A stretch of DNA of 37,347 nt. Source: Pseudomonadota bacterium. Its GTDB lineage: Bacteria > Pseudomonadota > Gammaproteobacteria > Competibacterales > Competibacteraceae. The stretch covers positions 1 through 37,347 of the forward strand of contig JAUPTV010000056.1 in NCBI GenBank assembly GCA_030917925.1, read 5' to 3'. The position numbers and the translations under genes are program-made. Each line of letters begins with the position of its first letter. The stretch's first letter is position 1. Shown piece after piece: positions 1 through 37,347 of the stretch. The notes beneath the pieces are model-generated. The model worked only from the letters and a program-made list of their open reading frames with translations. It did no database searches and was not told the origin of the DNA.

Positions 1-8
1 ACCTCCTG
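1..8 (-). promoter_or_regulatory. Ribosome binding site of a gene beyond the left edge
   Basis: Read on the minus strand the first bases give AGGAGGT, an almost perfect Shine-Dalgarno sequence, placed so that a start codon would fall just outside the window. It suggests that the minus-strand gene series continues to the left after the TerD-nuclease gene. The gene itself cannot be seen. Confidence 0.45.
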
Positions 9-97
9 ATCAGCAATATTAAAATCGGGGTATCCTAGAAATTCAACATTCTACACTAAAAAATGCCTTCTATATGATGTTGATTAGTAATGACTTT

Positions 98-1174
98 TCA
101 AAAGACCGGGAACTGCTGATAAATTTGCCAGTTTACGACGTTGGTCAATAGCGCCCAACGAACACCGGCATAGGCAGCATAGGAGGTCGCTTGAAAAATT
201 TGCTTGTCGCGCAAGGCGGCACCCAGGCGCTTGGCTTCGATGACCAAGGCATCAATACCGCCTGGCGCTAAAACATAATCTGCGACCCGCCCTTGAATCT
301 TCTGCTCGGTCTTGATTTCGTTCAAGGCATAGCCGAGGACATCTTGCAGAATGCGATCCAGCAATAGCCGACTTTGGCTTTCATTCGGGCTGTCCTGCAT
401 CGCCCGCTTTAACAGCGGTGAGAACATGCGGTAACGAGTTTTGATGTCCTCCACCTGCGTAGCCAGGACATCTTGCAATGAGCGCCGACGGCGTCGTTTT
501 AGGCCGTCAGTGGCCGATAACTCTTCCTCAGCGTCCTTGTCCAAGGTCAGCGTCAGGGATGAAAACGCATCGTCAGCGACCACCACATGGGCGCTCGGTG
601 AGTCTTCATCGGCAACCAATACGCCAAAATGTGCGGCCAGCGCCCGCAAACCACCGGCGAACCCTTGCCCAACCGCCCGGAATTTCCAACTCTCGCGGTG
701 GCGGTAGAGTTCGGCCACGATGATCGCGGTTTCCGCGCCCAGTTCGCCACTGCTCCGGTAGTGCATCAGTTCCTGACCACTGGCGGAGTTAACCGCCCGC
801 GCCTGTATCCAGGACACCGCGCCGAAGGTCGCGTTATGGGTGTTGGTATCCAGCGTCAAGCAAAAGGCCAGGCGCTGCACGTCATAGGGCAAAATAGGCA
901 GGCTCACAACAAAGCCGTCGCGGTCGTCGGGAGTCCGTTCTACCGCTGGAATCCGATACACCGCGCCGCTGGCGTCGGTTTCCTGGTTGTAGAACACAAA
1001 ATCCTGGTCATCACGCACTACACCGGACGCATTGAGCAAGAACAAACTGGCGTCGATCTCAATTTGCGGTGTGGTGGCAGGCACTTCCCAGTTCAGGCCA
1101 ATAAAAACCGTTTGCGCCGTAGGATCGACTTGGGCAAGGGCAGCATTGCCACCTTGGGAGAGGGAAAGGGTCAT
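98..1174 (-). CDS. TerD-domain protein fused to a PD-(D/E)XK (HsdR_N-like) nuclease domain
   Basis: Residues about 1-190 look like a TerD domain: an N-terminal LSLSQGGNAAL, a VFIGLNWEV strand, and later GAETAIIVAELYRHRESWKF, the conserved TerD end region. TerD proteins are Ca-binding proteins of tellurite-resistance and stress systems. An Arg-rich linker (KRRRRRS) follows. The last ~110 residues resemble the N-terminal nuclease domain of type I restriction HsdR: Asp299 in ADYVL, then Glu313-Ala-Lys315 in VIEAKR, and a Gln-containing helix QIFQATSYAA. These are the expected PD-(D/E)XK residues, so it is probably an active DNase. I chose the ATG at 1174 because it aligns with usual TerD starts. 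A TTG two codons upstream (1180) is better spaced from an AGAAG and is also possible. It lies 171 bp after the Hsp70-like gene on the same strand, so it may be the last visible operon member or a separate unit. Confidence 0.8.
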   Translation of the reverse strand: MTLSLSQGGNAALAQVDPTAQTVFIGLNWEVPATTPQIEIDASLFLLNASGVVRDDQDFVFYNQETDASGAVYRIPAVERTPDDRDGFVVSLPILPYDVQRLAFCLTLDTNTHNATFGAVSWIQARAVNSASGQELMHYRSSGELGAETAIIVAELYRHRESWKFRAVGQGFAGGLRALAAHFGVLVADEDSPSAHVVVADDAFSSLTLTLDKDAEEELSATDGLKRRRRRSLQDVLATQVEDIKTRYRMFSPLLKRAMQDSPNESQSRLLLDRILQDVLGYALNEIKTEQKIQGRVADYVLAPGGIDALVIEAKRLGAALRDKQIFQATSYAAYAGVRWALLTNVVNWQIYQQFPVF

Positions 1175-1345
1175 GGTCAACAGTCTAGCTTCTTAATCAT
1201 TATTGGATTTTCTTAAAGGATTCTTGTGGATTTTAGTGGAGTTAATCACGCCAATGTTGGTTTAAACAGGCCAAACAACTTTTAAAATTAGAAGTTAGTC
1301 ATTTTATCTAAATGAGATGGAATTGACTATACAATTAGAAGAATT

Positions 1346-3808
1346 TTATTCATCATCTTCTCCGGCTGGAGGAATATCAATAATTGTGGTTCTGCCGTCA
1401 AATTCGGTAATATGTTTTTTTAATTTTATAATATTATTTTCTAGATCTTCGTTAAGAGCACCTGATATTAATGAAATTTCAAGCAATTTTAGTAGCTCTT
1501 TTGCTCTTTGGCTATTGATAATCTTTGGACTTTTTATATGTAGAAAATCTCGATACTGATCATGCATCCGATGTCTTAAAATAAACGCACTTAAACGTAT
1601 TGCTAATTTAAAAGGATTCCTGTACTTACCATTATTAACTTGCCACTTCAGAGCATAAATCATGGCATCTGCAAGCGAATCAGCTAATCTTGGATCAAGA
1701 ATTTTACCTGCATTTTCTCGGTAGGCGAGCGCATCGCCGGCAGCCTTAACAACATACCATGAAAGGTTATTTCCATCCCGATGCGCTTTACGGTAGCGGC
1801 GTTCACAATACTTGAATAAATCAATCAAATCCTGTTCACTGCTGAAAACTTTACCTGCATACATGACTAATCTTGACATGAATAATCTTGAACTGATATC
1901 TGGTGAACTTACGACTCGTCGATAGTAGCCGATAATCGCTTCCGGGCAACCAGTATAAAGTGTTGCTCCCAAACGGGCTAGTTGTTCAATATGGTTTATA
2001 TTCCTGTTCCTTGCAGTATTAGCAGTAATAAAGTCTTGTTTAATTTTTTCAAGAAATATGTTAAATTCTTCTACAACATCCAAGTTAATTCCCGTAGGCA
2101 GATGGCCTTCCGAATCAACAGCAGTGTAAATGTATTTATCTGGATCAATACCTCCTGTTAGGACAAATGGACTGATTCGTGTGCCAACGTATCCGCGTGT
2201 ACTCAAATGCTTTTTTTCGATAGCGCTATCGTAATAGCGATCTCTGATTGGGATCGTATTGATATTCCGCATTGTGGCTAATATATCAGTTTTCTCCCAA
2301 ATCAAACGGTGCGCATATTGCGGCAAAGTATCTGGATATCCACCAAAATTTAGACCAGCTAGAATTTGTTCGCGTGTTCGATAATCTACAGCCATTGCCG
2401 CCCAATCTAGCAGGATTGGCACATTACCCAATGCACCTCGAACCTCGGGACAAATTTCAACTCGTGCGTAGCCTTGAGCAGGCATTTGGGTAACATGCAG
2501 ACTAATCTTTACTTCACCTTCGGGTGATAGCGTGATTTCACTACACCGGGCCGTCTGTTCATCTTCCTTCAACAAGTAGAAAATAAGATTTTTAGCCTCT
2601 TTATCGATTTGATAACGATCAGCCAGTGTATTAGAATAAGTTTTTCCACCTTCAACGCGATCATTTTTATCAATTAATGCAGCAAAGACATGTTCGCCGC
2701 TGCGCAGCACATTAATTTCAAGCATCGGCAGGAAATCATAATAAGTAATCTGCCCTTTTTGTTGGCGCTCTGCACAAATAGCCCCACCTCGCGCCACCAA
2801 ACCCGCCGTTGTCGGTACCGCAATAACATGGGCAGCAGATAGAGGCGCGATGAGAACTTTAATGAAGTCTAATAACCGTGTAGCCTCTCTCAATTGAGGT
2901 TTAATGGATGCATGCGCTAGTGGACCTTCAATCAAAATCACGGAAGCCTGCCGCAGCGCCGACTGATCTTCTTTCAAGAGCTTCTGAACGGTTGCAGAAA
3001 GTGCTTTGGCTAATTCACCCTGTAAGTTGGAGACCCCACCGACCAATCGCCAACCACTGGGTGATTGAGTATCTGGCAACAGATCGCATTCAGCAGGATG
3101 GCCAAGGAGCGCATTCCAGGCCCAGGCGCTGGCCCACAACAGGCGTTGATCGGTAATGCCCATTTCGGCAGCAAGCAGGATCGGCAACTCACGGTTTGAG
3201 TACGGATACAGCTTTCGGAGTCCTTCTCGCCGCCGCACCGGAACCAGGGTTAGCTGCGCATCCTGTTCCACACACTCCAAATCCAATTCACTAACCGCAA
3301 TTCCCTCGGGTAGAAGTTGCAGGATACAGGCGCGTTTCCCTTGCAGATCGAGCAGTTGCTTAGGGTTCAAGTCTTCACCCCATCCCAATAATGCCGCCAC
3401 CGGACGCCATAACAGGCGGGCGTTGACTCCACACTGCGATGCTCCACTGAGTAATCGATCTCGGGCGCGTTCATTGAATGTTGGTATATCGGGTACGGCA
3501 ATAACACAACTACGATTTCCTTTCGGCAACAGACTATGGAGATGTTGCCCCATCTGGCGGGGCGCTTCGGGGTCGGCGCTGTCCAGTTCTAGCGCTCGCA
3601 GGAGTTCTAATATGCTGGTGCGGCATCCCACTGTCTCTGCCAGACGGGGACGGCCAAAGGGCGACAAGATCGCTTCCTCGCCTGTGAGTATTCCTTGCGG
3701 TAAATCGGTGATAACTATAGGTGGAACGGGTGCATGGTGCAGCTTTTCATCAGGATAAGCAACGGTATCGAGTACACCGTTTAAATCAATGCCGATAGCG
3801 GTATTCAT
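1346..3808 (-). CDS. Hsp70/DnaK-like ATPase of a CoCoNuT-type defence operon
   Basis: This 820-residue protein has an actin/Hsp70-type ATPase fold. The phosphate-1 motif is AIGIDLNGVLD at the N terminus. VIAVPDIPTFNERARDRLL followed by RLLWRPVAALLGWG matches the DnaK stretch with the VPA...NEPTAAALAYG pattern. VILIEGPLAHASIKPQLRE fits the adenosine motif, and GLVARGGAICA fits the DnaK VA.GAA stretch just before the substrate domain. The next ~120 residues look like the beta substrate-binding domain; the helical C-terminal ~300 residues I do not recognise. Its start overlaps the stop of the McrC-like gene by ATGA, so the two are translationally coupled. Hsp70 homologues predicted to bind RNA are a published component of CoCoNuT systems. 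I infer that role here; the chaperone-like fold is what I can see. Confidence 0.75.
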   Translation of the reverse strand: MNTAIGIDLNGVLDTVAYPDEKLHHAPVPPIVITDLPQGILTGEEAILSPFGRPRLAETVGCRTSILELLRALELDSADPEAPRQMGQHLHSLLPKGNRSCVIAVPDIPTFNERARDRLLSGASQCGVNARLLWRPVAALLGWGEDLNPKQLLDLQGKRACILQLLPEGIAVSELDLECVEQDAQLTLVPVRRREGLRKLYPYSNRELPILLAAEMGITDQRLLWASAWAWNALLGHPAECDLLPDTQSPSGWRLVGGVSNLQGELAKALSATVQKLLKEDQSALRQASVILIEGPLAHASIKPQLREATRLLDFIKVLIAPLSAAHVIAVPTTAGLVARGGAICAERQQKGQITYYDFLPMLEINVLRSGEHVFAALIDKNDRVEGGKTYSNTLADRYQIDKEAKNLIFYLLKEDEQTARCSEITLSPEGEVKISLHVTQMPAQGYARVEICPEVRGALGNVPILLDWAAMAVDYRTREQILAGLNFGGYPDTLPQYAHRLIWEKTDILATMRNINTIPIRDRYYDSAIEKKHLSTRGYVGTRISPFVLTGGIDPDKYIYTAVDSEGHLPTGINLDVVEEFNIFLEKIKQDFITANTARNRNINHIEQLARLGATLYTGCPEAIIGYYRRVVSSPDISSRLFMSRLVMYAGKVFSSEQDLIDLFKYCERRYRKAHRDGNNLSWYVVKAAGDALAYRENAGKILDPRLADSLADAMIYALKWQVNNGKYRNPFKLAIRLSAFILRHRMHDQYRDFLHIKSPKIINSQRAKELLKLLEISLISGALNEDLENNIIKLKKHITEFDGRTTIIDIPPAGEDDE

Positions 3809-5505
3809 GCGAATAACCTGTCAATATTATCCTTGAGAATCGCATCAAACCAGATAAATGTTTCACTGATTCTGTCTGGATCGACATCCAGAGTGATGCC
3901 ATAAACAAGAGTCCCTTGTTCTGCATCATTCGCACTCATATTAGTAAAATCAGGCGTTGAACGAATGACTAAACCGCGTGCATTGACTCTTTGTCCAGTC
4001 CGTCTTCTTTCTTGGGAAAGCACATCTTGTAATGCTTCGTCAGCAGAGCGAACAAGATCAATCAGCGGAAGTGGCTCAGTCGCCGTACCATGTACACCCC
4101 AGACACACAGACTACCACTATACCCATTATCAAAATCAGTCAATCGCACAAATACCACACAGCCGAGTCCATAAACCCAAGAGTCTGGCCGTGAATATCG
4201 ATCCTTATCTTCATTTGGATCATCTGGAGGTACGTCTGTTATGTCGAGAATCTCCACAACTAGAAGACGATTACGGAACGTCAGCATAAATACCGCCAAC
4301 AGCGGATAGGTATCTGACCAGCGCCCATTAGTTTGTCCAGAATTTATATGTAGCGGTGACAATGCAATACGCTTCTTTAAGGGCAGTTGATCGATAGCGA
4401 CCACCACGGCTAATCGCGTAAAATCAGCCCATAAGCGGCGTTGCCAGCGCCAAAGGTCATCTTTTCGCTGCTCGCCGCTGAGAATTTCGCGGTAGGCATT
4501 CCAGATAATGCGGTAGCGGGAATCGTGTTGTAGAACATAATTAGGGTTTATTGGATGTGTGGGGCGGAGAATACCAGCATCATCTAAATCGCGATAATGT
4601 CGGCGGCATAAAGAGCGGTAACGGTTAACGAGTTTAACCCGTTCGCTATTACCATATCGTTTATTTGCTTGTGAGTAAGCACGCGCCTCATTTGCGCTCA
4701 GTCGTAATAAATCTTTCAGTACCCGATTTTCAAGTGTGTCGAGATTTTCTTCGCGGGTCACCCCGAATAAACGCTGGCGCGGTCCAGCTTTTTCGGCCAC
4801 TGAACGCCCTGGCTGGCGGATCAGCCATTCAATACACGCATTGTCGAGTTCCTGAATCCGGTCAATAGCCATCAATTCTCGGGTTCTTTTTAATACACGC
4901 CGGGGATACGAAGCCGTTTCATCAATACGGCGGGGAAGCCGCTCCGCATGTTCAACAATTAGATCAATTGGCGCTTCTTCACCACGCACTTTTTTTGTAA
5001 GCCAAGCTGCTTGAAGACGATCCCACCCAGTCATTGATGCGCCCCAAAATTCTGCTGGATCGTGTTTGGATTCTGCTTCGCGAATACGGGCCAGAACCTG
5101 CAAGATGAAACCATGCATCATATCGGCAGGACTCGCATCTTGCGTACTGTTATGGGTACCACATGGTCTTAGCAGGTGGTTGTCAATTTTCAGAGTAACG
5201 CTAAGAATCTGCCCGTTTGCGTGAATCTCAAGCCCTACTTCCTGTTCCTGATCTTGTGCGGCAATAGGCAATGCACATAAACGAAAAGGACCATCGAACC
5301 ACGGAAATTCACCTCCTTCAGATTGTGGACGCCAGTTGCGACAAGTAAAACGTAATTCTGCCATTTTCGGTAGAGCCAATATTGCGCCATAACGGCCATC
5401 CACTGTGATGGTATCGCCATTTCGCAATGGATGGTTGACATTAAAACCAGCAACAGGGGTAGTTGCATAAAGCCCCCAAGGCACTGTCAAAATGAAAGGG
5501 ATCAT
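3805..5505 (-). CDS. McrC-like protein with DUF2357 region (CoCoNuT partner subunit)
   Basis: The 566-residue product carries the DUF2357 signature around residues 253-270, ENLDTLENRVLKDLL, seen in McrC-related partners of McrB motors. The N-terminal ~75 residues are beta-rich with many Gly and could be a small barrel; published CoCoNuT McrC homologues carry SmpB-like OB folds, but I cannot prove this one by eye. In normal McrC the C-terminal part is a PD-(D/E)XK nuclease. Here the matching region (LAVFMLTFRNRLLVVEILDITD) has no evident D...D/E-X-K set, so the nuclease may be inactive or too diverged to see. The gene overlaps the McrB-like gene upstream and the Hsp70-like gene downstream by 4 bp each, which implies fixed stoichiometry. 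Confidence 0.75.
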   Translation of the reverse strand: MIPFILTVPWGLYATTPVAGFNVNHPLRNGDTITVDGRYGAILALPKMAELRFTCRNWRPQSEGGEFPWFDGPFRLCALPIAAQDQEQEVGLEIHANGQILSVTLKIDNHLLRPCGTHNSTQDASPADMMHGFILQVLARIREAESKHDPAEFWGASMTGWDRLQAAWLTKKVRGEEAPIDLIVEHAERLPRRIDETASYPRRVLKRTRELMAIDRIQELDNACIEWLIRQPGRSVAEKAGPRQRLFGVTREENLDTLENRVLKDLLRLSANEARAYSQANKRYGNSERVKLVNRYRSLCRRHYRDLDDAGILRPTHPINPNYVLQHDSRYRIIWNAYREILSGEQRKDDLWRWQRRLWADFTRLAVVVAIDQLPLKKRIALSPLHINSGQTNGRWSDTYPLLAVFMLTFRNRLLVVEILDITDVPPDDPNEDKDRYSRPDSWVYGLGCVVFVRLTDFDNGYSGSLCVWGVHGTATEPLPLIDLVRSADEALQDVLSQERRRTGQRVNARGLVIRSTPDFTNMSANDAEQGTLVYGITLDVDPDRISETFIWFDAILKDNIDRLFA

Positions 5506-8393
5506 TTCTCATCACGCCTTACGCCCATCCATACGAATGGTCGACCACTGCCATCATCACGCACCGCCTTGTTAAATGCATCAGCCAGTTGTTGATCATT
5601 GAGCTTGTTTGATATCAAATCCTTAATCCGATCCAAGTGAGGTCGCAGGATTTCATTGTCCAGCTCAATACCACGCAATTTTGGCAGGATACGTTGCGCC
5701 AGCAGATCGGCGAAGGCGAATTGAGCGCTTTCTGTCTTGCTATGAATGACTGGATAGTTCGCAACATAGGCCAGGATTGCCTGATTAACCCGATGCGCGA
5801 ATGGCCTGCCTAACCCATCAAGTGCATCATTCAGTTCTTTGATCCATTCCCCAATAGAATTGCCAATGCTTGGATCAATCGTGTCACGTTGCCATTGATG
5901 CCAAACCTTTGCGGATAAATAACCCGTTGCTGGGCATCCAGCTTCATCTCTCAATGGTTTGTCCATTAGTTTTGCCGGTCTGGAGAAGCGCAGCAAATTA
6001 GCACGGTCAAGAACTTTATCAGAAAGTGTCTGGGTTGATTCATCCTCATTCATCGTTCCAACAAACAGCAGGTTATGGCCGGGATAGATACGCCGTGATT
6101 CGCTGCTGCCAATATCCAGAATGATAGTTGAGTTGCGAATATGGTCTGGATTAATATTTCCAGGTTCAGGGCGACCTTCAAGTTGGCTTAAAAACTCGCT
6201 GAAATAGTATTCGACCCGGGCAAGATTCATCTCGTCAAGTAGCACCAACATCAAGCGATCCTGGTACTTTTCCGCGAGATCTGGCCAATGATAAGGATCA
6301 AAGTGGACCAAGGCCCGCGCTAATTCAGTTGCCTTGTAGCGACCCTCCAAGTAGTTATAGAACCCGAGCATATCTTGTGGACTATCCCATCGCGGCTGTA
6401 CCGGAATCTTCAGAAAGTGGATACCCATAGCTTCAGCATAGCGCCGGGGAAGTTGGCTCTTGCCGGTTCCGGAGATACCAGCTAATACAGTAAGTGGACT
6501 AATTGCAGCAGTTTTAAGCGCAGTATGAAAAGCATAAAGAGTGCGTTTTGGGAAATACAAGCCCAGCTTTTCCATATGTTCAAGAACTTTGTCGAGTGCT
6601 TCCGCCTCAGTAACTTTATGCTGTGCATGGGGTAATACTGCAATTTGTTGCCCGTCTCTTTGCTCGACCAGGCAAGCGGGTGGGGACAGCAGATTAGCAA
6701 TCTTTTCATCGACAGGTAGTGGATCACCCGGTTGTGTTCCTGCTAAGTCCTTGCGAGCTTTAGCCACTTCTGATTCAATAACGGCGCGGGTGGCATACAA
6801 ACCAGTGACCTCGTTCTCAAGTTCCTGCTGTCGTTCGCGTCCGGTGATGATTTCCCTGCGTATATTTTCGAGTTCCGCTGACAGTGGTTCGCGTTTTTCT
6901 TGCAGTTCCTCCAACTCGGCTTGTACTGTCTCAACTGTTTCTCGGTTAGTAGTGATAGCCGCCTCGATATTGGCCCGCAAAGCCCGCAGATTAGCCAATT
7001 CCTCTTGATGTTCCTGCGATTGATGGCGCACCGTGGTTAATTCTTGGCGAGCGCCCTCTAGCTCTTGGTAAGCCCTTTCCCGTTCACCTTCAAGTTGTTG
7101 CAGATTTTCTAACTCAATTTGCACGGACTCCAACTCCGCTTTAGTAGTTGCAGTCGTTGCTTCAATGCTGGCGCGAACAAATCGCAAATTGGCTAATTCA
7201 TCGTCAAGTTCTTGCCTTTGCTGGCGAGTAGTCTTGAGGTCTTGACAAACGGTTTCCAGTTCTTCACGGGTTTTATCAAGTTCTGTTGCCAGCGGATCAG
7301 ACTGTTCTTGTAGTCGTAATAATTCAGCCTGTAACGACTCTATCTCTGCACGCTTAGTAGCTAAGACTGCTTCATTACTAACGCATATTGTGTTTAAACG
7401 CGCAATATCTTCTGCTTGTTTTCGTAGATAATTTTCGTTTTCAGCCAGTTGATGCTGAATGGATTGCAGTTGGAGAACAGCCAGTGCCTGATCCTGCCGC
7501 GCTGGTTCCAACTCCGCCTGTAGTTTGATTAATTCGGCACGGGCAGTCTCGGTAGCGACCTCAGTTGCACCTCGCACAGTACGCCAGTGGGCTAATTCAT
7601 CTTCAAGTTCCTGCCCTTTCTGGCGATTAGCCCTGAGTTCCTGGTGAGTGGTTTCCAGTTCCTGACGGGTCTTTTCAAGTTTATCTGCCAAGGGTTCATG
7701 CGCTTCCTGCAACTGCGCTAACTCTTGTTGCAACTGGATTTTTTTATCCTCAATCCGCTGGGTTTCCGCCAAGGCTTTTTCCCGATCGGCAGTGAAGCGC
7801 TCGGTTTCAACACGAGCCACCACAAGCTGACGGTTAGTATATTCCAATTCTCCACGCGCTTCGGTAAGGCGGGTACGCGCCTCATGCTCGGTAATAGCAA
7901 GGGCTTCGATTTCTGCCTTTCGTTCATCGAATAAAGCTATTTGTGCCTGTGCCCGCTCTGCTGCGATGACCAATTCGCTATACTGCGTGCGGCGTTCAAC
8001 CAAATCACGCAAAAGATCGGCTTGCTGAATGCGCAACTCAGTCAGTTCATCACGAACCTTTAAAATTTCGGCTTTGCGTCCTTCAAGAGCAATCAGTTCA
8101 TTTTTTAGGTCTTCACTTTCTGCATTAGTAGCGTCACGATGAGCAATAATGACGCTAAGTTCAGCCTTGAGGGCATCCCGTTGCCCTCGCTGTTTTTCAG
8201 ACTCCGCTTCCACACGTTCGAGTTCTTCACGCCCATTCTTCAATCGTTCTGCGACGTTCTCAAGAGCTGTTGCGGCGGGCATTCGCCGCAAGTGGGCGCT
8301 GTAGCGCATACCGGCTAGTAGCGCTATGATCACGCTGACCATGCCGGCGAATGCGCCAGCAGAAGCCATCCAAACCATCATCTGCGTATCCAT
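5502..8393 (-). CDS. Membrane-anchored coiled coil fused to McrB-type AAA+ NTPase
   Basis: Residues about 9-30 (WMASAGAFAGMVSVIIALLAG) form one hydrophobic segment, so the protein is probably anchored in the inner membrane. Residues about 42-565 are almost unbroken heptad-type coiled coil rich in Glu, Gln, Leu and Arg, with repeated blocks such as RQELDDELANLR. The C-terminal third is an McrB-like motor: Walker A GISGTGKS (639-646), Walker B VLLDEMN with Asp720-Glu721, and the sensor segment GTMNEDES (779-786) followed by LDRANLLRF. McrB motors use GTP; the nucleotide used here is not known. Fusion of long coiled coils to an McrB homologue is the defining trait of CoCoNuTs (the CnuB subunit). 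The DUF2357 gene follows with a 4-bp overlap. Confidence 0.85.
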   Translation of the reverse strand: MDTQMMVWMASAGAFAGMVSVIIALLAGMRYSAHLRRMPAATALENVAERLKNGREELERVEAESEKQRGQRDALKAELSVIIAHRDATNAESEDLKNELIALEGRKAEILKVRDELTELRIQQADLLRDLVERRTQYSELVIAAERAQAQIALFDERKAEIEALAITEHEARTRLTEARGELEYTNRQLVVARVETERFTADREKALAETQRIEDKKIQLQQELAQLQEAHEPLADKLEKTRQELETTHQELRANRQKGQELEDELAHWRTVRGATEVATETARAELIKLQAELEPARQDQALAVLQLQSIQHQLAENENYLRKQAEDIARLNTICVSNEAVLATKRAEIESLQAELLRLQEQSDPLATELDKTREELETVCQDLKTTRQQRQELDDELANLRFVRASIEATTATTKAELESVQIELENLQQLEGERERAYQELEGARQELTTVRHQSQEHQEELANLRALRANIEAAITTNRETVETVQAELEELQEKREPLSAELENIRREIITGRERQQELENEVTGLYATRAVIESEVAKARKDLAGTQPGDPLPVDEKIANLLSPPACLVEQRDGQQIAVLPHAQHKVTEAEALDKVLEHMEKLGLYFPKRTLYAFHTALKTAAISPLTVLAGISGTGKSQLPRRYAEAMGIHFLKIPVQPRWDSPQDMLGFYNYLEGRYKATELARALVHFDPYHWPDLAEKYQDRLMLVLLDEMNLARVEYYFSEFLSQLEGRPEPGNINPDHIRNSTIILDIGSSESRRIYPGHNLLFVGTMNEDESTQTLSDKVLDRANLLRFSRPAKLMDKPLRDEAGCPATGYLSAKVWHQWQRDTIDPSIGNSIGEWIKELNDALDGLGRPFAHRVNQAILAYVANYPVIHSKTESAQFAFADLLAQRILPKLRGIELDNEILRPHLDRIKDLISNKLNDQQLADAFNKAVRDDGSGRPFVWMGVRRDEK

Positions 8394-8411
8394 GAGGGAC
8401 AGTTCCTGAAG

Positions 8412-10127
8412 TTAGCGCCCACTAACACCTGAATTAGCGGCAGGGGCAAGACGTGTTGAGGGGGCAGATTGTAGGGACGCGAGTTCGATACGAAGGCGCT
8501 CGATCTGTTCACGAAGAGCGTTCAACGTACCGGTGTCCTCTTGTAGACGTTTACGCAAGGCGTCTGCTTCCTTGCCCCGAGGTTCCAACGCCGCAACCTC
8601 GCGCTCCAATTCAGCCCGGCGCAGGTTCAACCGCTCCAGATCAATCATCAGTGCTTCCCGCTTGGCTTTAGCCTCATTGAGTTGACCCTGCGCCCGTTCC
8701 CCTTCAGCCGTGACCGTGGCCAGTTCCGCCCGCATGGTCTCCAGTTGTTTGCCTGTCGTATTGAGCCTTGCCAATTCCGTATCCAAAGCTATCTTTTTGG
8801 CTGCTAGGTCCCGATTGTTCTGTTCAGCAGTAGCCACATCGCGCTCCAGAGCAGTGCGGCGCAATCCCAGTCGATCCAACTCACTAACAAGGTTTGTTCG
8901 CTGACTTTGTACCTGCTCCAATCCAGCATTGGCGTTCGCCAAATCGGCTCGAGTGGTCTCCAGTTGTTTGCTGACAGTGCCTAACTTCGCCATGTCGGCT
9001 TCCAGGGCAGTCTTTTGGATGGCGAGTTGGCGGAGGTTCTGTTCGGCAGCCGCCACGGTGCTTTCCGCTTCTTTCTGTCGGGTCAACAACTTTTCAAGCG
9101 CCGCCTTGGCTTCGGCGGTTTCACGGATGGCTCCAGCAGAGGCGTCCTTTTGCGTCTTTAACCGGGCGACTTCCGCAGACAGGGCGGTTTGCTGACCTTG
9201 GGTTTCGGCCAGTTGCCCTTGGGCCGTTTTCAGGGCATCGCGGGCAGTAGTCAGGGTTGCGTTGATTTGCGCCTGTTCCTGTCGGGCGACCTCGGCGTTG
9301 CGCCGGGCTTCGGCAACGGTGCGGGTATCCTGTTCCAATTGAACGCGCACCTGATCGAGTTTCTTGATCTCGTCACCCAGCCGTTGCGCTTCGCTTTGGA
9401 GGCGGGTCTGTTCCTTGCCCGTCGCCGCGACCGTATTGGTCAACTGAGTTTCCTGGCCGCGCAACTCAGCGACACGCTGCTCGACGACTTTCTGGTCTTG
9501 CAGCAGTTGCCCGGCGCGTTGCTCGGCGGTCTTTTGCTGGCTGATCGCCTCATTGCGAGCCTGCTCAGCTTCGGTCTGTCGCACTTTAGCCGTTCGCTCG
9601 GCCTCAGTAGCCGACAGACGGCGATTCTCGGTATCCACCGCCTGCTTTTCCGCGCTATCCCGGCGCTGTTCGAGATCGGCAATACGGGTTTCGGCGGCTT
9701 GGGTCTCCGCCAACAGTCCATCCCGACGCTTCGCTAAGGAATCCCGCTCTGCCCGACTATCGGCCAATTCCCGGCGCAGACTCGCGGCCTCATCGCGTAA
9801 TTTCGCCGCATTGGCCTGTTCGGTATCGAGTATGGTGTGCGTTCGGCGCAACTCGGTCACGGCTTGATCCAGTTGAACCCGCTCAGCGTTCAGCGCCTGC
9901 AAGTTGGCTTTAGTCACCTCACGCTGTTCACGCCAAGTCTGCCGTTCCAACCCATCGCTTAGGACGCCAAACAGCACTGCGCCAAACCCGCCCAGGGTCA
10001 GCGTGAAGGCTAACCAGAGCGCAACTTGCCAACGCCGGTGCCAAGCGGGCGGCGTACCGGCCAACGGCAACAGCCGGTCAGCGGCAGAGGATTCAGAGTT
10101 CGGCGAGGATTCGCTCGACGCAAGCAT
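8412..10127 (-). CDS. Single-pass membrane coiled-coil protein
   Basis: The 571-residue protein has one transmembrane segment at about residues 34-55 (VALWLAFTLTLGGFGAVLFG) after a short N-terminal tail, then roughly 490 residues of coiled coil with regular blocks such as ATAEQNNRDLAAKKIALDTE. The C-terminal tail is low complexity. No enzymatic motif is visible. An SD GGGAG seven bases before the ATG supports this start even though it lies inside the end of the helicase gene (35-bp overlap). The next gene starts 18 bp after its stop. The rod length is close to that of the neighbouring McrB fusion, so the two may assemble side by side; that is inference. It could act as a membrane tether or scaffold of the defence complex. 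Confidence 0.75.
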   Translation of the reverse strand: MLASSESSPNSESSAADRLLPLAGTPPAWHRRWQVALWLAFTLTLGGFGAVLFGVLSDGLERQTWREQREVTKANLQALNAERVQLDQAVTELRRTHTILDTEQANAAKLRDEAASLRRELADSRAERDSLAKRRDGLLAETQAAETRIADLEQRRDSAEKQAVDTENRRLSATEAERTAKVRQTEAEQARNEAISQQKTAEQRAGQLLQDQKVVEQRVAELRGQETQLTNTVAATGKEQTRLQSEAQRLGDEIKKLDQVRVQLEQDTRTVAEARRNAEVARQEQAQINATLTTARDALKTAQGQLAETQGQQTALSAEVARLKTQKDASAGAIRETAEAKAALEKLLTRQKEAESTVAAAEQNLRQLAIQKTALEADMAKLGTVSKQLETTRADLANANAGLEQVQSQRTNLVSELDRLGLRRTALERDVATAEQNNRDLAAKKIALDTELARLNTTGKQLETMRAELATVTAEGERAQGQLNEAKAKREALMIDLERLNLRRAELEREVAALEPRGKEADALRKRLQEDTGTLNALREQIERLRIELASLQSAPSTRLAPAANSGVSGR

Positions 10128-13100
10128 TCATATTCTCCCGGAGTTCATAGACCCAGAAGCGCACGACAGTCCAGCCGAGCGCCCGCAGTTGGTGATCCCG
10201 CCATAGGTCAGCCATTTTGCGCCGACCGTCCGGGTCACGATGAAACCAATCGCCATCCACCTCGATGTCGAGGTGGCGGTCGCCCCGAATCAACGCTAGA
10301 TCCAGCCGACGACCGGCGATGGGGTATTGGGTAATCGTTTCAATGCCACGCGCCGCCAGCGCCTGCCACAAGCGCTCTTCCCAAGGGGAATCAAATTGAG
10401 CAGTGGTGGTTGGTCGTTGCGGTTGGCGGCGAGCCAGCAGGGTTTCGAGATAGGGAATCCCGCACTGTGCCGCGTAGTCCAGATCGCCGAACACATGGCA
10501 AATGGCGCGGGCGCGACTGATGGCAACGTTGATCAAATTGCCGGTCTCGCGCAGGAACTGCCGCGCCTGTTCCGGCATCTCCGACCCGACGCACAGGCTA
10601 AACAGCATCACATCGCGGGCGTCGCCTTGAAAGCCATGTGCGGTATGGACTTCCAACCGGGTGCTGGCAACCTGATCCACCGGCAGCACCCGCTCCACCT
10701 GATCGCGCAACCGGTTCGCCTGCTCACGAAACGGAGTCACCACGCCGATCGTGCCCGCAAACCCGCCCGGAGCCAGTAACCGGCTGAGTTCGGCCAGGAT
10801 CGCGTCGATCTCGGCGGGTGCCCAGCAGCCAGTACGAGCCGGCTGAAGGGAGCCGCGCACCTCAGTCCAGTGAAAGCCAGCAGTTTTGCCGGGCGGTGGG
10901 CGCAACTGCCGTGCATCCGTGAGCGGGCGCAAGCGATGACCGTAGAAGGTCTCGCTGATGTAGTCGGCAATGTCATCATGGCAGCGAAAGTGATCGCGCA
11001 GCAGGTGATGATCGCCGGACGCAGCGGCGGCGAAGTGAAACAAACTGTTGGCGGAAAAGGTGAACTGGCCAATCCCTGGCACTCGCAACCCGGCAGCGCG
11101 CAAGGCGTCGGCTTCCCATTCCGGGCGAACCTGGGTGATATGGGTCAGTTGCGCCGGATCGCCGATGATGATCGCCCGCCGTGCCCGCGCCAATAGTGGC
11201 AAGGCTGAGGCGATGTCGCATTGAGCGGCTTCGTCCAGCACCACGTAATCGAATAATCCCGGTACCAGGGGAATCCGGCTGGCCGCGCCGAGATTGGAGG
11301 CCGCCCATAATGGAAACTGGTCGAGGATCACGCTGCGATGGGCGAACCACCGGTCACGAGCGCGAGCCGCACCGGCTGCGCCTTCATTCCGCAACAGCGC
11401 CAAGTCACCCCGCAATGCCGTCAGCGCCTGTCGGTGTTCGGGCGCACATTCAGTCAGTGCTTCGCTCAGTTCCAGCAGGCAGGCGCGAGCCGAGGTTTGA
11501 ATCTGTTCGCTCAGAGCCACCGGATCCGGCATGGTCTCGGTAGTGGGTGGTTGCCGAATCGCGGTTTCGAGCCGTGTCCGACCCTCCCGCAGGCGTTGGA
11601 GAGTGCGCAGATCATCCACTCGCCGCTCATGCAGCGCGAGCGTCGCCGCACTGGGTGCCGCCAAGCCTAACCGCGCCCAGTCCAACGCGAGTCGGCGCAT
11701 CCGTCGCAATCGCCAGAACCGCCGCCAGGGAGTGAACCATGGCGGCCAACCGGAGGTTGCTGGGGGGTCGGGCGGCGGTAGGGGATTAGGCAGCGGCGCG
11801 GTAGCGTCCAGCCCCATCGCCGTTTCCAGATCGCCAATCGCGGTTTCCAGCCGGCCCAGTTCATCCGCCTGTTCCGCAACACCCTGAGCCTGATCAATGG
11901 CCGTAGCGCGGGCGGCGTCCAACCGGGCGAGTGCGCTACAGGAGACGGCAAAGCGTTCTCGCCGCCCTGAAACGCCGGGGCGAGCCAGAATCGCATCCAT
12001 CGCCCGCTCAAAGCTGAATCCTTCCCCACCGTCGCGGGTGTTGGCGCGGATCAACAGTGGGTGGCGCTCCACCACGTCCGCGAACCGATCCACTACGGCG
12101 TCAATCGCCTGATGATTCCGGCTGGCGAATAACACGCTGCGCCCTGCCAAAGCGGCGCTGGCCATCAGCGCCACCGCAACCTGGGACTTGCCGGTGCCGG
12201 GCGGGCCAGTGACCACGGTTAAGGGCCGGTTGAGGCCATCACGCACGGCGCGTAACTGATCCTCGCCCAACGGCAGCGGCTCCAGCACCGACAGTGGTGC
12301 ATCCGCGGGTTCCACACCCTGGGTTGCGCCGCCAAAAAAAGCAGCCAGCGCGGTCTGCGCCAGTTCGGCATCGGACCATTGCGCCAAATCCAGCAAATCC
12401 CGCACGGTGCGCCGGGCAAACTGGAGATCGCTGGATAGAAACAGCGCCAATCCGCCGTAGACACCCGCCAGACCACCACAGTCTAAGGCCGGTAACGGGT
12501 GAGTCAGGTCGAGAGGCGTCCGCAACTCGGTAGGAACCGCGCCGGCCAACCGCTCGGCGAATGTTCGCCAGTCTACAAACGAACCGGTTTGCCACACTTC
12601 GTCATCGGCGTTGACTTCAAGCGCATCGAGCAATTCACGCACTCGCCGCCCGCGCTGACGCTGGCCACGCACCCAGGCCCATTCAATGGCGGGTGTTGCT
12701 GCGCTCAGTTCCAAGCGCAAGGTCTCGGCATCCAGCACCCAGTCGACCGCCACCGTCGCTACAGGAACCACAAACGGCGGGCGGGTCGCATCGTTGGAAT
12801 GCACCAAGGCAACCGGAAAAGCGAGATGAAGCGGCTCACGCCCCCGTCGGGCTAATGCGGTGAGAAACGTCGGCGGTAATAAAGCCCGCGCCACATTGAG
12901 GATGGCATATTCACCTTCACCGGGCCACCACCGCCCGCGAGGAGCCAGGAACAGGAACAATTCGCCGTAGCGGCGGGCATCGCCCAGTAACAACGCCCGT
13001 TCGTTGCGGGCCAATGCCTCGCGATAGTAGGGCAGGAGTCGGCGCAACAGCGCCCAGGACGGTTCAAGCCGCTCAGTGGCTTCAAGGGTCGGTGTGGCAG

Positions 13101-13443
13101 GCGGTGCGAGATGCGAGTCCCCGACAGTAGCGGGGATGGCGGTCAACAACGGGCCACTGGTTAAGCGGGCTGACCCCGCACCCTCCAGCGCGTCCCGGTT
13201 GGCGGCGGATCGTGTCAGATGGGGCGAAGGGATGGAGTAGGGGGACCAGCGCCGCAACGCGCCGATTTGCGTCAGATTAGCACGCTGTAAATCCAACAAA
13301 ACGGCGGCGACCTTATCTACTCCGGGTCGCTGTCCATCTTGGCAAAGCCGACTTCGTACTTCTTCAAGATAAAGCCCTTCGGGATGCCGCTCGATCACCG
13401 TGAGGATTTGGGTCGCAAGCGAACCGTGCTGTCCGTAGCTCAT
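10093..13443 (-). CDS. SF1 (UPF1-like) helicase fused to a C-terminal Vsr/DUF559-type nuclease
   Basis: Domains in order: residues about 1-70 look like a small winged-helix domain (LATQILTVIERHPEGLYLEEV). A ~300-residue region I do not recognise follows. A split SF1 helicase comes next, with Walker A GPPGTGKS (413-420), a long Arg-rich insertion, Walker B VVLDEAAQ (DEAA 737-740), IIIGDPAQL (motif III) and TAHGFQGDARDVMLFSLCVG, ending with NVAISRAR. The last ~100 residues are a PD-(D/E)XK domain of Vsr/DUF559 type: SPWEERLWQAL, Asp1048 in RRLDLAL, Glu1061 and Asp1063 in DIEVDG, and the typical end LRALGWTVVRFWVYEL. UPF1-like helicases fused to nucleases accompany CoCoNuT systems. There is no strong SD before the ATG, but a 19-codon reading frame ends on it with an ATGA overlap, which could supply coupling. 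Confidence 0.88.
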   Translation of the reverse strand: MSYGQHGSLATQILTVIERHPEGLYLEEVRSRLCQDGQRPGVDKVAAVLLDLQRANLTQIGALRRWSPYSIPSPHLTRSAANRDALEGAGSARLTSGPLLTAIPATVGDSHLAPPATPTLEATERLEPSWALLRRLLPYYREALARNERALLLGDARRYGELFLFLAPRGRWWPGEGEYAILNVARALLPPTFLTALARRGREPLHLAFPVALVHSNDATRPPFVVPVATVAVDWVLDAETLRLELSAATPAIEWAWVRGQRQRGRRVRELLDALEVNADDEVWQTGSFVDWRTFAERLAGAVPTELRTPLDLTHPLPALDCGGLAGVYGGLALFLSSDLQFARRTVRDLLDLAQWSDAELAQTALAAFFGGATQGVEPADAPLSVLEPLPLGEDQLRAVRDGLNRPLTVVTGPPGTGKSQVAVALMASAALAGRSVLFASRNHQAIDAVVDRFADVVERHPLLIRANTRDGGEGFSFERAMDAILARPGVSGRRERFAVSCSALARLDAARATAIDQAQGVAEQADELGRLETAIGDLETAMGLDATAPLPNPLPPPDPPATSGWPPWFTPWRRFWRLRRMRRLALDWARLGLAAPSAATLALHERRVDDLRTLQRLREGRTRLETAIRQPPTTETMPDPVALSEQIQTSARACLLELSEALTECAPEHRQALTALRGDLALLRNEGAAGAARARDRWFAHRSVILDQFPLWAASNLGAASRIPLVPGLFDYVVLDEAAQCDIASALPLLARARRAIIIGDPAQLTHITQVRPEWEADALRAAGLRVPGIGQFTFSANSLFHFAAAASGDHHLLRDHFRCHDDIADYISETFYGHRLRPLTDARQLRPPPGKTAGFHWTEVRGSLQPARTGCWAPAEIDAILAELSRLLAPGGFAGTIGVVTPFREQANRLRDQVERVLPVDQVASTRLEVHTAHGFQGDARDVMLFSLCVGSEMPEQARQFLRETGNLINVAISRARAICHVFGDLDYAAQCGIPYLETLLARRQPQRPTTTAQFDSPWEERLWQALAARGIETITQYPIAGRRLDLALIRGDRHLDIEVDGDWFHRDPDGRRKMADLWRDHQLRALGWTVVRFWVYELRENMNACVERILAEL

Positions 13444-13499
13444 GGATCAATCTGACGGGTATCGACGACAACACGGCTCAACATTATGGCGTTCTTCAT
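13440..13499 (-). CDS. Possible 19-codon leader ORF coupled to the helicase gene
   Basis: An ATG at 13499 opens a 19-codon frame (MKNAIMLSRVV...) that stops with TGA overlapping the helicase ATG as ATGA. A purine stretch (AGAGAAT) lies nine bases upstream of it. The helicase gene lacks a good SD of its own, so translation of this short frame could deliver ribosomes to it. It may equally be a leftover of a deleted gene between the restriction remnant and the helicase. No similarity is claimed. Confidence 0.3.
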   Translation of the reverse strand: MKNAIMLSRVVVDTRQIDP

Positions 13500-13534
13500 A
13501 ATTTATTCTCTGATGAATTGATCGTGAGCTATCT

Positions 13535-14167
13535 CTACCCCACCCCAAACACTTTCAACACTTCGTCAATGAGGAACGCATCGGAAAATCGTTGATCTTG
13601 GCGATTCACCAGCTTGTTCAACGCCTGCCACGCGATCAACATGCCCATCACGACCGTCTTACCGCTCCCGGTCGCCATTTTGGCGGCATAGCGGGGTAAC
13701 GGCGTATGGCTGTCCGGGGTGGCTCCCGCGTTGGCTTGCTTGAAGCGTCCCAGTATGGAAGTCCCATAGTTGGCGTCTTGCTTCGGCGCAATCTCGGTCA
13801 AATAAATCAGCGTTTCCACCGCTTCAATCTGACAGAAGAACAATCGCCGCTCGCGGTCTAGCCGGGTCCAGTACTCCAGCAAGCGCCGGGTTGTGGCTGT
13901 GGTGTAAGGCCGTCCGGCTTGCCGCCAATACGCCACACGCTCCCGCAAGTCGTTAATCAGCTTGTTCTCTTCGGCGCGGTGCTGAATCGCCAGATCCAGC
14001 GTTTTCTGAACGGTCTTCAGCTTCGGCTGGGCGATCGGGATGAAATAGGTACTGCGCCGCCGACCTGGCACAATCTCGTCAGTGATACCGTTATCGTCAA
14101 AGCGGAAATGCCGCTTCGGTTCCTCAAAGGGCGAATTGATAATGGGGTTTTCAATCAAATCAGCCAT
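13535..14167 (-). pseudogene. Truncated type III restriction (Res-like) helicase subunit, internal deletion
   Basis: The first ~200 residues read like the N terminus of a type III restriction endonuclease Res subunit: ENPIINSPFEEPKRHFRFD, GITDEIVPGRRRSTYF, and the helicase motif I segment YAAKMATGSGKTVVMGMLIAW followed by RFSDAFLI. Intact family members run to roughly 900-1000 residues. Here FSDAFLI joins directly to a ten-residue tail DEVLKVFGVG and a stop, so motifs II-VI and the nuclease are missing. The simplest reading is an in-frame deletion that joined the start to the extreme C terminus. The start has an AGGA seven bases upstream and sits downstream of a sigma54-like promoter, so the fragment may still be expressed and serve as the operon's first cistron. 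It has no helicase or nuclease activity that I could predict. Confidence 0.7.
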
Positions 14168-14257
14168 GCAGGCTTCCTAATGGGACGGCAGACCATCTTT
14201 GCGTGATGGGAAACACACACAACAAGGGCGATGGTTGACCGGAAAGCCCTGACATAC

Positions 14258-14272
14258 GCATTTACCGCGCCA
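14258..14272 (-). promoter_or_regulatory. Candidate sigma54 (RpoN) promoter
   Basis: On the minus strand the sequence TGGCGCGGTAAATGC matches the -24/-12 consensus TGGCACG-N4-TTGC at nine positions, with the invariant GG and GC correctly spaced. A start site near 14246 would leave an ~80-nt leader before the truncated restriction gene and the defence operon behind it. Paired palindromes lie 80-140 bp upstream, where enhancer-binding activators normally sit. Found by eye; chance matches of this quality occur. Confidence 0.4.
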
Positions 14273-14349
14273 TTTTTTTCACTATGGGCATAATCCATTG
14301 CTGATGCACGGATTAGGCATCGCCGGGTCATCGCTGATGGAGACTTGCT

Positions 14350-14398
14350 TGTTTCATTTTGAAACAAACCTTGTTTCACGGTGTTTCAAGTTGAAACA
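14350..14398. promoter_or_regulatory. Two perfect 17-bp palindromes, enhancer/operator-like
   Basis: TGTTTCA-N3-TGAAACA occurs at 14350-14366 and again at 14382-14398, with a further TGTTTCA half-site at 14372-14378. The centres are 32 bp apart, about three helical turns, so bound dimers would face the same side. This geometry is typical of upstream activating sequences for sigma54 enhancer-binding proteins. The binding protein cannot be identified from the window. Confidence 0.65.
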
Positions 14399-14995
14399 TG
14401 CGCCCTTTTCCTCAAAGCCCGTTGACGGTGAGTCTTGCTACCGTTCTATATGGCAAACAGTGTAGCGCATCACTTTCAGGTTTTTGAGCCGTATTTGCAC
14501 ATTTTCCACCATAAAACTCACGAAGCCCGCCAACAAGTGCCCTGTCCAAGACCGGTCTGTAGGTTGAATTCCGCGAAAATGATGAAGTGAAGCGCTTCGG
14601 GGCGTACTGGCACCGTGAACAACGGCAAGGGTACGTTTCGGCAGGCCGGAATTTAACATCTTTTGCCGGCTGGCTGCGGGATTGGATACGGTCCGTCAAT
14701 AAAATCGCCCGTTTCGCCGGTAGTGGGTTTCCAATCTGATTGACACCCGCCCCGCACTGTCCTAACGTAGCGCCACTATCAATCACAGCGGTCATCGCCC
14801 GTTATAGCGGTGGTTCACGATCACACATCCATACATGGACGTGAGAGCGCGGATCGTCTGTTTTACCCCACGGGCGTGGTCGATAGGGGGAAATAAGGCG
14901 CGGCTTGCCGTGGATGAATAACTCCAACCGACTGTGATCGGTAGTTGAGACCATGCCGCCCTCAACCTGCGCGGCATTGTACGGAAACCGCCGCC
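14399..14995. other. Decayed intergenic stretch without a convincing gene
   Basis: About 600 bp between the palindromes and the ribbon-helix-helix gene. Several overlapping short frames exist on the minus strand (for example one ending near 14802 with HGKPRLISPYRPRPWGK), but none has a good ribosome site or a family I recognise. Together with the neighbouring ribbon-helix-helix gene and the tRNA scar, this looks like eroded mobile-element DNA. Confidence 0.4.
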
Positions 14996-15223
14996 ATGTC
15001 TGCACATCCCACCGTTTATGCCCCGCTATGCCTTGCGTCCGCTGCTACTGTTGAAAAACGCGCCCGCGCCAAGTGCGACCGTGATGTAAAGCTGCACCTC
15101 CCCGAAGCCCTCTATGACGATTTAGCCCAACTGGCTCGTGCAGATAATCGGGCTGTCGGTGAATACATGCGGGTTATTCTGGAACGCCATGCTTATGGAG
15201 CGTTCGGCGTCTATCGGGGCTAA
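14996..15223 (+). CDS. Small ribbon-helix-helix protein
   Basis: A 75-residue protein whose second half reads DVKLHLPEALYDDLAQLARADNRAVGEYMRVIL, with a beta strand followed by two helices, the pattern of ribbon-helix-helix DNA-binding domains. Such proteins are common beside replication or excision genes of small phages and plasmids and as antitoxins. I chose the ATG at 14996 because the residues before it are Pro/Arg-rich and do not fit the fold; there is no clear SD. It stands alone on the plus strand between the defence operon and the tRNA-Pro scar, so it is probably a survivor of the integrated element. Its partner is not visible. Confidence 0.55.
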   Translation: MSAHPTVYAPLCLASAATVEKRARAKCDRDVKLHLPEALYDDLAQLARADNRAVGEYMRVILERHAYGAFGVYRG

Positions 15224-15479
15224 CGTACTGAGCGAATAGGTCGCTCAATACGAGTTGTTGCCGTATCCGGTAGGTTCTGAGACCATAACCCGCTTGCGGG
15301 GATATGGCGGAACACTTGAACGACCTGTCGGAGTTGCTGGAGCAGCAGGTAGGCCGCGTGACGTGATCGTGACGGAACCCAGTCACGTTCAGAGCTTTCC
15401 TGGCCATTCGTGACAAATAGGCGTGGGGCAAATGGCGCTAAGTAATTGTTTAATCTATACCAGTGAGTAACACACTGGA
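15224..15479. other. Element end next to the tRNA scar
   Basis: No complete gene is visible. A short plus frame from 15304 (MAEHLNDLSELLEQQ...) ends after 20 codons and could be the tail of a lost gene, but it cannot be assigned. This stretch directly abuts the partial tRNA-Pro. Confidence 0.35.
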
Positions 15480-15524
<45 letters not shown>

Positions 15525-15618
15525 TTAATCAAGCAGTTACCGCTAAATCTGGCTCGCATTGCGAATGCTGCCGGCGTATTTCGCGCTGGATCCAGTGTAA
15601 CCCCCGCCTGAACGAATG

Positions 15619-15660
15619 CCAAACGCTCGAGTTAGCAGGAGCGTTGGTGTCTGCGTTTTT
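15619..15660 (+). terminator. Possible terminator downstream of the tRNA-Pro scar
   Basis: ACGCTC (15623-15628) pairs with GAGCGT (15640-15645), extended by CCAA/TTGG with one bulge, and a T5 run follows at 15656. It would suit the end of the original tRNA-Pro transcript. The distance between stem and T run is longer than usual. Confidence 0.35.
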
Positions 15661-15783
15661 AAGTTTTCTCCACGCATCCTTCCATCTGAATACCTACGCG
15701 AAAAAGAAAAAGGGTTTGCAGAGAATATTTAAGAGGAACCCGAATGTCTGGCTATCATCGGGAAAGACAATAAATTGATTTTA
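15661..15783. other. Intergenic, AT-rich
   Basis: Between the tRNA-Pro scar and the tRNA-Ser terminator. I see no gene or RNA here; short A-rich runs only. Confidence 0.3.
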
Positions 15784-15808
15784 AAAAAAACCCGCACTTG
15801 GCGGGTTT
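15784..15808 (-). terminator. Intrinsic terminator of tRNA-Ser
   Basis: On the minus strand AAACCCGC-CAAGT-GCGGGTTT forms a hairpin followed by a run of eight Ts. It lies 35 bp after the tRNA-Ser 3' end and fits a rho-independent terminator for it. Confidence 0.8.
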
Positions 15809-15842
15809 GAAAATTCACGATGGACGGCTATAACGTACTAAT

Positions 15843-15932
15843 TGGCGGAGAGAGAGGGATTCGAACCCTCGTTAGAGTCACCCCTAAACAGCATTTCCAG
15901 TGCTGCGCCTTCGACCGCTCGGCCACCTCTCC
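15843..15932 (-). tRNA. tRNA-Ser(GGA)
   Basis: A 90-nt class II tRNA with a long variable arm. The acceptor GGAGAGG pairs with TCTCTCC, the anticodon loop contains GGA after CT, the T loop is GGTTCGAATCC, and CCA is encoded. It reads UCC/UCU codons. It lies 82 bp behind pnp in the same direction and ahead of a clear terminator. Confidence 0.95.
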
Positions 15933-16014
15933 GAAAGACTGTCCGCTTCCCTGCCGTAAGAAGCGGGATTGTAATGGAAGCGGTCGCGTCAAGGCAAGGC
16001 GCGAATCGCTTTCC

Positions 16015-18093
16015 TCACCCATTCAAACCCTTCATGGTCAGACGAATACGGCCCTGTTTGTCGATTTCCATGATCCGCACCTTGACCACATCGCCGACGG
16101 TCAGCTTATCGCTAATGTTTTGCACCCGCTCCTCGCAGATCTGCGAAACATGCACCATGCCATCGCGGCCCGGCAGAATGGCGACAAACGCGCCGAAGTC
16201 CATGATGCGGACGACTTTGCCTTCATAGACCTGCCCGGCTTCCACATCCGCAGTAATCTGCTCAATGCGGCTGCGGGCGGCATCGCCGGCAGCCTTGTCC
16301 ACGGCCGCGATTTTGATCACGCCATCATCGGTAATATCAATGGTCGCGCCGGTTTCCTCGGTAATTGACCGGATCGTCACGCCGCCCTTGCCGATCACAT
16401 CCCGAATCTTGTCCGGGTTAATCCGCATAGTGGTGTAGCGCGGCGCGTATTCGGACAATTCCTTGCTCGGCTGATTGATCACTGCGCCCATCTTGCCCAG
16501 GATGTGCAACCGACCTTCGCGGGCCTGGGCCAGCGCCTGTTCCATGATCTCATGGGTGATGCCGTCGATCTTGATGTCCATTTGCAGCGCGGTAATACCT
16601 TCCGCTGTACCGGCCACCTTGAAATCCATGTCGCCGAGATGATCTTCATCGCCGATGATGTCGGTCAACACTGCAAAGCGGTCGCCTTCCTTGATCAGAC
16701 CCATGGCGATACCGGCCACCGGTGCCTTGATCGGGACGCCTGCATCCATCAACGACAGACTGGCACCGCAGACCGAGGCCATAGAGCTGGAACCGTTGGA
16801 TTCGGTAATTTCCGACACCACCCGCACCGTGTACGGGAACTGTTCGGGTTTGGGTATCACCGCCTGCACACCGCGCTTGGCCAGCCGGCCATGGCCGATT
16901 TCGCGGCGCTTGGGACTGCCAACCTGCCCAATTTCGCCCACTGAATACGGGGGGAAGTTGTAGTGCAGCAGGAAGGGCTGACGGTATTCGCCTTCAATCG
17001 CGTCGATGATCTGCGCATCGCGGTCGGTGCCCAGCGTTGTCACCACCAGCGCCTGCGTTTCGCCACGGGTGAACAGCGCGGAACCATGAGTACGCGGCAG
17101 GACGCCGGTGCGGATGGTGATCGGGCGAACCGTGCGGGTATCGCGGCCATCGATGCGCGGCTGACCGGCGATCACGCGGCCCCGGACAATCTTGCTTTCC
17201 AGCGCCTCGAAGGCGCTTTCGATGACCATTTTCGTCCAGCGCTCCGGCTCCTGGGCCGTCAACTGGGTAACTAACTGCTCACGAAGTTCACGCACCCGCT
17301 GCTGGCGCGACATCTTCTCGGCCATCTGATAGGCCTCGGTCAGCGCCGGTTCAATCGTGCGGACTGCGCTTGCTAATGCTTCATCCTTGGCTGGCGCTTG
17401 CCAATCCCAGGGCTGAACGCCGGCCTCGACGGTCAATTCCTTAATGGCGCGAATAGCCGCCTGCATCTGCTGATGGCCAAACAGCACCGCCCCCAGCATC
17501 ACCTCTTCGGACAGGCCATCGGCTTCGGATTCCACCATCAGCACCGCCCGCTCGGTTCCGGCCACGACCAGATCCAACTGCGAGGTCTTCAGCTCTTTGC
17601 GGGTGGGATTGAGCAGATACTGACCATTCGAATAGCCGATCCGGGCCGCGCCAATCGGACCGTTGAACGGGACGCCGGACATGGCGACGGCCGCCGAAGC
17701 GCCGAGCAGTGCCGGAATTTCCGGGTCCACCTGACTGTTGAGCGACATCACCGTGGCGATGATCTGCAATTCATTGGTGAAGCCGTCGGCAAAAAGCGGT
17801 CGTAACGGCCGGTCGATCAGTCGGGCAGTCAGGGTTTCGCTCTCGGAAGGCCGACCCTCGCGGCGGAAGAAGCCGCCAGGAATACGGCCCGCTGCATAGG
17901 TGCGTTCCTGATAATCCACCCGCAACGGGAGAAAATCCCGTCCGGCATCTTCCCGGTCAGCAACGAAAGTCACCAGCACGACGGTATCCGCCATATTGAC
18001 CAGCACGGCACCGCTGGCTTGCCGGGCGATTTCGCCAGTTTCCAGCGTGACGGTGTGCTGGCCGTATTGAAAGGTCTTTTTGATCGGGGTCAC
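16015..18093 (-). CDS. pnp: Polyribonucleotide nucleotidyltransferase (PNPase)
   Basis: PNPase degrades RNA 3' to 5' by phosphorolysis as a trimer and joins the RNA degradosome in many bacteria. The protein shows both RNase PH-like halves (start [19 protein letters not shown]; second half [28 protein letters not shown]), then a KH domain ([14 protein letters not shown]) and a C-terminal S1 domain ([29 protein letters not shown]). I chose the GTG at 18093 (692 aa) because homologues start at this point and AGGA lies seven bases upstream; an ATG 18 codons earlier gives residues that do not belong to the family and overlaps rpsO. It follows rpsO by 37 bp, the standard gamma order, where PNPase also autoregulates its own message. 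Confidence 0.96.
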
Positions 18094-18130
18094 GGAAACA
18101 TCCTGTGCGGCAAAAGAGCGGTGAAAACCA

Positions 18131-18400
18131 TTAACGACGCAAGCCAAGGCGGCTGATGAGTTCCTGATAACGCGGTAAATCCTTCCGCTTCAGGTAGTCG
18201 AGCATTTTGCGGCGCTGATTGACCATCTTCAACAGTCCGCGCCGGGAATGATGGTCTTTCTTGTGTTCGCCAAAGTGGGGCTGTAAGCCGTTGATCCGGT
18301 GGGTCAACAGCGCGACCTGCACCTCCGGGGAACCGGTATCGGCAGCGCCCCGTTGATAATCCTGCACGATCTGCAATTTTTGCTCAGTTTTAAGCGGCAT
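18131..18400 (-). CDS. rpsO: 30S ribosomal protein S15
   Basis: An 89-residue protein, exactly the E. coli length. [34 protein letters not shown] and LDYLKRKD are diagnostic of S15, which binds the central domain of 16S rRNA. A GGAG lies upstream of the ATG. It sits between truB and pnp in the same direction. In other gammaproteobacteria S15 represses its own translation; I did not fold the leader here. Confidence 0.97.
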
Positions 18401-18485
18401 GGGGGTTACTCTCCAACGTAGAGGGATTCAACAATTGATTAAGAGGACACTTTAGTTGCGTATCACGCACCTTGATCGCCCTGGA

Positions 18486-19400
18486 TTAGCGATGGCCGGC
18501 CAAGAGTCGGCGTGGCCCGACCCGGCCATCGTCGAGAATTTCACCGAGGCCCAGGAAGTTGTGTTCGCCTTCATACAGGCGCACCCAGCCCTGAGTGGGC
18601 GCATGCGGCACCAGGACCGGTTGGCCTTGCCGCAGGTAAAAAGCTACATCGCCGCGCACCCGCACCGCCGGCCATTGCATGACGGCGCTGTCCAGCGGTA
18701 ACAGTACTTCATCCAGCGCCGCCAGCCCCTGTTCTGCCCGATCACATAAAGCATCCAGCGTGACCATGCGGCTGGCGTCATAGGGTTCCACGGCGGTCCG
18801 GCGTAACGCCGAGATATGCGCACCACAGCCCAGCGCCTCGCCCAGATCAACCGCCAGGGTGCGAACGTAGGTGCCCTTGGAACAGCGCAGGGTACATTCC
18901 AGTTCCTCGCCTTCCAGCCGCAGCAATCGCAGTTCATGAACGGTGACCTGACGGGGTTCCCGCTCCACTTCGATGCCTTGGCGGGCCAGTTTGTACAGCG
19001 GCTGGCCGTGGCGCTTCAGGGCGGAATACATTGGCGGAATTTGTTCGATCACACCGGTAAACGGTTGCAACGCAGCTTCTACCTGCTCGCGGCTTAACGG
19101 CGCTACCGGACGGGTTAAAGTGGCCTCGCCTTCAGCATCGCCGGTCGTGGTCACAACCCCCAGCCGACAGGTGAACTGGTAGCTCTTATCGGCGTTCAGC
19201 AAAAATCCTGACAGCTTGGTCGCTTCGCCCAGACAGATCGGCAACAGACCACTGGCTAACGGATCGAGGCTACCGGTATGACCGGCTTTGGCCGCCTGAT
19301 ACAGGCGCTTGACCGTTTGCAACGCCGCGTTGGAGGTTAAGCCAATGGGCTTATCCAGCAACAGGACCCCATCAACCGAACGGCGGGGACGTCCGCTCAC
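18486..19400 (-). CDS. truB: tRNA pseudouridine(55) synthase
   Basis: TruB makes pseudouridine 55 in the T loop of tRNAs. The N-terminal GVLLLDKPIGLTSN and the catalytic segment GHTGSLDPLASGLLPICLG, with the nucleophile Asp46, are clear. The C-terminal part (WPAVRVRGDVAFYLRQGQPV...) is the PUA-like end. At 304 residues it has the usual size. Its ATG overlaps the rbfA stop by 4 bp, so the two genes are translated together within the infB operon. Confidence 0.96.
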   Translation of the reverse strand: MSGRPRRSVDGVLLLDKPIGLTSNAALQTVKRLYQAAKAGHTGSLDPLASGLLPICLGEATKLSGFLLNADKSYQFTCRLGVVTTTGDAEGEATLTRPVAPLSREQVEAALQPFTGVIEQIPPMYSALKRHGQPLYKLARQGIEVEREPRQVTVHELRLLRLEGEELECTLRCSKGTYVRTLAVDLGEALGCGAHISALRRTAVEPYDASRMVTLDALCDRAEQGLAALDEVLLPLDSAVMQWPAVRVRGDVAFYLRQGQPVLVPHAPTQGWVRLYEGEHNFLGLGEILDDGRVGPRRLLAGHR

Positions 19401-19783
19401 GGCGCAGACTCATCATGGTGATGGCTGGCATCGGCAGCGACCGCGGCGTCAATCAGCGCCGACAGCCGGGCACCCTGCTCGACCACTTCATCATAGCGAA
19501 AGTCCAGCTTCGGAACGACCCGTAGCCGCATCCGCCGCCCCAATTCCCGGCGCAGCAAGGGTGCGGCGCGGTTGAGTTCGGCCACCCGCTCGTTGCGCTC
19601 GGTTGGATCGCCCATCAGCGTCACAAAAATCCGGGCATAGGCCAGATCCCGACTGACTTCCACTGTGGTCATGGAAATCAGCGCCAGACGCGGATCGCGC
19701 AATTCATCGCGGATCAACTCGGCCAGTTCCCGGCGAATCTGCTCGCCGACCCGGCGGGTGCGTGGAATAGTTTTGGTCGCCAT
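19397..19783 (-). CDS. rbfA: 30S ribosome-binding factor A
   Basis: RbfA is a small KH-fold assembly factor for the 30S subunit, needed for 16S rRNA 5' end maturation and cold growth. RVGEQIRRELAELIRDELRDPRLALISMTTVEVSRDLAYARIFVT is typical of the family, and 128 residues is the normal length. It starts 23 bp after infB and overlaps truB by ATGA. Confidence 0.95.
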   Translation of the reverse strand: MATKTIPRTRRVGEQIRRELAELIRDELRDPRLALISMTTVEVSRDLAYARIFVTLMGDPTERNERVAELNRAAPLLRRELGRRMRLRVVPKLDFRYDEVVEQGARLSALIDAAVAADASHHHDESAP

Positions 19784-19806
19784 CGCGTGGATTCTCCGGC
19801 TGCGAA

Positions 19807-22704
19807 CTACAAGGTACGCTCGACCTGTATCCGTTCGAAGACCTCGATGTGATCGCCTTCGTGGATGTCATTGTAGTTCTTCACGCCGATTCCGCACTCC
19901 ATGCCGGCGCGCACTTCGCTGGCGTCTTCCTTGAAGCGGCGCAAGGAATCCAGTGCCCCTTCAAAAACCACGACGTTGTTGCGCAAGACACGAACCGGAT
20001 TGTTACGGCGCACCACGCCATCGACCACCATGCAGCCGGACACTACGCCAAACTTGGGCGAACGGAATACCTGCCGGACTTCGGCCAGACCGACAATATC
20101 TTCCCTGAATTCCGGCTTGAGCATCCCGACCATGGCCTGCTTGATGTGATCGATCAGCTCATAGATGATGCTGTAGTAGTGCAGCTTCAGTCCTTCTTCT
20201 TCCGCCAGTTTGCGGGCGACGTTGTCGGCGCGGACATTGAAGCCAATGATGAGCGCTTTGGCGTTACGCGCCAGATTCACATCCGACTCATTGATGCCGC
20301 CGACGCCGCTGGCAATAATCTTGACCCGCACTTCGTCAGTGGACAGCCGGGTCAGCGCGTCGACAATCGCCTCTGCGGAACCCTGCACATCGGCTTTAAG
20401 CACCACGTTGACGATGTTGACCTGGCCAGCCTCGAACTGTTTGGATATTCCTTCGATACCAATCACCGGTTTTTGCGACTGGGCTTCGCGCAGCTTGCTC
20501 TGCCGGAACAGCGCGATTTCCCGCGCCTTGCGTTCGTCAGCCACCGCAATCACTTCATCGCCCGCCTTGGGTGTCCCGGACAAACCCAGGATTTCCACCG
20601 GAATCGATGGCCCCGCTTCAGCGACGGTCTGGCCATTTTCGTTGAGCATGGCGCGCACCCGACCGTATTCAAGGCCGCTTAGAATCATGTCGCCCTTGCG
20701 CAGCGTGCCGCTTTGCACCAGCACCGTCGCCACCGGACCCCGGCCCTTGTCGAGCCGCGATTCAATCACCACGCCCTTGGCGGAGCCGTCGACCGGTGAT
20801 TTCAGTTCCAGCACTTCGGCCTGCACCAGAATCTTGTCAAGTAACTCATCGATGCCCAAACCGGATTTGGCCGAAACATAGGTAAACAGCGTATCGCCAC
20901 CCCATTCCTCGGAAATCACGCCTTGCACGGACAACTCGCTCTTGACCCGATCAATGTCGATGCCCGCCTTGTCCATTTTGTTGACGGCCACCACCAGGGG
21001 CACTCCGGCAGCACGGGCGTGCTGGATCGCCTCCTGAGTCTGCGGCATCACGCCATCATCGGCAGCCACCACCAGCACCACCACGTCAGTCGCTTTGGCA
21101 CCACGGGCGCGCATGGCGGTAAACGCGGCATGTCCCGGCGTATCGAGGAAGGTAATGACGCCCTTGGGCGTTTTGACATGGTAAGCGCCGATATGCTGGG
21201 TAATGCCGCCCGCTTCGCCCGCCGCGACCCGGGTCCGGCGGATATGGTCGAGCAGCGAGGTCTTGCCGTGATCGACATGACCCATGATCGTTACCACTGG
21301 TGGGCGCGACAGCGCTTCGCCACCCGTCGATTCGGCGCTTAAATCTTCTTCAAGCGCGTTTTCTCTGAGCAGCTTGTAGGTGTGACCCATTTCCTCCACG
21401 GCCAGCGCTGCCGTGTCCTGATCGATCACCTGATTGATCGTGACCATCAGGCCCATCTTCAGGAAGGTCTTGATGACCTCGGTCGCTTTGACCGACATCT
21501 TCTGGGCCAAATCGGCGACGCTAATCGTCTCGGGCAGGATCACTTCTCGCACCATCGGCGCGGTCGGTTTGGCAAAGCCATGCCGTTGCGCTGGCGCTGC
21601 AGTTTTAACCACTTTGCTTTTGCGAGGACGGCGACGCTCGCCTTTTTCCAGCGCACTTTGCACATCACCCCGTGGGAACCGGTCACCACCAAGGACTTCA
21701 TCACGGCGGGGGCTGGGAGCATGGCCTTCGCCCCGACCCTTGGCGGGAGGACGAGCGGGCGTATCGGTCCGTTTCCGCGGCCGATTTTCCGGCGTGGATT
21801 CGCCAGGTTTTTTAGGTCGGGTTTCAGCGCCTGGGCTGCTGCCGGTGCCCGGTTCACGCCGGGGCGCGGCCGGAGCGCCAGCGCTGGGGGGTCTACGCGC
21901 TGGGGTTTCGGCAGGTCGGGCTGATGGGGGACGATCCGCAGGCTTGCGGCGCTGATCGGATTCTGGCCGACGGCGGGGCTGCTCCGTTGCCGGACGGCGT
22001 GGGGCATCTTCGGCGCGGCGTGGCGCGGGTTCTTGAGTCGGACGTCGTGCGGATTCCTCAGTACGACGTGGCGCTTCAGCCGGACGTCGTGCGGATTCCT
22101 CAGTACGACGTGGCGCTTCAGCCGGACGCGGCGTGGGTTCCTCAGTACCGCGTGGCGCTTCAGTCGGACGCGGCGTGGGTTTTGAAACAAGGGTGGGACC
22201 TTCGGCGACCATTTCCTCGGGACGAGCGCCCTCGTCACCCATGACGGGTGGCGACGCTACTTCCAGTTGCGGAGAGGATTCCCGTACTGGCTCCTGAGGC
22301 AGCGACGCTTCGACCGCCACAATGGCAGGCGACGGCGTTTCGACCGGAACGGTCGGCCCACGGCGGCGGGTAGTTTCATCATCCACCAGACTGCGTTTGA
22401 CATAAGTACGCTTCTTACGCACCTCAACGCTGACCGTTTTTACCTGGCCAGGGGTGTTGCCACCCATTTTGATTTCGCTATGCGTCTTGCGCTTGAGAAT
22501 AATTTTTTTCGGCTCGGACGCGCCCGGCGTGGGCTGGCCGCCATGGCTTCGGCGCAAATGAGCCAAAAGATCCACTTTCTGCTTTTCCGTAATCGCTGAT
22601 TCCGCACTAGCGACCGTGATACCGGCCTCGGCGAACTGCTCCAACAAGCGATCCACCGGGATGCCGACTACCGTCGCAAACTGTTTGACCGTTACATCCG
22701 TCAT
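19807..22704 (-). CDS. infB: Translation initiation factor IF-2
   Basis: IF-2 is the GTPase that places fMet-tRNA on the 30S subunit. The protein has an N-terminal IF2_N helix domain ([21 protein letters not shown]), a ~300-residue Pro/Arg/Glu-rich linker, a second IF2_N domain ([20 protein letters not shown]), the G domain with GHVDHGKT (475-482), DTPGHAAF and NKMD, and the C-terminal domains that bind fMet-tRNA. Length is 965 aa, longer than the E. coli protein because of the linker. The linker carries a 14-residue tandem repeat coded by a 42-bp DNA repeat. It follows nusA by 31 bp. Confidence 0.97.
22040..22179. repeat. 42-bp tandem repeat inside infB
   Basis: Units start at 22040, 22082 and 22124, with a partial fourth at 22166. 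The first two are essentially identical; the third has diverged. Each adds 14 residues of the type [14 protein letters not shown] to the disordered linker of IF-2. The 42-bp length keeps the frame, so copy number can change without breaking the gene. Confidence 0.85.
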
Positions 22705-22735
22705 TCTTTACCCCCAGGCCGCGCCGGGTGACTGT

Positions 22736-24256
22736 TCATTCTTTGGAAAACCAGGGCGCCCGCGCCGTCATGATCAATTTTGCCGCCTGTTGTTCGTCCA
22801 ACCCGGCTATTTCATTGAGATCGTCGACCGACAACTCGGCCAAGTCGTCCATGGTCACAATGCCATGGCCCGCCAGCTTAAAGGCCAGCGCTTCGTTCAT
22901 TCCCGCCATCCCCAGGAGATCTTCCGCCGGCTGGGCGTCACCGAACCGCTCTTCCGCCGCGATCGCCCGCGTCAACAGTACATCGCGAGCTCGTCCACGC
23001 AACTCATCGACAATGTCCTGGTCGAATTCAGCGATTTCCAGCATTTCCTGAGTCGGCACATAGGCGACCTCCTCCAGGCTGGCGAACCCTTCGCGCACCA
23101 GAATTGTGGCGGTTTCGTCATCGACGTTCAGTTGCTCCATAAACATCTGCTGGAGCGTGTCATCTTCCTGACCACGCCGAGCGCGCGCCTGCTCGCCGGT
23201 CATCACATTCAGCGTCCACCCGGTCAGCCGGCTGGCCAATTGGACGTTCTGACCGCCCTTGCCAATCGCCTGAGCCAATTGTTTCTCTTCAGAAACAATA
23301 ATATCCATACTGTGGGTGTCTTCGTCAACAATGACCGAATCCACTTCCGCCGGCGACATAGCGTTCATGACGAACCGCACTGCGTCGTCATCCCAGCGGA
23401 CGATATCGACACGTTCACCGGCTAATTCATTAGAGACACTTTGCACCCGTGCGCCGCGCATTCCTACGCTGGCGCTGATCGGATCGATGCGCGCATCCTT
23501 GCTCTTGACCGCAATCTTGGCGCGTGAACCGGGATCGCGGGCAGCGCCCTTGATTTCGATCACGCCCTGGTTGATTTCGGGGACTTCCAGGGTAAATAAC
23601 GCGATCAGGAATTCCGGCGCTACTCGACTGACAAATAACTGTGGCCCGCGCTGTTCACTGCGCACATCCCTCAAATAACCGCGAATCCGCTCACCGATGC
23701 GAAACGACTCACGGGCAATCAGATCTTCACGGGCGACCTTGGCCTCGACGTTGCCGCCGACATCCATGATCACATCGCCACGCTCCAGGCGCTTGACGAC
23801 GCCGCTAATCAATTCGCCCTTGCGATGCAGGTAGGCGTCGACCACCTGGGCGCGTTCGGCGTCCCGCACTTTCTGAACGATGACCTGTTTGGCGGTCTGG
23901 GCAGCGATGCGCCCGCCAAAGTCAGCGTTTTCCAGCAGCGATTCAACGAATTCGTCAACTTGAACATCCGCCTTAAGCCGGCGAGCATCGGCCAGTTTCA
24001 TCTGCCGGTCCGGATGTTCAATCAGCGCCGAGTCGGATACGACCAACCAGCGCCGAAAGGTTTCATAACCACCAGTACGCCGATTAATTGCAACACGCAC
24101 ATCAGGCTCGCCTGAATAACGTTTTTTGGCGGCTGACGCCAGCGCCACTTCGAGAGCGCCAAAAATGATTTCCTTATTGACGCCTTTTTCATTGGAAACG
24201 GCATCCACCACCAGCAGAATTTCTTTGTTGCCTTCTTTGCTGTCTTTAATGCGCAT
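22736..24256 (-). CDS. nusA: Transcription termination/antitermination protein NusA
   Basis: NusA binds RNA polymerase and RNA and modulates pausing, termination and antitermination. The N-terminal domain begins NKEILLVVDAVSNEKGVNKE; then come S1, KH1 and KH2 domains (ARVQSVSNELAGERVDIVRW, IGKGGQNVQLASRLTGW) and two C-terminal acidic repeats of about 50 residues each (FASLEEVAYVPTQEMLEI and MDDLAELSVDDLNEIAGL). I chose the ATG at 24256 (506 aa): it has GAGG nine bases upstream and lies close to the family start, while 25 earlier codons in frame are not NusA-like. It stands between rimP and infB in the classic operon. Confidence 0.96.
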   Translation of the reverse strand: MRIKDSKEGNKEILLVVDAVSNEKGVNKEIIFGALEVALASAAKKRYSGEPDVRVAINRRTGGYETFRRWLVVSDSALIEHPDRQMKLADARRLKADVQVDEFVESLLENADFGGRIAAQTAKQVIVQKVRDAERAQVVDAYLHRKGELISGVVKRLERGDVIMDVGGNVEAKVAREDLIARESFRIGERIRGYLRDVRSEQRGPQLFVSRVAPEFLIALFTLEVPEINQGVIEIKGAARDPGSRAKIAVKSKDARIDPISASVGMRGARVQSVSNELAGERVDIVRWDDDAVRFVMNAMSPAEVDSVIVDEDTHSMDIIVSEEKQLAQAIGKGGQNVQLASRLTGWTLNVMTGEQARARRGQEDDTLQQMFMEQLNVDDETATILVREGFASLEEVAYVPTQEMLEIAEFDQDIVDELRGRARDVLLTRAIAAEERFGDAQPAEDLLGMAGMNEALAFKLAGHGIVTMDDLAELSVDDLNEIAGLDEQQAAKLIMTARAPWFSKE

Positions 24257-24299
24257 GTCGTTCTGCCTCTCAGCCGGTTCCGCCCGCTGTCGTCCCGTC

Positions 24300-24758
24300 T
24301 TAGATTTGGGGAACCAGCCGAGCCTTGTCAATCTGCTCGAGCGGCGCCCGCCATTCCTGTCCCTCGCTGTCCACGATCACCACCTCGCCGTCGCGTATCC
24401 CCTGTAGACGACCGATCAGTTTTCGCCGACCATTAAGCATTTCCCGTAGTTGCAGTCGTACCTCCGAACCGGCAAAGCGCTCATAATGTTCCGCCCCGAA
24501 TAAGGGACGATCCAGCCCCGGCGAAGAGATTTCCAGGGTGTATTGCCCGGCGATCAGATCCTCAACGTCCAGGACGCCACTGACCTGATGGCTGACGCGC
24601 TGGCAATCGTCCACAGTGATACCGGCTTTATTGTCAATATAAATCCGCAACAGGGCATTATTTCGGCGAGGATGAAACTCCATACCGACCCATTCGTACC
24701 CCATGGCCTCTACGACAGCGGTCAGGATCCGTTCGAGCGCTGACACGTTTTCATGCAT
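24300..24758 (-). CDS. rimP: Ribosome maturation factor RimP
   Basis: RimP helps 30S assembly. The segments GYEWVGMEFHPRRNNALLRIYIDNKAGITVDDC and YTLEISSPGLDRPLF are characteristic. The ATG at 24758 gives 152 aa and has GGTGG five bases upstream; a GTG three codons earlier is possible but would occupy that site. It is the first protein gene after tRNA-fMet, and an intrinsic terminator stands just before its start. Confidence 0.93.
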   Translation of the reverse strand: MHENVSALERILTAVVEAMGYEWVGMEFHPRRNNALLRIYIDNKAGITVDDCQRVSHQVSGVLDVEDLIAGQYTLEISSPGLDRPLFGAEHYERFAGSEVRLQLREMLNGRRKLIGRLQGIRDGEVVIVDSEGQEWRAPLEQIDKARLVPQI

Positions 24759-24773
24759 TTTGACCACCGGAAA

Positions 24774-24794
24774 TAAAAAAGGGGCCTGCGGCCC
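24774..24794 (-). terminator. Intrinsic terminator/attenuator directly before rimP
   Basis: On the minus strand GGGCC-GCA-GGCCC is followed by CTTTTTTATTT, and the rimP ATG comes about 16 bases after the T run begins. Transcripts from the tRNA side would therefore meet a terminator at the very edge of the rimP-nusA-infB message. Confidence 0.7.
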
Positions 24795-24892
24795 ACTTGT
24801 TCACCCTCGTTTGGTTGACCCGTTGCGGCACTCAATCTATTCATCAATCCCTCATCCAGCGCCATCCCGGACAACGCTGCACACATCCCCAC

Positions 24893-24915
24893 AAAAAAAG
24901 CCCTTGAAGGGCTTT
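24893..24915 (-). terminator. Intrinsic terminator after tRNA-fMet
   Basis: On the minus strand AAAGCCC-TTCA-AGGGCTTT is followed by further Ts. It begins about 10 bp after the tRNA 3' end and would end most tRNA transcripts. Confidence 0.75.
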
Positions 24916-24925
24916 CCTTGAAAAT

Positions 24926-25002
<77 letters not shown>

Positions 25003-25014
25003 TCTGAGAAAGCA

Positions 25015-25044
25015 AAGATAACATGAATGGCCAAAACTTTGCAA
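25015..25044 (-). promoter_or_regulatory. Probable sigma70 promoter of tRNA-fMet
   Basis: On the minus strand TTGCAA and TATCTT are separated by 18 bases and lie just before the tRNA 5' end at 25002. The -35 fits well, the -10 moderately. By position it would drive the tRNA and, through the terminators, the rimP operon. Confidence 0.5.
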
Positions 25045-25051
25045 GCTTATT

Positions 25052-25654
<603 letters not shown>

Positions 25655-25780
25655 TTACTCTCTCCTGTTGATCCGGGGTTCTCCCGCGCCCGTCTGCGCC
25701 TGCCAACTGGCTTGACGACCGGGGAAACCAGTGTTAGCGTTAAATTTATCGTATTCACTCAAGCTTTGCGCCCGGTGGCG

Positions 25781-26119
25781 ATGCTGAATTTCAAAACCTT
25801 GATGAACCGACTCATGCCATTCGCCATTCTGATACTGGCGCTGACGGCCTGTGCAACGGCTCCCCCCGTACAAGAGATGAGCGACGCCCGTCAGGCTATC
25901 CGCGCCGCCGAGGCCGTCGGTGCCGCCCAGTATTCGCCGGAAAGTCTGACCGCGGCGCAGGTGTTGCTGCGCAAGGCTCAGACTGATCTGGAAACCGGCG
26001 CTTATGAAACAGCGCGCCGGTATGCGCTTGATGCCCGGGCGCAAGCTATCAAGGCACGGGAAACCGCGTCCAACAATCCGCAGCCCCGTTCAACGCCAGT
26101 CCAGAAGAAAATACCATGA
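25781..26119 (+). CDS. Small DUF4398-like lipoprotein
   Basis: The N terminus has a lipoprotein signal: a hydrophobic run (MPFAILILAL) ending in the lipobox LTAC, so it should be anchored through Cys in the outer or inner membrane. After the signal comes one helical hairpin-like region (QEMSDARQAIRAAEAVGAAQYSPESLTAAQVLLRKA), the pattern of DUF4398 proteins, whose role is unknown. The ATG at 25781 has GGTGG nearby; the ATG at 25802 gives a more compact signal peptide and cannot be excluded. Its stop overlaps the acylphosphatase ATG by 4 bp. Confidence 0.75.
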   Translation: MLNFKTLMNRLMPFAILILALTACATAPPVQEMSDARQAIRAAEAVGAAQYSPESLTAAQVLLRKAQTDLETGAYETARRYALDARAQAIKARETASNNPQPRSTPVQKKIP

Positions 26120-26388
26120 AAACGTTGTGTCTACGCTGCCAGGTTAGCGGCCGGGTCCAGGGCGTCGGTTTTCGCTACGCGACTGTCGATAAAGCACTGG
26201 CACTGGGCGTCACGGGTTATGTGCGCAATCTGCCGGATCGGCGGGTTGAAGTCGTAGCCTGCGGCGAGGAACAGGCGGTTATGGCCCTTCGCAACTGGCT
26301 TTGGCAAGGCCCGCCCCCCGCTTCTGTGAGTGATGTCCACTGCGAAACCGCGCCCCATCAGGATTTCCGCGATTTCCGGATCGAATGA
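26116..26388 (+). CDS. acyP: Acylphosphatase
   Basis: A 90-residue protein that hydrolyses acyl phosphates such as carbamoyl phosphate. The active-site loop GRVQGVGFR contains Arg20, and Asn38 lies in GYVRNLPDRRVE; these are the two catalytic residues of the family. It overlaps the lipoprotein gene upstream by ATGA and is followed by a 414-bp non-coding gap. Confidence 0.95.
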   Translation: MKTLCLRCQVSGRVQGVGFRYATVDKALALGVTGYVRNLPDRRVEVVACGEEQAVMALRNWLWQGPPPASVSDVHCETAPHQDFRDFRIE

Positions 26389-26414
26389 GAATCTCCGTCT
26401 TCAGCAGGCTTGAC

Positions 26415-26631
26415 TTATCCACAGGCTTGTGAAATCCCTGAAATCCCGCTTTCCGGCGTCTGACCCCGCTGACTTCCGCAAAAAATCCTTTCACGATTCC
26501 AAGTCTTATCTACAATAGATTGAATAATAAAAATAAAAAAGACTAATCAAAACGTCATTAAACGGTCATTTACACGATAGTCGTCAACAGTCAGACGGCA
26601 TTCACAAAAGTTATCCACAGAGTTATCCACA
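26415..26631. other. DnaA-box cluster with AT-rich stretch (origin-like)
   Basis: Three perfect DnaA boxes TTATCCACA lie at 26415-26423, 26611-26619 and 26623-26631, the last two in tandem; a one-mismatch copy TTATCTACA is at 26506-26514. Between them, about 26515-26560 is almost pure A/T. All four point the same way. This can be a replication origin or a DnaA-titrating site. Too few boxes are seen for certainty, and no origin neighbour gene (dnaA, gidA, rpmH) is in the window. Confidence 0.5.
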
Positions 26632-26710
26632 GGCACCCGGAGGGCGGCGAACTGAATTCGCCTCTTTTTGCTATTGTCGCCTTTCCCTATGATCACCGGA
26701 TTTCCGAATT

Positions 26711-26746
26711 CCCCTCCTTGACCAAGGAGGGGTAGCGCGAAGCTAC
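26711..26746. repeat. REP/MITE-like double hairpin
   Basis: CCCCTCCTT-GACC-AAGGAGGGG is a perfect 9-bp stem, followed immediately by GTAGC-GCGAA-GCTAC. Two adjacent GC-rich hairpins in an intergenic gap are typical of REP-like interspersed repeats. It could also act as a weak terminator between the convergent acyP and nagE genes. Confidence 0.5.
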
Positions 26747-26802
26747 GGGGTGGTTCTGGATGTCCACTGATCAGCCGGAAAGACTATACGGCGGGGAGGA
26801 TG

Positions 26803-28581
26803 TCAAAGCCCTGCCAATTGCCCTTGCATTTCCGCCGCATACTGATCGGCGTTGAGGCCCACGATCAGATGCAGGGTGCCCCCCGCTAACCGCATGACGC
26901 CGGCTACCCCCGCCGCTTGCAACGCTGATTCATTTACGGACGCCTCATCATCGACCACCAGCCGCAACCGGGTTTCCGCGCAGGCATCGACTCGCTGAAT
27001 GTTCATAGCCCCGCCCAACGCGGCAATGAAATCCCGCGCCTTGCCCGCCGCTTCTGGATCGCGCAGTTTGGCGATGAGACCGGCGGGCGCGGGCGCACTC
27101 ACCGGCGATGGTTCTTCTACGGCATCCGCTTCCGGCCCGGCCGTGCGCAGGTACTCTTCCATATCAGTTTTCAGATTTTCCGACCGGGTGCCGAAGATCG
27201 CTTGCAGGCTATTGCCGACCGTGAGTACGCCCGCCGCACCCAGCGCCTTGAGTTTGTCGCTGCTGGCCCGGTTCACATCGTTCAGTTCAACCCGCAACCG
27301 GGTAATGCAGGCGTCCAGACTAATGATGTTGCTACGTCCGCCGAAGGCCAGCACCAGTTGCCTGGCGAAGCCGTGCGCGATGTCAGTCGCCACTTCGCTG
27401 GAAACGACCGCTTCCTCGATGTCCCGGCCCGGCGTCCTGAGATCAAATCGGGTAATCACCACCCGGAACACCGTGTAGTACAACGCCGCCCACAACGGAC
27501 CGAGGATCAGCAACCACCCGGCGTGGGTCGATTGCGGGAACAGCAGGATGTAGTCAATCGTCCCGTGCGAGAAGGTCATGCCGTGCTTGATGCCCAGTTC
27601 GATGCAGATGAAGTAGGCCACGCCGGCCAGCAGCGCATGAATGACGTACAGCACCGGGGCCAGGAACATGAAGCTGAATTCAATCGGTTCGGTGATGCCG
27701 GTCAGCCAGGAGGTGAGCGCTGCTGAAATCATGATGCCGCCGACCTTGGCGCGATTTTCCGGGCGGGCGCAATGCCACATCGCAATCGCCGCCGCCGGCA
27801 GTCCCCACATTTTGAACAAGTAGCCGCCCGCCAGGTTGCCCGCAGTCGGATCGCCAGCGATGTAGCGCTGAATTTCCCCGGTGATCATCTTACCGGTGGT
27901 CGGGTCCGCATAGTTGCCGACTTCAAAGAAGAACGGCACATTCCAGATATGATGCAGGCCAAAGGGAAGCAACAGCCGTTCAATCACGCCATAGAGACTA
28001 AACGCCATGGCCGGATTGCCCTCCGCCGCCCAGTGGGAGAAGGTCTGGATGCCCTGGCCAATCGGCGGCCACACGAAACTGAGGAGGATGCCGATGGCGA
28101 TAGCGGCGAAGGCCGTGGCAATCGGCACGAAGCGCTTGCCGGCGAAAAAGCCCAGATAGGACGGCAATTCAATCCGGTAATAGCGGTTGAACAAACCCGC
28201 CGCCACGCCGCCGATCACAATGCCGCCAAACACGCCGGTATCGATGGCGTCAATGCCCATCAGACTTTTGCTCTCGACGCCCAGCGTTTTGGCCATGACG
28301 CCCAGAGTAGCGAGCAGTACGACATAGCCGACGACCGCCGCCAAGGCTGAAACACCGTCATTTTTGGTCAGCCCCAGCGCGACGCCAATGGCGAAAATAA
28401 TCGCCAGGCTACCGAAAATCGCCCCACCGGACTGCGCCATGACGCTGGACAGCGTTTCGGGCAGCCAGGTGAATTTCGCGCTGCCGACGCCGAGCAGGAT
28501 GCCAGCAACGGGGAGTACGGAAACCGGCAACATTAACGCTTTGCCGATTTTTTGCAGGAAGGAAAAGGCAGATTGCCACAT
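26803..28581 (-). CDS. nagE: PTS permease for N-acetylglucosamine, EIIC-EIIB-EIIB
   Basis: An inner-membrane permease that imports and phosphorylates GlcNAc. The first ~380 residues form the EIIC channel ([56 protein letters not shown]). Two EIIB modules follow: [10 protein letters not shown] with Cys425 and [11 protein letters not shown] with Cys534. There is no EIIA at the C terminus, unlike E. coli NagE; that domain is supplied by the next gene upstream (nagF), as in Pseudomonas. The gap to nagF is about 20 bp, so they form an operon. Glucose is a less likely substrate. Confidence 0.88.
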
Positions 28582-28600
28582 GACAGAGTTCTCCAGACGC

Positions 28601-31168
28601 TCAGGCGTGGTCAGGATCGGGGCAGAGCGCCCGCACTTGAGCTGCCGTTTCCAGGGTCAGCGCCTGTTGCGCCAGCGCCTGACAGTCGCTGAACTGCAAC
28701 CGGCGAATTTGCGCTTTGATGCTGGGAATGATCGGCACACTGACGCTCAGCTCATCGACGCCCATGCCGATCAGCAGGGGCACGGCTTGCGGGTCGCCGG
28801 CGATGCCGCCACAGACGCCTACCCATTTTCCCTCGGTGTGGGCGGCCTGCACGGTCCAGGCGATCAGTTGCAGAACGCTGGGATTCAGTCCGTCTACTTT
28901 GGGGGCGAGTTTCGGATGCCCGCGATCCATGGCCAGTGTGTACTGGGTTAAATCATTGGTGCCGATGGAGAAGAAATCGGCTTCACGAGCGAATTGCGCG
29001 GCCATGACCGCCGCTGCGGGGATTTCCACCATGATGCCGGTTTCAATCGGTTGCGCGTTCAGGCGCTGTCGTTCCTCTTCGAGAATAGCCTTGGCGTCGC
29101 GCAGTTCCGACAGCAGACCGACCATCGGGAACATGACGCGAATTTTGCCGAACGCGGCGGCGCGCAAAATTGCCCGCAACTGGGTGCGCAGGATTTCCGG
29201 GCGATCCAGCCCCACCCGTAAACCCCGTTCGCCCAGAAAGGGATTGTCCTCTTTGGGAATTGGCAGATAGGCCAGTGGCTTGTCGCCGCCGACATCCAGG
29301 GTGCGGATGATCAGAGGCCGGTTCGGTCCCAGCGCTTCGGTAATCGCTTTGTAGGCCGCAAATTGCTCATCCTCATTCGGGGCGGTGCTGCGCTCCAGAA
29401 ACAGAAATTCCGAACGCAGCAGACCGACGCCTTCCCCGCCCAGGCCGGGAATTTGTTCAGCATCGGCCAGGCCGCCAATATTGCCCACCACTTCCACTAC
29501 ATGGTGATCGCGAGTAACAGCCGGTTTTTGTGCTTCCCCCAAATCGATATGCCGCCGCTCCGCGACCCGTTCCTGAGTCTGGCGAATGCGCTCGACCTCC
29601 TCTGTACTGGGATTCAGCCGCAGCGTCCCCTTACCGCCATCGAGAATAACGGGAGTTCCATTCGGCAATTCCAGCACGCCCGGTTCCATGCCCGCCGCCG
29701 CTGGAATGTCCAGCGAACGCGCCAGAATGGCGACATGCGAAGTCGCGCCGCCCAGCGTCGTACAGAAGCCGCGCACCTTATGGCGATCCAGGCTGGCGGT
29801 GTCGGATGGCGTCAGTTCTTCAGCGATAAGAATGGCGTTATTCGGCGGGTCTGGGCGTTCCGGTTGCACTCCGGTCAGCAGACTCAGCGCCCGCCGTCCC
29901 ACATCGCGCAGGTCATTGGCCCGCGCCGCCAGCAGCTCATTGCGCAATCCGGCCAGCCGGTCGGCGTGTGTGGTGAATGCCCGTTGCCAGGCGAAAGCCG
30001 CGCTCTTACCTTTGGCCAGGGCGGAATAGGCAATGTCCAGCAGATCGGGGTCATCCAACAATTCCTGATGGGCGGCGAAAATCGCGGCTTTATCCGCCGC
30101 ACCGCCGCCATGCAACCGCGCCTGCAACGCCTCCAGTTGCCGCCGCGCTTCATCGATGGCGTGATCCAGTCGCTCGCGTTCCTGTTGCGGAGAACCCTCG
30201 GCGTCTTCCACCACAGTAATTTCCGCATGGCGGACCTGGAACACCACACCCACCGCCAGTCCTGGTGAAGCGGCGACGCCGATCAACAGGTTGGGATCTT
30301 CGGAACGGGGTTGCGGGGCCGGGGCGGCGTTAGCGGGGGTGACAAAGCTGGCGGGAGCCGGAGCCGGAGCGCACCCTTGATCGCCCAAGCCTTCCCACAA
30401 CAGCGGGGTCAACGTCGCAATCGCCGCTTCCGCCTCTTCACCCTTGGCCAGCAGGGTAATCTTGTCGCCCTGATTGATTTCCAGCCCCATAATGGCGACG
30501 ACGCTTTTGGCATTGGCCTGCGCAGCGCCTTTCTGGATCTGAATATCGGCTTTGAATTTCTTGGCGAGGTTGGCCAGCACTGCCGCCGGACGGGCATGCA
30601 GGCCGGTGGGATTGGGGATGAGAATCGCTTCGGACGTCACGATTTTCGCGGACTCCACCACCACCCCGGTTTCAGCGCCAGCCAGCATCAATTCCAGCGC
30701 CACATCCCGACCCACGACAACGCTGCCGGTCGCGGGTTTAAATTCCGCCACCCGTTCGCTGTTGGTGATAACGATCTGCGTCAACAGGCTCTTGGCGTGG
30801 GTGGCGATGTAGTCGGCGTCGAACTCGATCAGCGCATCGCCCACCTTCACCGTATCACCGACCTTAACGTGAGGCGTAAACCCGGAACCCTTGAGATTGA
30901 CGGTATCCAGGCCGATATGCATCAGGATTTCAATGCCTTCCGGGGTTGCCACGGTCACGGCATGTCCTGCCGGATGCAACTGGACGATCCGGCCCGCACA
31001 AGGTGCGCGCAAGCATTGATCCAACGGGTCGATAGAAATCCCGTCGCCGACCATTTTCTGGGCGAACACCGGATCAGGAACCCGCTCCAGAGGGATCAGC
31101 GGGCCGGAGAGCGGTGCAATCAGGGCGAGCCTGGCTGTCGCAGGATCAGCAGGGGTAGGGGTATTCAT
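28601..31168 (-). CDS. nagF: Fused PTS phosphocarrier EIIA-HPr-EI
   Basis: One chain carries three steps of the phosphorelay from PEP. EIIA of the glucose/GlcNAc type covers residues about 20-165 with His69 and catalytic His84 ([11 protein letters not shown]), fifteen residues apart as in EIIA-Glc. HPr covers 180-265 with His191 in TGLHARPA. Enzyme I begins near 293 with phospho-His478 in [12 protein letters not shown], and the PEP site [15 protein letters not shown] and [12 protein letters not shown] with its catalytic Cys follow. The ATG at 31168 gives 855 aa and starts at the EIIA domain; 53 earlier in-frame codons are not domain-like. It lies directly before nagE and supplies its missing EIIA. 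Confidence 0.9.
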
Positions 31169-31327
31169 TGAGAGTTGCTCGGCATTTGGGGGGACAGGAA
31201 TGTTGTTTTTTTTTAGTCCATTTGCCTGCTGGCGCGACGCAGGCGCGGGGTTGTCCGACGAGGGGCGACCGCGTCCACTAAACTTTAGCAGACGGGGAAC
31301 CCATGCCGCATCGCAGTCCACCGTCAA

Positions 31328-32695
31328 TCAGCGATCAGCGATCAGCGTTTGCAACTCCCGGGTGCGGCGTATCAGCAATTCGGCGTCGCCGCGTGTTTCC
31401 ACGTTCAACCGCAATAACGGTTCGGTGTTGGACGAACGCAGATTGAACCGCCAGTCGGCAAATTCCAGACTCAGGCCATCGGTCTCATCCACCATGGGTT
31501 GCTGATCCGCCCAGGCGGCGCGAATCTCTGCAACTTTGGCCGACGCATTGGCGACCCGGAAATTGATTTCACCGCTGCACGGAAACGCCTGCATTCGCGC
31601 ATTCACCAGTGCGGATAACGGTTGGCCCCACTGGCTCAACAGTTCCGCAATCAACAGCCAGGGAATCATCCCGCTGTCGCAATAGGCAAATTCGCGGAAG
31701 TAGTGATGGGCGCTCATTTCCCCGCCATACAGCGCATTTTCCTGCCGCATCCGCTCCTTGATGAAGGCGTGGCCGGTTTTGCTCTGCACAGGAATGCCGC
31801 CCGCAGCACGCACTTGCTCCATGGTATTCCACGTCAACCGGGGGTCATGGATGATCTTCGCGCCGGGGTGTTGCGCCAGCAGTGTTTCCGCCAGCAGGCC
31901 GACCAGGTAATAACCTTCAATGAACCGCCCGGTCTCGTCGAAGAAAAAGCAGCGATCAAAATCGCCGTCCCAGGCCACTCCCAGATCCGCTCCCTGCTCG
32001 CGCACCGCCTGCGCCGTCGCGTCCCGACATTCCGGCAGCAGGGGATTGGGAATACCATGGGGGAAGGTTCCATCCGGTTCATGGTGAATTTTGCTGAACT
32101 GGAAGGGCAGACCCGGTTCCAGCCCATCAATGATCGTTCCCGCCCCACCGTTGCCCGCATTGACCACAATTTTCAGCGGTTTTAGCGCGCCAGGGTCGAT
32201 GTAGCCGAGCAGATGCCGCAGATAGTCACCCTTATCCGGCCAATGGCTCAGCGCACCTCGCGCACTTCGCGATTTGACCGGCGGGAAATCACCGGCAGCG
32301 GCCAGATCACGGATGGCAAACAGGCCGCTGTCGCCACTGATCGGCTTGGCCTGTTCGCGGACCAGTTTCATCCCGTTGTAATCCATCGGATTGTGGCTGG
32401 CGGTGACCATAATGCCGCCATCGAGTCGGTGCGCAAACGTGGCGAAATAAATTTCCTCGGTGCCGCATAACCCGATATCCAGCACGTCGGTCCCGCCCTC
32501 CAGCAGACCCTTCGTCAGCGCTGCGCTCAATCCGGGACTGCTCAGGCGCACATCGTGACCGACCGCGACCCGGCGAGGCCGCAGCAACGCCGCATAGGCC
32601 CGGCCAATGCGATACGCCAAATCTTCGTTGAGTTCATCGGGAAGGCGCCCGCGAATATCGTAGGCCTTAAAACTGTTCAGTTCGGAACTCAGCAT
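31328..32695 (-). CDS. manB: Phosphomannomutase
   Basis: Converts mannose-6-phosphate to mannose-1-phosphate for GDP-mannose. The 455-residue protein follows E. coli CpsG closely along its length: phosphoserine loop [13 protein letters not shown] with Ser100, metal site DGDFDR, sugar loop [10 protein letters not shown] and phosphate site RSSNTEP. Its start overlaps the manC stop by 7 bp. It may have phosphoglucomutase activity too, as in AlgC. Confidence 0.95.
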
Positions 32696-34122
32696 TTTTC
32701 CCCCTCGCTTTCTTCCCGCCCATAGGCATCGTCATAGCGCACAATGTCGTCTTCACCCAGATAGCTGCCGGACTGCACTTCGACAATTTCCAGTGGAATC
32801 TTGCCCGGATTTTCCAATCGGTGACGGACCCCGACGGAAATATAGGTGGACTGATTCTCAGTCAGCAGAAACACTTCTTCGCCCCGGGTCACGCGCGCGG
32901 TGCCATGCACAACGACCCAATGTTCCGCCCGGTGGTGGTGCATTTGCGAAGACAGGCTGGCGCCGGGATTGACCGTGATGCGCTTGACCTGGAATCGTTG
33001 GTCGAAATCAATGGAATCATAGCAACCCCAGGGCCGGTAGACCTTGCGGTGCAAGCGCCCTTCGGAACGTTGGCGAGTTTTGAGTTGATCGACCACTGCT
33101 TTAACGTCCTGCACCCGCTCCTTGCTGGCCACCAGCACCGCGTCGGAAGTTTCGACCACTACCAAATGCTCAACGCCTACCGTGGCGACCAGTCGCGAAC
33201 CGGCGTCAATGTAGGAATCGCGGGTATCAATACTGATGACATCGCCACGTTCGATATTGCCCTCCTGATCCCGTTCGCCCGCTTCCCACAGCGCCGACCA
33301 GGAGCCGACATCGTTCCAGCCCACTGCCAGCGGCATGACCACCGCGTGATCGGTTTTCTCCATCACGGCGTAGTCGATGGAATCTTTCGGGCAGGCAGCG
33401 AATGCCTCGCGGTCCAGCCACAGAAAATCCCGTTCGGGCCGACCAAGAGTCAATGCCTGTTGACAGGCTATCAGCATGGCCGGGGCAAACCGTTCCAGTT
33501 CCGCCAGGAAGGCTGAGGCGCGGAACATGAACATGCCGCTGTTCCAGTAGTAATCGCCGGATTCCAGATAATGTTGCGCCGTAGCCGAATCCGGCTTTTC
33601 CACGAAGCGGTCGACCGCGTAAACCTGAGCGTCATTGATAGAAGACCCCGCTTTGATATAACCGTAGCCGGTTTCCGGAGCGCTGGGCACAATACCGAAG
33701 GTGATCAGGCGTCCGGCTTCCGCGTGCGGCGCAACCTGGAGAATGGCGGCGCGGAAACCGGCGACGTCAGTGATGACATGATCGGCAGGCAGGATCAGCA
33801 GGAGCGGATCAGCGCCGGCGCTCTGGGCCTGTAAGGCTGCAACCGCCACTGCCGGGGCGGTATTGCGACCCACTGGCTCCAGCATAACGGCAGCCGGGTG
33901 GATACCGACCGACCGCAGTTGTTCCGCCACCATGAAGCGGTGATCCTCATTGCAAACAATCATGGGCGCGGCCATGTCGTGCAGGCCGGCAACCCGCAAC
34001 GCGGTGTTTTGCAGCATGGTGTTACGGTCCACCAGCGGCAGGAACTGTTTGGGATAGGTCTCGCGGGACAGCGGCCATAACCGTGTACCGCTGCCGCCGG
34101 AAAGAATGACGGGAATGATCAT
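32689..34122 (-). CDS. manC: Mannose-1-phosphate guanylyltransferase / mannose-6-phosphate isomerase
   Basis: A 477-residue bifunctional type II enzyme. The N-terminal nucleotidyltransferase has [20 protein letters not shown] and the FVEKPD lysine segment. The C-terminal cupin is the isomerase domain: [15 protein letters not shown] with metal-binding His residues, then [24 protein letters not shown]. Together with manB it turns fructose-6-phosphate into GDP-mannose, used for exopolysaccharide or O-antigen sugars. No glycan gene cluster is visible nearby, so the final product is unknown. Confidence 0.95.
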
Positions 34123-34296
34123 CAGCGTTTGCCTCGGCCCGTCGCGTAGCAGGTGAAACCTGGTTCGCGCAGGTTATTAGAATCGTGATTGTTTTTTGTT
34201 GGAAGTATAGAAGCCAAAACAGCGAACATGAAAAACTCCGGGCATTTTCTTCGCTGCTACTGGATAAATCCGTTTTCTAGCAATGCCGGAGGATAT

Positions 34297-35391
34297 ATGC
34301 AACCGGTTCATCCTGAAACCACGCTGTCCGAACTCGCTGCGAGCATCAAAACCTGGGGGCGGGAATTGGGTTTCCAGCAGGTCGGGATTGCCGACATTGA
34401 TCTCAGCGGACCCGAAGCCCGGTTGCTGGACTGGCTGGCGGCCGGGTTTCATGGCGACATGGATTATATGGCCCGGCATGGCGTCAAGCGCAGTCGCCCG
34501 GCGGAACTGGTTCCCGGCACGGTGCGGGTGATTGCGGCGAGGATGGATTACCTGCCGCCCGCCGCCGCCGATCCCTGGGCGGTGCTGAATCAGCGTGATT
34601 TGGGCTATGTGTCGCGTTATGCGCTGGGCCGGGATTATCACAAGGTGTTGCGGAACCGGCTACAACGGTTGGCGGATCGCATCACCGCCGCGATTGGCCC
34701 GTTGGGCTATCGGGTGTTCGTCGATAGCGCCCCCGTGCTGGAAAAGGCGCTGGCGGAAAAGGCGGGGCTGGGCTGGATCGGCAAGCACAGTAATTTGCTG
34801 GATCGTCGCGCCGGGTCCTGGTTCTTTCTCGGGGAAATTTATGCGGATCTGCCCTTGCCGGTCGATCAGCCGACGCCCGGACATTGTGGGCGCTGTACGG
34901 CCTGTCTGGACATCTGCCCAACCCAGGCGATTGTCGCTCCTTATCAAGTGGATGCCCGTCGCTGTATTTCCTACCACACCATTGAATTGCATGGGCCGAT
35001 TCCGTTGGAATTTCGCCGCGCCATGGGTAATCGGATTTACGGTTGCGATGATTGCCAGTTAGTCTGTCCGTGGAACCGGTTTGCCCGACCGGCGATGGAG
35101 CCGGATTTCCGCGTCCGGCATGGGCTGGATGCGCCTGATCTGGTTGAATTGTTCGGTTGGGATGAGGCGGAGTTTTTGCGCCGTACCGAGGGCAGCGCGA
35201 TTCGCCGTATCGGTCATGAGCGCTGGTTGCGCAATATCGCGGTGGCGCTAGGGAATGCGCCTTATTCGCCGGAGATAGTGAGGGCTTTGCAGGCGCGGTT
35301 GACGCAGGTATCGGAACTGGTGGGCGAACATATCGTCTGGGCGCTGGCGGAGCAGGGTGTTATGCCTCATCGCCAATCTGATAGTCCTTGA
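34297..35391 (+). CDS. queG: Epoxyqueuosine reductase
   Basis: Reduces epoxyqueuosine to queuosine in the tRNA wobble position, using cobalamin and two [4Fe-4S] clusters. The cluster motifs are CGRCTACLDICP and CDDCQLVCP; KAGLGWIGKHSNLL and the HEAT-like C-terminal segment IGHERWLRNIAVALGN are also family marks. The ATG at 34297 has GGAGG five bases before it, giving 364 aa; a longer in-frame start upstream has no such site. It is the only gene of the right core on the plus strand and diverges from manC. Confidence 0.95.
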   Translation: MQPVHPETTLSELAASIKTWGRELGFQQVGIADIDLSGPEARLLDWLAAGFHGDMDYMARHGVKRSRPAELVPGTVRVIAARMDYLPPAAADPWAVLNQRDLGYVSRYALGRDYHKVLRNRLQRLADRITAAIGPLGYRVFVDSAPVLEKALAEKAGLGWIGKHSNLLDRRAGSWFFLGEIYADLPLPVDQPTPGHCGRCTACLDICPTQAIVAPYQVDARRCISYHTIELHGPIPLEFRRAMGNRIYGCDDCQLVCPWNRFARPAMEPDFRVRHGLDAPDLVELFGWDEAEFLRRTEGSAIRRIGHERWLRNIAVALGNAPYSPEIVRALQARLTQVSELVGEHIVWALAEQGVMPHRQSDSP

Positions 35392-35394
35392 TCC

Positions 35395-35421
35395 GCAGGA
35401 CTTTTGTTGACCTGCCTTTTT
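35395..35421 (+). terminator. Intrinsic terminator after queG
   Basis: GCAGG (35395-35399) pairs with CCTGC (35411-35415), followed by CTTTTT. It starts right after the queG stop codon. The stem is short, five pairs. Confidence 0.5.
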
Positions 35422-35437
35422 CCGTCGCCAGGACAAC

Positions 35438-35776
35438 TTATTGATAAATTTCCTGTAATTTGACGCATAAATGTCTTGCTGCTTGCAGGCGCAACGCCTC
35501 ATCAATTTTTGCAACGGTTTTAACGATCAAGGATTGATTCAGCGAAACGATCTTGTCCGTTCTAATCCAACTGGCTTTAGGTAACGTCCCGGATTCGATC
35601 AGGTTCGGCAAAATAGCAATGCTGGCCGCATGGCCACTTTGGGATGTAACCGCCATAGCAATGAAATCGCCGTAAGCGTCTGGCGGAGTCATCAGCAATA
35701 CTGGACGCCGCTTTGTTCCGGTTAAGTCTGAGAATGGGAAGGGAACGACAACCAGACTTCCAGCCTCAAACATCAT
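35438..35776 (-). CDS. MazF/PemK-family toxin
   Basis: A 112-residue protein with the family core GSLVVVPFPFSDLTGTKRRPVLLM, where the Arg-Arg-Pro is the usual conserved site, and later MAVTSQ and KASWIRTDKIVSLNQSLI. Members are mRNA interferases that cut host transcripts when freed from an antitoxin. The first two codons are both ATG; either may start. It overlaps the stop of the upstream helix-turn-helix gene by 8-11 bp, the normal antitoxin-toxin order. Confidence 0.82.
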   Translation of the reverse strand: MMFEAGSLVVVPFPFSDLTGTKRRPVLLMTPPDAYGDFIAMAVTSQSGHAASIAILPNLIESGTLPKASWIRTDKIVSLNQSLIVKTVAKIDEALRLQAARHLCVKLQEIYQ

Positions 35777-36038
35777 TCCATATCTCGTCAGTTTCGTTGT
35801 CCCAAACCGACTTTAGCGCAGATTCTTGCGCCTTCATCAAGTCTTCCCATTGTGCGCGTTGAGCATGGCTTAGACGACCTTGCGTCGCCATGTAGGCGTT
35901 TAAATCGTTTTCAGTAATTCGCCACGAACGGCCTAAGCGAAATCCGCCAAGCCGACCTTGCTGCAACAATTTCCGCACCAAGTTTGGATGCGCCCGCAAA
36001 GATTTTGCTGCATCTTGTACCGTGAAAACCGATTGCAT
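35766..36038 (-). CDS. Helix-turn-helix (excisionase-type) antitoxin-like protein
   Basis: The 90-residue product begins with an HTH_17-like fold: SVFTVQDAAKSLRAHPNLVRKLLQQGRLGGFRLGRSWRITENDLNAYM. That pattern is common in excisionases and some antitoxins. The tail (AQWEDLMKAQESALKSVWDNETDEIWNDV) is acidic and could bind the toxin. The ATG at 36038 has GGAGG five bases upstream; a GTG two codons earlier is less likely. By position it is the antitoxin and probable repressor of the pair. Confidence 0.75.
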   Translation of the reverse strand: MQSVFTVQDAAKSLRAHPNLVRKLLQQGRLGGFRLGRSWRITENDLNAYMATQGRLSHAQRAQWEDLMKAQESALKSVWDNETDEIWNDV

Positions 36039-36115
36039 AACCACCTCCAGAAAGGAGAACCAGAAAATCAGGGAGCCTGCTCCGATGCGCCTGTTCTTCT
36101 CAGCAAGTCAATAAT

Positions 36116-36460
36116 TTATTTTAAATATTTAATTTCTTTGTCTTTATGTTGCAGCAGGATTTGGTGCTTTTGCAGTTCCACGGTTAAGCTCTCCGGTGAG
36201 GCATTCAGTGTTTGCAGATTCGTGATTGTGTTGTTATCCCCGCAATAATACAGAATGCTTTTCTCGCCAAAATTCATTAACTCGTTGATGCTAGTCCAAA
36301 AAGCATCGGCAATCTGTTCCAGGCGGGAAATCTGAACATCCGTAATCCCCCGCTCGATGTTGGCATAGCCATTGGGCGACATCTCCAGTTTCTCAGCCAT
36401 CTGCTCCTGAGACCATCCCTTGAGTTGGCGCATGAAGCGAATCTTGTCGCTGACATTCAT
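36116..36460 (-). CDS. Xre-family regulator
   Basis: Residues about 3-65 form a Cro/C1 helix-turn-helix: KIRFMRQLKGWSQEQMAEKLEMSPNGYANIERGITDVQISRLEQIADAF. After it comes ILYYCGDNNTITN and a short helical tail (LQKHQILLQHKDKEIKYLK) that could dimerise. The ATG at 36460 has AAAGG about eight bases upstream; a GTG three codons earlier overlaps that site. It diverges from the RiPP-like genes, with a near-perfect palindrome just upstream of its own start, so it probably controls itself and perhaps that locus. Confidence 0.82.
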   Translation of the reverse strand: MNVSDKIRFMRQLKGWSQEQMAEKLEMSPNGYANIERGITDVQISRLEQIADAFWTSINELMNFGEKSILYYCGDNNTITNLQTLNASPESLTVELQKHQILLQHKDKEIKYLK

Positions 36461-36484
36461 TTTGGACACCTTTTACTGTAGATA

Positions 36485-36503
36485 CACATAGTCTGACTGT
36501 GTG
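36485..36503. promoter_or_regulatory. Operator-like palindrome upstream of the Xre gene
   Basis: CACATAGTCTGACTGTGTG is symmetric at eight of nine base pairs around a central T. It lies 25 bp upstream of the Xre start and faces the divergent peptide gene. It suits a repressor dimer. Further inverted repeats follow at 36522-36537 (TTAGC-N6-GCTAA) and 36539-36551 (GACAA-GTG-TTGTC). Confidence 0.5.
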
Positions 36504-36625
36504 GCGATCATAGGGTTGAGTTTAGCATAATCGCTAATGACAAGTGTTGTCCGCTAAGATAGAACGGGTGGTGCTATCTAGCACAATGTGGAATCTACCA
36601 TCCATAATTATCCAAGGAGCCAACT

Positions 36626-36748
36626 ATGAGTTACCAAAAACCAACGATTATTGCGATCAACAAGCCTACCGGCAGCTATGCTGCTGGATGTCCTGCTAAG
36701 AATAATGGTGGCGATTTTGACTGTAATCGATGTGATCGCGCCAAGTAG
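36626..36748 (+). CDS. Probable RiPP precursor peptide with three Cys
   Basis: A 40-codon gene with AAGGAG six bases before the ATG. The N-terminal half (SYQKPTIIAINKPTGSY) looks like a leader; the rest (AAGCPAKNNGG, then CNRC) is small, Gly/Asn-rich and has Cys22, Cys33 and Cys36. It lies just before a PqqD-like recognition protein. This arrangement is typical of peptides modified by radical SAM or related enzymes. The mature product class (thioether, ranthipeptide-like or other) cannot be told from the sequence, and no transporter or protease is in view. Confidence 0.7.
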   Translation: MSYQKPTIIAINKPTGSYAAGCPAKNNGGDFDCNRCDRAK

Positions 36749-36759
36749 AATTTAAAGAC

Positions 36760-36788
36760 AAGGCTTCGTGATTTTAACACGAAGCCTT
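36760..36788 (+). terminator. Hairpin between the peptide gene and the PqqD-like gene
   Basis: AAGGCTTCGTG and CACGAAGCCTT form a perfect 11-bp stem with a 7-base loop, 11 bp after the peptide stop codon. The following stretch is T-rich but broken (ATATTGGGATTTATTTTTAG). It could stop part of the transcripts or protect the 3' end of a peptide message, giving more precursor than enzyme. Confidence 0.6.
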
Positions 36789-36820
36789 ATATTGGGATTT
36801 ATTTTTAGGGTAATATCACT

Positions 36821-37333
36821 ATGCTTTATAGGCTTTGTAAAGATACATTTATACGTAATATTAAAGGGTATGGTTATATTTCTTCTCAACTAACTCGCCA
36901 TGACCGAGTTTACGATCAAGCTGGAGCTTATTTTCTAAGGGCAATTGATCGTACTCCGCGCCATTTTGAAGAAATTTTAGATCGGGCCGCCGCTTTTTTC
37001 ATTGATGCTCCAGTCAGTGAACTCAGCACTGATTTGCTATCTTTTCTGCATGATCTTGAAGAGAATCAGTATATAGTATCTGGCGAAGACGAAATACAAC
37101 TTTCATATCGAGAGCCACGATTTTCCTATGCAATGGAAAATCCTAAAACGGCTGTGCATAATTTTCGTCAATCGACTGATATTCAACGTTACGCGGATAC
37201 TGCTGATTTCTTTTATGGACTTTTTCGTGGTTCTTCGAGGGTTCTTGTGGAGTCGAACGCAGGGATGTATCATTTAAGTGCATTGAATTCTCTTTGGCGA
37301 ATTTATAGAATTGAAGATAAAGCAATAAAGTGA
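36821..37333 (+). CDS. PqqD-like RiPP recognition protein
   Basis: Residues about 6-100 have the PqqD/RRE pattern: beta strands (DTFIRNIKGYGYISSQLTRH, DRVYDQAGAYFLRAI) followed by helices (PRHFEEILDRAAAFF, DAPVSELSTDLLSFLHDLEENQYIVSG). Such domains bind precursor leaders and hand them to a modifying enzyme. The last ~70 residues (from about ENPKTAVHNF) I do not recognise; they are Tyr/Phe-rich and may be a docking tail. The stop codon at 37331 is followed by GAGG and an ATG, so a further gene is tightly coupled. A different small-domain regulator is possible but less likely given the peptide gene beside it. Confidence 0.65.
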   Translation: MLYRLCKDTFIRNIKGYGYISSQLTRHDRVYDQAGAYFLRAIDRTPRHFEEILDRAAAFFIDAPVSELSTDLLSFLHDLEENQYIVSGEDEIQLSYREPRFSYAMENPKTAVHNFRQSTDIQRYADTADFFYGLFRGSSRVLVESNAGMYHLSALNSLWRIYRIEDKAIK

Positions 37334-37344
37334 GGTCAATTCTG

Positions 37345-37347
37345 ATG
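37345..37347 (+). CDS. Start codon of a gene cut by the right edge
   Basis: ATG, nine bases after GAGG and 11 bases after the stop of the PqqD-like gene. Only the start codon is in the window. By analogy with other precursor-RRE loci I expect a radical SAM maturase; this is not visible. Confidence 0.5.

What the first reader, a model, noticed from the sequence alone, without database searches (positions are those of the whole stretch)
98..14167. CoCoNuT-type anti-phage operon
Seen: on one strand, with 4-35-bp overlaps between several genes, lie an SF1 helicase-Vsr nuclease, two membrane coiled coils (one fused to an McrB motor), an McrC/DUF2357 protein and an Hsp70-like ATPase. Known: Bell, Makarova, Koonin and colleagues defined CoCoNuTs by coiled-coil McrB/McrC pairs with tandem nucleases and RNA-binding Hsp70 homologues, often in superoperons with other restriction genes. 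Inference: this is such a system, perhaps a variant with a TerD-nuclease member.
Basis: partly seen in the sequence, partly recalled or inferred. Interest (0 to 1): 0.85.

Follow-up and report, generated by a model that had tools for sequence, protein, structure and literature searches.

The report
Membrane-anchored Type III-B CoCoNuT defence operon

Summary
Genes at 1346-13443 (minus strand) are CnuH-CnuA-CnuB-CnuC-CnuD of a Type III-B CoCoNuT (Bell et al. 2024). Tests met: NxD motif; a 12-row III-B clade in the GTPase tree (99/98) beside III-C and III-A; SF1 helicase fused to a Vsr-type nuclease; separate coiled-coil CnuA; DUF2357 CnuC without ExK; CnuD with Hsp70 fold (DnaK, Z about 24). 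The order is kept in 13 of 13 loci; dN/dS is 0.13-0.26.

Corrections: the TerD-nuclease (98-1180) and the ORF at 13535-14167 are not members. They are truncated ends of a res-methylase-TIR-TerD-nuclease operon, intact in a relative, whose middle 6.9 kb the cassette replaces.

Addition: CnuA and CnuB each start with one predicted transmembrane helix in 13 of 13 III-B loci (CnuB also in the one III-C-like locus); 18 other McrB-type proteins show none. CnuB's body is predicted cytoplasmic; CnuA's side is ambiguous. The texts read do not mention this for III-B. Anti-phage activity and RNA targeting remain untested. Rating: new member of a known kind, with an overlooked trait of the subtype.

The parts
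10093..13443 (-). cnuH: SF1 (UPF1-like) helicase, 1116 aa, fused C-terminal Vsr/MTES_1575 nuclease
   Evidence: AAA_12 6e-22, AAA_11 9.8e-18, MTES_1575 5.2e-13; Walker A, Walker B and nuclease residues invariant in 10 of 10 aligned
10096..10380 (-). Vsr-type nuclease domain of CnuH (residues 1022-1116), motif LD...EVDG...H intact
   Evidence: R-x-LD-x-A ... E-x-DG found in 13 of 13
8412..10127 (-). cnuA: one predicted transmembrane helix then about 500 residues of coiled coil, 571 aa
   Evidence: overlaps cnuH by 35 nt
9969..10025 (-). predicted transmembrane helix of CnuA (residues 35-53)
   Evidence: Kyte-Doolittle mean 1.98 over 19 residues
5502..8393 (-). cnuB: one predicted transmembrane helix, long coiled coil, McrB-type GTPase domain, 963 aa
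8313..8369 (-). predicted transmembrane helix of CnuB (residues 9-27)
   Evidence: Kyte-Doolittle mean 2.11
5508..6602 (-). McrB-type GTPase domain of CnuB (residues 598-962)
   Evidence: profile match 598-962; tree
6042..6050 (-). NxD GTPase signature (N782-E-D784)
   Evidence: N and D invariant in 10 of 10
3805..5505 (-). cnuC: DUF2357/McrC homologue with degenerate PD-(D/E)xK domain, 566 aa
   Evidence: DUF2357 6.6e-9; McrBC entries top the second-look list, Z 8.0-8.9; no ExK in 13 loci at the place judged by eye
1346..3808 (-). cnuD: Hsp70-like NBD and SBD-beta plus C-terminal helical region, 820 aa
   Evidence: AlphaFold2 pLDDT 75.3; DnaK Foldseek E 1.4e-13; DnaK Z 24.1-24.5 over 410-430 residues
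13535..14167 (-). NOT a member: first 200 codons of a BPTD_3080-type (type III-like) restriction gene; similarity breaks off at 13567
   Evidence: NF046055 1.9e-66 over 5-200 of 970; 89% DNA identity to L103 over 14233-13567
98..1180 (-). NOT a member: TerD domain fused to HSDR_N-like nuclease, 360 aa, 3'-truncated (relatives 453-454 aa)
   Evidence: TerD 2.8e-50, HSDR_N_2 1e-5; 87% DNA identity to L103 over 118-1205; lengths in relatives

Best explanation
It is a complete Type III-B CoCoNuT (genes H-A-B-C-D) that sits inside the remains of a type III-like restriction operon in a gammaproteobacterium of the Competibacteraceae group. Most likely mechanism: CnuB, tied to the inner membrane by its N-terminal helix, forms an NxD-type GTPase ring that CnuC (DUF2357) stimulates; CnuD, an Hsp70-like protein, binds the foreign or aberrant target, probably RNA; this licenses CnuH to pull the nucleic acid through its helicase core to the fused Vsr-type nuclease; CnuA, a second membrane-anchored coiled coil, scaffolds or senses at the membrane. 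Shown here: gene content, order, conserved catalytic residues, predicted Hsp70 fold, clade membership, predicted membrane helices, purifying selection. Inferred from homology and Bell et al. 2024: assembly, target choice, defence. Inferred here: action at the membrane.
For: Domains. NxD motif and Walker A invariant in 10 of 10. Tree of 29 GTPase domains: III-B one clade, 12 rows, 99/98; III-C-like row its sister 95/92; III-A next 100/99. Hsp70 fold of CnuD. McrBC entries rank first for CnuC, and the ExK lysine is absent in 13 of 13. Gene order in 13 of 13 loci; H, C and D of all 13 pass profiles (most of these rows built the profiles, L092, L095 and L102 are independent). Membrane helices in CnuA 13 of 13 and CnuB 13 of 13; 18 other McrB-type proteins score at most 1.32. 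dN/dS 0.128, 0.159, 0.262, 0.237, 0.209 for H, A, B, C, D. Definition of Type III-B: PMC11090510 sections 7-9, read in full.
Against: No experiment on a Type I-III CoCoNuT was seen in the papers read. The N-terminal winged helix described for III-B CnuH gave no Pfam hit (0 families at E 0.5), and its OB-fold was not tested. Reference types in the tree were assigned by gene content here, not by the authors' labels, and the tree's outgroup did not form one side of a branch. CnuA of the non-gammaproteobacterial loci is assigned by position and layout: it has no clear sequence similarity to the window's CnuA. The system is rare in the samples: the CnuD profile hit 2 of 369 genomes of the window's class, 2 of 398 of the phylum and 2 of 385 of G661's class, one of these last a weak match (7.4e-6) at a DnaK/HscA-like gene; at most 2 candidates a genome were scored, so misses are possible. 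Two viral contigs carry a CnuH-like helicase-nuclease without recognisable A-D genes (L114, L115). Membrane helices rest on hydropathy only.
Confidence: 0.72

Rival explanations
1. DNA-targeting reading: same identity, but the target is DNA. CnuB/CnuC work like McrBC on modified DNA and the CnuH helicase-Vsr nuclease cuts DNA, with no RNA step.
For: Vsr-type PD-(D/E)xK nucleases are mostly DNA enzymes (general knowledge). The only intact nuclease motif recognised in the five genes is that of CnuH. Restriction genes lie close to several loci: HsdR ends 12 nt before cnuH in L017; BPTD_3080 and Shedu in L027; a DNA methylase near L009's cnuH and in L018.
Against: CnuC lacks the catalytic lysine in 13 of 13 loci; Hsp70-like CnuD has no obvious role in DNA recognition; Bell et al. 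argue for RNA on other grounds (PMC11090510 section 9).
Confidence: 0.35
2. Envelope-sensor reading: CnuA is an N-in/C-out protein whose coiled coil lies in the periplasm and reports envelope damage or phage adsorption to the cytoplasmic CnuB-CnuC-CnuD-CnuH machine.
For: Net charge (15 residues each side) before minus after the helix is positive for CnuA in 13 of 13 loci (+1 to +5) and negative (11) or zero (2) for CnuB.
Against: Counting K+R alone, CnuA shows no bias: more on the N side in 5, equal in 4, more on the C side in 4 of 13, whereas CnuB has more on the C side in 13 of 13. About 500 residues of one straight helix would be roughly 75 nm, longer than a periplasm is wide, so it would have to fold back. 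Some of the 13 are near copies (L027, L092) and start codons were chosen by longest ORF.
Confidence: 0.2
3. The TerD-nuclease is a sixth member of a CoCoNuT variant.
For: Same strand, next gene, 165 nt downstream of cnuD. TerD is described as a possible nucleotide-derivative sensor (one passage, PMC7159879).
Against: No TerD-nuclease in the other 12 III-B loci; eight of these show 3.6-11.4 kb past cnuD, the other four only 2, 565, 828 and 1298 bases. Full-length matches in 4 other genomes of the same family, none with a CnuD match. Intact res-methylase-TIR-TerD-nuclease operon in L103 whose two ends match both flanks of the cassette. The window's copy lacks about 100 C-terminal residues.
Confidence: 0.04
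4. It is a CoCoPALM or another NxD McrBC with a membrane/coiled-coil McrB, not a CoCoNuT.
For: Bell et al. describe CoCoPALM GTPases fused to an FtsB-like transmembrane plus coiled-coil domain (PMC11090510 section 7); CnuB here has that layout.
Against: No FtsB-type hit for CnuB at E 0.05. No signal-peptidase or pilus gene among the ORFs scanned in the window. H, A, C and D are all present and the GTPase groups with III-C and III-A. No sequence labelled CoCoPALM was available for the tree.
Confidence: 0.03

Closest known systems
Type III-B CoCoNuT (Bell et al. 2024, PMC11090510)
   Same: CnuH with fused Vsr nuclease, separate coiled-coil CnuA, coiled-coil NxD CnuB, CnuC with inactivated PD-(D/E)xK, separate Hsp70-like CnuD, no TerY-P genes seen. 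Six of the 13 loci found here are named alphaproteobacterial records, the group in which the paper says III-B is mainly found.
   Different: This copy and its four nearest relatives are gammaproteobacterial. Membrane helices at the start of CnuA and CnuB are not mentioned for III-B in the main text (all six 'transmembrane' passages seen); figures and supplements not seen. It is wedged into a broken restriction operon.
Type III-C CoCoNuT (Synechocystis pSYSX, L093)
   Same: Sister row in the GTPase tree; CnuB also starts with a hydrophobic helix (2.39).
   Different: Phospholipase D-type gene instead of a helicase-fused Vsr. Assigned III-C by gene content (NxD GTPase, DUF2357, phospholipase D gene); its 800-aa gene did not match the CnuD profile here. 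No separate CnuA gene recognised.
Type III-A CoCoNuT (L087, L088, L094)
   Same: NxD GTPase with a long N-terminal region, SF1-type AAA gene, DUF2357.
   Different: TerY-P-type genes present and long DUF2357 proteins of 1104-1348 aa; no membrane helix in CnuB (scores -0.52, -0.24, 0.05).
CoCoPALM (Bell et al. 2024)
   Same: McrB GTPase with an N-terminal membrane helix plus coiled coil (from the paper's text).
   Different: Pilus-assembly-linked; not represented in the tree here.
Canonical McrBC (Type IV restriction)
   Same: McrB/McrC pair; McrBC structures are the best matches of CnuC.
   Different: NxD instead of NxxD, no catalytic lysine in CnuC, three additional genes.

Membership tests
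Type III-B CoCoNuT | NxD GTPase signature in CnuB | tested here: met
   MNED; N and D invariant in 10 of 10
Type III-B CoCoNuT | GTPase domain inside the CoCoNuT III branch | tested here: met
   12 III-B rows 99/98, plus III-C 95/92, plus III-A 100/99; types assigned by gene content, published labels not available, outgroup not clean
Type III-B CoCoNuT | CnuB with long N-terminal coiled coil | tested here: met
   3.5-residue periodicity z 9.9 over residues 46-560; SMC/coiled-coil profile hits below cut-off
Type III-B CoCoNuT | separate coiled-coil protein CnuA without other recognised domain | tested here: met
   z 10.3; only coiled-coil-type Pfam hits below cut-off; it does have a membrane helix
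Type III-B CoCoNuT | UPF1-like SF1 helicase CnuH with fused Vsr nuclease | tested here: met
   AAA_11, AAA_12, MTES_1575 above cut-off; IGHMBP2-family model TIGR00376 5.1e-21, below that model's curated cut-off
Type III-B CoCoNuT | N-terminal winged helix on CnuH | tested here: inconclusive
   first 77 residues: 0 Pfam families at E 0.5; no fold predicted
Type III-B CoCoNuT | OB-fold and helical insertion in CnuH | not tested
Type III-B CoCoNuT | CnuC with DUF2357 and inactivated PD-(D/E)xK | tested here: met
   DUF2357 6.6e-9; McrBC chain Z 8.9, rmsd 8.4, 235 residues, and restriction enzyme BsoBI Z 7.1; no ExK in 13 of 13, place judged by eye
Type III-B CoCoNuT | Ig-like N-terminal beta-sandwich on CnuC | tested here: inconclusive
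   model residues 1-111 are mostly strands and match Ig/filamin and other beta folds at Z 5-6.8 only
Type III-B CoCoNuT | separate Hsp70-like NBD/SBD protein CnuD | tested here: met
   DnaK E 1.4e-13; Z 24.5, rmsd 4.9, 410 residues, model 1-474 (an integrative DnaK model), crystal entry 7krv Z 24.1, rmsd 5.3
Type III-B CoCoNuT | HEAT-like repeats and coiled coil on CnuD | tested here: inconclusive
   C-terminal region is helical (576-801); only weak armadillo-type matches (E about 0.03)
Type III-B CoCoNuT | no TerY-P genes | tested here: met
   none among the ORFs scanned (not every short ORF was scanned); the contig ends 97 bases past the TerD gene
Type III-B CoCoNuT | antiviral activity, RNA as target | not testable with these tools
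   needs phage and biochemical assays
Canonical McrBC | NxxD GTPase motif | tested here: not met
   NxD
Canonical McrBC | McrC nuclease with catalytic ExK | tested here: not met
   0 of 13
CoCoPALM | FtsB-like fusion on the GTPase | tested here: inconclusive
   membrane helix plus coiled coil present, but no FtsB-type Pfam hit at E 0.05
CoCoPALM | linked signal-peptidase/pilus gene | tested here: not met
   none among scanned ORFs

The most novel reading that the evidence does not exclude
Type III-B (and III-C) CoCoNuTs are trans-envelope machines of the inner membrane: CnuB hangs a GTPase-coiled-coil arm into the cytoplasm while CnuA extends an oppositely oriented coiled coil on the other side, so that phage adsorption, DNA entry or envelope damage is sensed at the membrane and passed to an Hsp70-guided helicase-nuclease.
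Probability: 0.17. Interest if true: 0.78.

Novelty: new member of a known kind. Interest (0 to 1): 0.46.

Why it matters
Type I-III CoCoNuTs are predicted, not tested, in the papers read here. This locus is a compact five-gene III-B system in a gammaproteobacterial group, with intact catalytic residues and purifying selection. The conserved paired membrane helices set III-B (and the one III-C-like locus) apart from the three III-A loci seen and give a simple, testable question: do these systems work at the membrane, and on which side does CnuA lie? The replacement of the middle of a restriction operon by the cassette also documents how defence islands swap modules.

Tried and rejected
TerD-nuclease as a CoCoNuT member: rejected. 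The ORF at 13535-14167 as a member: rejected, it is a truncated res gene. A first guess of mine that 26803-34122 was a nuo operon was wrong: Pfam gives PTS components, a phosphomannomutase type and a mannose-1-phosphate guanylyltransferase type. Short repeats between the cassette's junctions: none of 9 bases or more, so no sign of how it was inserted. Promoter/terminator scan: 14 and 15 sites against 11.5 and 16.4 in shuffles, no information. Rfam at gathering threshold: only the two tRNAs. Plasmid search with CnuD: 2 weak hits; one (Rhizobium leguminosarum) is a full III-B operon, the other (Jannaschia) shows none of the other four genes. The weak hit in G802 looks like a DnaK/HscA-type gene and was dropped. 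L015 (C and D only, contig starts in C) was dropped from the 13-locus count. L083 and L086 (partial domains) were left out of the tree; in the helix control they are counted among the 18, although L086 begins near a contig end and its true start may be missing, and no NxD motif was extracted for L083 and L090. L102 was found after the tree and is not in it. III-C search in viral contigs found nothing. PADLOC gave a candidate class (PDC-M26A 6.1e-38) for CnuB and helicase classes for CnuH. Phage collection: 1 weak hit for CnuH. Paper searches for a membrane-bound CoCoNuT listed the CoCoNuT papers and works that looked unrelated by title; apart from PMC11090510 (abstract, sections 7-9, passages), PMC10542128, PMC12458937 and PMC7159879 (passages) I saw listings only. 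(TerD and restriction) was likewise a listing.
Full report
WHAT IS THERE. The window is the whole of contig C11 (37,347 bases) of a 4.2-Mb draft genome, 98.67% complete. From 16015 on, the ORFs scanned are ordinary chromosome: pnp, rpsO, truB, rbfA, infB, nusA and rimP types, then PTS, phosphomannomutase, mannose-1-phosphate guanylyltransferase and queG types. Between a tRNA-Ser (15843-15932) and the contig end lies the finding.

THE FIVE GENES. On the minus strand run five ORFs at 13443-10093, 10127-8412, 8393-5502, 5505-3805 and 3808-1346, with overlaps of 35, none (18-nt gap), 4 and 4 nt. Pfam gives an SF1 helicase with a C-terminal MTES_1575/DUF559 (Vsr-type) nuclease, two proteins with coiled-coil-type hits, and a DUF2357 protein; the fifth has no hit. 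Helicase Walker residues and the nuclease residues (LD, EVDG, H) are invariant in 10 of 10 aligned relatives. The third protein carries the shortened NxD GTPase signature (MNED), with N and D invariant in 10 of 10. The fifth was folded by AlphaFold2 from 9 sequences (pLDDT 75.3, pTM 0.59): it matches DnaK (Foldseek E 1.4e-13 with TM-score 0.39 and large rmsd over the whole chain; Z 24.5, rmsd 4.9, 410 residues over model 1-474, and Z 24.1 for entry 7krv). The fourth (pLDDT 73.8) has McrBC entries as its three best second-look matches (Z 8.0-8.9 with rmsd 8-11), suggestive rather than strong by itself, and lacks an ExK in 13 of 13 loci at the place that I judged by eye to be the catalytic one (alignments; extraction, whose pattern missed L011, which one search shows). 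Coiled coil was checked by hydrophobic periodicity: z 10.3 and 9.9 for the two rods, 1.0 for the GTPase domain.

MEMBERSHIP. Bell et al. 2024 (PMC11090510; abstract, sections 7, 8 and 9 read whole, passages of others; figures and supplements not seen) describe Type III-B by this set: CnuH with a Vsr nuclease fused directly to the helicase, a separate coiled-coil CnuA, CnuB, CnuC with an inactivated nuclease fold, and a separate Hsp70-like CnuD, without TerY-P. A tree of 29 GTPase domains puts the window with 11 other H-A-B-C-D loci in one clade (99/98), beside the III-C-like row of Synechocystis pSYSX (95/92), and these beside three III-A loci with TerY-P-type genes (100/99); the other 13 rows lie outside. 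The tool warned of long branches among those 13 and that the outgroup was not one side of a branch, so the root is not firm. Reference types were assigned here by gene content. Druantia I/II have since been counted as a fourth CoCoNuT type (passage in PMC12458937); they are not relevant to III-B placement and were not tested.

LINKAGE. Thirteen loci have H-A-B-C-D in the same order and strand: window, L011, L012 (D cut by the contig end), L013, L014, L016, L017, L018, L048, L027, L092, L095 (H split by an IS21-type pair) and L102, on an IMG/VR contig with a phage-type integrase nearby. H, C and D of all 13 pass profiles, though most of these rows built the profiles; L092, L095 and L102 did not. 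CnuA is similar in sequence only within groups (the five gammaproteobacterial ones; L027, L092, L095, L048 and L102; weakly or not at all for L016-L018), so outside the first group it is assigned by position and layout. L015, with only C and D because its contig begins in C, is not counted. All five genes are under purifying selection against L011 (dN/dS 0.13-0.26). The system is rare: the CnuD profile found 2 of 369 genomes of the class, 2 of 398 of the phylum and 2 of 385 of G661's class (unnamed, probably Alphaproteobacteria), the window's own genome being one in each of the first two and a weak DnaK/HscA-like hit one in the last; at most 2 candidates a genome were scored. Among 59 relatives 5 have it, own included.

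THE TWO OUTER GENES ARE NOT MEMBERS. In relative G024 (L103) an operon reads: BPTD_3080-type restriction gene (1022 aa), N6/N4 methylase (945 aa), TIR protein (320 aa), TerD-HSDR_N nuclease (454 aa). Window 14233-13567 is 89% identical to the start of that restriction gene with 65 bases before it, and window 1205-118 is 87% identical to that TerD gene, in the same order and orientation. The CoCoNuT fills the gap in place of 6.9 kb (L103 2751-9626). The cassette's similarity to L007 ends 8 bases before the cnuH start on one side and 33 codons before the cnuD end on the other. The rest of the restriction gene was not found elsewhere in this assembly: other matches are 34-41% identical, and the methylase's best match is 44%. 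The window's TerD gene stops at 360 aa where four relatives have 453-454. Among 59 relatives the full-length TerD-nuclease occurs in 5 and CnuD in 5, with the window's genome the only overlap, and none of the other 12 III-B loci holds one in the stretch available, which for L012, L017, L048 and L016 is only 2, 565, 828 and 1298 bases past cnuD.

MEMBRANE ANCHORS. CnuA and CnuB each have one strongly hydrophobic segment near the N-terminus in 13 of 13 loci (19-residue Kyte-Doolittle means 1.78-3.04 and 1.93-3.08). Of the 31 McrB-type proteins scored over about their first 150 residues, the 12 III-B and the one III-C-like exceed 1.9 and the other 18, three III-A among them, stay at 1.32 or below (NxD was read in 16 of these 18; L086 may lack its true start). 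Two CnuA-position proteins of I-B-like loci score 0.57 and 0.98. CnuB has more K+R after the helix than before it in 13 of 13, so its long part should be cytoplasmic. For CnuA the two measures disagree: net charge before minus after is positive in 13 of 13, which would put the coiled coil outside, but K+R alone is 5 for, 4 equal, 4 against, and a straight 500-residue helix would not fit across a periplasm. The 2024 paper's six uses of 'transmembrane' and the preprint's four do not concern III-B; the paper does describe a membrane/coiled-coil fusion for the related CoCoPALM group, which tempers the novelty.

MECHANISM. By analogy with McrBC and Bell et al., CnuB/CnuC form a GTPase motor, CnuD supplies target binding (RNA in the authors' view) and CnuH cuts. 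My addition is that the machine is tied to the inner membrane. Whether the target is RNA or DNA is open: the one intact nuclease is a Vsr type, and restriction genes lie close by in several loci (HsdR 12 nt before cnuH in L017; Shedu and BPTD_3080 in L027; methylases in L009 and L018).

VERDICT. A real, probably functional Type III-B CoCoNuT: new member of a known kind, with an apparently unreported trait of the subtype.

Noticed in passing
L103:8669-11015 (G024:C13), L052:5892-9647, window 98-1180: The TerD-HSDR_N nuclease lies directly behind a TIR gene in G024, and a TIR gene (with EAD7) lies about 1.6 kb from it in G029. Since TerD has been suggested to bind nucleotide derivatives (passage in PMC7159879), a Thoeris-like TIR-signal / TerD-sensor nuclease pair is conceivable; of the other two relatives, G020 has a methylase-Mrr protein next to it and G001 a GmrSD-type gene.
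   Followed up: partly
window 15480-15529: A stretch of about 50 bases with short strong matches in most relatives listed (96% to L052). By eye it is the 3' half of a tRNA, a possible attachment-site remnant beside tRNA-Ser(gga) 15843-15932; ARAGORN and Rfam do not call it.
   Followed up: partly
window 14945-15223 (+): Small ORF with a weak ribbon-helix-helix match (RHH_5 4e-4, below cut-off) in a region (about 14787-15224) that recurs at roughly 70-85% identity in several relatives and on contig C237 of the same genome; in G024, G020 and G029 it lies near restriction or TerD-nuclease genes.
   Followed up: partly
window 1346-5505: Synonymous divergence from L011 jumps from 0.27 in cnuC to 0.96 in cnuD, while the CnuB GTPase domain is 99% identical: the cassette looks mosaic, as after recombination.
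   Followed up: no
L095:3027-8677 (Rhizobium tropici plasmid): cnuH is interrupted by an IS21-type istA/istB pair; A, B, C and D remain open.
   Followed up: no
L102 / L113 (IMGVR_UViG_3300033183_000484): A complete III-B CoCoNuT on a contig filed as viral, near a phage-type integrase, a Toprim protein and an exonuclease.
   Followed up: partly
L114:3-2921, L115:1844-5287: CnuH-like helicase-nuclease genes (38-39% to ours over about 480 residues) without recognisable A, B, C or D on viral contigs.
   Followed up: no
downstream of cnuD in L007 and L008: The gene after cnuD varies: an AbiEii-type AAA protein in L007 and a Schlafen AlbA_2 protein in L008.
   Followed up: partly
window 35438-36469 (-): PemK/MazF-type toxin next to an HTH_17 protein and an HTH_3 protein, a likely toxin-antitoxin locus.
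   Followed up: no
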